A DNA stretch of 64,000 nt from Pseudidiomarina tainanensis (lineage in GTDB: Bacteria; Pseudomonadota; Gammaproteobacteria; Enterobacterales; Alteromonadaceae). The stretch's first letter is position 1. Each line of letters opens with the position of its first letter. The stretch spans positions 558,001 through 622,000 of the forward strand of contig NZ_PIQJ01000001.1 of the NCBI RefSeq assembly GCF_004214835.1, in the 5' to 3' direction. The translations under genes and the position numbers were made by a program. Positions 1-64,000 of the stretch are shown here, in pieces. Under the pieces are notes generated by a model that saw nothing but the letters and a program-made list of their open reading frames with translations, made no database searches and was not told the origin of the DNA.

Positions 1-189
1 GGCGTGAATACCATTTACCGAATGGAAAACGGGCAGGGCGTGAATGCAATGACGCTCGTATCTGCGCTTGAATTACTCGGCTTGCTGGGAGAATTCACTG
101 ATGTGGTTGATGAGCAACTCGCGCAAGTAGTCGATGCGCCAGAGCGCAAGCGTCGTAAACCGATCGAGGACTTCTCCAATGATTTCTGA
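1..189 (+). CDS. HipB-like XRE-family helix-turn-helix antitoxin, 3' part only
   Basis: The reading frame is open from the left edge, so the start lies outside the window. The visible 62 residues begin with the end of a Cro/C1-type helix-turn-helix (VNTIYRMENGQG, followed by a leucine-rich helix) and finish with a basic stretch, PERKRRK. This is the usual layout of small XRE regulators encoded just upstream of HipA-family kinases, which they neutralise while repressing the shared promoter. The next gene starts inside this one (11 bp overlap), implying translational coupling. The family call is secure from fold and context; the exact antitoxin class is inferred. Confidence 0.75.
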   Translation, partial: GVNTIYRMENGQGVNAMTLVSALELLGLLGEFTDVVDEQLAQVVDAPERKRRKPIEDFSNDF

Positions 190-1381
190 AGCCTACGTGT
201 TTATTGAAGGCTTGGAGGAAGAGCCAGTCATCTGCGCGAAGTTTCGTTATGACGTGACGCGTAAAGTAGGCCAATTGCGTTACGGAAAGTCATATTTAGC
301 ACGCAAGGATGCATTCCCGCTTGATCCCATTCACTTGCCACTAAGCCAAGAGATTTTTACCACCAAACTCAACAAAGGTATCTTCGGTGTATTAAGTGAC
401 GCCGGCGCCGATGCTTGGGGGCGCAAACTCATCTTGCAATTACGCCGAACCAAGCCACAAAACGAGCTCGAGTTCTTGATAGCCGGTGCCACGATGGGTG
501 TCGGTGCAATAAGCTTTAGTTTGTCGCGTAGCAAAGCAAAGGCGAAGCAATCTCGTAATACGTTGGCAGATTTAGACTTATTGCTACGTGGTAAAAAAGC
601 GATTCTGAATGCTGAAGACGTCAGTATTGAAGTAAAAAAAGCATTTCAATTCGGCGATTCAATGGGCGGAGCCCGGCCTAAAACACTATTGGTAGATAAC
701 AATCAGACGTATTTATTGAAGTTTAATAGAGCTGATGATCTTTATAATGTGGCTCGAGTTGAGTACGCCACCATGCAGATGCTAGCAGAGCTCGATGGTG
801 TTCGCACTGCTGACGTGCGGTTGCTTGAAGGTGAAGAAGATGTGCTGATGGTAAAGCGTTTCGATCGACGACTGGATGGCGAGAGCGAATCAGTATCGCA
901 TCACTTCATTAGTGCAAACTCGCTATTGATGGACGACCATGTCAACGAGGCAGCATTACGCAGTTGGTATTCCTATGGCGCGCTCGCAGAATTATTGCGT
1001 AAGCACAGTGCGTCAGCAGACGACGCCCCGGAGTTATTCAAGCGCATGGTATTTAACGTGCTGATTGGTAATACCGACGACCATGCACGAAATCATGCCA
1101 TGTTGTGGCATTTACAAGAGCGTCACTGGCGCTTGGCGCCGGCGTATGACGTTCTCCCCATTAGCAATAGCAAAGAGCATGGTTTTGGAATCGGTGATGA
1201 CGGGCGTGCCGGCACGGTGGAAAACGTATTATCGCAGTCGCGTCGTTTTGGCCTACAGCCATATAAAGCTCGGGCGGTTGTGAAAGAGGTACAAGAGTTA
1301 GTCGCAGAATGGCAGGTTTACTTCAAACACCACGGCGTGGGTGCGGGCGACATCGAAATCCTGCGCAGTATTATTAAGTAG
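179..1381 (+). CDS. hipA: HipA-family serine/threonine kinase toxin
   Basis: The product of 400 residues has the HipA architecture: an N-terminal subdomain (ADAWGRKL near residue 80), a glycine-rich ATP loop followed by a lysine (GGARPK near 162), MVKRFDRR near 223, and the catalytic/metal loop NVLIGNTDDHARNHAML near 295 followed by APAYDVLP. HipA kinases phosphorylate translation targets such as aminoacyl-tRNA synthetases and induce dormancy. I chose the ATG at 179 rather than an in-frame ATG at 134 because it overlaps the antitoxin stop and gives the family's usual start. The stop codon at 1379-1381 directly abuts a family A palindrome. All kinase motifs look intact, so an active enzyme is expected; its target cannot be read from sequence. 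Confidence 0.88.
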   Translation: MISEAYVFIEGLEEEPVICAKFRYDVTRKVGQLRYGKSYLARKDAFPLDPIHLPLSQEIFTTKLNKGIFGVLSDAGADAWGRKLILQLRRTKPQNELEFLIAGATMGVGAISFSLSRSKAKAKQSRNTLADLDLLLRGKKAILNAEDVSIEVKKAFQFGDSMGGARPKTLLVDNNQTYLLKFNRADDLYNVARVEYATMQMLAELDGVRTADVRLLEGEEDVLMVKRFDRRLDGESESVSHHFISANSLLMDDHVNEAALRSWYSYGALAELLRKHSASADDAPELFKRMVFNVLIGNTDDHARNHAMLWHLQERHWRLAPAYDVLPISNSKEHGFGIGDDGRAGTVENVLSQSRRFGLQPYKARAVVKEVQELVAEWQVYFKHHGVGAGDIEILRSIIK

Positions 1382-1412
1382 GAGAGGTGCAGTCCAAGGA
1401 CTGCACCCCTCC
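1381..1412. repeat. Family A palindrome, intergenic copy 1
   Basis: Two 15-bp arms (GGAGAGGTGCAGTCC and GGACTGCACCCCTCC, one mismatch) are separated by AA. The copy starts on the last base of the hipA stop codon and is followed by TTTT, so it could also act as a bidirectional terminator between hipA and the convergent msrA. Confidence 0.9.
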
Positions 1413-1424
1413 TTTTCATCCAAA

Positions 1425-1958
1425 TTAACCGTCAAGCTTTTCGGCAAAAGTACGTTTGAATTTCGCCAATTTAGGATGCACGACCGCCTGGCAATAAGCG
1501 TTTTCTGGATTACGCTCCACGTAATTCTCGTGATATTCCTCGGCCGGCCAAAACTTCTCGAGCGGCTCAATGGTCGTCACAATCGGCGCATCCCACGTTT
1601 GCTCTCGTTCCATTTCAGCAATAATTTCTTCTGCTAAACGCTTTTGCTCGTCAGTTTGATAGAAGATCGAGGTGCGATATTGCGTACCGACATCGTTTCC
1701 TTGTCGGTTCACCTGCGTCGGATCATGCAACGCAAAGAAGATTTCGTAAACTTCACGCACACTCAGCGCGGCCGGGTCAAAAGTAATTTGAACCACTTCA
1801 GCGTGACCCGTATCACCTTTACAGACTTCTTCGTAAGTCGGTTCCGCTTTATGACCACCAGCGTAACCGGACTGAACTTTCAGTACGCCACGCACTTGCT
1901 TAAAGGCGCCTTCAAGACACCAAAAGCAACCGCCACCTAATGTAATTTGTTGCGTCAT
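1425..1958 (-). CDS. msrA: Peptide methionine-S-sulfoxide reductase MsrA
   Basis: This 177-residue cytosolic enzyme reduces methionine-S-sulfoxide in oxidised proteins, with thioredoxin as the usual reductant. The diagnostic active-site motif GGGCFWCLE sits at residues 8-16 with the catalytic Cys at 11, and a C-terminal YCQ could supply a resolving cysteine. The length matches the short MsrA form. A GAGG ribosome-binding site lies just upstream of the ATG at 1958. It is convergent with hipA and separated from it by a family A hairpin. It appears monocistronic. Confidence 0.96.
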   Translation of the reverse strand: MTQQITLGGGCFWCLEGAFKQVRGVLKVQSGYAGGHKAEPTYEEVCKGDTGHAEVVQITFDPAALSVREVYEIFFALHDPTQVNRQGNDVGTQYRTSIFYQTDEQKRLAEEIIAEMEREQTWDAPIVTTIEPLEKFWPAEEYHENYVERNPENAYCQAVVHPKLAKFKRTFAEKLDG

Positions 1959-2028
1959 AACTACCTCATTAAATTATATGGACGTCTAGATGCCCACACT
2001 TTACGCCCGTTCCACCCAAAGCGCAAGA

Positions 2029-2060
2029 GGAGGGGTGCAGTCCTTGGACTGCACCCCTCC
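2029..2060. repeat. Family A palindrome, intergenic copy 2
   Basis: Perfect inverted repeat: arm GGAGGGGTGCAGTCC, spacer TT, then the exact reverse complement. One more A/T pair extends it to 2028-2061. It lies between the pagL-like stop and the msrA start, both read on the minus strand. Confidence 0.95.
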
Positions 2061-2065
2061 TTTCT

Positions 2066-2623
2066 CTAAATAGGCACGTGCCAAGTGAGAACCCACAAAT
2101 CTAAACCGTCGTTGGGGCGTTTAATATCAGCTTGAGAATAGTGCGAATAGCCAAAACTCAAGCGCGCTTTGCTAATTGGGTCGTATTGCCAAGCCAACGC
2201 AATTCGATCTTCGAACTGAAATGAAATCGACAACTCGCGGTCTGAAATCCGCTGATCATCAAGCAGTGACACACCAATTCCAGCTTCCAATAGCAGCGGC
2301 TGTGAACCAGCGGTCAGCGACCACTGCAAAACAGGACTAAAAGTCACCGCATTGATACGATCATGCGAGTTGCGCGAATTGACCCATGTATTGACCGCCG
2401 CTTCCCAATGTACCCGCGGTGAACCAATCAAATCGAACCAACTTTGCGGCAAAAATTTCGGGCCATCGGTCCAACGATAGCCTGCGCGCAAACCATTGAG
2501 ATGCTCGGTTGAGTAGCTCACCGCCAGATGCGCCTCATCGGCATGCGCCTTGGGAACAATCGCAGCCATCAACACAACCACAAAAAACAACAAACCAAAT
2601 GCAATATTTTGTATTTTTTTCAT
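2066..2623 (-). CDS. pagL: PagL-like outer-membrane lipid A 3-O-deacylase
   Basis: The product of 185 residues has a signal peptide ending near KAHA (about residue 28) and alternating beta-barrel sequence. Its C-terminus carries HYSQADIKRPNDGLD, which matches the PagL signature around the catalytic His and Ser, followed by PN.G. PagL removes the 3-O-linked acyl chain from lipid A in the outer membrane. The third triad position, Glu in the characterised enzyme (12 residues after the Ser), is Asp here, so activity may be altered. The gene is flanked on both sides by family A palindromes. A plain small barrel protein is the alternative, but the HxS...PN motif argues for PagL. Confidence 0.8.
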   Translation of the reverse strand: MKKIQNIAFGLLFFVVVLMAAIVPKAHADEAHLAVSYSTEHLNGLRAGYRWTDGPKFLPQSWFDLIGSPRVHWEAAVNTWVNSRNSHDRINAVTFSPVLQWSLTAGSQPLLLEAGIGVSLLDDQRISDRELSISFQFEDRIALAWQYDPISKARLSFGYSHYSQADIKRPNDGLDLWVLTWHVPI

Positions 2624-2749
2624 ACGCCTACATCCTTACAACAAGCGCTAAAAACTCTATCCAACACAAGGCGATATTTTACATACATGCACGAATGTAT
2701 GTAAGAGTTCGGATAACTCGAAAATTCGATTACCTTGTTCGAAAAAGTA

Positions 2750-2787
2750 AAAGGAGGGGTGCAGTCCAAGGACTGCACCCCTCCTTT
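2750..2787. repeat. Family A palindrome, intergenic copy 3
   Basis: A perfect 38-bp inverted repeat with spacer AA, the longest perfect copy in the window. The GGAGGGGTGCAGTCC arm is extended outward by AAA/TTT. It lies between the divergent pagL-like gene and ndk, immediately upstream of the probable ndk promoter. Confidence 0.95.
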
Positions 2788-2807
2788 CGCTTGTCATACG
2801 TTTTATG

Positions 2808-2813
2808 TATAAT
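2808..2813 (+). promoter_or_regulatory. Probable -10 element of the ndk promoter
   Basis: A perfect TATAAT lies 53 bp upstream of the ndk ATG. No good -35 hexamer stands 17 bp upstream; that position falls at the edge of the family A palindrome (TTTCGC). Confidence 0.35.
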
Positions 2814-2866
2814 CCGCGCGACTAAAATTTTGACCCTTTTATATTTAACTTCGATTGGAGAAAATC

Positions 2867-3298
2867 ATGGCTTTAGAGCGCACTTTATCAATCATCAAGC
2901 CAGACGCAGTTGGCAAAAACGTCATCGGCGCAATCTACAACCGCTTCGAAACTGCGGGCTTCCGTATCGTTGCAGCGAAAATGATGCACTTGAGCACCGA
3001 ACAAGCAGAAGGCTTCTACGCTGAACACAAAGAGCGTCCTTTCTTCCGCGCTTTGGTTGACTTCATGACTTCTGGCCCAATCATGGTGCAAGTACTTGAA
3101 GGCGAAGACGCAGTAAAACGTCACCGCGACATCATGGGTGCAACTAACCCAGCTGACGCATTGGCAGGAACTTTGCGTGCAGACTATGCTGTATCTATTG
3201 ATGAAAATGCGGTTCACGGTTCTGACGCGTTAGAATCAGCGGCTCGCGAAATTGGTTATTTCTTCACTGAAGAAGAACTCTGCGCCCGCACCCGTTAA
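2867..3298 (+). CDS. ndk: Nucleoside diphosphate kinase
   Basis: Ndk transfers the gamma phosphate of ATP to NDPs through a phosphohistidine and balances nucleotide pools. The 143-residue length equals the enterobacterial enzyme. The N-terminus [14 protein letters not shown] and the active-site segment [12 protein letters not shown], with the catalytic His, are both present. I chose the ATG at 2867, preceded by TTGGAG, over an in-frame TTG at 2855 that would add four residues. The gene stands alone between two palindromic repeat families. Confidence 0.98.
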
Positions 3299-3302
3299 TT
3301 AA

Positions 3303-3432
3303 AAAGCGTTATTCGTTATTCGATCGCTTCGCTGTTCGTCCGCTGCGCTATTCGTAGGTTGTTTTTCCGAACAGCGCAAAGCGCGCACGAACAGTGAGCG
3401 AAGCGAACGCACGAATAACGAACAACGCCTTA
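3303..3432. repeat. Family C imperfect palindrome, copy 1
   Basis: The left arm (about 3303-3354) and right arm (about 3369-3432) are imperfect reverse complements built from CGTTATTCG, CGCTTCGCTGTTCG and similar blocks. It fills the ndk-rlmN gap and ends 9 bp before the rlmN start, just before its AAGG ribosome-binding site. A related copy lies upstream of ispG. Confidence 0.75.
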
Positions 3433-3441
3433 AGGTTTTAT

Positions 3442-4575
3442 ATGAATGCTGTAGACAAAAAAGTGAACTTACTCGACTTGAACCGCGAAGGTATGCGCGC
3501 GTTCTTCAAAGAGTTGGGTGAAAAACCGTTTCGCGCCGACCAGGTGATGAAGTGGGTCTATCACTATTGCGTCGACGACTTCGATCAAATGACCAATCTC
3601 AATAAGGTCTTAAGAGAGAAGCTCAAGCAGGTAGCCGAAATTCGCGCGCCTGAAGTGCGTATGCAGCAGCAATCATCAGACGGCACCATTAAGTTTGCGA
3701 TGACCTTATTCGACGGTCAGGATGTGGAAACCGTCTGGATTCCAGATCGTGACCGTGCCACTTTGTGTGTCAGCTCGCAGGTGGGTTGTGCACTAGAGTG
3801 CACATTCTGTTCAACGGCGCAGCAAGGCTTTAACCGTAACCTCAAAGTGGCGGAAATCATTGGTCAAGTTTGGCGCGTCAACAAATTGCTCGGCGCCTTT
3901 GGCGACACCGGCGTAAAAGCGGTAACCAACGTGGTGATGATGGGCATGGGCGAACCGTTGCTCAACCTGAACAATGTGGTACCAGCCATGGACTTGATGC
4001 TCGATGACAATGCTTTTGGCTTATCAAAACGTCGTGTCACGCTCAGCACCTCAGGTGTGGTGCCAGCGTTGTACAAATTGAAAGAAGAAATTGATGTGGC
4101 ATTAGCTATTTCCTTGCACGCACCGAACGATGAGTTGCGTAACGAAATTGTGCCAATCAATAAGAAGTACAACATTCAAGAATTCTTAAAAGCGAGCCGT
4201 GATTACATTGACGGTAGCAAAGCCAATAAAAACATCACCATTGAGTACGTGATGCTTGATCACATCAATGACTCAATGGAACAAGCGGCTGAGCTCGCAG
4301 AGCTTCTGAAAGATACGCCGTGCAAAATTAACCTCATCCCGTTTAATCCATTCCCAGGTTCAGACTATGGTCGTTCGAGCAATTCACGCATCGATCGGTT
4401 CGCCAAAGTGCTGATGGAAAAGGGCTACATTGTGGTGGTTCGTCGTACTCGAGGCGACGACATTGACGCCGCATGTGGTCAGCTAGTGGGTGATGTGATT
4501 GACCGTACCAAGCGCATTCTGAAAAAGCAGCAAGCGCAGCGCGGTGGTGACGGCATTCAAGTGAAAGCTGTATAA
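3442..4575 (+). CDS. rlmN: Dual-specificity 23S rRNA/tRNA adenine-C2 methyltransferase RlmN
   Basis: RlmN is a radical-SAM enzyme that methylates C2 of A2503 in 23S rRNA and A37 of some tRNAs. The [4Fe-4S] motif CALECTFC (CX3CX2C) is present, together with the [11 protein letters not shown]-binding segment and a late Cys ([10 protein letters not shown]), the expected methyl-carrier site. The start at 3442 ([13 protein letters not shown]) has TAAGG upstream and gives 377 residues, close to the usual 384; an in-frame start at 3394 would run into the family C repeat. It heads the conserved rlmN-pilW-rodZ-ispG-hisS order. Confidence 0.97.
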
Positions 4576-4631
4576 GCGTCCAGAATACCCCTGCTTAAGA
4601 CAAACTTAACACGGCTTTGACGCCGCACAGC

Positions 4632-4659
4632 TTGATCTGCCGCTGATAAAGGTTAAGAT
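4632..4659 (+). promoter_or_regulatory. Possible sigma-70 promoter for pilW
   Basis: TTGATC and TAAGAT are separated by 16 bp, 24 bp upstream of the pilW ATG. It is a plausible but weak match inside the 108-bp rlmN-pilW gap. Confidence 0.3.
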
Positions 4660-4683
4660 AGCTTTCTTTACAGGGGGATTTAC

Positions 4684-5451
4684 ATGCGGATACTACTGCT
4701 TGTGCTGTTTACTGTGCTCGCAACAACCGGTTGCGTCAGTCAGCGCACTGTCGATGGCAAGCAACAACCAGCTCAACAGTTCAATGCCGAGGAAGCTTCG
4801 CGAACCCGCCTTGCGCTTGGCTTGCAGTATTTACGTAGCGGTAATTTTGAACAAGCCAAAGCTAATTTAGAGCGCGCCCGCGAATATACTCCCGATAACG
4901 CCGACGTTTATACCGGCCTTGCGTATTACTATCAGCAAGTACGTGACTTCAAAAGCGCCGAAGCGCACTACCGTAAAGCTATTGATTTAAAACCGAAAGA
5001 TGGTGACAACTACAACAATTTAGGCGTGTTGTTATGTGGTCAGCAGCGCTACAATGATGCCGACCAAATGTTTCGCAAAGCCGTCGCGCAACCAGGCTAT
5101 GTCAAGGTTGCCAGCACCTACGAGAACGCTGCTCGTTGTGCTGCCGAGCAAGGCGATATGGCCAACGCGGATAGATATTATGAATTGGCGCTAAATCACA
5201 GCGGTGGTGGCGTCACCATATTAGAGAATTACGCTACTTTGTTAATGCAGCAAAAGCGCTACGACAAAGCGGCAACCATGATCGAGCGTCGCAGTAATTA
5301 CCCCCAGTTATCGGCACAGTATCTATGGTTAGAAGTGCAGTTAGCCCATGTCCAGAACCAGAAGAATAAACGACAACAGTTCGGCGATCTGCTTGTGCAG
5401 CGCTTTCCTGCATCGCAGCAAGCGACTGATTATCTAAAACTTATTAAATAG
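4684..5451 (+). CDS. pilW: Type IV pilus biogenesis/stability lipoprotein PilW (PilF)
   Basis: The product has 255 residues. A lipoprotein signal peptide ends at LATTGC (Cys 17), and the rest is made of TPR repeats (for example YTGLAYYYQQVRDFKSAEAH and YNNLGVLLCGQQRYNDAD), the layout of the pilotin that helps the PilQ secretin assemble in the outer membrane. The position between rlmN and rodZ is the conserved location of pilW in gammaproteobacteria. The ATG is preceded by AGGGGG. No other pilus genes are in this window. Confidence 0.92.
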   Translation: MRILLLVLFTVLATTGCVSQRTVDGKQQPAQQFNAEEASRTRLALGLQYLRSGNFEQAKANLERAREYTPDNADVYTGLAYYYQQVRDFKSAEAHYRKAIDLKPKDGDNYNNLGVLLCGQQRYNDADQMFRKAVAQPGYVKVASTYENAARCAAEQGDMANADRYYELALNHSGGGVTILENYATLLMQQKRYDKAATMIERRSNYPQLSAQYLWLEVQLAHVQNQKNKRQQFGDLLVQRFPASQQATDYLKLIK

Positions 5452-5460
5452 CGATACCCC

Positions 5461-6522
5461 ATGGCACAAGATAAAGACTTATTTGATGAAAATAGCGAAG
5501 AACAGGCTGCGCCACAGCCGGAGCCATATACCGGCGAAACACCGGGGCAAATGTTCCGTGAAGCGCGCGAAGCGAAAGGCTTAACTACGCAGCAAGTGGC
5601 CGATAATCTGCGGTTACGCAAGGTCGTGGTTGAGTATATGGAAGCCGACGAATACGACAAATTATCGTCGCCAACGTACGTGCGTGGCTATTTGCGCTCG
5701 CTTAGTAAGGCACTGGATGTCAACGAAGCGCGCGTGTTCGAGGCTTACAGCAAAATGGGCTTTGGTGAGGTAGCGCCAAGTACGATTACCATGCAAAGCT
5801 TCTCGAAGCGCAAAGTGCGTGAGCGCAACGATAATCGTTTGATGCTCATTAGCTATTTGATTATCGCGATTGTGATTGCCATGGCAGTGGTGTGGTGGTG
5901 GCAAGACAGCAACGCCGGCGACATGTTTGCCAACGCGAATGGCAGCAGTAATAAAGGCACAAGTCAGCAAATCACCGAGCGTGAACCAATGCGTCGCACC
6001 GAAGAACAAGTACGCGAACAATTGCAGACCACTTCAGAGCCAGAACCGGTTCGTACAACTGATGATGCTGGTAACACTGATACCAATAGTCAAGCTGACA
6101 ATACGGCGGATACCAACAGCCCAGTCGTCACCGCAGTCGATAACGAACAAGAATCGCCAGTGGTGACCGAAGAGCCGGAGCCAACCTCGCGTTCTACAAC
6201 AACATCGAATGCCGATGATGAACCAGAAGTCGTCGCCGACACCAGCCGTGAAGCGCCCGTTGTAAGCGAAAATGTTGCTGCGAATCAAGCTAGCTTAATC
6301 ATGGAATTCAGCGGCGCCTGCTGGATTAAAGTCACCGACGGCACCGGTACCGATATCGCGATTGGCGTCAAAGAAGCCGGCTACAGAATGCCGCTGACGG
6401 GCGAGCCTCCATTTGATATCATTTTATGCAAACCAGAATTCGTCGAAATGACGTATAATGGTGAACCGGTTGATTTGAGCAACTATCGCCGCAACCGCAG
6501 CGTCACCATGACTTTAAACTGA
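5461..6522 (+). CDS. rodZ: Cytoskeletal/cell-shape protein RodZ
   Basis: RodZ anchors MreB to the inner membrane and supports rod shape. The 353 residues show the expected order: a cytoplasmic helix-turn-helix (GQMFREAREAKGLTTQQVAD, about 30-95), a basic juxtamembrane segment, one transmembrane helix (about 127-146), a long Thr/Glu/Asp-rich periplasmic linker, and a C-terminal beta domain beginning near ASLIMEFSGACWIKV (about 280). It starts 9 bp after pilW, so the two are probably co-transcribed. The acidic linker is low complexity and probably variable. Confidence 0.93.
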   Translation: MAQDKDLFDENSEEQAAPQPEPYTGETPGQMFREAREAKGLTTQQVADNLRLRKVVVEYMEADEYDKLSSPTYVRGYLRSLSKALDVNEARVFEAYSKMGFGEVAPSTITMQSFSKRKVRERNDNRLMLISYLIIAIVIAMAVVWWWQDSNAGDMFANANGSSNKGTSQQITEREPMRRTEEQVREQLQTTSEPEPVRTTDDAGNTDTNSQADNTADTNSPVVTAVDNEQESPVVTEEPEPTSRSTTTSNADDEPEVVADTSREAPVVSENVAANQASLIMEFSGACWIKVTDGTGTDIAIGVKEAGYRMPLTGEPPFDIILCKPEFVEMTYNGEPVDLSNYRRNRSVTMTLN

Positions 6523-6524
6523 TA

Positions 6525-6655
6525 AAAGCGTGCTTCGTCCGTTCGCTACGCTCACTGTTCGTTATTCGTTCGTGCACAAGTGCACTGTTCGGAACTAACG
6601 AAAAGCAAAGCGCACGAACAACGAAGTGTACGAACAACGAATAGCGAAGCGTACG
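6525..6655. repeat. Family C imperfect palindrome, copy 2
   Basis: The left arm (about 6525-6591) and right arm (about 6599-6655) are imperfect reverse complements sharing the TTCGTT, GTTCGCTACGCT and ACTGTTCG blocks of copy 1. It fills the rodZ-ispG gap up to 6 bp before the ispG ATG, leaving no obvious Shine-Dalgarno for ispG. Confidence 0.75.
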
Positions 6656-6660
6656 AATTT

Positions 6661-7770
6661 ATGCATTTAAACCCCATCAAACGTCGACCTTCACGCCGTA
6701 TCTACGTCGGTAACGTGCCGATTGGCGATGGCGCACCCATTGCTGTGCAATCCATGACCAATACCGAGACCACCGACGTGGCCGCGACGGTCAAGCAAAT
6801 TCAAGCGATTGCCAATGCCGGTGCTGATTTGGTGCGGGTAAGCGTACCGACCATGGATGCCGCTGAAGCGTTTAAATTCATTAAGCAACAAAGTCCGATT
6901 CCGGTCGTGGCCGATATTCACTTTGATTATCGCATCGCTTTGAAAGTGGCTGAGTACGGTGTCGACTGTTTGCGGATTAACCCGGGTAACATCGGTAATG
7001 AGCAGCGCATTCGCGCAGTAGTCGATGCGGCACGTGACCGCGGTATTCCAATTCGTATTGGTGTGAATGGCGGCTCGCTCGAAAAAGATCTGCAAGAAAA
7101 GTACGGCGAACCAACACCTGCGGCCTTAGTGGAATCAGCCATGCGTCACGTGGACATTCTCGATCGCTTGAATTTCCAAGATTTCAAAGTGAGCGTGAAA
7201 GCCTCTGATGTGTTTTTAGCGGTTGAGTCGTATCGTCTATTAGCAAAACAAATTGAGCAGCCGTTGCACTTAGGTATCACCGAAGCCGGTGGCCTGCGCA
7301 GCGGTTCAGTAAAATCGTCCATTGGCCTTGGCATGCTATTGGCCGAAGGCATTGGCGATACCTTGCGTATTTCGCTGGCGGCCGACCCGGTTGAAGAAGT
7401 CAAAGTTGGGTTTGATATCCTAAAATCCCTGCGCATTCGTAGCCGCGGCATTAACTTTATCGCGTGCCCAAGCTGCTCACGCCAAGAATTCGATGTGATT
7501 GGCACCGTCAATGCGCTAGAGCAACGCCTTGAAGACGTGACCGTGCCGATGGATGTATCAATTATCGGTTGTGTGGTGAACGGCCCAGGTGAAGCGCTGA
7601 TTTCGCATGTCGGCCTAGCTGGTGCGAAGAACAAGAGCGGTTTTTACCTCAACGGTGAGCGCCAGAAAGACCGTCTCGACAACGCCGATTTGGTTGATGA
7701 ACTCGAAAAACGTATCCGTGAACAGGTAAAACGTTTAGAAGCTGAACAGATTCCCGTGAAGCAAGCGTAA
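6661..7770 (+). CDS. ispG: 4-hydroxy-3-methylbut-2-enyl diphosphate synthase IspG
   Basis: IspG is the [4Fe-4S] enzyme of the non-mevalonate isoprenoid pathway, reducing MEcPP to HMBPP. The 369-residue length fits, and the sequence is very close to the enterobacterial protein throughout ([32 protein letters not shown]). The cluster cysteines are [10 protein letters not shown] and [11 protein letters not shown] chose the ATG at 6661 because an upstream in-frame start at 6580 would translate the family C repeat and lacks homology. How translation is initiated is unclear, since only repeat sequence precedes the ATG. It is probably co-transcribed with rodZ. Confidence 0.97.
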
Positions 7771-7847
7771 AGCTGCGGTATACTATGCGCCATTTTTCGT
7801 AATAAATTTCCGTCTTAAGTAGACCCTAAGCAGAAAAGAACTCGAAC

Positions 7848-9086
7848 GTGGCAAAAAATATTCAAGCAATTCGCGGCATGAACGACATCCTGCCGGATCA
7901 ATCGCCAGCGTGGCAATACGTTGAAGGCGTGATCCGTCAGGTCGCAGCCCAATATACTTACCAAGAAATCCGCATGCCGGTGCTCGAGAGCACCGATCTA
8001 TTTAAGCGCTCCATTGGCGAAGTCACCGATATTGTCGAAAAAGAAATGTACACTTTCGATGATCGCAACGGTGACAGCCTGACCCTGCGCCCAGAAGGCA
8101 CAGCGAGTTGCGTACGCGCCGGTAATGAACATGGCTTGCTGTATAACCAAACGCAACGTTTGTGGTACTTAGGGCCAATGTTCCGTCATGAGCGCCCGCA
8201 AAAAGGCCGCTATCGCCAATTTCATCAGTTTGGTATCGAAGCCTTCGGTATGGATGGCCCGGATATCGATGCTGAAGTGATTCTGCTCTCAGCACGGTTG
8301 TGGCAAGCATTTGGCATTAGCGAGCAAGTCGAATTGCAACTGAACTCATTGGCTTCAAATGAAGCGCGTGCGCGTTATCGCGAGGCATTGCGTGAGTTTT
8401 TGCGTGCCCATGAAGATAAGCTGGACGAAGATTCGAAGCGCCGTTTAGACACCAACGTATTGCGTGTACTTGATAGCAAATCGCCAGAAACTCAGGCGGT
8501 ACTTGCAGATGCGCCGAAGTTATCGGAGTATTGGGACGACGAATCACGCGAGCACTTTGATGGCCTATGTAAGCGTCTTGATGCTGCTGGCGTTAAATAC
8601 GTTTTGAACGAGCGCTTGGTACGTGGTCTCGATTATTACAACCGCACCGTGTTTGAGTGGGTGACCACCGAACTAGGCGCGCAAGGTACTGTTTGTGCCG
8701 GCGGGCGTTACGATGGTTTAGTGGAACAGCTCGGTGGTAAACCAACCCCAGCGGTTGGCTTTGCTATGGGCATGGAGCGCTTGGTTTTATTGTTGGAATC
8801 GCAAGGTAAAATTCCAGCTGAGCAAGCCATTGATATTTACGTGATTGCGGCAACTGAAGCGGCGGAACTAATCGCCCCAGCCGTTGCCGAACAAATTCGA
8901 AGTGCCAAGCCGCAACTGAAAGTACAGTTGCACAGCGGCACCCAGAACATGAAAAAGAAATTGGCGAAAGCCGACAAGTCAGGCGCCACCTATGCCTTGC
9001 TCGTTCGCGACACCGATTTCGAGTTAAAGCACCTGCGCGACCGCACCATCCCCTCGCAGCTGCTAAACAGCATAGAGGAACTGTAG
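7848..9086 (+). CDS. hisS: Histidyl-tRNA synthetase
   Basis: This class II aminoacyl-tRNA synthetase charges tRNA-His. It begins with a GTG codon ([15 protein letters not shown]) and has 412 residues. Class II motifs are visible: motif 2 around [19 protein letters not shown], the histidine-specific segments [15 protein letters not shown] and [14 protein letters not shown], and motif 3 [14 protein letters not shown], followed by the anticodon-binding domain. Its TAG stop (9084-9086) is formed by the GTAG that begins a family B REP, so the repeat supplies the stop codon. Confidence 0.97.
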
Positions 9087-9250
9087 CCCGGCGTTTCACG
9101 CCGGGTGGCGCGCAGCGCCGTAAATATATGGGCTTAAGCGGTGTCAGTGCTTAGCAATTATAAAGATTGCGGAAGTCGCAATTATAAACATTGCAGAAAA
9201 AATTAAGATTAACGGCACCTAGTGCCACCCGGCGTGAAACGCCGGGCTAC
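9083..9250. repeat. Family B REP pair (BIME-like), hisS-yfgM
   Basis: A forward REP (9083-9122: GTAG, then GCCCGGCG stem and a second small hairpin) faces an inverted copy (9209-9250, ending GCCGGGCTAC). The 86-bp AT-richer spacer contains no gene. The forward copy overlaps the hisS stop; the inverted copy ends 2 bp before the GGGAG ribosome-binding site of yfgM. Confidence 0.9.
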
Positions 9251-9262
9251 CGGGAGTTAAAA

Positions 9263-9868
9263 ATGGAAACTGAAGAACAACAAGTCGAACGAATTAAACA
9301 GTTTTGGAACGAACACGGCAAAGGCATCGTCGCCGGCCTCGTAGTAGGCTTTGCACTATTCTACGGTTGGCGCTACTACGACGCCCAAGTGCGTGCTGAC
9401 CAAGAAGCTGCTTCTGAAAAGTTTGAGAGCATTTTAGTGCAACTTGAAGCTGATCAAGAAAATAGCACAGCGGCAGCACAAGAGTTCGTGAACTCAAGCG
9501 ATAGCACCTACGCGCTTTTAGCAGCGTTAGAGCTTGCTAAGCATGCCGTGGATAACAATGATTTAGCGACGGCCGTCAGTGCATTGCAAACGGTACGTGA
9601 CAACGCGCAACCCGCACTTCGCGCTGTCGCCGATATTCGCCAAGCGCGCGTATTGTTGGCGCAAGAGCAGTACGACGCTGCGCTAGCTGCAGCCCAAGCG
9701 GCTGAATCAGTTGAAGCTTTCAAAGCACAAGCCGCTGAGCTAAAAGGCGATATCTTATTAGCAAAAGGTGACAACGCGGGTGCACGTGCAGCTTATCAAG
9801 CCGCTCTCGACGCTGGTGCGCAAGGCATCGCCGAGATCAAACTCAACAGCATTGTGGCGGGTTCATGA
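9263..9868 (+). CDS. yfgM: YfgM-type ancillary SecYEG translocon subunit
   Basis: The 201-residue membrane protein has a short acidic N-terminus (METEEQQVERIKQFW), one transmembrane helix (GIVAGLVVGFALFYGW, about 20-36) and a periplasmic domain of alanine-rich TPR-like helices. YfgM associates with SecYEG and periplasmic chaperones. The ATG at 9263 with GGAG 6 bp upstream gives the usual length; an upstream in-frame start would translate the REP. It overlaps bamB by 4 bp (ATGA), a conserved yfgM-bamB-der arrangement. Confidence 0.92.
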   Translation: METEEQQVERIKQFWNEHGKGIVAGLVVGFALFYGWRYYDAQVRADQEAASEKFESILVQLEADQENSTAAAQEFVNSSDSTYALLAALELAKHAVDNNDLATAVSALQTVRDNAQPALRAVADIRQARVLLAQEQYDAALAAAQAAESVEAFKAQAAELKGDILLAKGDNAGARAAYQAALDAGAQGIAEIKLNSIVAGS

Positions 9869-11052
9869 AACAAGTAAAAACCTTAGGTCTAGCAGCGCTC
9901 GCAACTCTGTTCGTCGGTGGTTGTTCGCTGTTTAGCACCGAAGAGATTACCTACAAAGAATTGCAATCATTTGATGCGCAAATTAATCCGCGCGTCGTTT
10001 GGGATACCAGTGTGGGTGACGGCATCGATACGTTCTTCTCGCACCTCAATCCGGTGATTGTTGGCGACAGTATTATTGCTGCTGACCGCCGTGGCGTAGT
10101 GGAAGCATTCGACCGCGCAACTGGCAACGAACTATGGCGCGTTGATTTGCGTTCGGTATTAGATTTAGAAAAAAGCTCATGGTGGAGCGCCGGTGAACCG
10201 ATGCGTATTGCGGGTGGTTTATCAGCACTTAACGGCGTAGTGTACTTAGGCAGCGAAAACGGTGACGTGGTTGCGCTTAACGCTGCTGACGGTAGCGTCA
10301 AGTGGCATCAAGTGGTGCGCTCTGAAATCATGTCTGACCCAGCTATTGGCGGTGGTTTTGTCGTGGTCAAAGGTTCGACCGGTGAAGTCATTGCACTAAA
10401 TGAAGAAACCGGCGAAGAGTTGTGGAAGCACACCTCAGAAACACCAGCATTGTCATTGCGCGGTACATCATCGCCAGTGTACGAGCAGGGCGGTATCTTC
10501 GTTGGCACCTCGACTGGTAAAGTCATTGTATTGATTGCCGAAAATGGTCAACCAGCGTGGGAAGCGCGGTTAGCAATTCCAAGCGGTACCACAGAATTAC
10601 AACGTCTCGTTGATGTCGACTCACGCCCAGTTCTTGCTGGCCGTTTCGTCTACAATGTGGCGTATAACGGTGCCTTAGCGGCAATCGAGGCCAACACCGG
10701 TGAAATCGCTTGGCGTCGGGATTACTCCTCCTATCAAAACGTGTTATTCGCTGGCGGCCGTTTGTTTGTTACTGATGCGGATGACGCCATTTCAGCGTTA
10801 GATGCCCAAGGCGGCGTAGAGTTGTGGTCAAACAACGACTACACCGGCCGTAACGTTACCGCGCCAGTGCGTTTTGGTGACTACATTGTGGTCGGCGATC
10901 GATTCGGCTATCTGCATTTTATCAATTTACTAAGCGGCGTAACCGAAGGCCGTTTAGAAGTGGGTGAAGACGTATACACCGCACCAATTGTGGTTGACGA
11001 CACCCTTTATGTTCAGTTACGCGACGGCAGTTTACTCGCGGTAAGGATTTAA
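9865..11052 (+). CDS. bamB: Outer-membrane assembly lipoprotein BamB
   Basis: BamB is the beta-propeller lipoprotein of the BAM complex that inserts barrels into the outer membrane. The product has 395 residues with a lipobox at LFVGGC (Cys 20) and eight-blade PQQ-like repeats (AFDRATGNELWRVDL, ALNAADGSVKWHQVV, ALNEETGEELWKH, AIEANTGEIAWRRDY). It overlaps yfgM by 4 bp and is followed 6 bp later by der. Confidence 0.96.
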   Translation: MKQVKTLGLAALATLFVGGCSLFSTEEITYKELQSFDAQINPRVVWDTSVGDGIDTFFSHLNPVIVGDSIIAADRRGVVEAFDRATGNELWRVDLRSVLDLEKSSWWSAGEPMRIAGGLSALNGVVYLGSENGDVVALNAADGSVKWHQVVRSEIMSDPAIGGGFVVVKGSTGEVIALNEETGEELWKHTSETPALSLRGTSSPVYEQGGIFVGTSTGKVIVLIAENGQPAWEARLAIPSGTTELQRLVDVDSRPVLAGRFVYNVAYNGALAAIEANTGEIAWRRDYSSYQNVLFAGGRLFVTDADDAISALDAQGGVELWSNNDYTGRNVTAPVRFGDYIVVGDRFGYLHFINLLSGVTEGRLEVGEDVYTAPIVVDDTLYVQLRDGSLLAVRI

Positions 11053-11058
11053 CGTTAT

Positions 11059-12657
11059 ATGTTACCCGTAGTTGCCCTGGTAGGGCGCCCAAATGTGGGC
11101 AAATCAACCTTATTTAATCGGCTTACCCGTACCCGGGACGCCTTGGTTGCAGACTTTCCTGGCTTAACGCGAGACAGAAAATACGGCCAGGCCAACTACG
11201 ACGGTTACCAATTTATTGTCATCGACACCGCGGGTGTTCACGGTGACGAAGAAGGCATTGATGCTGAAATGGCATCACAGTCATTGCGCGCTATCGATGA
11301 AGCAGACGTCGTGCTGTTCATGGTTGACGCACGTGACGGTATCACGGCGGCTGACATGGGCATTGCGACACACTTGCGTCGCCTTGGCAAAAAAGCTTAC
11401 GTGGTTGCTAACAAAATCGATGGCATTGACGCCAACGCGGCTCGTGCCGACTTCTTCGAACTCGGTTTAGGTGATGTGCATGGTATCGCCGCTGCGCATG
11501 GTCGTGGCGTCGAACAGCTCCTGCAAGAATGTTTTGACCCGCTGCTGGATGAATATCCGGACGTACGCGTGCGCAACGCTGGTTCGGACGACGTGGCGGT
11601 CAACCTCGACGCTGAAGGCAATCCCATTGATTCTGATGGTAATATTGTCGAACCCGACGAAGACGGCAACGTTTACGATGGCGACGGCAATATCGTCGAT
11701 GCCGATGGCAATATCATCGATCACGAAGGTAATATCATTGGCCAGTTGGGCGACCGTAGTCACGACGAAATCGACTACGATGCGCTGCCATTAAAACTCG
11801 CTATTGTCGGCCGCCCGAACGTCGGTAAGTCAACGCTCACTAACCGTATTCTCGGTGAAGAACGGGTGGTGGTGTATGACATGCCGGGCACCACGCGCGA
11901 CTCAATTTATATTCCGATGGAGCGTGAAGGTCGCCAATACATCTTAATCGATACCGCTGGTGTGCGCCGCCGTGGCCGTATTGACGAGACCGTTGAAAAG
12001 TTCTCGGTGATTAAAACTTTGCAGGCGATTGAAGACGCGAACGTGGTGATTGCTGTGATTGACGCGCGCGAAACAGTTTCTGATCAAGACTTAAACTTGA
12101 TTGGTTTTGCCTTGAACGCCGGTCGCTCAATCGTGATTGCCGTCAATAAATGGGATGGCTTGTCTCATGATCACCGTGAAGAAATCAAGCGTGAACTTGA
12201 CCGTCGCCTAGGCTTCGTCGATTTTGCCCGCGTGCATTTTATCTCGGCACTACACGGTAGTGGCGTCGGTAACTTGTTCGAATCGGTACTTGAAGCTTAC
12301 GCGTCAGCATCTGCTCGCGTCGGCACCGCTAAGCTTACGCGTATTTTGGAAACCGCCGTCGAAGATCATCAACCACCATTGGTGAGCGGACGCCGCGTCA
12401 AACTCAAATATGCGCACGCAGGCGGCTACAACCCGCCGCGCGTGATTATTCACGGTAACCAAGTTGACTCGCTGCCGGGCTCTTACAAACGCTATCTGAT
12501 GAACTACTTCCGCAAATCATTAGGCGTGATGGGTACCCCCATCAAAATAGAGTTCCGCGAATCCGTCAACCCATATGCCGGCCGCAAAAACCAGCTGACG
12601 CTCTCGCAAACCCGCAAGCGCAAGCGCCTAATGAAATTCCTCAAGAAGAAAAAGTAG
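11059..12657 (+). CDS. der: Ribosome-assembly GTPase Der (EngA) with a lengthened acidic linker
   Basis: Der has two tandem GTPase domains and acts in 50S subunit maturation. Both G domains show P-loops ([12 protein letters not shown] near residue 8 and [12 protein letters not shown] near 254), DTAGV switch-II motifs and NKxD motifs (NKIDG, NKWDG), followed by the KH-like domain. The protein has 532 residues, about 40 more than usual. The excess lies between the G domains, where a tandem repeat of GNIVDxD-type units occurs (residues about 184-228). Its TAG stop (12655-12657) comes from the GTAG of the first REP of the downstream array. Confidence 0.96.
11608..11742 (+). repeat. In-frame tandem repeat encoding the Der acidic linker
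   Basis: About six degenerate units, near 21 bp each, encode GN(I/V/P)xDxD-like heptads (for example GNIVDAD and GNIIDHE). The result is a strongly acidic, glycine/asparagine-rich spacer between the two G domains. Confidence 0.8.
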
Positions 12658-13042
12658 CCCGGCGTTTTACGCCGGGTGGCGCAACGCGCCGTTATTATCC
12701 GGGGCATCCCCAATGTTGGTAGCCCGGCGTTCCACGCCGGGTGGCGCAAAGCGCCGTTATTGCCCGGGGCTTCCCCAATGTTGGTAGCCCGGCGTTCTAC
12801 GCCGGGTGGCGCAAAGCGCCGTTATTACCCGGGGCATCCCCAATGTTGGTAGCCCGGCGTTTTACGCCGGGTGGCGCAAAGCGCCGTTATTACCCGGGGC
12901 ATCCCCAATGTTGGTAGCCCGGCGTTTTACGCCGGGTGGCGCAAAGCGCCGTTATTACCCGGGGCATTCTGCAATGCCAAACATTTCACAAAATTCGAGA
13001 TTAACGGCACTACGTGCCACCCGGCGTAAAACGCCGGGCTAC
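12654..13042. repeat. Family B REP array, left of hslR/RAYT: five forward copies plus one inverted
   Basis: Forward units start at 12654, 12719, 12784, 12849 and 12914, an exact 65-bp period. Each holds GTAG, a GCCCGGCG hairpin, a TGGCGC/GCGCC hairpin and a CCCGGGG linker. A different linker with its own hairpin (GGCATT...AATGCC, 12963-12978) then leads to one inverted copy ending at 13042. The array fills the 403-bp der-hslR gap and is close to the reverse complement of the array at 14084-14341. Confidence 0.95.
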
Positions 13043-13060
13043 GACGCCGAGGTACTAAAC

Positions 13061-13438
13061 ATGGACCCCGTACGAATCGACAAATGGCTTTGGGCCGCAC
13101 GTTTTTACAAAACACGTTCGCTTGCGCGCCAATTCGTGCAAGCGGGCAAAGTGTCTGTTGATGGTCAACGTTGCAAACCCTCAAAAACCATCGCCATCGG
13201 GCAAATTGTCAAAGCCCCACGCGGCCATGATATCTATGAGGTGGAAGTTTTGGGCTTAAGCGAAAACCGTCTCAGCGCGCCGTTAGCTCAAGAACTCTAC
13301 CGTGAAACTGAAGACTCTATTGCACGCCGCGAAAAAGAAGCCGAACTACGTAAAATGAATGCGTTGTACAATCCGCACCCTGACCACAAACCCGATAAAA
13401 AAGAGCGGCGCGAGCTAATTAAATTTAAAAACCAATAG
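13061..13438 (+). CDS. hslR: Ribosome-associated heat shock protein Hsp15
   Basis: This 125-residue RNA-binding protein carries an N-terminal S4 domain (RIDKWLWAARFYKTRSLARQ, then GKVSVDG) and a lysine/arginine-rich tail, as in Hsp15, which binds free 50S subunits bearing a stalled nascent chain. I chose the ATG at 13061 because the frame upstream to 12806 is only REP sequence. Its stop at 13436-13438 touches the stop of the convergent transposase, with no bases between. It is separated from hslO, its common neighbour, by the RAYT gene and a REP array. Confidence 0.93.
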   Translation: MDPVRIDKWLWAARFYKTRSLARQFVQAGKVSVDGQRCKPSKTIAIGQIVKAPRGHDIYEVEVLGLSENRLSAPLAQELYRETEDSIARREKEAELRKMNALYNPHPDHKPDKKERRELIKFKNQ

Positions 13439-13999
13439 TTAAGGTTCTTGATAATCACTGAAATTATCGTCAAGCCAAGCGGGCGTAATGTATTTCCAAT
13501 CATCCGGATAACGCCCCTCGCTCAAATAGCGATTTAAGGTTGAGTACGGCCAATCGCACGCATTCTTTACGTAACCATGTTTTACTGGGTTGAAGCAGCA
13601 GTAGAGGATATACATCATATATTCGCGTTCATCGCGAATCTCATGTTCCCAATAGCTATGTTGCCATAATTTTCCATACCCATGTGCTTGTCTAGCTTCT
13701 GTATTCTTAGCATTTCTTCGGGACTTTGAGGAAAATTCCGGAAGGGCCTTGGTGGTTAACGCTTTTATTTTTCCCCAGCGTAATGGAACGAAATCATCTT
13801 TGATAATTAATACACAATGAATGTGATCAGGCATTACTGTCCAGGCTTCAATTTCAAATGGATGTGTTTTCATTGTTTCGCGCACGGCATTGCGTAGCGC
13901 TGCGATGACGTCGGGGCGAGTTAGCACTGGCTGTCGGCGATAGGTACATACAGTGAAAAAGTAGTAACCGCGCTCGAAAAATCTGCGAACGTTTCTCAT
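13439..13999 (-). CDS. REP-associated tyrosine transposase (RAYT, Y1_Tnp superfamily)
   Basis: The 186-residue protein has the HUH single-strand transposase fold: an N-terminal YYFFTVCTYRR strand, the HUH motif PDHIHCVL (two metal-binding His near residue 62), and a C-terminal helix with YILYCCFNPVKHGYV, where the nucleophilic Tyr is expected, followed by DWPYST. RAYTs recognise and cleave REP hairpins that carry a 5' GTAG tetranucleotide. Here the gene lies between two REP arrays whose units all begin with GTAG. All catalytic residues appear intact. It is a domesticated single-copy type with no terminal repeats of an IS200 element. No promoter is obvious in the 84 bp between the gene and the right array. 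Confidence 0.92.
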   Translation of the reverse strand: MRNVRRFFERGYYFFTVCTYRRQPVLTRPDVIAALRNAVRETMKTHPFEIEAWTVMPDHIHCVLIIKDDFVPLRWGKIKALTTKALPEFSSKSRRNAKNTEARQAHGYGKLWQHSYWEHEIRDEREYMMYILYCCFNPVKHGYVKNACDWPYSTLNRYLSEGRYPDDWKYITPAWLDDNFSDYQEP

Positions 14000-14083
14000 A
14001 GGTTGAGTGTTGCGCAGAAAGGCGGGTTGGGCGAGTTTATATTGCTGTGGGATATTGGCTTACGTTGCTGCGCGCCAGATAGC

Positions 14084-14341
14084 GTAGCCCGGCGTTTTAC
14101 GCCGGGTGGCACGTGGTGCCGTTAATCTCGAATTTTGTGAAATGTATGGCATTGCAGAATGCCCGGATGATAACGGCGCGTTGCGCCACCCGGCGTGGAA
14201 CGCCGGGCTACCACCATCGCGGAAGCCCCGGATAATAACGGCGCGTTGCGCCACCCGGCGTGGAACGCCGGGCTACCACCATCGCGGAAGCCCCAGATAA
14301 TAACGGCGCGTTGCGCCACCCGGCGTGGAACGCCGGGCTAC
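14084..14341. repeat. Family B REP array, right of RAYT: one forward copy plus three inverted
   Basis: One forward copy starts at 14084. A linker carrying GGCATT...AATGCC follows, then three inverted copies ending at 14211, 14276 and 14341 (65-bp period). It is nearly the reverse complement of the left array, including the linker. The last inverted copy provides the TAG stop of hslO on the minus strand. Confidence 0.95.
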
Positions 14342-15183
14342 AGGTCCTGTTCGGTGAAGCGGTACTCGGTTTGGCAGTAGTCGCAGGTCATCACGACGGC
14401 GCCTTCTTCGGCAATGATTTCGCGTAGTTCTTCGGGCGACACTGATGCCAAAGCTTCGAGCGTGCCTTCGCGTGAGCAGCCGCACTTGAAGCTAACCGGC
14501 TGAGCGGGGTACAACTCAACATGCTCTTCATGGTACAAGCGATGTAGTACTTGCTCGCCTGGCAAAGTAAATAATTCAACTGCGCTAATGGTGTCGGTGA
14601 GGTGCTCAAGGTGCTCGAAGGCTTCCAAGGTCGTGCCTGCTGCAGGCATCACCTGCAGCATCATTCCAGCAGCGTGCTCACCGTCAGCAAATAGCCAAAT
14701 ACGCGTGCGTAACTGTTCAGATTGCATAAAGTAATCTTCGACAACGCGCGCAATCGAATCGTTATCGGCACTGACCACGCCCTGATAGCGCTCACCTTCC
14801 AGTGGCGTTAACGTGATCACCATCACCGCTTTCGCGCCCATCAACGTACGCAAGTCGTTCATATCGTCAGCAATGTCTGAACGCACACGAGCAATCCCGC
14901 GTAGCTCCTGATGATGCGAGCCATTCACCGCGACAAAATTCACTGGGCCATCGCCTTGAATTTGAATCGAAATATGGCCTTCAAACTTCAACGTGGCGGT
15001 TAATAAAGAGGTGGCCGCCATTAATTCACCCAACAAACGTTGAACTGGCGCCGGGTAATCGTGTCCTAGAATCATGCGTTGATAACTGGTGCTCAATTGC
15101 ACCAGTTCGCCACGCACGTCTTGCTCTAAAAACGTATAGCGCAACAGCTGATCGGTTGGGTAATGGGTATCGTTTTTGCTCAT
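14338..15183 (-). CDS. hslO: Redox-regulated holdase chaperone Hsp33
   Basis: The 281-residue cytosolic chaperone is activated by oxidation and zinc release. The four redox cysteines are present as CGC (in FKCGCSRE) and CDYC near the C-terminus. I chose the ATG at 15183 (MSKNDTHYPTDQLLRYTF) because the in-frame region upstream to 15477 lacks homology. Its stop codon (CTA on the plus strand, 14338-14340) belongs to the GTAG of an inverted REP copy. It is divergent from gspC. Confidence 0.96.
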   Translation of the reverse strand: MSKNDTHYPTDQLLRYTFLEQDVRGELVQLSTSYQRMILGHDYPAPVQRLLGELMAATSLLTATLKFEGHISIQIQGDGPVNFVAVNGSHHQELRGIARVRSDIADDMNDLRTLMGAKAVMVITLTPLEGERYQGVVSADNDSIARVVEDYFMQSEQLRTRIWLFADGEHAAGMMLQVMPAAGTTLEAFEHLEHLTDTISAVELFTLPGEQVLHRLYHEEHVELYPAQPVSFKCGCSREGTLEALASVSPEELREIIAEEGAVVMTCDYCQTEYRFTEQDL

Positions 15184-15333
15184 GGTGATAATACGTCTGT
15201 CATACTTGTGTAAAAAAGTGGCGGCATTATACCAGAATCCTCGAATTTGATCTGTTCTCTTGTGTATAGTAAGGCTAGAATGACCAAAAGACGCAATTGT
15301 CACATAATTATAACGAAAGCGTAGTATTAACCC

Positions 15334-16239
15334 ATGCAGATACAGAACACGCACGTCAACGCACTGATCACTGCGGTTTGCGCAGTCGCGGCAGTTTGGT
15401 TTGGCGCGCAACTTACCTGGCAGCTGATAACGCCCGCCAGCGAGGTGCCTTCGGGGCCCATTCAAATCGCCAACCAAGGTGCTGACACCTCCTATTCAGC
15501 ACGGTCTATTATTGCGCTCGACTTATTTGGCTCCGCCAGTACCAATGCGCCACAAGCGTCTTCCAATGCCCCAAAAACGTCTTTGAATATCCGACTGCTC
15601 GGTGTATCCGCTTCGAATGTGCCGGAGCGCTCCGCAGCAATTATTGAACGTAGCGGCAATCAAGAAGTTTATGTGGTGGGTGATAAGCTGGAAGGCACAC
15701 AGGTACTCATTAAAGAAATATACGCAGACCGCGTGATCCTCGATAACAACGGCCGTCTTGAAACCCTTGAACTCGAGGGCATCGGCGAACTGAGCGATGG
15801 ACTGTCATTAACCATGGCAAATATGTCGAATGCAGAAGTTCGCACCTCAGGTCGTGCCGTGCGTGATGGTGGCTCAAGCCCGCGTCGCAGTGATGCACCG
15901 ACAGAAGTCACCGCGTCGGCAGTGAATCCAGAAAGCTTACTGGAGTATATTCAAATCATGCCTGTGCGCGGCGGTAGCGGTATTCGTGGTTATCGTTTGA
16001 GCCCAGGTAAAAATCCAGAATTATTCCGCCAAGCCGGTTTTCGTGACGGCGACTTGGCAGTGGCTATTAATGGCCAAGATTTAACGAACATAAGTACCGC
16101 GATGAAAGTCACCAGCGAACTCGGTGATATGACACAAGCTACGGTAACCGTGCTGCGCGGCAATGAACCGGTCGACTTGCAACTCGATATTCGAGATTTA
16201 CCTGCTGAGGTTGTGCAAGACCAAGAGCAAGGAAATTAA
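15334..16239 (+). CDS. gspC: Type II secretion protein GspC
   Basis: GspC links the inner-membrane platform to the secretin GspD. The 301 residues comprise a cytoplasmic N-tail and one transmembrane helix (LITAVCAVAAVWFGAQLTW), the periplasmic HR domain (NIRLLGVSAS... to about 150), and a C-terminal PDZ domain starting near NPESLLEYIQIMPVRGG. It is the first gene of the gspC-N operon. The 150-bp gap to divergent hslO must hold the promoter, but I see no convincing -35/-10 pair. RBS is weak. Confidence 0.94.
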   Translation: MQIQNTHVNALITAVCAVAAVWFGAQLTWQLITPASEVPSGPIQIANQGADTSYSARSIIALDLFGSASTNAPQASSNAPKTSLNIRLLGVSASNVPERSAAIIERSGNQEVYVVGDKLEGTQVLIKEIYADRVILDNNGRLETLELEGIGELSDGLSLTMANMSNAEVRTSGRAVRDGGSSPRRSDAPTEVTASAVNPESLLEYIQIMPVRGGSGIRGYRLSPGKNPELFRQAGFRDGDLAVAINGQDLTNISTAMKVTSELGDMTQATVTVLRGNEPVDLQLDIRDLPAEVVQDQEQGN

Positions 16240-16248
16240 GGGATAAGT

Positions 16249-18357
16249 ATGCGTAAAACCTCATTGGCATTGGCCATCACACTCGGCGCCGCGCTCTCGG
16301 GAACATTCCACGATGTGAGCGCACAGCAATCACGCCAAGCAACGCAGCAGCAACGCCAAACGGCAGATGAGCCAGTTGAATACGCCGCCAGCTTTAAAAA
16401 CACTGATATTACCGAATTTATTCAAGTGGTCGGACGTAATTTGGGCCGCACCATCATTATTGACCCGGATGTGCGCGGTCGTATTGACGTGCGCAGCTAC
16501 GATGTGATGAACGAAAGCCAATACTGGCAGTTCTTCTTGAACGTGTTGGATGTGTACGGCTTCGCCACCATTGAAATGGAGTCGGGCGTGATTAAAGTCA
16601 TGCGCGATAAAGACGCCCGCAACGGCGCGATTCCAGTGGTGGATGACAATTCATTAGGCGGCGATACGCTGATTACGCGCGTGGTGCCGGTTGCTAACGT
16701 CAGCGTGCGTGAACTCGCGCCACTGTTACGATTGCTGAACGACCAAAGTGGTGGCGGCAACGTGGTGAGCTACGATCCGTCGAACGTGATCATGATTACC
16801 GGTCGCAGCGAGACTGTACAACGCTTGGTTGAGATTATCGAGCGCGTTGACCGTGCCGGCGACCAAGACGTAACCGTGGTGAAGCTTGAATTTGCATCGG
16901 CTTCCGAAGTGGTGCGCATTGCCTTGAGCTTGTTTGAAAAAGCCAACGATGGCACACCACCATTATTGATTCCGAAAATCGTTGCCGACGAGCGTACCAA
17001 CAGTGTAGTGATTAGCGGCGAGCCGCGTGCCCGCGAGCGCGTGATGAAGCTGATTAACCAGCTTGACCAAGATTTGAAAACCGAAGGCAACACCCGCGTT
17101 TACTACTTGAAATACGCGAAAGCTGAAGAGCTTGTTGAAGTGCTGCAGGGCGTCAGCCAAAGTTTACAGGCTGAGAAAGAGTCAGCGTCGGCTGCCGCTG
17201 GCACCACTGCCGCGGCGCGTCGTGTGAGCTCGTCCAATGGCCAAATCTCAATTAGTGCGCATGATGCATCCAACTCCTTGGTGATTACCGCACAGCCAGA
17301 TTTGTTAGCCAGCTTAGAAGGCGTGATTCGTCAGCTCGATATTCGTCGTGCACAGGTACATGTTGAAGCGATTATTGTTGAAATCATGGAAGGCGATGGC
17401 GTCGATTTCGGTCTGCAATGGATTAGCGAAGACGGCGGTATGGTGCAATACAACAATGGCCGTCAGGCACCGATTGGTCAGGTTGCGGCGGGTGCATATT
17501 TAGCCCGTGAGCAACCGGGTACGGAAACCACCACGATTGTTGATGGCAACGTGGTAAAAACCCGCGAACCGGATCGCCCGGGTGACGTGTCTCTATTGGC
17601 GCAGGTTTTGCAGAATGTGAACGGCATGATGGTTGGTGTGGTGCGTAACGATTGGGGCGCAATTTTGCAAGCCGTGACCACCAATACCAACTCGAATATT
17701 TTGGCGACGCCGTCAATTATGACGGTGGATAACGAAGAAGCATCGTTCTTGGTCGGTCAATCGGTGCCGACGATTACCGGTGCGACGACGGGTTCGAACA
17801 ACGATAATCCGTTCCAAACCGTTGAGCGTGAAGATGTGGGTATTAAATTAAAAGTTACCCCGCAAATTAACGAAGGTAGCGGCGTGCAGTTGGTGATTGA
17901 GCAGGAAGTGTCGAGTATTAGCGGCGCTACCGCAGTAGATATCACCATCAACAAACGTGAATTGAAAACTGTGGTGATGGCCGACGACGGCGAGACCATT
18001 GTATTAGGCGGCTTGATTGACGAAGACGTGCAAGAGTCAGAATCAAAGGTGCCGATTTTAGGCGACATTCCATTCTTGGGACATCTGTTTAAGAGCACCT
18101 CAACATCGCGTCAAAAGCGCAACTTGATGGTGTTTTTACGCCCAACCATTGTACGTGATAGCGGAGCGGCAACGCAGATCTCGTCACGGAAATACAATTA
18201 TATTCGGGCTGAACAAATTAAAGCCGACGAAGATGGCATTTCATTGATGCCATTAACCGACCAACCGGTATTGCCGGAGTGGGATGGCCCGTTAACGTTG
18301 CCGCCGTCGTTTGAAAAGTACATGGAAGAAGAGAAAAAGGGCAGTGGCAATGACTGA
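16249..18357 (+). CDS. gspD: Type II secretion secretin GspD
   Basis: This 702-residue outer-membrane channel has a signal peptide (cleavage near VSA-QQ), N0 ([20 protein letters not shown]), N1-N3 domains with repeated secretin folds ([49 protein letters not shown]) and a C-terminal secretin barrel ([16 protein letters not shown]-like segment, [15 protein letters not shown]). A Ser/Ala-rich loop in N3 near residue 312 is normal. The 3' end overlaps gspE by 8 bp. Confidence 0.97.
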
Positions 18358-19873
18358 TATCGCGAATGTGGCCGCGCAAGTGGCACCGCGACGGTTGCCA
18401 TTTGCGTTTGCAAAACGCCATGGCGTGGTGGTGGCCTACGCTGATGCCGCAGATGATGGCACTGCGAATGATGCGGTGGTGCATGCGCGTCACGGCGTCA
18501 CGCCACAAGCGCTGCTCGAAGTGCGCCGTGTTTTGGGCGCCCCGTTTGTATTGCAAGAACACAGCGCCGATGAGTTTGAAGCGATTTTGACGCAGGCGTA
18601 CCAACGCGATTCGTCGGAAGCGAAGCAGCTAATGGAAGATATTGGCAACGAAAGCAACCTATTTTCGTTGGCCGATGAGCTGCCGCAAACCGAAGACTTG
18701 CTGGAAAGCGAAGATGACGCACCAATCATCAAACTCATCAACGCCATGCTCTCGGAAGCCATCAAAGAAGGCGCTTCGGATATTCACATTGAAACCTTTG
18801 AGAAAGACCTGTTGGTGCGGTTTCGTATCGACGGCGTATTGCGCGAGGTGATTCGCCCGAACCGTAAATTGAGCTCGTTGCTGGTGTCGCGGATCAAGGT
18901 CATGGCGCAGTTGGATATCGCCGAGAAGCGGGTGCCGCAAGATGGTCGTATTAGCTTGCTCATTGCTGGGCGCGCAGTGGATGTGCGGGTATCCACCATG
19001 CCATCGAATCACGGTGAGCGGGTGGTGTTGCGTTTGCTGGATAAGAATAACGCGCGTTTGAATCTCGAACAGCTTGGCATGACCGAAGCGAATCGCCGCA
19101 TTTTCTCGCAACTGATTAAAAAGCCTCACGGCATTATTTTGGTAACCGGCCCGACCGGCTCGGGTAAATCGACCACCTTGTATGCCGGTTTGATGGAGAT
19201 CAACTCACGCGACCGTAATATTTTGACGGTGGAAGATCCAATTGAGTATTCCATTGAAGGCATTGGCCAAATGCAGGTGAATCCGAAGGTGAACATGACC
19301 TTTGCCCGCGGATTACGTGCGATTTTGCGGCAAGACCCTGACGTGGTGATGGTCGGTGAGATACGTGATGTTGAAACCGCACAAATTGGCGTGCAGGCGT
19401 CCTTGACGGGGCACTTAGTATTGTCGACGTTGCACACCAACACCGCCGCTGGCGCGATTACGCGTTTAGAAGACATGGGCGTGGAACCATTTTTGCTGTC
19501 ATCGTCGTTGTTGGCGGTGCTAGCGCAGCGCTTGGTGCGTACCTTGTGTGACGATTGCAAAGAGCCGTATCAAGCGTCTGCCGATGAGCTGGAATATGTT
19601 GCTGATGGTGCCGTTGATGGTGGAGCGCAGCTGTATCGTGCGGTCGGTTGCGACAAGTGTAACCACACCGGCTATCGCGGCCGAACCGGTATTCATGAAT
19701 TATTAGTGGTGGATGAACGCGTGCGTGAGCTGATCCACAACGGTCATGGCGAGCAAGCGATTGAGAAATACGTGCGCGCTTCGGCACCGTCAATTCGTGA
19801 CGATGGCTTGGCGAAAGTGATTGCCGGCGTCACCACTTTAGAAGAAGTGTTGCGCGTCACGCGCGAGGAGTAA
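18350..19873 (+). CDS. gspE: Type II secretion ATPase GspE
   Basis: This cytoplasmic hexameric ATPase powers pseudopilus assembly. It has 507 residues from the ATG at 18350, which overlaps the gspD stop; a longer in-frame start at 18311 is less likely. Walker [11 protein letters not shown] is near residue 267, the Asp and His boxes follow ([16 protein letters not shown]), and the zinc-binding C4 domain is formed by CDDC near 399 and CDKC near 433. gspF follows after 3 bp. Confidence 0.97.
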
Positions 19874-19876
19874 CCG

Positions 19877-21127
19877 GTGGCAGCCTATGCATTTCAGGCG
19901 TTAAACGCCAGCGGACGCAAAACGAAAGGTGTTATTGAAGCCGACACCGAGCGCCAAGTGCGTGCGCAGTTACGTGAGCAGGGCTTGATTCCGGTTGCTG
20001 TCGAATTGGCAGAGGAGGGGACCAGTCCTCGCTCCGGTACCGGATCCGGAGCTGGGCCTGCACCCCTCCTGAAGCGCCTACAAACGCGCGGTATTGGCGC
20101 GGCCGACTTAGCTTTGATCACCCGCCAACTGGCCACCTTAGTTGCGGCTGCATTGCCAATCGAACAAGCCTTGTTTGCGGTGTCGGAGCAGACCGACAAA
20201 CCACGCCTGCAAAAGTTAATTATGGCGGTTCGCTCAAAAGTTGTTGAAGGGTATTCGTTAGCCGAAGCGATGTCCGAATACCCACATGTATTTGATAAAT
20301 TATTTACCGCGATGGTCGCAGCAGGTGAGCGCTCAGGGCATCTTGATGAAGTATTGAACCGTCTCGCTGACTACACCGAGCAGCGCAACCGCCTCAAAGG
20401 CCAGTTAGTGCAAGCCTTGGTGTATCCGGCGATTTTGACGCTGGTTGCCATTAGCGTGATTATTTTCTTGCTGGTTAGCGTAGTGCCACAAATTGTTGAA
20501 CAATTTAGTGGCCTCGACCAAGAATTACCGCCAACCACGACGTTCTTGTTAGCTGTCAGTGGTTTCTTACAAAATTATGGGCTCTTCCTGCTGGGGATAA
20601 TTCTGGTTGGCTTAGTTGTTGGCGGACAGTTATTACGTAAACCGTCGCGTCGCGATAAATTTGATGCGGTGCTATTAAAAGTGCCGTTGGTTGGGCGCGT
20701 CATCAAAGGGGTAAACACCGCACGCTTTGCACGCACCTTGAGTATTTTGGCCGCCTCAGCAGTACCGCTATTAGATGGCTTGCGGATAACCGGCCGCGTG
20801 TTAAGCAACCGCGCCATGCAAATTGCGGTCGAAGAGGCTTGCGACCGTGTGCGTGAAGGCTCGTCGCTACGCGCTGCCTTAGCACAAACCAAATTATTTC
20901 CGCCGATGATGCTACACATGATTGCCGCCGGCGAAAAATCAGGCGAGTTGGAACAATTGTTAGGGCGCGCCGCCGATAACCAAGACCGTGATTTCGAAAC
21001 CACCATGAACGTCGCGCTAAAAATATTTGAGCCAGCGCTGATCGTTGTCATGGCTGGCGTGGTCTTACTTATCGTGCTCGCCATCATTCAACCCATACTC
21101 GCGCTCAACCAAAGCGTAGGACTGTAG
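19877..21127 (+). CDS. gspF: Type II secretion inner-membrane platform protein GspF, with in-frame family A insert
   Basis: GspF is the polytopic platform protein contacting GspE and GspL. The frame starts with GTG and encodes 416 residues with two GspF domains (about 72-195 and 275-398) and hydrophobic segments near 170, 220 and 375. Between the N-terminal beta segment and the first domain, residues 46-65 (EGTSPRSGTGSGAGPAPL) are encoded by a family A palindromic element; the sequence on either side aligns as normal GspF. The TAG stop is supplied by a REP GTAG. Confidence 0.95.
   Translation: MAAYAFQALNASGRKTKGVIEADTERQVRAQLREQGLIPVAVELAEEGTSPRSGTGSGAGPAPLLKRLQTRGIGAADLALITRQLATLVAAALPIEQALFAVSEQTDKPRLQKLIMAVRSKVVEGYSLAEAMSEYPHVFDKLFTAMVAAGERSGHLDEVLNRLADYTEQRNRLKGQLVQALVYPAILTLVAISVIIFLLVSVVPQIVEQFSGLDQELPPTTTFLLAVSGFLQNYGLFLLGIILVGLVVGGQLLRKPSRRDKFDAVLLKVPLVGRVIKGVNTARFARTLSILAASAVPLLDGLRITGRVLSNRAMQIAVEEACDRVREGSSLRAALAQTKLFPPMMLHMIAAGEKSGELEQLLGRAADNQDRDFETTMNVALKIFEPALIVVMAGVVLLIVLAIIQPILALNQSVGL
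20014..20069. repeat. Family A element inside gspF (long form)
   Basis: Outer arms GGAGGGG and CCCCTCC enclose CCAGTCC and GCCTGCA remnants and a central block containing GCTCCGG and CCGGAGC, a nested palindrome. Length is compatible with the frame, and it is translated as a Gly/Ser/Pro-rich spacer. Confidence 0.85.
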
Positions 21128-21164
21128 CCCGGCGTTTCACGCCGGGACGTGCGAAGCACGGTTA
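21124..21164 (+). repeat. Family B REP at the gspF stop codon, followed by two small hairpins
   Basis: GTAG at 21124-21127 provides the gspF stop, followed by the GCCCGGCG hairpin and a variant second hairpin (ACGTGC/GCACG). Two further direct copies of TGGCAT...ATGCCA (about 21171-21187 and 21197-21213) occupy the rest of the gap before gspG. Confidence 0.9.
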
Positions 21165-21243
21165 ATATTTGTGGCATCCCGAATGCCAAATATTTATGGC
21201 ATCCCGTATGCCAACCATAATTAGTGTTAAACAGAGGAACACC

Positions 21244-21660
21244 ATGAAAAAACAATCCGCATTCAGCCTTATGGAAGTAATGGTCGTCATCGCCATACTC
21301 GGCCTGTTGGCTTCATTAATTCTGCCCAACGTGCTCGGTTCAGCTGACCAAGCCAACCGCCAAAAAGCACGCACCGATATCATTTCGTTGGAAAATGCTG
21401 TGGCGCAATACCGCCTTGATAACGGCACCTTCCCGACCACCGAACAAGGTCTTGAAGCCCTTACCGAAGAGCCAAACATTGACCCGCGCCCACGCAACTA
21501 CCGCCGCGGCGGTTACATCCAGCGCTTACCATCCGACCCGTGGGGCAACGAATACCTGTTATTAAGTCCAGGTGAATTCGGTGATTTCGACATCTTCTCG
21601 GCTGGTCCTGACGGTCAAACCGGTACCGACGACGATATCGGCAACTGGAACATCGAGTAG
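21244..21660 (+). CDS. gspG: Type II secretion major pseudopilin GspG
   Basis: The 138-residue major pseudopilin has a short basic leader, the conserved hydrophobic helix (FSLMEVMVVIAILGLLASLI, Glu at +5), and a C-terminal calcium-binding segment (GPDGQTGTDDDIGNW). The residue before the processed Phe is Ala (KKQSA-F), not the near-invariant Gly. The ATG at 21244 is preceded by AGAGGA; an in-frame upstream start at 21169 lies in hairpin sequence. The TAG stop is supplied by a REP. Confidence 0.95.
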   Translation: MKKQSAFSLMEVMVVIAILGLLASLILPNVLGSADQANRQKARTDIISLENAVAQYRLDNGTFPTTEQGLEALTEEPNIDPRPRNYRRGGYIQRLPSDPWGNEYLLLSPGEFGDFDIFSAGPDGQTGTDDDIGNWNIE

Positions 21661-21693
21661 CCCGGCGTTTTACGCCGGGTGGCCGAAGGCCGT
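21657..21693 (+). repeat. Family B REP at the gspG stop codon
   Basis: GTAG at 21657-21660 forms the stop of gspG, then the GCCCGGCG hairpin and a TGGCC/GGCC hairpin follow. It ends 3 bp before the first ATG of gspH, so it sits where the gspH ribosome-binding site should be. Confidence 0.9.
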
Positions 21694-21695
21694 TC

Positions 21696-22322
21696 ATGAT
21701 GATACCCACAAATCATGCCGCGAACCGCAGAAGCCGAATCAACCGCGTTAAAGGCTTCACCATCGTCGAAGTCATGGTCATCATGGCGGTTGTTGGTATG
21801 CTGGCGCTCACCGTCAGCTTTGTGGTGCCCGATCGCAACGACGATGAAACGGCCGAAAGCGCCCGCGTGTTATACGAACGCATCCGCTATGCTCGCGAAT
21901 ATGCATTAGTGCGCCACGCGGTATTAGGCCTGCGCATCGACAATGGCCATACCTATCGATTTTTAGAATTCACCGATGGTCGCTGGCAAAATATCTCCCA
22001 TCGTGGCCTGCGCCGAACCGAGCTGGATACAAACATTGAGATTTCCGTAGAAGCTGGCGATCTTGAACTCCTGCAGCAAGATGACACTGATCTCAACGAA
22101 GTATTCGCGGTGGAGGATGACGACCTCGGTACGCGTTCTGATGACGACGAACCACCGAGTGAACCCACACCCCAATTATTTATTTTTGGTAGCGGCGATC
22201 TCCCACCCTTTGAATTGTTTGTGCGTAACGTTGGATTACTGGGTGAGCCGGTCAGTTGGCAAATTGCTAGTACCGATGGCGTTGATATCGAACTGAAACG
22301 AGATGTGGGGCGTGAAGATTAA
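21696..22322 (+). CDS. gspH: Type II secretion minor pseudopilin GspH
   Basis: The 208-residue product has a long basic leader, a prepilin peptidase site KG-FTIVE (near residue 20) and the hydrophobic N-terminal helix. A beta-rich globular domain follows, with an acidic insertion (EVFAVEDDDLGTRSDDDEPP). GspH is a minor pseudopilin near the tip of the pseudopilus. Either of two adjacent ATGs could start it. Its stop overlaps the gspI start (TAATG). Confidence 0.9.
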   Translation: MMIPTNHAANRRSRINRVKGFTIVEVMVIMAVVGMLALTVSFVVPDRNDDETAESARVLYERIRYAREYALVRHAVLGLRIDNGHTYRFLEFTDGRWQNISHRGLRRTELDTNIEISVEAGDLELLQQDDTDLNEVFAVEDDDLGTRSDDDEPPSEPTPQLFIFGSGDLPPFELFVRNVGLLGEPVSWQIASTDGVDIELKRDVGRED

Positions 22323-22729
22323 TGGCTAAGCGTCAGCACGGTTTCACCTTAGTTGAAGTGATGTTTGCGCTGGGCATTTTCGCTCTCGCGGCTTTGGCCG
22401 CTGTGGCCGCCACCAGCCAACACTTAAACGACTTAAATTACATGCAAGATAAGTCGATGGCTCAATATGCCGGCGCTAATGCAATGGCGCGAGTGAGTTT
22501 GGATTATCCACCCGAAAACGGCGCAACTGGAGTGGAAATGGTGGGTTCTCGAGAATGGTTTTGGCGCTCAGAAGTATTGAAAACACAAACTGCAGACGTG
22601 TTTTATGTGACCGTGCGGGTATTCGAAGAGCAACCTCAGTCAGCGGATAATAATGACGGCGCGTTGGTGGTATTAAGCCGCTACCTTGGACCGGACTCTG
22701 GTTCTGGTGCTAATGAGGCGCAGCCATGA
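22322..22729 (+). CDS. gspI: Type II secretion minor pseudopilin GspI
   Basis: The 135-residue product has the prepilin site HG-FTLVEVMFALGIFALAA at its N-terminus. GspI nucleates the GspI-J-K tip complex. Length is typical. It overlaps both neighbours by 1-4 bp, indicating translational coupling. Confidence 0.93.
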   Translation: MAKRQHGFTLVEVMFALGIFALAALAAVAATSQHLNDLNYMQDKSMAQYAGANAMARVSLDYPPENGATGVEMVGSREWFWRSEVLKTQTADVFYVTVRVFEEQPQSADNNDGALVVLSRYLGPDSGSGANEAQP

Positions 22730-23346
22730 TGCAACGCCGGCGTGGATTTACCTTAGTGGAAGTGCTAGTCACCGTTGTCATTATGGCGGTGATCGGCTTG
22801 GCTTCGGCCGCAGTGATTAACGCCATTATGCGTACTAGTGAGCAGAGCGAAGCGGCTATCGCACGGCTCGAAAAGCTCCAGTACAGTATGCTGATTTTAG
22901 AACAAGACATTCGCCAAATCGTCGCTAGAGATAATCCTACGGGGCGTTATATATTCATCGATGAAGGCCGCTTAGGCTTTGTCCGTTCCGGCTGGTTTAA
23001 TCCGCTGGGATTGTTCCCGCGCAGTGAATTGCAGCCGGTTGCTTATGTGATCCGAGAAGGTAACTTGGTCCGCGAGCATTTTAATTTTGTGGATGTGAGC
23101 GAATCATCGGAACCGGTATCGCGCATTGTGCTGGAAGGCGTTACCGCTTTCACCGCCAAACCGCTAAGGAGGGGTGCAGTCCAAGGACAGACCCCCACCT
23201 CGCAGCGGAATAATTCGAACGACATCAACGACATCGAAGGCTTACCACCGGCGCTGGAAATCACGCTAGAAACGAAAGCATGGGGCACCATCAAGCGGGT
23301 GTTTTTAATTAATGACGGAGGTTTAGATGACCAGCCGTCGCCATAA
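22726..23346 (+). CDS. gspJ: Type II secretion minor pseudopilin GspJ, with in-frame family A insert
   Basis: The 206-residue product has prepilin site RG-FTLVEVLVTVVIMAVIG and a beta-rich domain typical of GspJ (SMLILEQDIRQIVAR, GWFNPLG, PVAYVIREGNLVRE). Residues 148-159 (RGAVQGQTPTS) are encoded by a family A element; flanking strands (VTAFTAKPL and PPALEITLETK) are recognisable GspJ. It overlaps gspI by 4 bp and gspK by 20 bp. Confidence 0.93.
   Translation: MMQRRRGFTLVEVLVTVVIMAVIGLASAAVINAIMRTSEQSEAAIARLEKLQYSMLILEQDIRQIVARDNPTGRYIFIDEGRLGFVRSGWFNPLGLFPRSELQPVAYVIREGNLVREHFNFVDVSESSEPVSRIVLEGVTAFTAKPLRRGAVQGQTPTSQRNNSNDINDIEGLPPALEITLETKAWGTIKRVFLINDGGLDDQPSP
23168..23200. repeat. Family A element inside gspJ (short form)
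   Basis: GGAGGGGTGCAGTCC, then AA, then a decayed right arm (GGACAGACCCCCACC). The left arm is identical to intergenic copies, and the frame is kept. Confidence 0.88.
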
Positions 23347-24577
23347 CGTGAGAACACGTCTAACAGGCGCAAGCGCACTGACTGTAAAACGCCAACGCGG
23401 CGTTGCTTTGCTGATGGTATTGCTCGTGGTGGCGCTGGTATCCGTTATGGCGGTTACCTTAAGTGGGCGCTTACAAACTACCGTGTTGCGCACTGGCAAT
23501 TTTCAACAAGCCGAACAAGCGTATTGGTATTGGCTCAGTGCTGAAGAGATTGTACGCGAATTGCTACAACGCGAAATTAGCGAGAGTGACGGCGTCGTTC
23601 ACCAGCAACAGATGTGGTATCAGCAAAGCAAAAGCGACAGTATTTACCCGGTGGATGGCGGCGCCATTAAAGGTGAAATTCAAGATTTACATAGCTGTTT
23701 TAATTTGAATTCGTTACGCGTGGAAGATGGGAGCGGCTCGCGCTCCGGAGCAGGGGCCGGATCTGGGACTGCACCCCCACCTCCGCAAGCGCTGAACACG
23801 GGCAACACAACTGGGAATACCTCCGGTACCAACACGAATCCAAATGCGAACACCAGCGGCAACACCGGTGGCTCCATTGCACCCGACGTATTGCGCGAGC
23901 GCCGCAAAGCACAATTGCGCATGTTATTGATGGCGACAGACGAAAATATGGAACCGTACGCAGCCGATGTCATTGTCGATTCGTTAGCGGATTGGCTCGA
24001 TAGCGACGACGACATTGATGGCAGTTATGGCGCCGAGTCGGTCGATTATCAAAGCTTGCAGTTCCCATATCGCGCGGCGAACAGTTGGCTGGTTCACGTG
24101 AGCGAATTACGCTTAGTGCGGGGTGTGACAGCGCGTATTTATAACCAAATTAAACCGTACGTTTGTGTGATACCGCGAGATAACACATTAAAACTGAACA
24201 TTAATACCGTAGATAAAAATCAACCAGAGCTATTGCAAGCCGTCACTGTGGGGGCCATGTCGAGGGGCGATGCCGCAAGTTACCTGGCGTCGCGTCGGCA
24301 AGATGGCTATGAAAGTATGGATGATGCGCGTAATAATGGCGCTTTAAATGATGCGGCGACACGCGGGACGCGGCCGAATTTTGGTGGCGGTGTGACGCCA
24401 TCGGGCGTTACCGCGCAAACCATCGGCGGCGCACTTGACGATTTAGATGTGAAGAGTAAGTATTTTCAATTAAACGCAAAAATTGGTTATGGTGACCTCA
24501 TGATGGCGGCCGAAAGCCAGTTTTTAATCACCAGCGAGACCGCAGAAGTATTGTATCGCGGCGCAGGAGAACCTTAG
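23327..24577 (+). CDS. gspK: Type II secretion minor pseudopilin GspK, with in-frame family A insert
   Basis: The 416-residue product is the large tip pseudopilin, with leader ending QRG-VALLMVLLVVAL (no Glu at +5, normal for GspK) and helix-hairpin-helix-like and calcium-binding segments. After DLHSCFNLNSL, residues 134-153 (DGSGSRSGAGAGSGTAPPP) come from a family A element. A further Asn/Thr/Gly-rich tract (NTGNTTGNTSGTNTN...) then precedes the resumed GspK sequence at APDVLRERRKAQLRMLL. The region is therefore a long disordered loop unlike most homologues. Confidence 0.93.
   Translation: MTSRRHNVRTRLTGASALTVKRQRGVALLMVLLVVALVSVMAVTLSGRLQTTVLRTGNFQQAEQAYWYWLSAEEIVRELLQREISESDGVVHQQQMWYQQSKSDSIYPVDGGAIKGEIQDLHSCFNLNSLRVEDGSGSRSGAGAGSGTAPPPPQALNTGNTTGNTSGTNTNPNANTSGNTGGSIAPDVLRERRKAQLRMLLMATDENMEPYAADVIVDSLADWLDSDDDIDGSYGAESVDYQSLQFPYRAANSWLVHVSELRLVRGVTARIYNQIKPYVCVIPRDNTLKLNINTVDKNQPELLQAVTVGAMSRGDAASYLASRRQDGYESMDDARNNGALNDAATRGTRPNFGGGVTPSGVTAQTIGGALDDLDVKSKYFQLNAKIGYGDLMMAAESQFLITSETAEVLYRGAGEP
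23728..23784. repeat. Family A element inside gspK (long form)
   Basis: It contains the nested GCGCTCCGGAGC palindrome and a right arm GGGACTGCACCCCCACC. The left arm is diverged (GATGGGAGCGGC). It has the same overall order as the gspF copy. Confidence 0.8.
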
Positions 24578-24580
24578 ATT

Positions 24581-25807
24581 ATGGAACAACTATTTATCCG
24601 CTTGGGCTCGGCAGAACGCGAGCCACTGCACTGGCTGATTTGGAGCCCAGCGCAAAGCGAATTAATTGCAAGCGGAACGCTGAATGATCTGTCCGAGTTG
24701 AACCAACTGACTGATCATGCGCGCAGTCGCGAGGTGATTTGTTATGCGCCGGGCACCGACGTGCTGCTGACTCAAGTGGAGCTGCCAAGTAGCGCGATTC
24801 GCATGTTGCCGCAAGTGGTGCCGAATGCGCTGGAAGATGAGTTGGCGCAGGACATTAGCGAGTTGCACTTTGCCTGGCCTCCGGCGAAAAAAGGGGGTGC
24901 AGTCCTTGGACTGCACGTTGCTGTTGTCGCCCGCGACGCCATGCAAAATTGGCTGAATGCGCTTGATACTGCTGATATTCAGTGCGATGAAATCTACCCT
25001 GATATTTTCATGGTGCCGGCACCTATTGCACAACCGCAAAACGCAGATCAACAAGAGGGTGCAGACCCCGCTCCGGAGCAAGGACTGCACGCCACCTCAC
25101 TCACGCTGGGCGATACGGTTATTGTGCGTATCGGCCAATACACTGGTTTCACAACAGATACGGCACTGGCACCGGTCGTGACAGAAGGTATGCTGCTGCA
25201 ACCGGTCGAGCAAATGGATATTGAGGTGCCACTGAGCGTGGTTGCGACGACCTATAATGCGCGTAAAGCGGCGCCACCGATGATTAATTTACGTCAACAA
25301 GATTTCCGCTCACAAAGTAAGAAGCGCAAAAGCGTGAAAGCAAGCACTTACAAACCAGCCGCGATTGCCGCAGGTGTGTTGTTGGCGATTGCTTATACCA
25401 CGCAGGTGATTAACTACGTGCAACTGGGTCAGCAAAGTGAGCAACTTGAACAGGCCATCGAGCAAACCTACCGCGATGCGTTCCCAGACGAAAAGCGTAT
25501 TGTGAATGTTCGGTCGCAGTTGAATCGTCATTTGGAAACCGTCGGGATGCAGGGCACGAAATCATCGCCGCTTGAGTTATTAGCGCATCTTGAAGGTGCG
25601 TTTAAAGCCAATCGCGATGTCAGAGTTGAGCTGATTCGTTACGACGATAAAACCTTACGCATGCAAGTAACAGCCAACAGTTTTGCGAGCTTAGAGAATT
25701 TCCGTAAAGTCGCGAATCAAGGCGGACAAGTCGTTGTTGAGCAAGGCCCTGTGAATAACCAAAGCGGTGCTGTTAGCGGCGCATTAACTGTGAAGAAGGA
25801 CGCATGA
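24581..25807 (+). CDS. gspL: Type II secretion inner-membrane protein GspL, with two in-frame family A inserts
   Basis: The 408-residue product has a cytoplasmic actin-like domain that binds GspE (about 1-240), a transmembrane helix near AAIAAGVLLAIAYTTQVI (about 265) and a periplasmic ferredoxin-like domain. Two family A elements are translated: residues 105-112 (GGAVLGLH) in the middle of the actin-like domain between FAWPPAKK and VAVVARDAM, and residues 159-173 (EGADPAPEQGLHA). The protein continues normally after both. It overlaps gspM by 4 bp. Confidence 0.93.
   Translation: MEQLFIRLGSAEREPLHWLIWSPAQSELIASGTLNDLSELNQLTDHARSREVICYAPGTDVLLTQVELPSSAIRMLPQVVPNALEDELAQDISELHFAWPPAKKGGAVLGLHVAVVARDAMQNWLNALDTADIQCDEIYPDIFMVPAPIAQPQNADQQEGADPAPEQGLHATSLTLGDTVIVRIGQYTGFTTDTALAPVVTEGMLLQPVEQMDIEVPLSVVATTYNARKAAPPMINLRQQDFRSQSKKRKSVKASTYKPAAIAAGVLLAIAYTTQVINYVQLGQQSEQLEQAIEQTYRDAFPDEKRIVNVRSQLNRHLETVGMQGTKSSPLELLAHLEGAFKANRDVRVELIRYDDKTLRMQVTANSFASLENFRKVANQGGQVVVEQGPVNNQSGAVSGALTVKKDA
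24893..24917. repeat. Family A element inside gspL, copy 1 (short form)
   Basis: GTGCAGTCC, TT, GGACTGCAC is a perfect 20-bp palindrome at 24897-24916, preceded by GGGG. It is the shortest intragenic copy and encodes GGAVLGLH. Confidence 0.9.
25055..25099. repeat. Family A element inside gspL, copy 2 (nested form)
   Basis: GAGGGTGCAG and GGACTGCACGCC arms surround CCGCTCCGGAGCAA, with GCTCCGGAGC a perfect nested palindrome. Confidence 0.88.
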
Positions 25808-26334
25808 TGGCTAATTTGTTACAGCAGTTTGTGCAGCGCGTGCCGGGTCTCGAAGCACAGTTAAATCAAATGAATCAGCGCGAGAAGCTGCTGGTAAGTG
25901 TCGCCGTAGTGCTCTTTGTGATTACGCTGGCGTATTTCATTGCGTGGAAACCGTTAGCTGATGGCATCGCCGAGCGCGAAGCAAAAATCGATGCGCAGCA
26001 AGAGTTATTGCAGTGGGTGCGTGAAAACACCGGCCGCTACCTTGCGCAAACAGGAGGGGTGCAGTCCAAGGACAGCACCCCCACCTCCAGCATGTCAGGT
26101 AGCATGAGCGAGCGCGTCACACGCCTCGCCAGCGCCGCCAAAATTGAAGTCACACGCATGCAACCGCAATCGGATAGTTTGGTCGTCGTGATAGACCAAG
26201 TGCCGTTTAACACCTTATTGCAGCTGATTGAAAACCTCGAAACGCGAGCCGGACTCGTCATTGAGCATCTTGATGCAACAGAAGGCGGCGAACCGGGTAT
26301 CGTGCGCGTGCGCCGTTTGCAGGTGGCTGAATGA
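25804..26334 (+). CDS. gspM: Type II secretion protein GspM, with in-frame family A insert
   Basis: The 176-residue bitopic protein has a short cytoplasmic segment, one transmembrane helix (VSVAVVLFVITLAYFIAW, about 31-48), a coiled-coil stretch (ADGIAEREAKIDAQQELLQW) and a periplasmic ferredoxin-like domain. Residues 84-95 (GGVQSKDSTPTS) between them are encoded by a family A element. GspM partners GspL. It overlaps gspL and gspN by 4 bp each. Confidence 0.92.
   Translation: MMANLLQQFVQRVPGLEAQLNQMNQREKLLVSVAVVLFVITLAYFIAWKPLADGIAEREAKIDAQQELLQWVRENTGRYLAQTGGVQSKDSTPTSSMSGSMSERVTRLASAAKIEVTRMQPQSDSLVVVIDQVPFNTLLQLIENLETRAGLVIEHLDATEGGEPGIVRVRRLQVAE
26053..26088. repeat. Family A element inside gspM (short form)
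   Basis: The left arm GGAGGGGTGCAGTCC is identical to intergenic copies. The right arm is GGACAGCACCCCCACCTCC. It is in the same decayed-right-arm state as the gspJ copy but in another reading frame. Confidence 0.9.
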
Positions 26335-27104
26335 TGTCGTGGCGTTGGTTATTGTGGTTAATCCCGTTGTACGTAATCGCGTTGGTGGCGCTGACACCAG
26401 CTTCGGTGGTTAAGTGGGGTGCAGGCCTAGCTCCGGAGCAGGGACTGCACGTCTCCTCCACCGCCGGAACGATTTGGAACGGCAAGGCGAATATTAGCGC
26501 CGAATTGCCAACCGGCGGCACCTTAGTTCTTGAAGATGTGCAGTGGCAACTGAACCCGTGGAAGTTGTTCTTGGCGAAAGCTGAAATCGCACTCGATATT
26601 CCGTCGAAGAATTATCTTTACGGCACTGCCGAAATTAATGCCGGCCTTTCGCAAGCGCAACTCAAAGGTAATCTCAAAGGGGCCATGCAGCCGGCGATCC
26701 AACAACTAAAGCTGCCCGTACCGATCACTATGGCTGGTAACTTCGAACTTGATATCAATGATTATCAAGTATCTGATTTTAATAGCGGAAAGATCTGCGA
26801 TGCGTTAGCTGGTACAATCAACACACGGCAAACAGAAATGCGCATCAATCAACAGTGGCATGAGCTTGGTGATTATTTAGCAACGCTCACATGCAACGCT
26901 GAAAATGGCATAAATGTTAGAATCGACGATAATAACATCGTCGGTTTACGTTTAGACGCACAAGTAAATGGGCGTATCGATGCGCTGCAAGTAAGCTTAA
27001 CCGGCAGTCTAAAACCAACGCTGCAAACACCACAGCCAATTTCCGAGTTGTTAGTTTTCATCGGAAAACCAGACGCTCAAGGCCGCTACAACTTTAAATG
27101 GTAA
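26331..27104 (+). CDS. gspN: Type II secretion protein GspN, with in-frame family A insert
   Basis: The 257-residue product has an N-terminal membrane anchor (WRWLLWLIPLYVIALVALTP) and a periplasmic domain with the GspN repeats (TIWNGKA, LQWQLNPWKL-like, VNGRIDALQVSLTGSL). Residues 28-43 (WGAGLAPEQGLHVSS) right after the anchor come from a family A element of the nested type, closely resembling the peptide in GspL copy 2. GspN is an accessory component of uncertain role. It ends the gsp operon; no terminator is seen before the mscS-like gene. Confidence 0.88.
   Translation: MMSWRWLLWLIPLYVIALVALTPASVVKWGAGLAPEQGLHVSSTAGTIWNGKANISAELPTGGTLVLEDVQWQLNPWKLFLAKAEIALDIPSKNYLYGTAEINAGLSQAQLKGNLKGAMQPAIQQLKLPVPITMAGNFELDINDYQVSDFNSGKICDALAGTINTRQTEMRINQQWHELGDYLATLTCNAENGINVRIDDNNIVGLRLDAQVNGRIDALQVSLTGSLKPTLQTPQPISELLVFIGKPDAQGRYNFKW
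26414..26459. repeat. Family A element inside gspN (nested form)
   Basis: GGGGTGCAGG and GGGACTGCACG arms enclose the perfect GCTCCGGAGC palindrome. Confidence 0.88.
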
Positions 27105-27116
27105 AAAGGAGTATTT

Positions 27117-27935
27117 ATGGATCAAGTTATGACCTGGATTAGCGACAATCAAGAGCTAATTCTCAGCTACACGGTGAAATTCATCGTCGCAATTATCATC
27201 TTAATTGTCGGTAAGATTGTGGCGAATTCGGTTGCCAAATTAATGGGCAAAGGCATGGAAAAGCGCGGCACCGATAAAGCCGTAATTAGTTTCCTTGGCG
27301 CCATTGTTCGCTCGGTTATTTTCATTGCCGCAGTATTGATGGCATTGTCGCAAGTCGGTGTTGAAACCACTTCATTTATCGCCATTTTAGGTGCTGCCGG
27401 CTTGGCAATCGGCCTGTCTTTGCAGGGTTCACTGTCAAATATGGCCTCTGGCGTGTTGATCATCTTGTTCCGTCCGTTCAAAGCCGGCGAATACGTCGAT
27501 GCGGGTGGTGTGTCAGGTACCGTTGAGGAAGTAAACATCTTCCAAACTATCTTGAAAACGCCAGATAACAAGGTCGTATTTGTTCCAAATGCGCAGATTA
27601 CTGGCTCGCCGATCACCAATTACAACCGAGAAGATACGCGCCGCGTCGATCTGCTCATCGGCGTGTCATACGATGCCGACTTGCACAAAACCAAAGAAGT
27701 GCTTGAAAGCGTGCTGAAAGCCGAAAGCCGCTTGCTGAAAGACCCAGCGTGGAATATTCAGGTGCATGCGTTAAACAGCTCATCGGTCGATTTCATTGTT
27801 CGTCCGTGGGTTAAGAGCTCGGATTACTGGGGTGTGTATTGGGATTTGATGCGTGAAATTAAGATCGCATTAGACAAAAACGATATCGGCATTCCATACC
27901 CTCAAATGGATGTGCACTTGCACAAGCAAGACTAA
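27117..27935 (+). CDS. mscS: Small-conductance mechanosensitive channel, MscS family
   Basis: The 272-residue channel opens on osmotic downshock. It shows three transmembrane segments, the pore helix TM3 with glycine/alanine packing (GAAGLAIGLSLQGSLSNMASG), FRPFKAGEYV after it, the beta domain (GTVEEVNIFQTIL, VFVPNAQI) and the C-terminal alpha/beta domain. The length is close to the 286 of E. coli MscS. An AAGGAG ribosome-binding site precedes the ATG. It lies 12 bp after gspN and could be read from the gsp operon. Confidence 0.95.
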   Translation: MDQVMTWISDNQELILSYTVKFIVAIIILIVGKIVANSVAKLMGKGMEKRGTDKAVISFLGAIVRSVIFIAAVLMALSQVGVETTSFIAILGAAGLAIGLSLQGSLSNMASGVLIILFRPFKAGEYVDAGGVSGTVEEVNIFQTILKTPDNKVVFVPNAQITGSPITNYNREDTRRVDLLIGVSYDADLHKTKEVLESVLKAESRLLKDPAWNIQVHALNSSSVDFIVRPWVKSSDYWGVYWDLMREIKIALDKNDIGIPYPQMDVHLHKQD

Positions 27936-27960
27936 GAAAGCACGTAAATTCTGAGCAAAA

Positions 27961-27993
27961 GGAGGGTGCAGTCCTTGGACTGCACCCCACCTC
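27961..27993. repeat. Family A palindrome, intergenic copy 4
   Basis: GGTGCAGTCC, TT, GGACTGCACC is a perfect 22-bp core, with an extra C in the right flank (CCCCACCTC). It follows the mscS-like gene. Confidence 0.92.
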
Positions 27994-28036
27994 TCGCCTA
28001 TGCTGAAGCCAGGACTTCAACAAAAGGAAGAGAGCA

Positions 28037-28660
28037 ATGAAACCTTTCGTAACAAAAATGTCAGTAGCCGCAGCTGTAATTGCCGCATTAACCACTGCGA
28101 CAACCGCACAGGCTCAACAAACACAACAGCAGCCAAGCTTCGACAAACTCGGCGTTAGCTACGTCAACTATGACCTCGACGGTGAAACCTTGAACGGCGC
28201 CGGTCTGCAGTTCAACCGCTCAATCAACCAAGACTGGTTCTTTGACGTCAACTATATCTACGCCACCGACGACTATACCGTTAGCGGCTTCGACGTCGAC
28301 GCGACCTCCAGCACGCTGTACGGCAACCTTGGCTTCAAGTTCTACCAAATGAACAACATGGTGGCCTATGTCAGCGGTGGCTTGGTATACAACGAAATCG
28401 ACATCGACACCTCTGGTGCTGGCGACTTCAGTGAAGACGACACCGGCTGGAACGCGCAAATTGGTATGCGTACCCGCCTAACCGACGCCTTCGAAGTTGA
28501 CGCCAACGTGCGCCACGTCGACATCTACGACGACAGCGACCAAGAGTGGAGCATCAGCGGCCAGTATTACATCAACCGCGATTTCAGCCTCGGCCTTGGC
28601 TATACGCTCGTTGACTCCGACAACAGCTATGTTGCACTGAGTGGTAACTTCCACTTCTAA
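28037..28660 (+). CDS. Small outer-membrane beta-barrel protein
   Basis: The 207-residue product has a signal peptide with cleavage near AQA-QQ (residue 27) and alternating aromatic/polar strands (LGVSYVNYDLDGE, GAGLQFNRSINQDWFFDVNY, GYTLVDSDNSYVALSGNFHF) ending in Phe, the outer-membrane assembly signal. This suggests an eight-stranded OmpA/Ail-like barrel of unknown role. AAGGAAGAGAG precedes the ATG. It sits between two family A copies. I cannot assign a substrate or partner. Confidence 0.8.
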   Translation: MKPFVTKMSVAAAVIAALTTATTAQAQQTQQQPSFDKLGVSYVNYDLDGETLNGAGLQFNRSINQDWFFDVNYIYATDDYTVSGFDVDATSSTLYGNLGFKFYQMNNMVAYVSGGLVYNEIDIDTSGAGDFSEDDTGWNAQIGMRTRLTDAFEVDANVRHVDIYDDSDQEWSISGQYYINRDFSLGLGYTLVDSDNSYVALSGNFHF

Positions 28661-28664
28661 AGGA

Positions 28665-28697
28665 AGAGGGTGCAGTCCTTGGACTGCACCCCACCTC
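28665..28697. repeat. Family A palindrome, intergenic copy 5
   Basis: GGTGCAGTCC, TT, GGACTGCACC core with right flank CCCACCTC, almost identical to copy 4. It lies 4 bp after the preceding stop codon. Confidence 0.92.
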
Positions 28698-28756
28698 TGA
28701 CTTACAAAATTCGCCTTTACACTTATGCAACAACCTGATAGATTTCAAAGTAATCA

Positions 28757-28787
28757 CCCACATAGACGTGGGCTGATTGGCCAATCA
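28757..28787. promoter_or_regulatory. Hairpin plus 14-bp perfect palindrome upstream of yjbE
   Basis: CCCAC...GTGGG (28757-28772) is followed by TGATTGGCCAATCA (28774-28787), 24 bp before the yjbE start. The second has the symmetry of a dimeric repressor or activator site. Its position near the ribosome-binding site suggests control of the yjb operon, but no regulator can be named. Confidence 0.4.
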
Positions 28788-28811
28788 AAGACGTAAGGAA
28801 GAGGATATACT

Positions 28812-29114
28812 ATGAAAACTTTATCAGCATTGTTTGCTGCTGCATTAATGGCGTTAGCGCCAACTGCAATGGCATCTGGTCAAGCTGGTGGCGCTGAAGC
28901 ATCTGGTTCAGGTGCTGCGTTCACTACTGGTGCAATGGTAGCAGCTGGTGTTGCTGGCGTAGCCGTTTTAGTTGTTGCAACTGACGACGACGACGACTTC
29001 GTAGCTCCAAAGCCAGTTGATCCAGTTGATCCGGAAGAGCCAGAAGAGCCAACTAACCCAGGTACTACTACTTCAACTGCACCTGGTACCACTACCTCTA
29101 CTGCAGGTATGTAA
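28812..29114 (+). CDS. yjbE: YjbE/GfcA-like small secreted protein
   Basis: The 100-residue product has a signal peptide ending near AMA-SG, a Gly/Ala stretch with a hydrophobic segment (GAMVAAGVAGVAVLVVAT), an acidic patch (DDDDDF), a Pro/Glu repeat (VDPVDPEEPEEP) and a Thr/Ser-rich tail. Composition and position, directly before the yjbF homologue, match YjbE/GfcA of exopolysaccharide and group 4 capsule operons, whose function is unknown. A terminator follows, so it may be made in excess over the downstream genes. Confidence 0.72.
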   Translation: MKTLSALFAAALMALAPTAMASGQAGGAEASGSGAAFTTGAMVAAGVAGVAVLVVATDDDDDFVAPKPVDPVDPEEPEEPTNPGTTTSTAPGTTTSTAGM

Positions 29115-29135
29115 GTTAGTTTGAAGTAAAATAAA

Positions 29136-29164
29136 AGTCGCAAGCGCAAGCTTGCGGCTTTTTT
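29136..29164 (+). terminator. Rho-independent terminator or attenuator after yjbE
   Basis: AGTCGCAAG pairs with CTTGCGGCT (one G-T pair) around a six-base loop, then a run of T. It would end or attenuate transcription between yjbE and yjbF. Confidence 0.8.
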
Positions 29165-29232
29165 ATTGGGGAAACGTAATAATTATGTTACTATTCGTCG
29201 GCTCAATAACTATAAACTAAGAACTGACATAA

Positions 29233-29943
29233 ATGACGTCGCGCCAACAGCTATCCATCAGTATTTTGTTTCTAATAGTCATTTCATTCGCGCTTGGCGG
29301 CTGCAGTGTGCGCCTCCAAAACTATGCAGAAATCACGTCGGCATTGTTCAGTTCTCCAGAAGACGTGACCCTCAGCCTGCAAGAGATCGAAGAATTCCCA
29401 TACGCCGGTAGCTATATTCAAGTCACCGAGCGTCCGCGCGCATTTATGGCATTGGCATTCGATGATAAGGGCGTGCTCAAATGGCGCACTGGTGGAGATG
29501 AAATCATCCATACCAAACATGGCCGCATTATTGCCACTAACAACATGAGTGGTGCGATAGCCCTAACTAGCCAATTAGACAATGATCCTCTAGCCTGCAT
29601 TCGAATAGCGATTATCAATAAAACAACCACTGCGCATTGTCCCCAAAAATGGGAGCGGGACGTTTGGGTGACGACAGCAACGCCTGAACATATCAATGAC
29701 CGGTTGTATCACTATCAGTCAACGTTTAGCCAAAAAGAAGCCGAACAAGTGACGTTGGCCACTGGCGCAACCTTTAAAGCCATCAAAATTGAAGAAACCA
29801 ATGAAGCGTTTACTAATACGTTTTTCATTGATACTGATAGTGGCAGAATCGTTAAGTCACGTCAGCTTATCGCGCCACCAAACGTGTATGCCGATATTGA
29901 AGAAGTTAAGCCCTACACCAACGAAGGGATAGCTGAGAAATGA
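29233..29943 (+). CDS. yjbF: YjbF/GfcB-family exopolysaccharide lipoprotein
   Basis: The 236-residue product has a lipobox ALGGC (Cys 24). The beta-rich domain (YAGSYIQVTERPRAFMALAF, GVLKWRTGG...IIHTKHGRIIAT) resembles the YjbF/GfcB family of outer-membrane lipoproteins in polysaccharide secretion operons. It overlaps the next gene by 4 bp. Role in export is inferred from the operon; no biochemical activity is known for the family. Confidence 0.82.
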   Translation: MTSRQQLSISILFLIVISFALGGCSVRLQNYAEITSALFSSPEDVTLSLQEIEEFPYAGSYIQVTERPRAFMALAFDDKGVLKWRTGGDEIIHTKHGRIIATNNMSGAIALTSQLDNDPLACIRIAIINKTTTAHCPQKWERDVWVTTATPEHINDRLYHYQSTFSQKEAEQVTLATGATFKAIKIEETNEAFTNTFFIDTDSGRIVKSRQLIAPPNVYADIEEVKPYTNEGIAEK

Positions 29944-32900
29944 AAACCAACATGAAAATAAAAAATCACTCAGTTATTGCCGCTTCTATTGCATTCGTTT
30001 TAGGTTCGGGCAGCTTCGTTGCTAACGCACAGCAAGCAACTGTGGCAGTAAAAATTCAGGGGCCACAATATCAACCAGAAATCCAATTCGCGGGTAGTCC
30101 GCGTTTGTCACAAGTGTTTGAGCAAGCGAACTTAAATAGTGAGGAAATATTTTGGCCGGGTGTGCGTCTAGTCAGTGCCGAAAAGCATTTCGAGATTACA
30201 CAGCGACAACGCAAGCTCACTCAAGATTTATATGCACTGCAAGCGCATTTTCGCGAGCAAGGTGAAGATAGTTATGCGCAACTAATGAATCGCATGGCCG
30301 TGCAGGTTGCTGATTGGCCGTTAGTTGGGGCAGAACCGATTGGTCGAGGTCATGTTGAGCAAGGACCAAAGGATATTACCTACGGCGTTGATATCAATAA
30401 AAAGAGTAGTCTAAGCAGTAACTTTGATGAGGCGCGTTTAAATATCCATGCAAACCCGATGCTACCCCAAGGTAGCGCCGAACAACCAAAACGCTATCAG
30501 TTATTGATGCCGACGATTGCGGAGCATCAGTTTGCAGACTTGCAAGTTGTAGGCGCGGTGTGGGTGCCGTTTGTGATGCGTTATCATCCAAACTTTACTG
30601 CACGAGAAAGCAGCGTTAATGAGAATTTTCACGATCGCATTGAAGCGATAGCGCAACATGGCAAAGTAGTACAAGTTAGTGCCGCAGGCGATGTTCAAAT
30701 CATCAATATTGATCCACACAACGCGCATAGCCAGAAATTTTCGGCTGGTGCAAAATTGGTAGTGCTATTCAACGAGCGAAAACTACCCAATGAATTCAAA
30801 CACATTAACCAAGAACTGGTGCAGTTAGCGAAATATTGGAACCCATTGCAACCAACATTAGGTGCACAACGCAGAGCGCACTTCACTACGCTCAGCCAAT
30901 ATGTACCCGACGCACAAACAGGAACTAAAATTGAGCCGCCGACTTTATGGTTAGGCGAGCCTAAAGAAAAACTCCGCCCGTCTATCAGCGATTTCGGTAG
31001 CGTTGGTTTATTGCAAATGCCAAGTGGCCGCCACGCTGAGCAAGGTGAATTTAGTTTCACCTATCATGATCAAGAAGAATATCGCCGTTGGGCGTTAAAC
31101 CTGCAGTTGTTCCCGTGGCTAGAAGCAACCATTCGTTATAACGATATCCGCACGCGACTTTACAGCCAGTTTGAAGGATTCTCAGGCGATCAAACCTACA
31201 AAGATCGTGGTGTCGATTTAAAACTACGGTTAACCGAAGAGAGCCGCTGGCTGCCGGAAACGAGTGTTGGCGTCCGAGATGTCGCCGGGACAGGTTTATT
31301 CGCTGGCGAATACATCGCGGCAAGTAAGCGTATCGGTAATTTTGATTTCACAGCTGGCTTAGGGTGGGGGTATCTGGGTAAAAATGCCAATATCACTAAT
31401 CCATTTTGTAAACTTACCGATGAGTTTTGTAATCGTCCATCTGGAACTACTGGCACAGGCGGTGATTTCGAAGTCGATAAATGGTTTAAGGGCAATACCG
31501 CTTGGTTCGGAGGAGTTGAGTACCAAACGCCGTGGGACCCGCTCACTATCAAAGTTGAATACGACAGTAATAACTATCGTAATGAACCATCAAGAGTCAC
31601 CGTGCCGCAAGACTCACGCTGGAACTATGGCCTAGAATACGACCTCGGCAACAACATGAGTATCAAAGCGAGCTATGAGCGTGGCAATACGTTTATGTTT
31701 GGCTTCACCATCCGTACGAATCTAGCTAACGCAGTGCAACCGAAGATTGATACACCAAAACGTCCGCCAGCGCCACCGCGCATGCAGGATATTGCGCAAC
31801 TCGAGCAACAAGAAGAGCTTAGCAAGTTACGCATTGCTCTAAACTCGGATGCCAGCACTTGGGTAAGTGAAATCGCGCTGAGCGAAGACAAAGAAACGCT
31901 AACGCTCTATGGCAACCAATATCGTTATCGTGACAGTGAACTTGGCCTTGAAAAAATGGCTCGTGTGTTAGCGACTGAAGTGCCAGACTCGGTTAAAACG
32001 TATCAGTTTGTGGATCAAATCGGCTCCACTAATTTGGCGCAAAACAATATTGACGCTGACATATTTAAAGATGCCATTGCGCGTAGAACAATCAATGCGA
32101 CAACACAACAGGCCTATAGCCGCAGTGAAGCGACCCAAACGCCGGGTGATACACTCTATAAATATGATTTTGAATTCGCGGATTTGCCAACTGTCAGTGT
32201 GAAGCCGTTTTTAGACCAAAGCTTTGGTGGGCCGGAAGATTTTTATATGTATCAGGTGGGTGTTGATGCACGCGTGATTTATTCGTTAAGCCGTAACACC
32301 TACATTTTCGGTACCGCAAGTGCACGCATTGCAGATAATTACGACAAGTTTAATTACACCACGGGTAACGAAACCGGCGCATTGCCGCGCGTACGAACCT
32401 ATGTACGTGAATATGTAACCAGCAGCGATGTATTCTTGCGCAACTTGCAGCTTGTCCATCGCTTCCAGATTGACGACAGCTGGTTTGCCGCAGGTTATGT
32501 AGGATACCAAGAACAAATGTTTGGTGGCTTTGGTGGTGAAGTGCTGTATCGCGAACTCGATAGCAACTGGGCCGTCGGCTTAGACGTCAACTATGCGAAA
32601 CAGCGTGACTGGGAAAACCACTTTGGTTTCCGCGATTACGATGTTGTAACCGGCCACTTAACTGGCTATTGGCGCCCAAGCTTTATGCCAAATACGCTAG
32701 TGCGTGTCGCAGCTGGTCAATTCTTGGCGGGTGACCGTGGCGTGCAAGTATCGGTCGACCATAAATTCGACAGCGGTATAATAGTTGGTGCTTATGCAGC
32801 TAAGACGAACGTTTCTGCTGAAGAGTACGGCGAAGGCAGCTTCACCAAAGGCTTCTATATTAGCATTCCGTTTGACATACTGCAGTTGCGCTATAGCCCT

Positions 32901-33014
32901 GGTCGAGGTGCCATTAGCTGGACGCCGCTAACGCGTGATGGTGGTCAAATGCTTGGCGGTGGTGTCGGCTTATACGGTGCGACGGATAAGCGTAGTCCGT
33001 TTTATACAGACTAA
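29940..33014 (+). CDS. Fused YjbG-YjbH (GfcC-GfcD)-type exopolysaccharide export protein
   Basis: The product of 1024 residues starts with a signal peptide (VANA-QQ). Residues about 35-310 resemble GfcC/YjbG (SPRLSQVFEQANLNSEEIFWPG near the start). From about residue 350 onward (PSISDFGSVGLLQMPSGRHAEQGEFSF) it follows YjbH/GfcD, a large outer-membrane barrel with repeated aromatic strands. In E. coli these are separate proteins of about 245 and 698 residues, whose sum is close to this length. It is coupled to yjbF by ATGA. It probably forms the outer-membrane conduit for a polymer. The N-terminal assignment is by resemblance of a short motif and by context. Confidence 0.78.
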   Translation: MKTNMKIKNHSVIAASIAFVLGSGSFVANAQQATVAVKIQGPQYQPEIQFAGSPRLSQVFEQANLNSEEIFWPGVRLVSAEKHFEITQRQRKLTQDLYALQAHFREQGEDSYAQLMNRMAVQVADWPLVGAEPIGRGHVEQGPKDITYGVDINKKSSLSSNFDEARLNIHANPMLPQGSAEQPKRYQLLMPTIAEHQFADLQVVGAVWVPFVMRYHPNFTARESSVNENFHDRIEAIAQHGKVVQVSAAGDVQIINIDPHNAHSQKFSAGAKLVVLFNERKLPNEFKHINQELVQLAKYWNPLQPTLGAQRRAHFTTLSQYVPDAQTGTKIEPPTLWLGEPKEKLRPSISDFGSVGLLQMPSGRHAEQGEFSFTYHDQEEYRRWALNLQLFPWLEATIRYNDIRTRLYSQFEGFSGDQTYKDRGVDLKLRLTEESRWLPETSVGVRDVAGTGLFAGEYIAASKRIGNFDFTAGLGWGYLGKNANITNPFCKLTDEFCNRPSGTTGTGGDFEVDKWFKGNTAWFGGVEYQTPWDPLTIKVEYDSNNYRNEPSRVTVPQDSRWNYGLEYDLGNNMSIKASYERGNTFMFGFTIRTNLANAVQPKIDTPKRPPAPPRMQDIAQLEQQEELSKLRIALNSDASTWVSEIALSEDKETLTLYGNQYRYRDSELGLEKMARVLATEVPDSVKTYQFVDQIGSTNLAQNNIDADIFKDAIARRTINATTQQAYSRSEATQTPGDTLYKYDFEFADLPTVSVKPFLDQSFGGPEDFYMYQVGVDARVIYSLSRNTYIFGTASARIADNYDKFNYTTGNETGALPRVRTYVREYVTSSDVFLRNLQLVHRFQIDDSWFAAGYVGYQEQMFGGFGGEVLYRELDSNWAVGLDVNYAKQRDWENHFGFRDYDVVTGHLTGYWRPSFMPNTLVRVAAGQFLAGDRGVQVSVDHKFDSGIIVGAYAAKTNVSAEEYGEGSFTKGFYISIPFDILQLRYSPGRGAISWTPLTRDGGQMLGGGVGLYGATDKRSPFYTD

Positions 33015-33058
33015 GAATTGGTGAGCTATAAAACGTTTTATAAAGGAAATAAGTAATC

Positions 33059-34555
33059 ATGGTAAACAACAATCCAGCATCGTCTGTTTACAGTGTTGAA
33101 ATGGAACTTTTGAATCTCGATTATAGCTTTCAAGGCTTAAGCCCTGACGAGCTAGCAGAGTTTGCACAAAAGAAACTGCCAGCCAACTTTGAATCGTTAA
33201 GGCACCAGCTACTGAACGGCGAATTCGAAAATAAAACCGAAAACCGTAAAGTGAGTCATTGCTTAAACCGTAGTATTCATAACGTGGTCAAAGCCGGCAA
33301 CGGTAAAAATCGATTCACTGAAATTGTACGCCAGCTGCGCAGTGGTCAATGGCTGGGTGCTACGGGGAAAGTGATAACCGACGTGGTGAATATTGGTGTT
33401 GGCGGCAGTGATTTAGGCCCCATGATGGGCTCGTTTGCGTTAAAAGAATTTGCTGACGATAATAGCCTACATACATTACATACTCATTTTGTGAGCTCGA
33501 TGGATGGTGGTCAGCTTTATGCGGTGCTGCCAATCATTGACCCAGAAACAACCGTATTCATTATTGCCAGTAAAAGTTTTGGCACTATCGATACACTTGC
33601 CAACGTCAACACCGTCAAAGCTTGGACGAAATCAAAGCTAACAGAACAACAATGGTTGGAACGCCATGTGATTGGCGTAAGTGCGAATAATCAGACCATG
33701 ACGGATTTTGGTATTCCGCCAGCACAACAGCTCAGTTTTGCCGATTCAGTGGGCGGCCGTTTTAGCTTGTGGTCAGCTATTGGGTTGTCAATAGCCTTAA
33801 CCGTAGGTGCTAACCAATTTGGTAAAATGCTAGATGGTGCAAAAGCGATAGATGACCACTTTGCCAACGCTCCGGTGCTTGAAAATATCCCTTTGTTGTT
33901 GGCGCTTATCGGGGTGTATAACCGTGAAGTACGCGAGATCAATAATTTAGCGATTCTTCCCTACGACGGCCGTTTGCGTTATTTACCCAGCTACATGCAA
34001 CAACTGGACATGGAGAGTAATGGCAAACAGGCTAGCTATGATAATAAATCAATTACCACGCCAACAGGGCCAATCATTTGGGGCGGTTACGGGCCAAATG
34101 GACAACACGCTTTTTTCCAGCATTTACATCAAGGTTGGGATAGCTTCACGGCCGACTTTATAGCCGTATTACACCGAAAAGCTCCTAATTTCAGTGAAGA
34201 TGTTCAACGTTCTTTGCGTGAACAACAACGCCTCGCAGTAAGTAACTGCTTAGCGCATCGCAAGCTAATGTGGGAAGGCTTTCAAAGTCACCAAGATCCA
34301 CGAAACGCATATGTTGGTGGGCACCCAACCAATTTGCTCTACGTTGATGAGTTAACCCCGCAAAGTTTCGGAGCTTTGATAGCAGCCTATGAGCACAAAG
34401 TATTTACGCAAGGTGTTATTTGGGACATCAATAGTTTTGATCAGCCGGGCGTAGAAAAAGGTAAAAAATGCGCGGTTGAAATTCTTGAAGTGATTGATGG
34501 GAATGCTCAAGAAACGTTTGACCCGAGCACCGACAGTATTATTAAACGGATGTAA
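33059..34555 (+). CDS. pgi: Glucose-6-phosphate isomerase, variant of a conserved catalytic position
   Basis: Pgi interconverts glucose-6-phosphate and fructose-6-phosphate, feeding nucleotide-sugar synthesis. The 498 residues show GVGGSDLGP, SVGGRFSLWSAIGL (family signature 1), DMESNGK, HKVFTQGV and FDQPGVEKGKK with the conserved active-site Lys. The segment WGGYGPNGQHAFFQHLHQG has Gly where the E. coli enzyme has the catalytic Glu 355 (WGEPGTNGQH). The gene is shorter than the usual 549. Its place beside capsule genes, as in Acinetobacter K loci, suggests a dedicated role. RBS AAAGGAAA lies upstream. Confidence 0.9.
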   Translation: MVNNNPASSVYSVEMELLNLDYSFQGLSPDELAEFAQKKLPANFESLRHQLLNGEFENKTENRKVSHCLNRSIHNVVKAGNGKNRFTEIVRQLRSGQWLGATGKVITDVVNIGVGGSDLGPMMGSFALKEFADDNSLHTLHTHFVSSMDGGQLYAVLPIIDPETTVFIIASKSFGTIDTLANVNTVKAWTKSKLTEQQWLERHVIGVSANNQTMTDFGIPPAQQLSFADSVGGRFSLWSAIGLSIALTVGANQFGKMLDGAKAIDDHFANAPVLENIPLLLALIGVYNREVREINNLAILPYDGRLRYLPSYMQQLDMESNGKQASYDNKSITTPTGPIIWGGYGPNGQHAFFQHLHQGWDSFTADFIAVLHRKAPNFSEDVQRSLREQQRLAVSNCLAHRKLMWEGFQSHQDPRNAYVGGHPTNLLYVDELTPQSFGALIAAYEHKVFTQGVIWDINSFDQPGVEKGKKCAVEILEVIDGNAQETFDPSTDSIIKRM

Positions 34556-34561
34556 TAAGTT

Positions 34562-35056
34562 ATGCCATGGCTGGTTGTTCGAACAAAGCCCCGTCAAGAG
34601 TTACGCGCGCTTCAGAATCTTGAAAACCAAAACATTCAAGTATTTTTACCGATGCTTACTTCAAGTAAGGTGCGTCGCGGTAAACGTGTGGACATAGACG
34701 AACCAATGTTTCCCGGCTACCTATTTATACAGTTAACCGATACGCTAGAAAACCTTCATAAAGTTAAACATACCTTCGGCGTACTTAGCATATTAAGGTT
34801 TGGGCAAAAACTGGCTGAGGTTAATGATGAACTTATTGTTGAATTACAAAAGTTGAACGAACAACATTCAGTCAGATTAAAGTCAGCACCCGAGCCAGGT
34901 GACAAAGTCACCATAAATGATGGACCATTCAAAGGCTTCTTAGCGAAAGTGATAAAGTTAGACGGCGCAAGCCGCTGTATCGTGCTATTAGATTGGTTAA
35001 ATCAACAGGTTAGTGCAAGTGTGGATTACTCGCAGATTGAGAAAAATCAGGGTTAA
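34562..35056 (+). CDS. rfaH: NusG-paralogue antiterminator RfaH
   Basis: The 164-residue product has the NGN domain (MPWLVVRTKPRQELRALQNL; PMFPGYLFI) and a C-terminal KOW segment (PGDKVTINDGPFKGFLAKVI). RfaH-type factors load onto RNA polymerase paused at an ops site and suppress termination in long surface-polysaccharide operons. It lies 6 bp after pgi and immediately upstream of a leader that contains a perfect ops core, so it very probably controls the downstream operon. NusG itself is longer and would sit with secE, so RfaH is the better call. Confidence 0.9.
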   Translation: MPWLVVRTKPRQELRALQNLENQNIQVFLPMLTSSKVRRGKRVDIDEPMFPGYLFIQLTDTLENLHKVKHTFGVLSILRFGQKLAEVNDELIVELQKLNEQHSVRLKSAPEPGDKVTINDGPFKGFLAKVIKLDGASRCIVLLDWLNQQVSASVDYSQIEKNQG

Positions 35057-35321
35057 TTCTTAATCAATAAATTCGACTGTTTAAATAACCAACAAACACT
35101 TGTGTAAAGGTGGTTCAGCGGTATTCACAACCACCAGCGCATGGTAGTATTATTCACAAAATTATAATAATTGCGCATGTAATTATTCGTTACATACTCT
35201 GCATTATTCCAGATTTCTGAACGTATATCGGGCATTGGTTTACCGCAAACTACGGGCGGTAGCGTGTCTGACACATAATTTTAATAAACGTACGCGATAA
35301 ACGAACCATAAGGAGCAGATA
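35057..35321 (+). promoter_or_regulatory. Leader of the capsule operon with ops element
   Basis: This 265-bp gap holds an AT-rich stretch with a perfect TATAAT (35163-35168, no clear -35) and, at 35255-35266, GGCGGTAGCGTG, identical to the ops core recognised by RfaH. The ops core lies 55 bp before the SLBB gene, whose AAGGAG ribosome-binding site is at about 35310. Confidence 0.85.
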
Positions 35322-38045
35322 ATGCGAGGCATTATCAAACAACTTCTCACCGCCGCCATGGCAACATCGTTATGGATGATGGCTGCGACAAACCCGTTGA
35401 TAACGGCAAATGCGCAAGCCATCAGCCAAGCACAAATTGAGCAGTTTAAAAAGCTACCTCGCGCGCAACAAGAAATGTTAGCGCGACAGTATGGTTTTGA
35501 TGTAAGCCTGCTGCAAGGCGGGTCAAGTAATCGTGGTTCAAACGCCGCCGCTCAAGAATTTCCTGAAATTATGGAAGCGCGTGATAGTGCCAATGAAAAG
35601 CAGCAACAGACCACGCCAGAAGATCTCGAAAAGCAGTTCGATGTGAGCGATAAAAGTTTGCAGCCATTTGGTTACCAATTATTTGCAGGTAAGCCAACAA
35701 CATTTGCTCCGGTGAGCTATGCACCGGTGCCGTCCAATTACACCGTGGGTTCAGGTGATACGGTGAGTATTCAGTTGTACGGCAAAGAGAGCCAAAATTA
35801 TGAACTCACCGTTGACCGCCAAGGTCGCATTACAATTCCTGAATTAAGCCCCATTCAAGTTGCTGGCTTAAGTTTTAGTGATGTTCAGGAACTGATCAAC
35901 AGTGAAGTCGCCAACCGAATGATTGGTATGCAAGCTGCCGTATCCATGGGCGAGCTGCGTAGTATTCAAATTTATGTGATGGGTGAAGCCTATCAACCTG
36001 GCACCTATACCGTTAGTTCACTCACCACCATTATGCAGGCGTTGATTGTCAGCGGCGGCGTTTCTGATATTGCATCACTGCGTAACATTCAATTAAAACG
36101 CGATGGTAAAACAATAACGACACTTGATTTATATGATTTCTTGATTAAAGGCGATGCCTCAGGCGACCGACTGTTGCAACAAGGCGATATTGTTTTTATT
36201 CCTCCTCGTGGCGACATGGTTCGGGTGTATGGGGAAGTGTTACGCCCTGCAATTTACGAATTGAAGAATGAGCGTCGTTTAACGGATGTGATTCGACTTG
36301 CCGGTGGCACCAAGGCCGGCGCTTATACCGATGCAATTCGAGTGAAACGTATTGATGGCAGTCAGCGTATTACTCAAACGGTCGATTTAGATGCAGCAAA
36401 CGCCATTCAACTACGAAATGGCGATGAAGTTGAGATTAATGCCGTATCAAGCGAAATGAACCAAAGCATCATGCTTGTTGGTGCTGTGGCGCGCCCAGGT
36501 TATTACGAGTGGCGCGAAGGTATTCGCGTCAACCAGATTATTAAAAATGTGAGTAGCGGTTTACTGAGCAGCGCTGATTTAGGCTATGGCATTGTTGTAC
36601 GCGAACGTAACTTGCGCCGTGATATCGATGTGTATCAGTTTGACGTGGCGGGAGCAGTTTCTGGGCAACCTCAAGATAACTTAGAACTTAAGCCACGCGA
36701 TCAGATTGTTATTTTCTCGCGTTACGAGAATGTAGCGGACGAAAAACTTCAGTTAAGTGATTGGATACTGAACGAAAGCGAGAAAGAACGTAAAGAACGT
36801 CAAGAACTGCTTCGTGAATACCGAAAGAAATATTATCGTGAGCTTGCCGGTGTTGAGGAAGAAGACAAAGAGAAAGATATTTTTGGCGAATCAGAAGTTG
36901 CCTCAAAGTTACAAGGCTTGTTTGCGCGCTCTGAAATTGAAGAAGGCGATGAAATTGAAGAATACGCGTTGTATTCACGTAACAATTTGTTAGAGCCAAT
37001 TTTAGCGAAACTTCGCAATCAGTTTAGCTATAACCGTGAATTACCAATTGTGAGTGTCACCGGTGAAGTACGCTATCCGGGTATTTATCCGTTAGCTAGA
37101 AATGCCAGTGAGATGGATTTAATTGCAGCCGCCGGTGGCTTTAAAGAATCGGCATATTTAGATCGTGCTGAGGTAACTCGTTCATCAATCGTTGATGGGC
37201 AAACACAAACAAGCTACGTCACTGTCAATTTACGCGAAAGTCTCGCGGGTACTGAACAAGTGCAGTTGAAAGGGCGCGATAGTTTGCACGTATTCCAAAT
37301 TCCGGAATGGCAGAACACGGTTGAAGTGACACTTAAGGGCGAGGTGCGATTCCCAGGAACTTACACCGTGCGTCGTGGTGAAACACTATCAGCCTTGGTT
37401 GAGCGCGCCGGTGGGTTTACGGACTATGCATTCCCTCAAGGTGCAATATTCACTCGCGAAGAATTGAAGACGCTTGAGAAAGAGCGCATGCGTGTATTGG
37501 CGCAGCAGTTGCAGCAAGAGATTGCGACGAATGCAATTACTGGCGCCGAAAATAATACTCGCAGCTACGATGAAACCCGTCAGTTGTTAACTGACTTGAT
37601 GAATGTAGAACCAGTTGGGCGACTCATTATTGATTTACCACAAATTGTAGCGGGTGGTGTATCAGGTGATATTGAATTAAAAGACGGAGACCAACTCGTC
37701 ATACCGAACCGTCGCAATACCGTGAATATTATTGGTGAAGTGCAAATGGCGAGTTCGTACGTTTACGACGGTAGCCTAACTGCACAAGATTATATTCGTC
37801 GCGCTGGCGGGATTCGTAAAAAAGCCGACGAGGAACGTATATTTATTGTGAAATCAAACGGCAGTATTCAAATGTTAGGTGATGGCGGCTGGTTCGGTTT
37901 AGGAAATGATAAGCGACTAGAACCTGGCGATACCATAGTGGTGCCATTGGATACGCAGTATAAAGACGGGTTGACAGTATGGTCTCAAGCCACTCAGATT
38001 GTGTATCAGATTGGTGTGGCATTGGCAGCATTGGCTGCAATTTAA
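35322..38045 (+). CDS. Large polysaccharide export protein with multiple SLBB domains (Wza-like)
   Basis: The 907-residue product has a Sec signal peptide (ITANAQA) but no lipobox Cys. It has a Poly_export domain (VGSGDTVSIQLYG...LTVDRQGRITIPEL, about 142-190) and about six SLBB-type repeats (VMGEAYQPGTYTV, VYGEVLRPAIYEL, LVGAVARPGYYEW, VTGEVRYPGIYPL, LKGEVRFPGTYTV, IIGEVQMASSYVY). A charged coiled-coil-like insert lies at about 485-545, and the C-terminus is hydrophobic. It is much larger than Wza (about 380) and likely forms a periplasmic/outer-membrane export tunnel for the polymer. Confidence 0.85.
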   Translation: MRGIIKQLLTAAMATSLWMMAATNPLITANAQAISQAQIEQFKKLPRAQQEMLARQYGFDVSLLQGGSSNRGSNAAAQEFPEIMEARDSANEKQQQTTPEDLEKQFDVSDKSLQPFGYQLFAGKPTTFAPVSYAPVPSNYTVGSGDTVSIQLYGKESQNYELTVDRQGRITIPELSPIQVAGLSFSDVQELINSEVANRMIGMQAAVSMGELRSIQIYVMGEAYQPGTYTVSSLTTIMQALIVSGGVSDIASLRNIQLKRDGKTITTLDLYDFLIKGDASGDRLLQQGDIVFIPPRGDMVRVYGEVLRPAIYELKNERRLTDVIRLAGGTKAGAYTDAIRVKRIDGSQRITQTVDLDAANAIQLRNGDEVEINAVSSEMNQSIMLVGAVARPGYYEWREGIRVNQIIKNVSSGLLSSADLGYGIVVRERNLRRDIDVYQFDVAGAVSGQPQDNLELKPRDQIVIFSRYENVADEKLQLSDWILNESEKERKERQELLREYRKKYYRELAGVEEEDKEKDIFGESEVASKLQGLFARSEIEEGDEIEEYALYSRNNLLEPILAKLRNQFSYNRELPIVSVTGEVRYPGIYPLARNASEMDLIAAAGGFKESAYLDRAEVTRSSIVDGQTQTSYVTVNLRESLAGTEQVQLKGRDSLHVFQIPEWQNTVEVTLKGEVRFPGTYTVRRGETLSALVERAGGFTDYAFPQGAIFTREELKTLEKERMRVLAQQLQQEIATNAITGAENNTRSYDETRQLLTDLMNVEPVGRLIIDLPQIVAGGVSGDIELKDGDQLVIPNRRNTVNIIGEVQMASSYVYDGSLTAQDYIRRAGGIRKKADEERIFIVKSNGSIQMLGDGGWFGLGNDKRLEPGDTIVVPLDTQYKDGLTVWSQATQIVYQIGVALAALAAI

Positions 38046-38064
38046 TAAGGGAAATTGAACAGTT

Positions 38065-38979
38065 ATGACTAACGAAATAGAACATCGCCCGTTAGCAGAT
38101 GACGAAATAGACCTTCGTGAACTGTTTACCATGCTGTGGCGCGGTAAATGGATTATTACTGCATTTACATTTTTATTTGCGATCGGCTCAATTAGCTGTG
38201 CTTTGAGTTTACCCAATATATATAAGTCCGAAGTGTTACTTGCCCCTTCGGAAGATAGTCAAGGTCGTGGGCTTACAGGAATGGTAGGTGGCTTGGGTGG
38301 TCTGGCGAGCTTCGCAGGACTTAGCCTTGGGGGCAACCAAGCTGACAAGACAACAATTGCATTGGAAATATTAAAATCTCGAGGATTTTTGACGGAGTTT
38401 GTTGAGAAACATCAAATATTGCGCGAAATAATGGCAGTTAAAGAATGGAGCCCAAATCAAGGCCTTGTTTTTAATGAAGAAATATATGATTCGCAACAAG
38501 ATATTTGGGTTCAACAAGCGAAGCCTACAAGCTGGGAGTATGTCAACCATATAAGAAACAACTTGTTGACGATAACGCGAGAGCCAGAAAGCGGCCTTAT
38601 TAGACTTTCAATTCATCATCAGTCACCTATTTTTGCAAAAAGATTCGTAGAGCTTTTGGTCATGGATATCAATGATGAAATGAGAAAGCGTGATATAAAC
38701 GAAGCGAAGCGTAGTCTAGAGTTTCTTGCGAACGAACTTAAGCAGACTTCGTTGAGTAATATGCAACAGGTCTTTTTCGAGCTGATAGAAAAACAGACTC
38801 AAACAATGATGTTGGCAAACATTCGACCTGAGTACATATTTCAAACTATTGATCCAGCAATAGCTCCAGAGCAGAAAGTAAAGCCAAGACGCTCTCTTAT
38901 TGTAATCGTAGCGACCGCACTTGGTACCTTTTTTGGGGCTTTTTTTGTCTTGCTCCGCTCGACGATTTTAAAGTTTTAA
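38065..38979 (+). CDS. wzz: Wzz-type polysaccharide chain-length determinant
   Basis: The 304-residue inner-membrane protein has an N-terminal transmembrane helix ([19 protein letters not shown]), a periplasmic coiled-coil-rich domain ([20 protein letters not shown]), a Pro-rich segment before the second helix ([26 protein letters not shown]) and a short tail. It has no tyrosine-kinase domain, so it is Wzz-like rather than Wzc-like. It controls chain length of a Wzy-made polymer. Confidence 0.88.
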
Positions 38980-39022
38980 TGTCTTAAAAATTAATTTTCA
39001 TATTTTAGATATAGGGTTAGAG

Positions 39023-41882
<2,860 letters not shown>

Positions 41883-41886
41883 GTAT

Positions 41887-42996
41887 ATGATGCAATTTAT
41901 TGATCTGGCTTCACAGTACAATGCTTTGAAAGAAAAAATTGATGGCCGTATAGCCAAAGTATTAGCTGAAGGTAACTATATAATGGGACCTGAAGTCGAA
42001 GAGTTTGAAAATCAACTTGCAGAGTATTTAAGCGTAAAACATGTGATTAGCTGTGCAAATGGAACTGATGCATTACAGCTGGTTATGATGGCCCTTGGCA
42101 TAAAACAAGGTGATGCAGTTTTCTGTCCTACATTCACATTCTTTGCAACGGCTGAAGTAATTGGTTTGGCGGGAGCAACGCCTGTATTCGTAGATTCTGA
42201 TGAAGCCACATTTAACATGAGTCCGGAGCATCTTGAAGCTCAGATACAAGAGGTGTTAAAAGAAGGTAAACTAGATCCGAAAGCGATTATCGCTGTGGAC
42301 TTATTTGGTTTACCTGCTGACTACAATGCGCTAGAGCAGATTGCGAATAAATATAACTTGAAGCTTATTGAAGATGCGGCTCAAGGTTTTGGTGGAAGCA
42401 TAAACAATCGAAAAGCTGGAAGTTTTGGGGATATAGCAACAACGAGCTTTTTCCCGGCTAAGCCGTTAGGTTGTTATGGCGATGGCGGTGCCGTCATGAC
42501 TAATAATGATGATTACGCAGCATTGTGCCGTTCATTGCGTGTACATGGTAAAGGTAAAGATAAATACGACAACGTGCGTATTGGTCTTAACAGCCGGCTT
42601 GATACACTCCAAGCAGCCGTTCTTATCGAAAAGTTGAATGCATTTCCAAGTGAACTGTTAGCACGCAATAAAATTGCGAATCAATACTCCGAAGCGTTAG
42701 CTGTTCATTTTGAAACGCCAACGGTCCCAGAGGGGTATGTTAGTTCATGGGCTCAGTATACGTTGAAGCACCCTAGTCGCGAAACAATCATGGCGAAGTT
42801 AAAAGATTTGGGAATACCTAGCAATATTTATTATGGCACTTGCATGCATATGCAAACGGCATTTGCAGGCTTAGGGTATAAACAAGGTGACTTTCCAATC
42901 GCTGAAAAACTAGCTAAAGAAGTTTTTAGTATTCCAATGCATCCATATATGATGTCTGATGATGTCGAAACAATCGTTACTGCCGTAAAAGGTTAG
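41887..42996 (+). CDS. wbpE: UDP-3-keto-GlcNAcA aminotransferase (WbpE/WlbC type)
   Basis: The 369-residue DegT/DnrJ/EryC1 PLP aminotransferase has the Schiff-base Lys in [16 protein letters not shown] and the ligand segments [10 protein letters not shown] and EDAAQGFG. It aminates the 3-keto intermediate made by WbpB. It is the fourth enzyme of the module, followed by a 28-bp gap. Confidence 0.88.
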
Positions 42997-43024
42997 GTTT
43001 AAACTTAGAAAAATTGAGAGAGCT

Positions 43025-44017
43025 ATGATTAAAGGGAAAAAAATTTTTATTACAGGCGGTGCGGGCTTTATTGCGAGCATGTTGATCTCGCGTCTTGCTG
43101 ACGATAACGAAATTACAGTTTACGATAATTACACGCGCAATACTTTAAAAGACACGCCATATGCTAATCACCCGAATGTAACTCAGGTGAGAGGTGATGT
43201 TTTGAATTTTGATCAATTGAAAGAAGCAATGCAAGGACATCAGCTAGTAGTCCACGCCGCTGCGATCGCTGGTATTGAGTCCACTATTAAACAACCTGTT
43301 TTAACGATGCGCGTTAATATGCTTGGAACAGCAAATGCGCTAGAAGCGGCGCACCAGGTGGGAGGCATCGAACGTTTTGTTGAGTTTTCCACATCAGAAG
43401 TGTTTGGTAGCCATGCTTTTAAAGTGGACGAGCGCCACCAAACGAGTACTGGTGCTGTGGGTGAAGCTCGCTGGACGTATGCAGTTGGGAAGCTTGCAGG
43501 CGAGCATTTAGCTCATGCATATCATGATCAATATGGGTTACCGACAGTTACAGTGCGTCCATTCAATGTATATGGTCCAGGTCAAACCGGTGAAGGCGCG
43601 CTATCGATTTTTATTCGCAAGGCCCTTCAAAATCAAGACCTCATGATTTTCGGTGATGGTACTCAAATTAGAGCCTGGTGTTATGTCGATGATATGGTTG
43701 AAGGCGTTTTATGTTGTCTTGAGCATCCAAATGCTGTCGGTGAATCGTTTAATATTGGTAACAGCCGCGCTGTAACAACGATTTTTGGACTTGCCGAAAC
43801 AGTTTGTCGCGTAACAGAAAGCAAGTCAAAGATTATTTTCCGTGATGCGCTATCAGCTGATATTGAGTTACGAATTCCTCAAGTTTATAAGGCTCGAGAT
43901 TTAATCGGATTTGAAGCAAAAGTTGATCTTGAGGAAGGCCTAAAACGCACTGCTGAGTGGATTGGTGGTAACTTAACATCACTTCCAGAGCTCAGCGATT
44001 TCTTTAAGAGCGAATAA
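43025..44017 (+). CDS. NAD-dependent nucleotide-sugar epimerase/dehydratase (extended SDR)
   Basis: The 330-residue protein has the extended SDR signature [10 protein letters not shown], an active-site Ser/Thr in [10 protein letters not shown] and YxxxK in [12 protein letters not shown], followed by [16 protein letters not shown]. It modifies an NDP-sugar, either as a 4-epimerase or a 4,6-dehydratase; sequence alone does not decide. Because a DegT aminotransferase follows 1 bp later, a dehydratase feeding a 4-amino sugar is a reasonable guess. Confidence 0.75.
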
Positions 44018-44018
44018 C

Positions 44019-45134
44019 ATGATTAAGTTGTCTACTCCAAATATAGGTGAAGATGCTATAGACGCGATGAATCAGGTCATTCGATCTGGTCAATTAGTGC
44101 ACGGTGAAGAATGTTTAGCGTTTGAGAAGGAGCTTGCGACTTATCTTAATGTTAATCATGCTTTGGTTTGTTCGAATGGCACCGCCGCTCTGCATTTAGC
44201 ATTATTAACGCTCGAGATTGGTCCTGGCGACGCTGTTATTGTTCCCGATTTCACTTATCCAGCTACCGCCAATGTGGTAGCTGTATGCGGAGCTAGAGTA
44301 GTTGTAGTGGATGTCGATCGTGAGAATTACTGTATCGATATAAAAAAACTACGAGACACAGTCAGGAATTGGCAGGGTCCGGAGAAACTTAAGGCAATTA
44401 TGCCCGTTCATGAGTTTGGATTCCCAGCAGATATGTCCGCGATTGTTGAATTAGCTAATGAACACTCGTTAGCAGTAATTGAAGATGCGGCATGCGCAAT
44501 TGGAGCATCTCGTGATGGCAGGAAAATGGGAACTATCGGAACCATCGGTTGCTTTTCGTTTCACCCTCGTAAGACATTGACTACTGGCGAGGGGGGGCTC
44601 GTTGTTACGAATAATGCTGAATTAGCCGACAAGCTTCGTCGGTTTCGAAATCACGGTATGGAGAGAACTGACAAGGGAATGAAGTTTTTTTACCCAGGTT
44701 TGAATTATCGTCTGACCAACTTTCAGGCAACTTTGGGGCGTCACCAGCTACAACAGCTTGAAAACTGGCTGAAAAGAAGAGTGACTCTAGCGAGAGACTA
44801 TATTGAGTTACTTCAGCCGTTAGTAGTCGAAGGCAAAATAAGATTGCCTGAAACCAATAGTGGACATAGTTGGCAAACATTTATGATTGTGCTTGATCGC
44901 CGATACAATCGTGATGAGATTATTACGTTATTGCGTGCTCAGGGCGTTGAATCGAGTTTGGGTGCACAGTCTTTAACAACGTTAAATATTTATCCAACAG
45001 TCGATAACAGCCAAGTCACAACTTTAGTTGGTCATGAGTTGTTTACTCAAGGTTTAGCGTTACCGTTCTGTGAAATTTATGACAGAAATACTGCGATAAA
45101 AGTCGTACAGGCGTTATCAGACAGTTTAAATTAA
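44019..45134 (+). CDS. DegT/DnrJ/EryC1-family sugar aminotransferase
   Basis: The 371-residue PLP enzyme carries CSNGTAALHLAL, EDAACAIGAS and the Schiff-base Lys in SFHPRKTLTTGEGG. It differs clearly from the WbpE homologue two genes upstream, so it should aminate another keto-sugar, probably the product of the adjacent SDR enzyme. Exact substrate is unknown. Confidence 0.82.
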   Translation: MIKLSTPNIGEDAIDAMNQVIRSGQLVHGEECLAFEKELATYLNVNHALVCSNGTAALHLALLTLEIGPGDAVIVPDFTYPATANVVAVCGARVVVVDVDRENYCIDIKKLRDTVRNWQGPEKLKAIMPVHEFGFPADMSAIVELANEHSLAVIEDAACAIGASRDGRKMGTIGTIGCFSFHPRKTLTTGEGGLVVTNNAELADKLRRFRNHGMERTDKGMKFFYPGLNYRLTNFQATLGRHQLQQLENWLKRRVTLARDYIELLQPLVVEGKIRLPETNSGHSWQTFMIVLDRRYNRDEIITLLRAQGVESSLGAQSLTTLNIYPTVDNSQVTTLVGHELFTQGLALPFCEIYDRNTAIKVVQALSDSLN

Positions 45135-45149
45135 AGAAGTGATGCGCAA

Positions 45150-45668
45150 TTGATTCTATGGTGGCTAAAAAGGTCTTTGCAATCAACTCGGTTAAAAGTT
45201 CGTAAGAAGTTTAACCGGGTTCTTCCTGTTGGTGATTATTTAAGTGACCGGTGGGAGAAGGCTGGCTATTTAGGGTTCGGTAGTGGAACAAGTATTTATG
45301 ATTCGGCGCTTGTACTAGGCACAGTGAAGGTGGGTGAGAATACTTGGATTGGGCCGAATACTATTTTAGACGGAAGCGGTGGTGAATTAGTCATCGGATC
45401 GAACTGCTCTATTTCCGCAGGTGTTCAAATATACACACATGACACAGTCGCTAGATCAATTTCCGGCGGCAAGTCTCCAATTGCCAAAGATTCAACTTAT
45501 ATAGGTTCAAATTGTTATATCGGACCAAACACGATTATTCAAAAAGGTGTGCGTATAGGTGACGGTGTGATAATTGGTGCTAATAGTTTAGTTAATAAGG
45601 ACATACCGTCGAATGCAAAGGCATTCGGAACGCCATGTCGAGTTGTTGGTAGTACCAACGTCAAATAA
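45150..45668 (+). CDS. Hexapeptide-repeat acyltransferase
   Basis: The 172-residue protein has left-handed beta-helix repeats ([55 protein letters not shown]) typical of O- or N-acetyltransferases. No in-frame ATG exists near the 5' end, so a TTG at 45150 is the probable start, with AAAGAAG upstream. It may acylate the amino sugar made by the two preceding enzymes or the polymer. Confidence 0.75.
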
Positions 45669-45694
45669 AATAGTTTTAGGGATATCTTTAAATA

Positions 45695-46849
45695 ATGTCA
45701 GAAGTTCAGATTTGCAAAACCTGTATTTATGATGAGCACGTACCAGCTATCAAATTCGACGCTGAAGGAGTTTGCAATTACTGCCGACAAGTCGAACAAC
45801 TGAAAGTTGATTTTAGTACTGGGCAACCCGAGGGTGAACAAGTATTAATGTCGATTATTGAGCAAATTAAAAAAGATGGCAAAGGCAAAAAATACGACTG
45901 TGTTATTGGTGTAAGCGGTGGTACAGACTCCTCATATTTGTTAATAAAAGCACTTGAGTGGGGCCTCAGACCATTAGCTGTTCATTATGACAATACATGG
46001 AACAGCGCAATAGCCACTGAGAATATTCGAAAAGTGACAAGTGCATTAAAGATAGACCTTTATACGCATGTTTTGGACAACCGCGAATCAGAAGACTTAT
46101 TTCGTTCCTTCCTATTTGCAGGTGTTCCGGAGTTTGATGCGTCAACCGATATCGGCTTTGTTCAAGTAATCCGAAGTACAGCAGCAAAATTCGGGGTGAA
46201 ATATATCCTTGAAGGGCATTCATTTGTTGCTGAAGGGGTTTCTCCAATGGGCAAAAACTATTTTGATGGCAAGTATATCAAAGACATTCACAAGAAGTAC
46301 GGCCGCTTAAAGAAATTAAGAACCTACCCCAATATGACCTTCTTTCAGTTTATGAAATGGGCGCTAGTTTATAGACAGAAGTTTATTCGTCCATTATGGT
46401 ACCTAGATTATTCAAAAGAACAGGCTCGAGAATTACTTATTGAACGCACCGGTTGGCAATATTATGGGGGACACCATTTAGAAAACCGTTCGGCGGCGTT
46501 TTTGCATACTTATTATAATCCAGTGAAATTCAATATCGATAATCGAAACTGGACTCTCTCAGCTGATGTTCGTGCCGGTAAAATGAGCCAAGAAGACGCA
46601 TTAGAGATTTATCGACAGCCGGTGATAGCTGACCCTGAATTGATAAACTATGTAAGGAAACGTCTGAATTTAACCGAGCAAGACTTAACTGACATCGTTC
46701 AGGGGGAGAAGCGAACGTTCAGAGATTTCAAAACTTATAAAAAGCGATTTGAGAGACTACGACCTTTGTTCAAAATCCTTGTTAAAGCGAAACTGGTTCC
46801 AACCAGTTTCTATTTAAAATATTGTTTCCCACTAGACGATGCAAAATGA
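45695..46849 (+). CDS. wbpG: N-acetyl sugar amidotransferase (WbpG/PseA type)
   Basis: The 384-residue protein has two Cys pairs for zinc (CKTC and CNYC) and the PP-loop ATP-pyrophosphatase motif GVSGGTDSSYL. With HisH and HisF homologues it converts an N-acetyl group to an acetamidino group, using ammonia from HisH/HisF. In Pseudomonas O antigen this trio acts on a 2,3-diamino-uronic acid, exactly the product of the WbpA/B/E/D set upstream. It overlaps hisH by 4 bp. Confidence 0.9.
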   Translation: MSEVQICKTCIYDEHVPAIKFDAEGVCNYCRQVEQLKVDFSTGQPEGEQVLMSIIEQIKKDGKGKKYDCVIGVSGGTDSSYLLIKALEWGLRPLAVHYDNTWNSAIATENIRKVTSALKIDLYTHVLDNRESEDLFRSFLFAGVPEFDASTDIGFVQVIRSTAAKFGVKYILEGHSFVAEGVSPMGKNYFDGKYIKDIHKKYGRLKKLRTYPNMTFFQFMKWALVYRQKFIRPLWYLDYSKEQARELLIERTGWQYYGGHHLENRSAAFLHTYYNPVKFNIDNRNWTLSADVRAGKMSQEDALEIYRQPVIADPELINYVRKRLNLTEQDLTDIVQGEKRTFRDFKTYKKRFERLRPLFKILVKAKLVPTSFYLKYCFPLDDAK

Positions 46850-47469
46850 TCACAATTATTAATTATGGCATGGGAAATCTAGGCTCTATTTCCAATATGT
46901 TTAGGTATATTGGTGTAGAGAGCAAAGTTACGAGTAACCTAGACGAAATAAGAGATGCCGAAAAAATTCTTCTACCTGGAGTAGGCGCATTCGACGCCGC
47001 AATGACCAAAGTCAATGAAAGTGGTATTAGAGAAGTTCTTGATTACAAAACGTTAGAAGAGAAAGTTCCGGTATTAGGCATCTGCTTAGGCATGCAGTTA
47101 CTAACAGCTCGCTCAGATGAAGGGAAACTAGCGGGATTAGGCTATATTGACGCAGAAACGAAAGCATTTCGAGGCCGAATTGAGAGGGAATATCGAGTTC
47201 CACATATGGGGTGGAATGTCGTTAACTCCAATTTCGAACGTCAATGTTCTTTGGTAGACGGATTTCAGAATTTAGACGAAGTCCGTTTTTATTTTGTGCA
47301 TTCATATTTTGTCGAAGTTCACTCATCAGAGAACTCTTTGATGACATGTGATTATGGGTTGAAGTTCGATTGTGGGATAATCAAAGATAATATTATGGGG
47401 GTTCAATTCCACCCAGAAAAAAGCCACAAATTTGGAATGCGACTACTTAAAAACTTTTCGGAAATGTAA
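46846..47469 (+). CDS. hisH: Glutamine amidotransferase subunit HisH, sugar-amidation paralogue
   Basis: The 207-residue class I glutaminase has the nucleophile Cys in GICLGMQLL and the His-Glu pair in QFHPEKSH. I chose the ATG at 46846 (MITIINYGMGNLGS), coupled to wbpG by ATGA. No other his genes are nearby, so it serves the sugar amidotransferase and not histidine synthesis. Confidence 0.92.
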   Translation: MITIINYGMGNLGSISNMFRYIGVESKVTSNLDEIRDAEKILLPGVGAFDAAMTKVNESGIREVLDYKTLEEKVPVLGICLGMQLLTARSDEGKLAGLGYIDAETKAFRGRIEREYRVPHMGWNVVNSNFERQCSLVDGFQNLDEVRFYFVHSYFVEVHSSENSLMTCDYGLKFDCGIIKDNIMGVQFHPEKSHKFGMRLLKNFSEM

Positions 47470-48230
47470 TGTTAAGAACTCGAGTTATTCCGTGCCTGCT
47501 GCTCCAAGGTGAAGTGTTAGTCAAAACCAAACGTTTTAAAAGCCCTCGGTATATTGGTGATCCGATAAACACAGTTCGCATATTCAATGAACTTGAAGTT
47601 GATGAGCTTTGTATTTTAGATATCGCTGCAAGTCGAAACCATAAGCCGCCTAATTTTGAATTATTACAGACCATTACTAACGAATGTTTTATGCCGCTTT
47701 CGTATGGCGGAGGTATTAACTCGTTAAGCCAAGCCGAACAATTGTTTACTATGGGATTTGAAAAAATTGTTCTTAATAGTTCCGCGCACGCTAACCCTAA
47801 TTTAGTGAAGCAAATTTCGGAGAAATATGGCTCGCAAGCTGTCATTGTTTCTGTGGATGTGAAGAAGGATTGGCTCAAAAGACGGTTTGTGATGACCGGT
47901 TGCGGTAGCCGGAAGACTCCGAGGAATTTAGTAGATTGGCTGTTGTATATGCAAGACCTCGGCGCAGGTGAAATTTTACTTACGGATATTGACAACGAAG
48001 GATGTTGGAGTGGTTTTGATATCGATTTGTATCGCCAAGCAACTGATGTGTTATCTGTACCGGTTATTGCAAACGGTGGATGCGATAGTATTGATAGCAT
48101 TGCAAAAGTTGTGAAGGAAGGACGTGTATCTGCAGTAGGCCTAGGAAATATGGTGGTTTACCAAGCTAAAGATATGGGGGTCCTGGTTAACTTTCCAGAT
48201 AAAGTAGCGCTAGGAGCAGCATTGAAATGA
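47469..48230 (+). CDS. hisF: Cyclase-like subunit HisF, sugar-amidation paralogue
   Basis: The 253-residue TIM barrel has MLRTRVIPCLLLQGEVLVKT and GGGI, SVDVK, TDIDNEG motifs. True HisF has MLAKRIIPCLDV and a DGTK-like site; this sequence shows the divergence typical of the WbpG-associated HisF. It should channel ammonia from HisH to WbpG. It overlaps both neighbours. Confidence 0.9.
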   Translation: MLRTRVIPCLLLQGEVLVKTKRFKSPRYIGDPINTVRIFNELEVDELCILDIAASRNHKPPNFELLQTITNECFMPLSYGGGINSLSQAEQLFTMGFEKIVLNSSAHANPNLVKQISEKYGSQAVIVSVDVKKDWLKRRFVMTGCGSRKTPRNLVDWLLYMQDLGAGEILLTDIDNEGCWSGFDIDLYRQATDVLSVPVIANGGCDSIDSIAKVVKEGRVSAVGLGNMVVYQAKDMGVLVNFPDKVALGAALK

Positions 48231-49390
48231 GAGCTTATGTCAAAGGAGCTTTCTTTCGTACACAGCAAGCTATTGTTTTGTTTAGCTTTTATTTTTATAA
48301 ATTATTTTTTCCATACTCACTTCAGAGAAAATGGGTGATAGCAGGCGCTGAGACAGCCAGCATGCTTTATAATTTAGCAAGTGCGCTTCCAAATAGCATC
48401 TCGGTTAACTTTGAGAAGAATAAGTATTATAAGTTTGAATATGATTATGATTTTTCAACCTCTAATCGGTTCAAAATTTTCAATCTTTTATTGGTTAGGC
48501 CTTGGCTATTGGGGAAGCTTGCTGCAGACCACAATAATTTTATTTATTTAGGCAGCTCGGGATTTTGTAGTTTCTACGATGATGGTCGTGAGTGGGAATT
48601 TAAATTTCTAAAATGCAAAAAAAAGACAATCGTTTGTTACTACGGGGGGAGTGAAATTCGTTCTTTTAAACTACTTAATGAATATGCAGCAAAAAATGGA
48701 ATTGACGTTTTGACAACCTATCAAGCTATAACGAATCCAGCATTAGCTAGTCCGAAGGCTGAGTGTAGACGTTATAAACTTGCTTTAGCTTCTGATAAAT
48801 ATGCAGACTTTATATTCAATCCACCCATGGATCAGATGTCATATATGACAAGTGAAACGCTTCCTTGTCAGTATTTTGTAGATAAAAATTTATTCAGCCT
48901 CAATCTTGGTAAGTATGTAGGTACTTTTAAGCCAGTTATTGTGCATGGTCCATCTTCGCCCTTAATCAAAGGGACGCCTTTAGTAAGAGCGGCAATTAAA
49001 AAGTTACAGCAAGAGGGATATGAGTTTGAGTATCGTGAATTAATAAATGTTCCACATCAAGTAATCTTAGATAACTTAAAGCAAGCACATATCGTTTTAA
49101 ATGAATTCTATGCATTTATGCCCGGAGTCTTTACTATGGAAGCCTTGGCAAACTCATGTGCTGTGTTGACTTCGGCAGACCCTGAGATAGAAACAACTTT
49201 ATCTGAAAATGTAACCGAGGCATGGATGGTAACTCCATATTGGCTTGTGTACGATCATTTAAAGAAGTTATTAGATGAACCGAGTCTACAGAAGAAGTAT
49301 GCAGAAGCCGGATATCTGTGGGCAATTAATAATGTAGCTGACGATGTGGCATATGAAAGGTTCGCAAAACTCATTTCAGAAGCGCGATAA
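48227..49390 (+). CDS. Glycosyltransferase-like protein (GT-B fold probable)
   Basis: The 387-residue protein lacks a signal and looks like a GT-B transferase: an N-terminal domain with YLGSSGF and YYGGSEIRSF, and a C-terminal nucleotide-sugar region with VHGPSSPLIKGTPLVRAAI and VLNEFYAFMPGVFTMEALAN. This fits an assembler of the repeat unit. Donor and acceptor cannot be told from sequence. It overlaps hisF by 4 bp. Confidence 0.72.
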   Translation: MRAYVKGAFFRTQQAIVLFSFYFYKLFFPYSLQRKWVIAGAETASMLYNLASALPNSISVNFEKNKYYKFEYDYDFSTSNRFKIFNLLLVRPWLLGKLAADHNNFIYLGSSGFCSFYDDGREWEFKFLKCKKKTIVCYYGGSEIRSFKLLNEYAAKNGIDVLTTYQAITNPALASPKAECRRYKLALASDKYADFIFNPPMDQMSYMTSETLPCQYFVDKNLFSLNLGKYVGTFKPVIVHGPSSPLIKGTPLVRAAIKKLQQEGYEFEYRELINVPHQVILDNLKQAHIVLNEFYAFMPGVFTMEALANSCAVLTSADPEIETTLSENVTEAWMVTPYWLVYDHLKKLLDEPSLQKKYAEAGYLWAINNVADDVAYERFAKLISEAR

Positions 49391-49392
49391 TA

Positions 49393-50661
49393 ATGAGTAG
49401 TGGAATTATTAAGAAATTCTTCTCCGATTCTATGCTCTTTGTATTCGCAATTGTCTTTACAAAAGGCATTGGGCTTTTAATGCTACCAATATATGTTTCG
49501 TATTTAACTAAAACGGAACTTGGCATGTATGATTATATAATCGCTGTTGGCAGTTTTATTACAGTGATCGTAGCGTTGGAAATCTCGCAAAGTGTTATCA
49601 GATTTGGAGCGGAAAGTAGTCACGATAAGGATATTCAGCGGCTTTATATATCTCACGGTTTTTGGTTCACGATAATTTGTTATCTTGTCTTTCTATCGGT
49701 AGCACTTCTTTTTTTAGATGAGGTAAGTCTGTTCTTAACTGATTCAAAAGATAATCTGATGCTAACGTTATTAGCATTACTAGCTTTTTTTACAGCGGCT
49801 CTCAGCTATCTAAGTAATGTTATTTTTAGATCACAACTAAAATCGAAATTAGCGGCATATTCGTCATTTTTAAATGCTTCTGTTGTAGCAACTACCACCA
49901 TATTAGTGTTCAAGTTTTTTGATTTTGGAGTTTATGGCGTTTTCGCAAGTCTGATAATTGGTCAGTCAATAGTTAGTACTTTGTGTTTTTATCTCATCCG
50001 AGATAGTTTAACTTTTAAGTTTCAACCCAAGATACTGCTTGAAATGTTAAAGTTCTCATCACCGCTGGTGGTTTCAAGTATTAGCGTTATCACACTAACA
50101 ATGGTTGATAGAATCGTGATTCGACATTACATGTCATACGATGATGTAGCAATTTATGGAGTAGCGGCAAAGTTTGCATCCGTAATGGTGTTGATTACTA
50201 TTGGTTTTCAGACTGCGCTATCGCCACTAATTTATGCGAATAGCAAGAACGAACATCTTAAGAAGGACCTGCAGAAGCTATTTGTGTTATTTGTATTTTG
50301 TGGTGTGATTGTGTATTTAGCGATAAATCTTCTATCTGAATTTGCGGTTGCTTTGGTTGCTGGCAAAGAATATAACGAGTCTGCTGCATTAGTACCGATA
50401 TTGAGTGTATCTGTTCTCATTCACGCAGGTTATATATTTTTCCCGGGATTGGTGCTCTCCAAAAGAACAGTTATTTTAGCCTTCATAAATATATTATCAG
50501 GGATATTAAATTTGATATTGAACATATTTTTAATTCAAAAAATGGGTGTATTAGGAGCTGCTTACGCTACATTGATTTCATCGTTTGTTTATTTCGCTTT
50601 GAATGCTATGTTTTCAGAACGATACTTTCCTATCTTTATGAATTCTTATCGGAAATCATAA
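49393..50661 (+). CDS. wzx: Polysaccharide flippase (Wzx)
   Basis: The 422-residue protein has about 12-14 hydrophobic segments from the N-terminus (FVFAIVFTKGIGLLMLPIYV) to the C-terminus, typical of the MATE/MVF-like polysaccharide transporter family. It would flip undecaprenyl-linked repeat units across the inner membrane. It is followed by a gap of 1.1 kb without genes. Confidence 0.88.
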   Translation: MSSGIIKKFFSDSMLFVFAIVFTKGIGLLMLPIYVSYLTKTELGMYDYIIAVGSFITVIVALEISQSVIRFGAESSHDKDIQRLYISHGFWFTIICYLVFLSVALLFLDEVSLFLTDSKDNLMLTLLALLAFFTAALSYLSNVIFRSQLKSKLAAYSSFLNASVVATTTILVFKFFDFGVYGVFASLIIGQSIVSTLCFYLIRDSLTFKFQPKILLEMLKFSSPLVVSSISVITLTMVDRIVIRHYMSYDDVAIYGVAAKFASVMVLITIGFQTALSPLIYANSKNEHLKKDLQKLFVLFVFCGVIVYLAINLLSEFAVALVAGKEYNESAALVPILSVSVLIHAGYIFFPGLVLSKRTVILAFINILSGILNLILNIFLIQKMGVLGAAYATLISSFVYFALNAMFSERYFPIFMNSYRKS

Positions 50662-51793
50662 CTAAAATACTAACAATAAGGTCTAGGCCAATAGAAATTG
50701 TTAGCTACTCAAATGTTGTAGGTTAAGTTTTCAAATAGCAGATGAATTATAAAATGAATAGTTGATAATAGCTCGAGGTATTAGGTTTTGATATTTAATT
50801 GCTTGTCTCGTTAAAATATCTTGTGGGGAAAATAGAAAATGTGGGGTTTCTCTTTGGAATAGGGCAATAGACACCAAATTAATATGTAATCTAATAAGAA
50901 CGCATTTGACTGATTTGGCTTATGAGCAATAAAAAATTAGCCCCAAAAGTATTACAGAGAACTTCTAGATGAAAATAAATCGTATTGTTGATTACGCATT
51001 ATAGAAAACAGAATCTTAAACGACTACCTATGAGTTTTGGAACTACCAGGCCACTAGTAGTCCGTAACGAAAATATATACAATTTACTTGTGTTTTATAA
51101 TCGTGATAGTGACCAGCTGCTATACGAGCTCTAGCGTTAATCAATCTAGATAATACTAGAAGCCGAATAGAAAGATCTTAAACTGTCAAAATGGTTAGCC
51201 TGCGTCGATAAAAATGTTAGTCGAGTTAAATCGGGAAATAAACCCGATTAAATGTAGGTACGAAATTTAACAAAGGTAAATCCATTAAGTGTCAATTTTA
51301 GTTGCTAATTTATAAGAAAAGATTCAAAGCTAGATTGGTCGATTCTACCGCAGGAGGCTTCAGAGTAATTTCAAACGGATAGAGAGCGTTACATAATGTG
51401 TGCGCATTTATTTTAAAGGGGGCGTTTAGAAGAAAGACCTTAAAACCCCATATCAACCTCGCCAAACTTTATAATTTTTGGAAGTAAAGTGAATATCTAA
51501 ATGGTCTATTTCACTAGCATCATTTCTAATGAAGTTATTTGTAGAGTTTGCGGCTGAGCCTCCTTGATCTAAAAAAGTAACTTTTAACTCTGAAATCAAT
51601 GAAATTTATTCTATCCTCGTCCACGAGGATGTATTCACAAAATGTGAAGCACTATGATTGATTAGAAAGTGTTGCTGTTAATATTGAATTCAAGCGAGGA
51701 TTATGTGGATACCGTAAAAAGGTATGCCAGAAGCGATACACATCTGGATCAATAAAGTATATGTATAGTTTATATTTTTATTAGGTAAATAAA
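50662..51793. other. 1.1-kb gene-free AT-rich stretch in the capsule locus
   Basis: I find no open frame of useful length on either strand, no RNA gene, no repeat of families A-D and no insertion-sequence ends. The base composition resembles the coding part of the cluster. It is probably the remains of a decayed gene, but no protein motif is recognisable. Confidence 0.55.
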
Positions 51794-52324
51794 ATGAAGA
51801 TTTTTTTAATTCCGGTGGTCTATTTTTTCGTTCTAATTTCACGTTACTCAAAATTTATTAACGTAAGTATATTAGTATCTAAGATTCCCTTCACATTAGG
51901 AAGTGCTATTCGATATGAATTTTATAAACGTACTTTAGACTCGGTTGGAGAGGGTGTTCTATTCTCTTACGGTGTAATATTTAGCCACAAGAATATTAAA
52001 ATTGGCAGCAACGTTCGATTTGGTCCTTACAATACTGTTGGCTTAGTCGATTTCTCAGATAATATCTTGATAGGCCAGTATTGTCATTTTCTAAGTGGTA
52101 AAAATCAACATGGATTTAGCAGTAAAGATACTCCTATCAATCAGCAGCCGGGGGTTCTGAGAAAAATAACAATTGCAAATGACGTTTGGATAGGGACAGG
52201 CAGTATAATAATGGAATCCATAGCTACAGGAACTGTTGTTGGCGCGGGAAGCGTTATATCTAAAAAATTCGATAGCTATACCATAGTTGCTGGCAATCCA
52301 GCACGAAAGGTGCGGGAAAGGTAA
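51794..52324 (+). CDS. Hexapeptide-repeat acetyltransferase (Maa/CapG-like)
   Basis: The 176-residue protein has a hydrophobic N-terminus (IFLIPVVYFFVLISRY) and left-handed beta-helix repeats (IKIGSNVRFGPYNTVGLV, ITIANDVWIGTGSIIMES, GAGSVISKKF) ending with VAGNPARKVRE, typical of sugar O-acetyltransferases. It is isolated between two gene-free gaps, so it may have been acquired separately from its neighbours. Confidence 0.78.
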   Translation: MKIFLIPVVYFFVLISRYSKFINVSILVSKIPFTLGSAIRYEFYKRTLDSVGEGVLFSYGVIFSHKNIKIGSNVRFGPYNTVGLVDFSDNILIGQYCHFLSGKNQHGFSSKDTPINQQPGVLRKITIANDVWIGTGSIIMESIATGTVVGAGSVISKKFDSYTIVAGNPARKVRER

Positions 52325-52895
52325 TCATAGATTGCATTCCTATTTATGAATAGGCTTCTCAGAAACTATTTTGAACCTGTATCGCGCTTTATCGATTAGA
52401 CCGCAAAAATTCTATTGGATTATTCCGAAAAGCTGGAGAGAAAAGGTCATATAAATACTATTTACAAGGCCAACTCTTAATCAAGCCTATAATAACCATG
52501 TTGAGTGATTTCACGCAATAGATAGTCCTGATTGGTTCGATTTACACCTAGTGTAAACGCAGAATATGCATAAAATATTTCTAATCATTGGCGTTTTGGC
52601 TGTTTAAGGTAACAAAACATTTAATACTCTCTTTGAGAGTATTTTTTCCAAAAAATTAACGCGAGCAATTCATTCCGAGAACCTCCCAAACTAAAAATCA
52701 AAGGATGAAACTATTCTGCACGGCGCCGCACAAAAAATTAGAGAAAGCCCCAAAAACTTTGATCTTGAATCTTCTAAATGAATAGGATTTATCCATAAAA
52801 ATCAGAACTTAACGATATATCAGTTGTTGAGGTGCGTTCCGATACAATGATTTCACTGAACGTTGCTTTCATTATCTGACTAAAGGAAAGATGCC
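52325..52895. other. 570-bp gene-free stretch before wzy
   Basis: No open frame, repeat or RNA gene is evident. An AAAGGA ribosome-binding site for the next gene is at its right end. It may be decayed coding sequence like the larger gap upstream. Confidence 0.5.
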
Positions 52896-54095
52896 TTGGT
52901 TATGTTGAGAATACGTAGTTATTCCATTTTGAAACTTTTACTTCTGGTCGTCATTTTGTCACCGGCAAAGGATATTCTTGAGTTTTATGCAGTTCTTTTT
53001 TTACTCGTGGTTTTTACAATCGGGCTTTATGGGGTATCCGTTACTCGCTTCGATGTTTATTGTTTGTTAGTGTTCTTTTTAGTGTTGTTTTTGTTATTCA
53101 TTTTTAGATATTTTATTATAGGAATCGAAAATTTCGATTATCGAGATATTTTGGAGTACGGTCGAGTATTCTTCCTTGTAATTATATATATTTCAGTAAA
53201 AAAAATCCGACTAAACCTATCTGATTTAATTCTAATTTTAAAAGTTTATCTGTTAACGGATTTTGTTCTAAGCTCATTTCAATTTTTCGATGTCGGCGGG
53301 CGATTAATTGATCTTGCTACAGATCTTTATTCGACTCGTTCACACGTCGAAAATGCACTCTATATATCGCGTCGATCACTCGGACTTAGCCCAGACCCAG
53401 GGACTCATGGATTGATGGTTTTATTTATAACCATCATTTTGTCGGTAAATTATTTCTTTCAATTAAATAGCCACCGTTCGAATGACTTGATTTATATTTT
53501 AATTGGTTACGTAACAATTTTAATGAGTCAATCGCAGACTGCGTTTGTTGGATTGTTATTTTTTGTTTTCACTTTGATTTTCACTCTCTTTTACTACAGA
53601 AATTACTTGATATCTAGAAGGCGTGCAGTTCTTTTTTTATGCTTACTTGTTCTATTGGCTGCGTGTGTGATTATTATGTTCAGCAACGAGTTACGATATT
53701 TGTTTACACTTTTTTCGCAAGGCCTAGAAAGAAGCTCCTATCAGGCACGCGGTGAGAAAACTATTTACATATGGCATTTGATGTCGGAGAGTCCTTTAGG
53801 TTTAATTAGTGGGTATGGTAAAGAGTTTTTCGGGAACTACTCAAGAGCGATGGATAACGAGCATTTATATATACTTGCTGTTTGGGGGCTTGTCATATAT
53901 TCCATTTTTGCTATCTCTTTACTTTTTTCTATTTTACGCTATTTCAAACGAGAGAATAGCATATCTTTGTTTTTCACTTTGCCATTTATAATCGGTATTC
54001 CTTTGGCGTGGCCGTCCTCTTACTACTTGGTGCCGAAAATATCACTACTATTGGTAATTTTTTATACACATTACCGTCAGGAACGAAATTTGTGA
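52896..54095 (+). CDS. wzy: O-antigen/capsule polymerase (Wzy-like)
   Basis: The 399-residue membrane protein has about ten hydrophobic segments and a large loop (about 270-320, with the RGEKTIYIWHLMSESPLGLISG motif typical of Wzy/WaaL). It would polymerise repeat units in the periplasm. The TTG at 52896 has an AAAGGA site 8 bp upstream; an ATG at 52902 in the same frame is possible. Family sequence conservation is low, so the call rests on topology and position. Confidence 0.82.
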   Translation: MVMLRIRSYSILKLLLLVVILSPAKDILEFYAVLFLLVVFTIGLYGVSVTRFDVYCLLVFFLVLFLLFIFRYFIIGIENFDYRDILEYGRVFFLVIIYISVKKIRLNLSDLILILKVYLLTDFVLSSFQFFDVGGRLIDLATDLYSTRSHVENALYISRRSLGLSPDPGTHGLMVLFITIILSVNYFFQLNSHRSNDLIYILIGYVTILMSQSQTAFVGLLFFVFTLIFTLFYYRNYLISRRRAVLFLCLLVLLAACVIIMFSNELRYLFTLFSQGLERSSYQARGEKTIYIWHLMSESPLGLISGYGKEFFGNYSRAMDNEHLYILAVWGLVIYSIFAISLLFSILRYFKRENSISLFFTLPFIIGIPLAWPSSYYLVPKISLLLVIFYTHYRQERNL

Positions 54096-54179
54096 TGACG
54101 GATTTAAATTTTTTATGATTATTATTTTAAATAATCCCAATTTTTATTGATTTAATTTATTTTTTAGGTTTAATTTTAA

Positions 54180-55034
54180 ATGGAAATAAAATTTCATATT
54201 GATGAAAGAATGGCGGGAAAACCATCGTACTCAAGATTGTTATCTTTCAAGAATTATTTTGAGGAGTTAGAAAGTACACGAAATTTATCCTTAAACCAGA
54301 AAATTTTTGTATCTATGCCACCATTTCGGAACTTTTATAAGTTTTTTTGCCTTAGAAAACGAATCATTCTTGACATTCGTGACGGTTGGTCGATTGCTCA
54401 GGCGACAGGTTATGGAGGTAATGTTAGAAGAAAACCAATAAAAGCTTGGGTAAGTAGAAAAGTAGAATGGTTTCTTATTCAACGGTCCTATTTAACGATT
54501 ACTTGTACACCGGGCTTACAAAGGCATCTAGAGAGTGTTTCTGGTAGGAATATAATTATGATTCCAAATGGTATTTCTGATGAACGTATTAATCTGATAA
54601 AAAGACTTAAAAAGTCAAAGATCACCGCACATGGCAACTCTATTCGTAAAAGGCTTACGTTTGTGTGTGCAGGTCAATTTTCCGAATATGGGGTTAATAA
54701 AGTAAAGAAATTATTAAAAGTCATTTCGGAACGTTATGGAGATCAACCGAATTTAGTGAGATTGATAGGAGCTGATCCTAAAAGAAACGATTGGTTAGTG
54801 AACTATTATAAAAATTTAACTAATGGCTTTGGAGAAGTAGATATTCTTCCTAGAATGGAAGAGGAAGAAATGTATCAACATATGCTAGATGCGGATTACG
54901 GTTTAACAATTATTCGTGACCCGGACTACGACTTTGGGACTAAAGTTTATGATTACATAGCCCTAGGTCTCCCCTACGCAAAAGTCACGCCCATCACGTC
55001 GAGTGATTCGAGGCTGTTGTTCGGGTCAACGTAA
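54180..55034 (+). pseudogene. Glycosyltransferase, 3' truncated at a rearrangement junction
   Basis: The first 265 residues read as a GT-B glycosyltransferase (VPNG-like IPNGISDERINLI, FVCAGQFSEYG, LPRMEEEEMYQHMLDADYG, GTKVYDYIALGLP). From about 54972 the frame passes into the antisense of the neighbouring porin, and the last 20 codons are unrelated to any transferase. GT-B proteins normally continue another 60-100 residues past this point, so the C-terminal helices are missing. The product is probably inactive unless the sequence is an assembly artefact. Confidence 0.75.
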
Positions 55035-55921
55035 CCACCGTTGAAGGTATTTAAGCCCATGTAACGGCCGATACCTGAGCCTGCGGTGAAACTTGCACGG
55101 ATGTCGTTGCCGTTATCAAACGCTAATTTACCACCTAAGGTGACGCCGTAGCCGGTTGCGGTTTCGTCGCTACCATCGCTGTCGATGTCGTACGCTAATT
55201 GACGTACTAAACCGGCCACGCTGTAGCTGAAGTTACCGCTTTTGCCTTTATACTTGGCGGTGAAGTCTGGCATGATGCCTTCGCTGGTAGCGGCACGCGA
55301 TACGGCGCCCGTGTCTGGGTTCACCAAGCTCACTGTGGTTTCTGGGTTTTCAATTGAGAAGCTCCAAGCGCCGCTGGTGTAGCGAACTTGCGGTTGACGC
55401 ATGAACACCATACCGTCGGTTGCACCTACGAAATCAACAGATTCTGGCAAGATGCTTAAGTCTTGGAAGTTTGACCAAGCCTGACCAATCAACCAGTTTT
55501 TGTATTGCAGGTAGGCTTGACGTAAGCGTGGTGCGTAAGAGTTGGTGATACGCTCATCGCCACTTGGCACTGTCATGAAATCGATCTCGATACGGCCGCT
55601 GATGTCTTCGCCGTTCTCAAGCTTTTGCTTCACGTCGAAGAAGAAGCGTGATTGGCGCGCATGGAAATCGGTTACGGCGTCATCGCCTTGACCGCCCACT
55701 GGCGTTAAGCTAGGAATATAGAACTGGCGACCGATGTTTTTGTCGGTACCGGCGCCGGCTGAACCGTCACCATAGTCAGAGATCATGGCATCGAGTTTGA
55801 CATAACCGCTGAATGACCACTCTGGGCCTTCTGCTGCGTGAGCCTTGGTGACTAAGCCGCCTGCTAAGCTGGCAAAAACTGCACTGGCAACTAGCGATTT
55901 GGTTAAAGTTTTGTGCAACAT
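54974..55921 (-). pseudogene. DcaP-like trimeric porin, 3' truncated
   Basis: The 315 residues begin with a signal peptide (VTKAHA-AE) and the DcaP-like N-terminus EWSFSGYVKLDAMISDYGDG. They continue with FYIPSLTPVGG, FHARQSRFFFDV, GRIEIDFM and FVGATDGMVFMRQPQVRYT. DcaP-family porins are usually about 390-420 residues, so roughly 80-100 C-terminal residues, including the final strand needed for outer-membrane insertion, are missing. The TAG stop lies exactly where the sequence changes to the tail of the glycosyltransferase. Start codon has AGGAG upstream. Confidence 0.78.
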
Positions 55922-55949
55922 TGCTGTGCTCCTGTTGTGAAAATCAAAG

Positions 55950-56223
55950 GCGATATTAGCTATTCGATATTTGATATTAGAACCGTAGGTGGCACCTACT
56001 CGGTCATATCGAACAGCAAATATACGTTGGGTTAAGCTTTTAACATGCAGGCGTAATTATCAATCTAGACTATGGTCTAATGGCTTGATCGAGCGCAATA
56101 ACTGAAGGTATAGGCATAAAAAACAAGAGCGATATTAGCTATTGGATATTGGATATTGGATATTAGCAAAAACCCAAAACAACTCTGGCTCTTCCAATAT
56201 CTAATATCCAATAGCTAATATCG
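55950..56223. repeat. Family D palindromic repeats upstream of acs
   Basis: A perfect 21-bp inverted repeat (56130-56150 and 56203-56223) based on GATATTAGCTATTGGATATT flanks tandem GGATATT units. A related partial copy lies at about 55950-55980. They occupy most of the 327-bp porin-acs gap; no other feature is obvious there besides the TAGGAGG ribosome-binding site of acs at its right end. Confidence 0.8.
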
Positions 56224-56248
56224 AATTTGCAGTTCATTAGGAGGTTTT

Positions 56249-58192
56249 ATGCAACATGACGTTTATAAAGTGCCGGCGGATGCCAAAGCGCGGGCACTCG
56301 TAACGAATGACGATTACTTAGCGATGTATGAGCAAAGCGTGAAAGATCCGGAAGGATTTTGGCGAGAGCAGGGGCAACGGATTAGCTGGTTTAGCCCGTA
56401 CTCAAAAGTGAAAAATACGAGCTTTGCGCCGGGTAATGTGAGCATAAAATGGTTTGAAGATGGCACCTTGAATGCGTGCTACAACTGCGTGGACCGCCAT
56501 CTGGCGGAGCGTGGTGATAAAACGGCGATTATTTGGGAAGGTGATGACCCAAGTGTTAGTGAAGAGATTAGCTATAAGCAGTTGCACCATGAGGTATCAC
56601 GCTTTGCCAATGGCTTGAAGAAGCTCGGCGTGCAAAAAGGTGACCGTGTGGCGATTTATATGCCGATGGTGCCTGAAGCTGCTTATGCGATGTTGGCCTG
56701 TGCGCGCATCGGTGCGGTGCATACGGTTATTTTTGGTGGTTTCTCGCCAAATGCGATTGCTGACCGTGTGAATGACTGCGGCGTGAAAGTGATTGTGACT
56801 GCCGACGAAGGTCGTCGCGGTGGTAAAACGACGCCATTGAAAGCGAATGTGGATGAAGCATTGCGCGGCGGTCGTTGTGCGACCGTTGAGAAGGTTGTGG
56901 TAGCGAAAGTCACGCATGGCGAAACCGAGTGGGATGACAGTCGCGATGTGGCGTGGGATCAACTGGTTAAAGACGTGCCGTCTGAATGTCAGCCGGAAGT
57001 GATGAACGCGGAAGACCCACTATTTATTTTGTACACCTCAGGCTCAACGGGTAAGCCGAAAGGCGTGTTGCATACTACCGGCGGCTACATGGTGTATGCG
57101 TCAATGACGCACGAGTTGGTGTTCGATTACCACGAAGATAATGTGTACTGGTGTGCAGCCGACGTGGGCTGGATTACGGGTCACAGTTATATTGTGTACG
57201 GTCCGCTTGCGAATGGCGCGACCACATTAATTTTTGAAGGCTTGCCAACGTATCCTGGCGTGGGTCGTATTGGTGAAGTTGTCGATAAGCACGGCGTTAA
57301 TATTCTTTACACTGCACCGACAGCGATTCGTGCTTTGATGGCGAAAGGTACCGCTGCGGCTGAAACCTCAACGCGTAAGTCATTGCGCACGTTGGGTTCA
57401 GTCGGTGAGCCAATTAACCCTGAGGCGTGGGAATGGTATTACAAAGTTATCGGTGAGAAGCGTTGTCCGATTGTCGATACCTGGTGGCAAACCGAAACTG
57501 GCGGCATCATGATCACGCCATTACCAGGTGCGACAGATTTGAAACCAGGTTCGGCGACTCGTCCGTTCTTTGGGGTGCAGCCTGCGTTGGTGGATGCTGA
57601 CGGTCAAGAACTTGACGGCGCGGTTGATGGGAACTTGGTGATCAAAGATTCATGGCCAGGCCAAGCGCGCACGCTGTGGGGCGATCATGAACGCTTTGAG
57701 CAAACCTATTTCTCGGCATACAAAAATGTGTACTTCACTGGTGATGGTGCGCGCCGCGATGAAGACGGTTACTTCTGGATCACGGGCCGTGTGGATGATG
57801 TATTGAACGTGTCAGGTCACCGCTTAGGTACGGCTGAGATTGAGTCGGTGTTGGTTGAACACACGAAGATTTCTGAAGCTGCGGTGGTGGGTTATCCGCA
57901 TGATGTGAAAGGTCAGGGCATTTATGTGTATGTGTCAGCGATGGCAGGTACCGAAATTACCGACGAGCTGACCAAAGAAGTGCGCGATTGGGTACGCAAA
58001 GAATTAAGCCCCATTGCAACGCCTGATTTTATTCATTGGACGCCAGATTTACCGAAAACGCGTTCAGGAAAAATCATGCGCCGTATTCTGCGTAAAATCG
58101 CCGCTAATGAGTTTGAAAATTTAGGCGATACCTCTACGCTTGCCGATCCGTCTGTGGTAGATTCGTTAATCGAAAATCGATTGAACAAATGA
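56249..58192 (+). CDS. acs: Acetyl-CoA synthetase
   Basis: The 647-residue enzyme makes acetyl-CoA from acetate, ATP and CoA. It shows the ANL motifs [33 protein letters not shown] and the acetylation-controlled Lys in [12 protein letters not shown] near-perfect TAGGAGG ribosome-binding site is present. A LuxR-type response regulator starts 8 bp after the stop, suggesting local regulation. Confidence 0.97.
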
Positions 58193-58199
58193 CGGTGGC

Positions 58200-58847
58200 A
58201 TGGCCAAATTTTTAATTGCAGATGATCATCCTTTGTTTCGCGAGGCCCTGCAAGGGGCGCTCGCGAACCATTATCCTGAGCTTGAGTTGCGCGAGGCGGG
58301 CGATTTAGACGCAACCCTGGCGGGGCTTGCTGAGGACGATGATCTTGATTTGTTGTTATTAGATTTGCACATGCCGGGCAGCGGCGATTTGTATGGGTTG
58401 ATTCGTATTCGCGAAGATTTCCCATTACTTCCCGTTGCCATCATCTCCGGCTCTGAAGACCCAGCGGTAGTGGCCAAATGTATTGGTTTTGGCGCGCTGG
58501 GCTTTATTCCTAAATCGTTATCGTCAGCGAAGATTGCCGAAGCCATCGACGTGATTCTGCAAGGCGACACTTGGGTGCCTGAAGAAATGCGTGGGCGCTT
58601 AGATAACATCTCCGATGAAGACCAAGAATTAGCGAAAAAAGTCGCTGATCTCACCCCCCAACAATATCGCGTGTTGTATTTGTTGCATGAAGGTTTGCTG
58701 AATAAGCAAATTGCCTATCAACTCAACATCACCGAAGCCACAGTGAAAGCGCACATCACAGCGATTTTCCGTAAACTAGGTGTATACAGCCGTACGCAAG
58801 CCGTCCTCTTGGCTGAGCGTCTACAACTCGAACCTAATCCCACCTGA
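58200..58847 (+). CDS. LuxR-family response regulator adjacent to acs
   Basis: The 215-residue regulator has a receiver domain (FLIADDHPLFREAL, phosphoacceptor Asp in LLLLDLHMPG near residue 60, Lys in GFIPKSL) and a C-terminal LuxR helix-turn-helix (LTPQQYRVLYLLHEGLLNKQ; TEATVKAHITAIFRKL). Similar regulators next to acs control acetate/ethanol metabolism in Pseudomonas (ErdR/ActR-like). A partner kinase is not in the window. Confidence 0.88.
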   Translation: MAKFLIADDHPLFREALQGALANHYPELELREAGDLDATLAGLAEDDDLDLLLLDLHMPGSGDLYGLIRIREDFPLLPVAIISGSEDPAVVAKCIGFGALGFIPKSLSSAKIAEAIDVILQGDTWVPEEMRGRLDNISDEDQELAKKVADLTPQQYRVLYLLHEGLLNKQIAYQLNITEATVKAHITAIFRKLGVYSRTQAVLLAERLQLEPNPT

Positions 58848-58858
58848 TTTGTTAAACC

Positions 58859-58877
58859 TTGTTACAATTTGTTACAA
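58859..58877. promoter_or_regulatory. Tandem TTGTTACAA repeat upstream of the GlyGly-CTERM-like gene
   Basis: Two adjacent copies of TTGTTACAA (58859-58867 and, with one extra T, 58868-58877) lie about 100 bp before the next gene. They may be a direct-repeat binding site; the factor is unknown. Confidence 0.3.
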
Positions 58878-58978
58878 AAATTGTTCATTAACTGTGTATT
58901 TATTAATCGTGTGTCAGTAAGTTCTTAATTTACGGCAGGAAATGTCGTACAAACACAACTAAAAATTAAGGACGATTT

Positions 58979-61090
58979 ATGTATTTAACCAAACGAACGT
59001 GTTGGGGCATTTTATTTTCACTGACAATTTTATCACTAGTTCCCCAATCGCAAGCAAGACCTCAAGCTCCACCAACAAACACAGAAACGAATCCCTCACC
59101 AAGTATTACCAAAACTATCCAAAAGTACGATCAATCAAACCAACCCACTGTCGTTTATTCGGCTTCCACAGAGAGTTCATCCGCAATTCATGCAAGTATT
59201 GCCGCTGGAGAAATTGCCGCCGGACAACCAATAACCATATCGGCGCTAGGTAAGCTCGGGCATGCTACTGAAGATGTGATCATGACGATTGATTTTCCGA
59301 GTAATAAGTACTTTGTGGTCGATGAACATTCTGTCGAGCTGACCGAGATTTTGAGCACGACTTCAACGTCATACTTTGACGCTTCAATAAACAAGTACAC
59401 ATGGATAGGTGTACAGGCAGATGCCGAAGGGCAATTAGCTTTTGTCGACGATTTTGACTTTGGTTATGCAGGCGTGGGTTTTGATGAATTAAGTGAGCAT
59501 GTGACTGCCTATGTCGAGTGTGCCTCAGGCTGTGATGAAAAGTCAGTCTTAATTGATATTTCCGTTTTTGGTACTTGGGAATATGAAGGGCAAGATTTTA
59601 CGACGCTTACATTTTGGGAGAATGGCTTAGTTGAGATTGGTCATACGGATGTTTCGACAACATGGAAGTTGCAGGAATTACCAAATGTTACCACGCCAAA
59701 CGGATTATTGGCGCCGCTATGGTCAGATTTTGAGGTTATCGGCGGACAGGGTGAGTTGCGCTACAACATTTATGATGATGGCACCGACCAGTGGTTAATT
59801 TTTGAGTGGTACAAAGTGCAAGAGTGGGGTGAAACGAGTGGCGCCAGTTATAGTTTCAACGCGTGGTTTCGCCTTAATACCAACGAAGTTTATTTTAACT
59901 ACCTTGATATTACTGCAGCTGGTGCTCTGACGTACGGTGTTATTGGATTGGAAAGCTCCGATGGAATTTCTGGGCAATTAAAATTTTATAATGGAAGTGG
60001 TGATTTCCCCATTGATGGACAAGTAATTGCGGCGAAAGCTGATGATGCCCAACTTGCGTCTATGCAAATTGATATTGATTTTCTTGTGCCGACGTTTGGA
60101 GTTGTGGGTGCAGCTACTGGCTCTGGTGTTCATAGTCGACCGTTTATTCTTGACTTGACTGAAAGTGTTGGGAAACCGCAACGAGAGTTAGTAACAGATT
60201 TGAATATTTCGAGCGGCGCGACATCTCATGACGCTGAATTGAAGTTGCTGATTAAACCAGACGGCGGTTTAACCGTTGAAGTGACGGTGCAACCAGAGCA
60301 CGGTAGCGTCAGCCTTGATGGCATGACCGCAACCTACACACCGGATGCAGGTTATGTGGGTACCGATAGCTTCAGTTATCGTGTGGTCGATGCTTCAGGC
60401 GCAACGTCAACGGAAAATACGGTTTCAATGACGGTTACCAACGCAACACCAACCGTAACTGCAACGGCACCGGAAACCGCTGAAAACGGCGATACCGTGG
60501 TGTTAAATGCATCATCGGCAGCGGATGCTGACGGCGATGCGTTAACCTACAGCTGGGTGCAAACTGCTGGTCCTGAACTTGAGCTGAGCGGTGCAGATAC
60601 AGCGCAGGCTAGTTTCACCGCACCATTGTTTGAAGAAGAGGACACTGACTTTGGATTCACGGTAACCGTGAGCGATGGTCTTGCTTCTGCGACGAGCGAT
60701 GTGGTGATGACTGTGTTAGCTGATCCAAACACCGCGCCGGTAATCAATATCAATGCGCCAAGTTCAGTTTCAGCCGATGAAATTGTGCGTCTGGATGCAT
60801 CTGGTACCACTGATGCCGAGGATGACACCTTAACCTTCAATTGGCAGTTCGCTGGCGGTGCAACGGTATCGTTGAATAACGCAAATACTGCGGTTGCGAC
60901 CTTCACGGCACCGCGTGTCTTTGAAGAAGCTCAAGCGAACTTTGTGCTGACGGTTTCTGATGGTCGTGCGAGCAGCCAGCAAATGATCACCATTACGATT
61001 GAGCCAGAAGAAAAATCAAGCGGTTCAATGGGTTGGTTGTTCGTATTGCTAGCTCTGCCGTTGGTATGGCTACGCCGTAGTAAAGGTTAA
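58979..61090 (+). CDS. Secreted multidomain protein with GlyGly-CTERM-like C-terminal anchor
   Basis: The 703-residue product has a signal peptide (about 1-27), a beta-rich N-terminal half with CASGCD at residues 181-186 and the pattern WENGLVEIG, then cadherin/Ig-like modules (YTPDAGYVGTDSFSYRVVDA near 460; two PKD-like domains near 490-670). It ends with SSGSMGWLFVLLALPLVWL followed by basic residues, the layout of the GlyGly-CTERM tail recognised by rhombosortase. Such proteins are usually type II secretion cargo. Function is unknown; an adhesin or enzyme-anchoring role is possible. Confidence 0.75.
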   Translation: MYLTKRTCWGILFSLTILSLVPQSQARPQAPPTNTETNPSPSITKTIQKYDQSNQPTVVYSASTESSSAIHASIAAGEIAAGQPITISALGKLGHATEDVIMTIDFPSNKYFVVDEHSVELTEILSTTSTSYFDASINKYTWIGVQADAEGQLAFVDDFDFGYAGVGFDELSEHVTAYVECASGCDEKSVLIDISVFGTWEYEGQDFTTLTFWENGLVEIGHTDVSTTWKLQELPNVTTPNGLLAPLWSDFEVIGGQGELRYNIYDDGTDQWLIFEWYKVQEWGETSGASYSFNAWFRLNTNEVYFNYLDITAAGALTYGVIGLESSDGISGQLKFYNGSGDFPIDGQVIAAKADDAQLASMQIDIDFLVPTFGVVGAATGSGVHSRPFILDLTESVGKPQRELVTDLNISSGATSHDAELKLLIKPDGGLTVEVTVQPEHGSVSLDGMTATYTPDAGYVGTDSFSYRVVDASGATSTENTVSMTVTNATPTVTATAPETAENGDTVVLNASSAADADGDALTYSWVQTAGPELELSGADTAQASFTAPLFEEEDTDFGFTVTVSDGLASATSDVVMTVLADPNTAPVININAPSSVSADEIVRLDASGTTDAEDDTLTFNWQFAGGATVSLNNANTAVATFTAPRVFEEAQANFVLTVSDGRASSQQMITITIEPEEKSSGSMGWLFVLLALPLVWLRRSKG

Positions 61091-61135
61091 GTTAAAATAA
61101 ATTATTACAAAATTTATTCTTTTGTAATTTGGTCT

Positions 61136-61170
61136 AAAACGGCGATAGTATGAACTATCGCCGTTTTTTA
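61136..61170 (+). terminator. Rho-independent terminator
   Basis: A perfect 14-bp stem (AAAACGGCGATAGT with its complement) around ATGA, ending in a T run. It separates the preceding gene from the S8 protease gene. Confidence 0.93.
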
Positions 61171-61187
61171 TGAGTATAAAAAGAACT

Positions 61188-64000
61188 ATGAAAACACTAC
61201 AGACAACCCTTGCACTAACCATTGCTGCGCTGCTGACTGGCGGCGCTTCGGCTACGGCTCTTACCACTGATATTCAGGTGAAAGTGAACGAGCGCACCGT
61301 GCCAGCACCACAGCGTAAACTTCCGCAAGCAAACGAGGCCAAGGTGCGCATTAATGCGCCTAAACGCTACTTAATTCAACTCGATGAGCCGAGTGTGGCG
61401 ACTTACAAAGGTGGTATTGCTGGTTATGCGGCAACTTCAGCCAGTGTAACCGGTAACGAGCGCTTAAAGGTTGGTAGCCAAGCGGTTGCTGATTATTCAA
61501 ATTATGTGCAGAAGCGCCAGAAAGACGTGTTTGCGGCGATAGCGCAGAAAGTACCAGCGGTGGCGATGAAGCAGCAAATGAAACTGTTGTTGAACGCCAT
61601 GGTGGTGGAATATGACGGTGATGATTTAGCGCAGCGGTTGGCGGGTATGCCAGGTGTGAAAGGTGTGTATGCCGACCGTGAAGTTTTTGTGCAAACAGAT
61701 ACATCGAACGGCATTATTGAATCGCCAGAATTATGGCAACGCTTAGGTGGCCAAGCACAAGCTGGTGCTGGGGTGAACATTGCTATTTTAGATACCGGTA
61801 TCGACCCAGATCACATCATGTTTGAAGATAACGGACATACCCGACCAGATTTGGGCGTGACCGATGATTATTGTGCGACCACACCGTCATTCTGTAATGA
61901 CAAATTAGTGGTTGCGCGCTATTTCGCACCAACCGGTGCTGACTTGCACCCAGATGAATTCTTAAATTCACCGGAAGATTTAGATGGTCACGGCACGCAC
62001 GTGGCGGGTACCGCCGCTGGTAACCCAGTGAGTACGACCTTCAATGGCGTTGCCGTTAACTTTTCAGGTGTTGCGCCAGGCGCTAATTTGATGGTTTACA
62101 AAGCGCTGTGGGTGAATGCTGATGGCACCACCACGGGCTCGTCGATCAGTTTAGCTCAGGCGCTTGAAGCAGCCGCGGATGACGGCGCTGATGTGATTAA
62201 CAACTCATGGGGTAGCTTAGATAATGGCGTGGCGCCATACGAAGCCGATATTGTGCGCGCTATTGACGAAATGGGCATTATTAATGTCGCGGCTGCCGGT
62301 AACGATGGCCCGACTGAGAGCAGCATGGGATGCCCTGCGTGTCTGGATGAAATGTTTGCGGTAGCCAATACCCAAACCGGTCGCAGCTTTGCGGTCACGA
62401 TGGAACACAGTGATTATAGTAATGCGATTCCTGTGCTAATTGGGCAAGGGGATTTCACTATTTCAAGCCCGATTAGTGGTGCTTTTCGCACTGTTAAGAA
62501 CGATGCGCCGTCGAATCCACTAGCTTGTAGTAGTTTTAGTTCGGGATTGTTCACCAATGAGATTGTGTTGGTAGAGCGCGGTACCTGTACCTTCGAGCAA
62601 AAGGCGAATAATTTACAAGCCGCTGGCGCCCGCGCCATGGTGCTTTATAACAATGTTGACGGTTCAATTAGCATGGATATGGGGGCGGCGACACTTCCTA
62701 GCGTTTCGATTGATAAAGTTACCGGCGACCAACTTGAAACCGACTGGACCGCAGGTGAGCAGGTGACGATTAATCCGCCTGAGCGCACGATCAATGAATC
62801 AGCTCAAGACCGTTTGGCCGCTTCTAGTTCGCGGGGACCAAATCGCGATAGTACGATCTTGAAACCAGAAGTAGCGGCGCCAGGAACCGGAATTTTGTCG
62901 GCTTATCCGGGCGGCCAAGTGGCGTTATTGAGCGGAACTTCAATGGCGAGCCCGCATGTGGCCGGCGCGGCAGCGTTATTACGTGATCTCAAACCAAGCT
63001 GGACGCATCAGCAAATTAAGTCGGTGTTGATGACTGCGGCAAATCCTGCGATTAAGCAAAGTGACAACGACAATCAAGCGACACCGCATCAAGTGGGTGC
63101 TGGACGCATTGATCTGGCTGCTGCGGCCGATTCAGGAATCGGCTTTGATCGTGCCTATTTGAATAACAATGCATGTATAGGCATGTGCGAATTTACACGC
63201 AGTGTGACCAACCTAACAAATAGCGCGCAAACGTGGAATGTCACTGCAACTTTTGATGACCCAGATATGTCGGCGACTTTCCCAGCCACGTTTACGCTGG
63301 CAGCGAACGAAACCAAGGCATTCACGATTACTGTGAATACGGCGTTTGCACAAGCAGGTTGGCAGTATGGTGGCGTAACCTTTACTGCGAACTCGGGCGG
63401 CTATTCGCCAGCACGTTTGCCGGTTGCCGTATATACCTCAACGTCCGATGACCCACGGATCATTTCGGGTTCGATTGCCTCGGGTGCGGCGGTAGCTGGC
63501 GAGGCAATGCAGTTACAATTGCGTGGTGGCTTGGGCTTTACCGATGGTGCGACCACCTTTTCAGTGGCGCTACCGACCAGCAGCGGTATTGCGGTTGATT
63601 ACGATACGATCGATTTACAGCTAAAACGTAGCACGCAAACGGCGTTAACAGTTGAAGAAACGATTGGCTCGGTGATTTGGCAGGGCGATCAAAATGATGC
63701 GCCGGATGCGGCCAATATTGCAACAATGTCGGGTTTTGCTTTTGCCGGTATGTCATTAGCCGATGTGGCGCTCAGCAACGATATCAGTATCTCCAGTGTT
63801 TGTAGTGAAGGCTGTGATGATTTGGTAGCGGAAGTTGAGCTTGAAGGCGATGGTGCTACTTGGAGTTTTGATGGCATTGACCATAACGTTTTCTCGATGT
63901 GGAGTAACGGTGTGGTTGAGCTGGGTGCAAGCCGCGCATTGTTTACTGCCGTTGCCGCTGATTCGTTCCCAAATGAGAGTGAGCCGAATGGCATTGTTGC
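61188..64000 (+). CDS. Subtilisin-like S8 serine protease with PA domain, 3' end outside window
   Basis: The frame is open to the right edge (937 codons visible). It has a signal peptide, an I9-like propeptide (RYLIQLDEPSVATYKG...GVKGVYADREVF), and the triad Asp 202 (AILDTGIDPDH), His 268 (LDGHGTHVAGT) and Ser 585 (LSGTSMASPHVAG). A PA domain is inserted between His and Ser (VLVERGTCTFEQKANNLQAAGARAMVLYN), followed by Fn3-like domains. Near residue 872 CSEGCDDL and MWSNGVVELG repeat the CASGCDEK...FWENGLVEIG module of the preceding protein. A T2SS-secreted protease is the natural reading. Confidence 0.93.
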   Translation, partial: MKTLQTTLALTIAALLTGGASATALTTDIQVKVNERTVPAPQRKLPQANEAKVRINAPKRYLIQLDEPSVATYKGGIAGYAATSASVTGNERLKVGSQAVADYSNYVQKRQKDVFAAIAQKVPAVAMKQQMKLLLNAMVVEYDGDDLAQRLAGMPGVKGVYADREVFVQTDTSNGIIESPELWQRLGGQAQAGAGVNIAILDTGIDPDHIMFEDNGHTRPDLGVTDDYCATTPSFCNDKLVVARYFAPTGADLHPDEFLNSPEDLDGHGTHVAGTAAGNPVSTTFNGVAVNFSGVAPGANLMVYKALWVNADGTTTGSSISLAQALEAAADDGADVINNSWGSLDNGVAPYEADIVRAIDEMGIINVAAAGNDGPTESSMGCPACLDEMFAVANTQTGRSFAVTMEHSDYSNAIPVLIGQGDFTISSPISGAFRTVKNDAPSNPLACSSFSSGLFTNEIVLVERGTCTFEQKANNLQAAGARAMVLYNNVDGSISMDMGAATLPSVSIDKVTGDQLETDWTAGEQVTINPPERTINESAQDRLAASSSRGPNRDSTILKPEVAAPGTGILSAYPGGQVALLSGTSMASPHVAGAAALLRDLKPSWTHQQIKSVLMTAANPAIKQSDNDNQATPHQVGAGRIDLAAAADSGIGFDRAYLNNNACIGMCEFTRSVTNLTNSAQTWNVTATFDDPDMSATFPATFTLAANETKAFTITVNTAFAQAGWQYGGVTFTANSGGYSPARLPVAVYTSTSDDPRIISGSIASGAAVAGEAMQLQLRGGLGFTDGATTFSVALPTSSGIAVDYDTIDLQLKRSTQTALTVEETIGSVIWQGDQNDAPDAANIATMSGFAFAGMSLADVALSNDISISSVCSEGCDDLVAEVELEGDGATWSFDGIDHNVFSMWSNGVVELGASRALFTAVAADSFPNESEPNGIV

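Follow-up and report, generated by a model that had tools for sequence, protein, structure and literature searches.

The type II secretion system (T2SS) operon of Pseudidiomarina carries seven in-frame palindromes: one each in gspF, gspJ, gspK, gspM and gspN, and two in gspL. Why should a short DNA element gather in one operon and be translated with its genes? An initial annotation placed this concentration in linkers of subunits that contact each other and left it unexplained. We find instead that the concentration tracks the location of RAYT-A, a Y1 (HUH) transposase gene of related genomes with palindrome copies on its flanks, and not the properties of secretion subunits.

A modular palindrome read in three frames

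Cores come in sizes of 24, 36 and 48 nt, each with two extra bases, so that copies grow in increments of 12. The core GGAGGGGTGCAGTCC, with up to three mismatches allowed, matches 20 times in the window (the whole 64,000-nt stretch analysed) vs 0.6 expected, and none of 100 shuffles reached 20 or more matches. The host Gsp proteins match their own T2SS Pfam families. The annotated in-frame palindromes in six gsp genes are real. Approximately 19 palindromes were found in the genome as a whole; two clusters, of which the second lies at C1:1406-1414 kb, account for 17. Eight of the 19 or so are intragenic (the eighth is in a CBS-DUF294 gene beyond the window, C1:634975-635030), and the window also contains intergenic copies (Table 1). 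One k-mer table was excluded from the counts as noisy: it gave the label A to repeats from other genomes and did not pick up the window's F and N copies.

Table 1. Palindromic elements and associated genes, in window coordinates
Feature	Details	Position	Strand
Element in gspF	four 12-nt modules, encodes about EGTSPRSGTGSGAGPAPL	20014..20069	
Element in gspJ	encodes RGAVQGQTPTS	23168..23199	
Degenerate element in gspK	encodes GSGSRSGAGAGSGTAPPP; net insertion vs element-free orthologues	23726..23783	
Element in gspL, copy 1 (L1)	GGAVLGLH; length equal to element-free relatives	24890..24917	
Element in gspL, copy 2 (L2)	EGADPAPEQGLHAT, 3 modules	25054..25099	
Element in gspM	GGVQSKDSTPTS	26053..26087	
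Element in gspN	GAGLAPEQGLHV, 3 modules	26413..26459	
Intergenic element	HipA-like gene / PMSR gene	1381..1412	
Intergenic element	PMSR / PagL genes; arms perfect	2029..2060	
Intergenic element	PagL gene (to 2623) / NDK gene (from 2855)	2753..2784	
Intergenic element	mscS / OMP gene; RAYT-A gene at same spot in relatives	27960..27991	
Element 3' of OMP gene		28666..28698	
Type II secretion operon host genes	gspF to gspN	19877..27104	+
RAYT-B	canonical REP-associated tyrosine transposase (NF047646, above cut-off), own GTAG REPs; separate system	13439..13999	-

The modules contain no stop codon in any of the six frames and are frame-neutral, a property which looks new. The J, L1, L2 and N copies are read as GGT-GCA-GTC or variants, the gspM copy as GTG-CAG-TCC, and the gspF and gspK copies in the third frame. 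All three frames are thus used across the copies, and the earlier view that a DNA element spreads, not a peptide, is borne out. The description of the peptides as Gly/Pro/Ser-rich holds for F and K but fits L1 and N less well. For P. marina, the predicted element-encoded peptides are GAVQGQTPTS and GADPAPEQGLHPT.

Several inserts fall in alignment gaps or variable linkers, and insert-free orthologues, for which the annotation had suggested looking, exist. For example, the GspK linker has approximately 10 residues in element-free genomes vs 58 in the window, and the corresponding part of GspM has 12 residues without the palindrome and 14-15 with it. At GspL1 there is no net insertion: all six compared genomes have 8 residues, palindrome present or absent. 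Of 46 seed-defined intervals from three genomes, 38 had a length divisible by 12 nt; among the 21 that lie outside gsp genes, 18 did. Most sites are common to close pairs of genomes, and comparing them yielded no clean empty sites with target duplication. P. mangrovi was dropped as an insert-free control because it has element peptides of its own (KGQAL, KCLPLS).

Palindrome clusters and the position of RAYT-A

RAYT-A is present in 12 of the 26 genomes of the genus, which makes the genus a natural experiment: the transposase gene may adjoin the operon, be elsewhere or be absent. It lies 0.9-6.3 kb beyond gspN in six genomes, all of which are palindrome-rich there, with 20-88 repeated 11-mers in the 36-kb T2SS region. 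Where RAYT-A is elsewhere (5/5 genomes), that region contains no repeated 11-mers, and it is the relocated RAYT-A regions that contain repeated palindromes (AGGGCAGCCC, AGGGGGCAGCC or GGGCTGCCCC). These five genomes form one clade of the species tree, so few independent events stand behind the linkage. The linkage count leaves aside the twelfth RAYT-A genome (G021, fragmented, with a 3.8 kb T2SS contig) and two genomes with no gspM match (G018 and G019). A cause specific to secretion is rejected, because the T2SS is element-free in all five genomes with RAYT-A elsewhere; it is also nearly element-free in four genomes with neither transposase nearby.

The association extends beyond the operon. 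Of all matches to the woesei-clade half-site, 27/36, 17/33 and 24/42 lie within 40 kb of RAYT-A, a span of approximately 3% of each genome. Around relocated RAYT-A genes, copies are embedded in other genes, making up as many as 16 of 57 intervals, several of them short. Some clusters have no RAYT-A nearby now, i.e., the second cluster of the window genome and clusters in relatives. We considered this second cluster as the RAYT-A site of the unlinked genomes, but found no shared genes. The RAYT-A regions of four of those five genomes share genes with window positions 54977-63998, and that of G024 matched neither location.

RAYT-A was not found in the window genome or its two nearest relatives (G000, G013 and G006), and a single palindrome is left at the position which RAYT-A occupies in relatives. 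The palindromes are therefore probably no longer moved by RAYT-A in the window genome. To the annotation's idea of a mobile element, the relatives add a linked transposase gene.

We consider it likely that RAYT-A acts like a TIRYT (RAYT group 1) transposase, with the palindrome as its REP-like non-autonomous element, and that local spread was followed by loss of RAYT-A. The terminal inverted repeat of the transposase, often GGGGTCAG in other genera, would have changed in this genus to a GGGG(T)GCAG-like form. The altered repeat would then have expanded into a palindrome of 12-nt modules which multiplied close to the transposase gene, presumably by a single-stranded DNA route. RAYT-A lies directly 3' of the T2SS operon in the window's relatives, so this is where copies would have accumulated, and they could do so in coding DNA as well because they are stop-free in any frame and their length steps are frame-neutral. 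Insertions that inactivate genes would be lost. The window clade would later have lost RAYT-A, leaving orphan copies that stay conserved in nucleotides. Gene position may, this suggests, decide which proteins get decorated.

RAYT-A among described systems

RAYT-A has a Y1_Tnp (PF01797) domain scoring over its cut-off, and the HUH and YIE[LM]N motifs are intact in all 11 complete proteins (that of G021 ends at a contig edge before Y---N). The E. coli TnpAREP structure 4er8 matches it with E=4.5e-5, Y---N included. Its scores against the NCBIfam equivalog NF047646 (REP_Tyr_transpos) were 72.6, 74.8 and 76 bits in the three proteins scanned, below the cut-off of 80. After Y---N there are 104-119 further residues in 10 of 11 proteins and 233 in P. 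mangrovi. In 10 of 11 complete loci, RAYT-A has half-sites to its left and right at a distance of no more than 150 bp; in G003 the pattern used matched on one side only. Long inverted arms surround the gene in three of the four loci given (L155, L158 and L163) and are on one side only in L161.

TIRtrons and their TIRYT transposases (Di Nocera 2013, PMC3733652) have the published TIR motif GGGGWSAS, and PMC6006769 equates TnpAREP subclass 2.1 with RAYT group 1. RAYT-A resembles a TIRYT as a Y1 HUH transposase with Y---N, a C-terminal extension and inverted-repeat flanks. RAYT-A homologues in other genera strengthen the likeness: inverted flank matches of at least 12 nt were present at 23 of the 29 loci examined among the matches (from a set of 30; L186 from P. 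woesei was omitted), with GGGTCAG in 20 and GGGGTCAG, which fits GGGGWSAS, in 14. In the family, RAYT-A homologues often bear GGG(G)TCAG inverted repeats, a hallmark of the TIRYT transposases already known. The Pseudidiomarina repeat differs: it is GGGG(T)GCAG-like, does not fit GGGGWSAS to the letter, and is palindromic, local and present in tens of copies, including in coding DNA. Section 16 of PMC3733652 calls TIR families moderately abundant, and section 20 of PMC6006769 reports no REP-like sequences close to subclass 2.1 genes. The HTH described for that subclass also went undetected in RAYT-A: a Pfam scan of four proteins gave no C-terminal HTH (Bac_DnaA_C, HTH_23 or HTH_28) at E up to 1. 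We therefore treat RAYT-A as a candidate, not a proven, member of subclass 2.1.

REP/REPIN systems with RAYTs share with this one short, often doubled palindromes of species-specific sequence and a flanked Y1 transposase gene, and accumulation of REPs near rayt is described for three marine gammaproteobacteria and Thauera (PMC2817692). REPs are, however, extragenic, genome-wide and usually number more than 100 copies, whereas the approximately 19 copies found here are clustered, built of 12-nt modules and in eight cases inside genes. The foot of the hairpin is GGAG or GAGAG, inside the palindrome itself in most copies, and lacks a GTAG-type REP tag.

Rickettsia palindromic elements (RPEs), named in the annotation as the known precedent, are also palindromes coding in frame. 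RPE-1 is larger (about 100-150 bp) and is not known to have a transposase, whereas the Pseudidiomarina element has a linked transposase gene in relatives. Protein-embedded palindromes, whose source is puzzling in Rickettsia, are here tied to one specific transposase gene. Rickettsia is not the sole precedent, as PMC3733652 describes intragenic GTAG/CGTC REPs, in frame and translated, in real proteins of several species. It also describes different REPs at roughly one site in the X. campestris and X. oryzae recB genes, a likeness to Pseudidiomarina, where differing sequences likewise occupy about one site. The hosts described there are varied, many of them in DNA synthesis or repair, whereas the Pseudidiomarina hosts adjoin the transposase and the sequence at each site is clade-specific. 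Among the titles and abstract openings listed in literature searches, none concerned this case.

Conservation of the copies and competing explanations

Between two species without RAYT-A, 9 of 59 fourfold-degenerate sites differ in the coding copies (gspF and gspK included), compared with 357 of 762 in the remainder of these genes. Codon-matched resampling gave no value as low in 5000 draws, and 0-3 per 5000 in four other pairs. Residues differ at 11 of 93 positions in the copies vs 170 of 1779 elsewhere, and protein-level selection is no explanation for the fourfold-site conservation, which looks new for coding copies even without RAYT-A. Eleven intergenic copies are also conserved (15/286 differences vs 189/1238 in flanks). 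Copy by copy, J, L1 and M are identical between the two species, N differs by one base and L2 by two; this comparison omits gspF and gspK (length or symmetry differs), the DUF294 copy and copies found only in P. marina. Mismatches specific to each copy are common to both species, which argues against recent homogenisation.

These results raise the question of what maintains such copies, a function for the host or the copying of the element itself. It is possible that they became host sites at the DNA or RNA level, selected after transposase loss, e.g., as mRNA hairpins tuning gsp expression or as protein binding sites. The fourfold sites, the residues, which show no such conservation, the intergenic copies and the shared mismatches all point this way, as do strong predicted hairpins (-21 to -40 kcal/mol), three of four well below shuffles, the gspN hairpin being the exception. 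However, the same operon is palindrome-free in many genomes of the genus, species differ in the number, length and frame of elements at the T2SS, and no Rfam family matched at gathering score in window positions 13000-29000. Genomes that have RAYT-A show synonymous conservation too, and the copying process may therefore be its source. A bolder reading, possible but not likely, is that, after transposase loss, the palindromes form a lasting nucleotide layer in the adjacent operon's coding DNA, which keeps its own synonymous letters and would have a DNA or RNA function separate from the T2SS protein.

A transposase may not be needed now if template switching, slippage and gene conversion among neighbouring palindromes make and homogenise copies, which we regard as doubtful. 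Clustering and the 12-nt multiples are consistent with this, as are the replacement at constant length at GspL1 and a diagnostic base that is uniform clade-wide. At position N of GGKGCAGNCC, genomes of the marina clade have T (25/32, 44/48, 16/18 and 9/10) and those of the woesei clade have A (16/16, 21/21 and 20/21), at sites that are nevertheless common to both clades; this pattern also counts in favour of the RAYT-A account. The GspL1 copy is present in the window and P. marina and absent in P. gelatinasegens, so it may postdate RAYT-A loss, a point against the RAYT-A account. Such processes do not, however, account for palindromes following relocated RAYT-A or for copies at both RAYT-A ends.

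Mobilisation in trans by RAYT-B is improbable. It is a canonical RAYT (153.7 bits, NF047646) in the same region, approximately 6 kb upstream of gspF, but its own GTAG REPs cluster around it (24 GTAG half-sites nearby), the element lacks the GTAG tag, and P. marina and P. gelatinasegens carry the element but have no Y1_Tnp match. Least credible of all is that the inserts are selected protein linkers with an incidental DNA palindrome: several do sit in gaps or variable linkers, but the peptides are unrelated and come from three reading frames, the same element is found between genes, and synonymous sites are conserved while residues fare no better than elsewhere.

A promoter/terminator scan gave 21 terminator-like sites vs 11.3 expected. 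Five such sites sit on four element copies: both copies that adjoin the OMP gene, L1 (one site per strand) and part of L2.

Copies of the element and their anatomy

The element is a palindrome built of 12-nt modules. Its core, GGAGGGGTGCAGTCC, has 20 matches in the window with up to three mismatches, against 0.6 expected, and twelve copies can be recognised there from paired half-sites and one single half-site (in gspK). Seven lie within gspF, gspJ, gspK, gspL (two), gspM and gspN, whose proteins match the Pfam families T2SSF, T2SSJ, T2SSK, T2SSL/GspL_C, T2SSM and T2SSN. The other five are intergenic, e.g., the copy at 2753, for which the next gene is NDK (starting at 2855). Across the 2.37-Mb genome there are 34 half-site matches (at most one mismatch), which in the stretches examined amount to approximately 19 copies, eight of them coding, though further, more degenerate copies may exist outside those stretches.

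Location of element copies and of the RAYT-B gene in the window's genome (C1 and C5 are contigs)
Feature	Coordinates	Strand	Content
Element copies	C1:557780-586692		13 copies
Element copies	C1:634975-635030 (L032 12975-13030)		one tandem pair
Element copies	C1:1406337-1413859 (L034 6337-13859)		four copies
Element copies	C5		one copy
RAYT-B	window 13439-13999	minus	NF047646, 153.7 bits; 4er8, 1.5e-29

The tandem pair is in frame in a cNMP-CBS-DUF294 protein (...VSSVMV-TGAVQGRHPEEGADLGLHP-TSSKLFGILTDRD...), where it seems to occupy a strand-turn within a CBS domain; the P. marina gene has a single copy at the corresponding site. The second cluster, at 1406-1414 kb of C1, lies amid photolyase, Usp, OmpW and SelO genes, and no Y1 transposase match was found near it. 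P. marina also has longer variants with the centre CTCCGACCCAGGGGCGGAG (L179 13563-13611 and 15337-15385), a form not seen among the copies found in the window's genome.

Apart from the tandem pair and the degenerate copy in gspK, the length of a copy, taken between its outer half-sites, is 26, 38 or 50 nt, i.e., 24, 36 or 48 plus two, in steps of 12. Of 46 element intervals delimited by seed matches in three woesei-clade genomes, 38 are multiples of 12. The same is true of 18 of the 21 intervals outside gsp genes, the three exceptions being one shared 59-nt copy before RAYT-A, so the 12-nt step is not produced by reading-frame selection. Marina-type and woesei-type elements are free of stop codons in all six frames; the same check found stops in the elements of P. 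mangrovi, G014 and G005 and in the GTAG REP. Predicted hairpins range from -21 to -40 kcal/mol, well below shuffled sequence in three of four cases but not for gspN.

Palindromes and the position of RAYT-A

Y1_Tnp matches occur in 19 of the 26 genus genomes and form three groups: canonical RAYT-B, 149-residue copies and the longer RAYT-A. The 149-residue copies (G005 and G009) have near-identical scores and are probably IS200-like. RAYT-A is present in 12 genomes. All 11 complete RAYT-A proteins carry the HUH and Y---N motifs, half-sites lie within 150 bp on both sides at 10 of the 11 complete loci, and RAYT-A aligns with the E. coli TnpAREP 4er8 (E=4.5e-5). The P. mangrovi protein (L160) is 357 residues long, against 223-243 in other complete RAYT-A, and its frame contains its own element as peptides (KGQAL, plus KCLPLS upstream of the start used).

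Six genomes carry RAYT-A on the strand opposite to gspN and 0.9-6.3 kb beyond it, and the 36-kb T2SS region of each holds many eleven-mers occurring in at least four places: 88 in G004, 20 in G005, 55 in G012, 55 in G020, 37 in G023 and 79 in G025, part of those in G004 and G025 being GTAG REPs. Five genomes (G002, G003, G011, G014 and G024) have RAYT-A on a different contig or approximately 98-136 kb away, and in these the region has none. There, many AGGGCAGCCC, AGGGGGCAGCC or GGGCTGCCCC palindromes surround RAYT-A instead, with up to 16 of 57 intervals within homologue-supported reading frames, several of which are short and perhaps due to chance. The exact probability of this 6/0 versus 0/5 split is 1/462, but the five unlinked genomes share one clade of the species tree, so the independent linkage events are few. 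The case is strengthened by G023, whose RAYT-A adjoins the T2SS genes despite grouping with the unlinked type, and whose Gsp proteins contain elements. Half-sites within 40 kb of RAYT-A make up 27 of 36, 17 of 33 and 24 of 42 of the total in three woesei-clade genomes.

Where the T2SS region lacks both transposases (G001, G009, G010 and G017), it has 0 or 1 repeated eleven-mers. The count is 19-57 in five other genomes (G007, G008, G015, G016 and G022) that carry GTAG-type repeats and, somewhere in the genome, a RAYT-B-type gene. In P. salinarum (L058), GspJ and GspL contain GTAG-type REPs of the RAYT-B kind, apparently translated as RGRTTGY, so that a second RAYT system appears to have entered coding sequence in the same way. 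GTAG REP arrays (GTAGCCCGGCGT, 65-base spacing) flank the window's own RAYT-B gene on both sides (12654-14341), and 24 of the genome's 38 exact GTAG half-sites fall within C1:497000-580000.

Sites and conservation among relatives

GspL matches its counterparts in P. marina at 90% and in P. gelatinasegens at 76%. At the GspF, J, K, L2 and N sites the element is present in the marina and woesei clades alike, with clade-specific letters. In the compared stretches, base N of GGKGCAGNCC is T in 25/32 half-sites of the window's genome, 44/48 of P. marina (G013), 16/18 of P. gelatinasegens (G006) and 9/10 of G018, and A in 16/16 of P. woesei (G025), 21/21 of P. donghaiensis (G004) and 20/21 of the MAG G020. 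At K and L2 the linkers are short in genomes that lack the element. At the GspL1 site, all six compared genomes have eight residues whether the palindrome is present or absent, so the DNA there has been rewritten with its length unchanged. The GspK linker adjoining the element (23784-23880) has an extra low-complexity Asn/Thr/Gly stretch (NTGNTTGNTSGTNTN) that varies among species.

The Y1_Tnp search found no RAYT-A in the window's genome, P. marina or P. gelatinasegens. G023, G004, G025 and G020 have RAYT-A between mscS and the OMP gene, an interval that in the window is approximately 100 bases long and contains a single palindrome.

Fourfold-degenerate sites differ between P. marina and the window's genome at 9/59 positions in the seven coding copies versus 357/762 elsewhere in the six genes that hold them; codon-matched resampling expected 32, and none of 5000 replicates was as low. 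Against P. gelatinasegens the counts are 9/39 versus 366/658, and three pairs with RAYT-A, which have genomes in common and so are not independent, give 7/58, 4/72 and 5/60 in copies (0-3 of 5000 as low for these four comparisons). At the amino-acid level the copies are no better conserved (11/93 versus 170/1779, against P. marina). Eleven intergenic copies show 15/286 differences versus 189/1238 in 60-base flanks, and five coding copies (F and K left out) 3/154 versus 113/573. Each of the J, L1 and M copies has asymmetries of its own and is unchanged between the window's genome and P. marina; N differs by one base and L2 by two, which argues against recent homogenisation. For all these comparisons it should be borne in mind that the window is where copies were first found, that linker flanks evolve fast and that a lower mutation rate may contribute.

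This conservation may reflect host use or past copying. RAYT-A probably spread the palindromes locally, coding insertion probably being tolerated through stop-free, frame-neutral modules and selection against harm, and the window's copies are probably orphans.

Homologues outside the genus

Accumulation of REPs near rayt genes is already known from three marine gammaproteobacteria and Thauera (PMC2817692), as are intragenic in-frame REPs and TIRYTs (PMC3733652), Y1 transposases with terminal inverted repeats whose motif is GGGGWSAS (PMC3733652; PMC6006769). Our literature search, with most subscription papers outside its reach, found no published report of the present case.

A RAYT-A homologue was found in 51 of 147 sampled family genomes. 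Among 29 homologue loci, all from other genera (L187 to L215), an inverted flank match of at least 12 nt was present at 23 (shuffle means 5.6-9.4, largest 13) and not seen at six; GGGTCAG occurs in 20 of the 23 and GGGGTCAG in 14. These flank repeats fit the TIRYT motif, so the simplest view of the window's element is as the terminal repeat of a TIRYT-like gene in a form modified within this genus.
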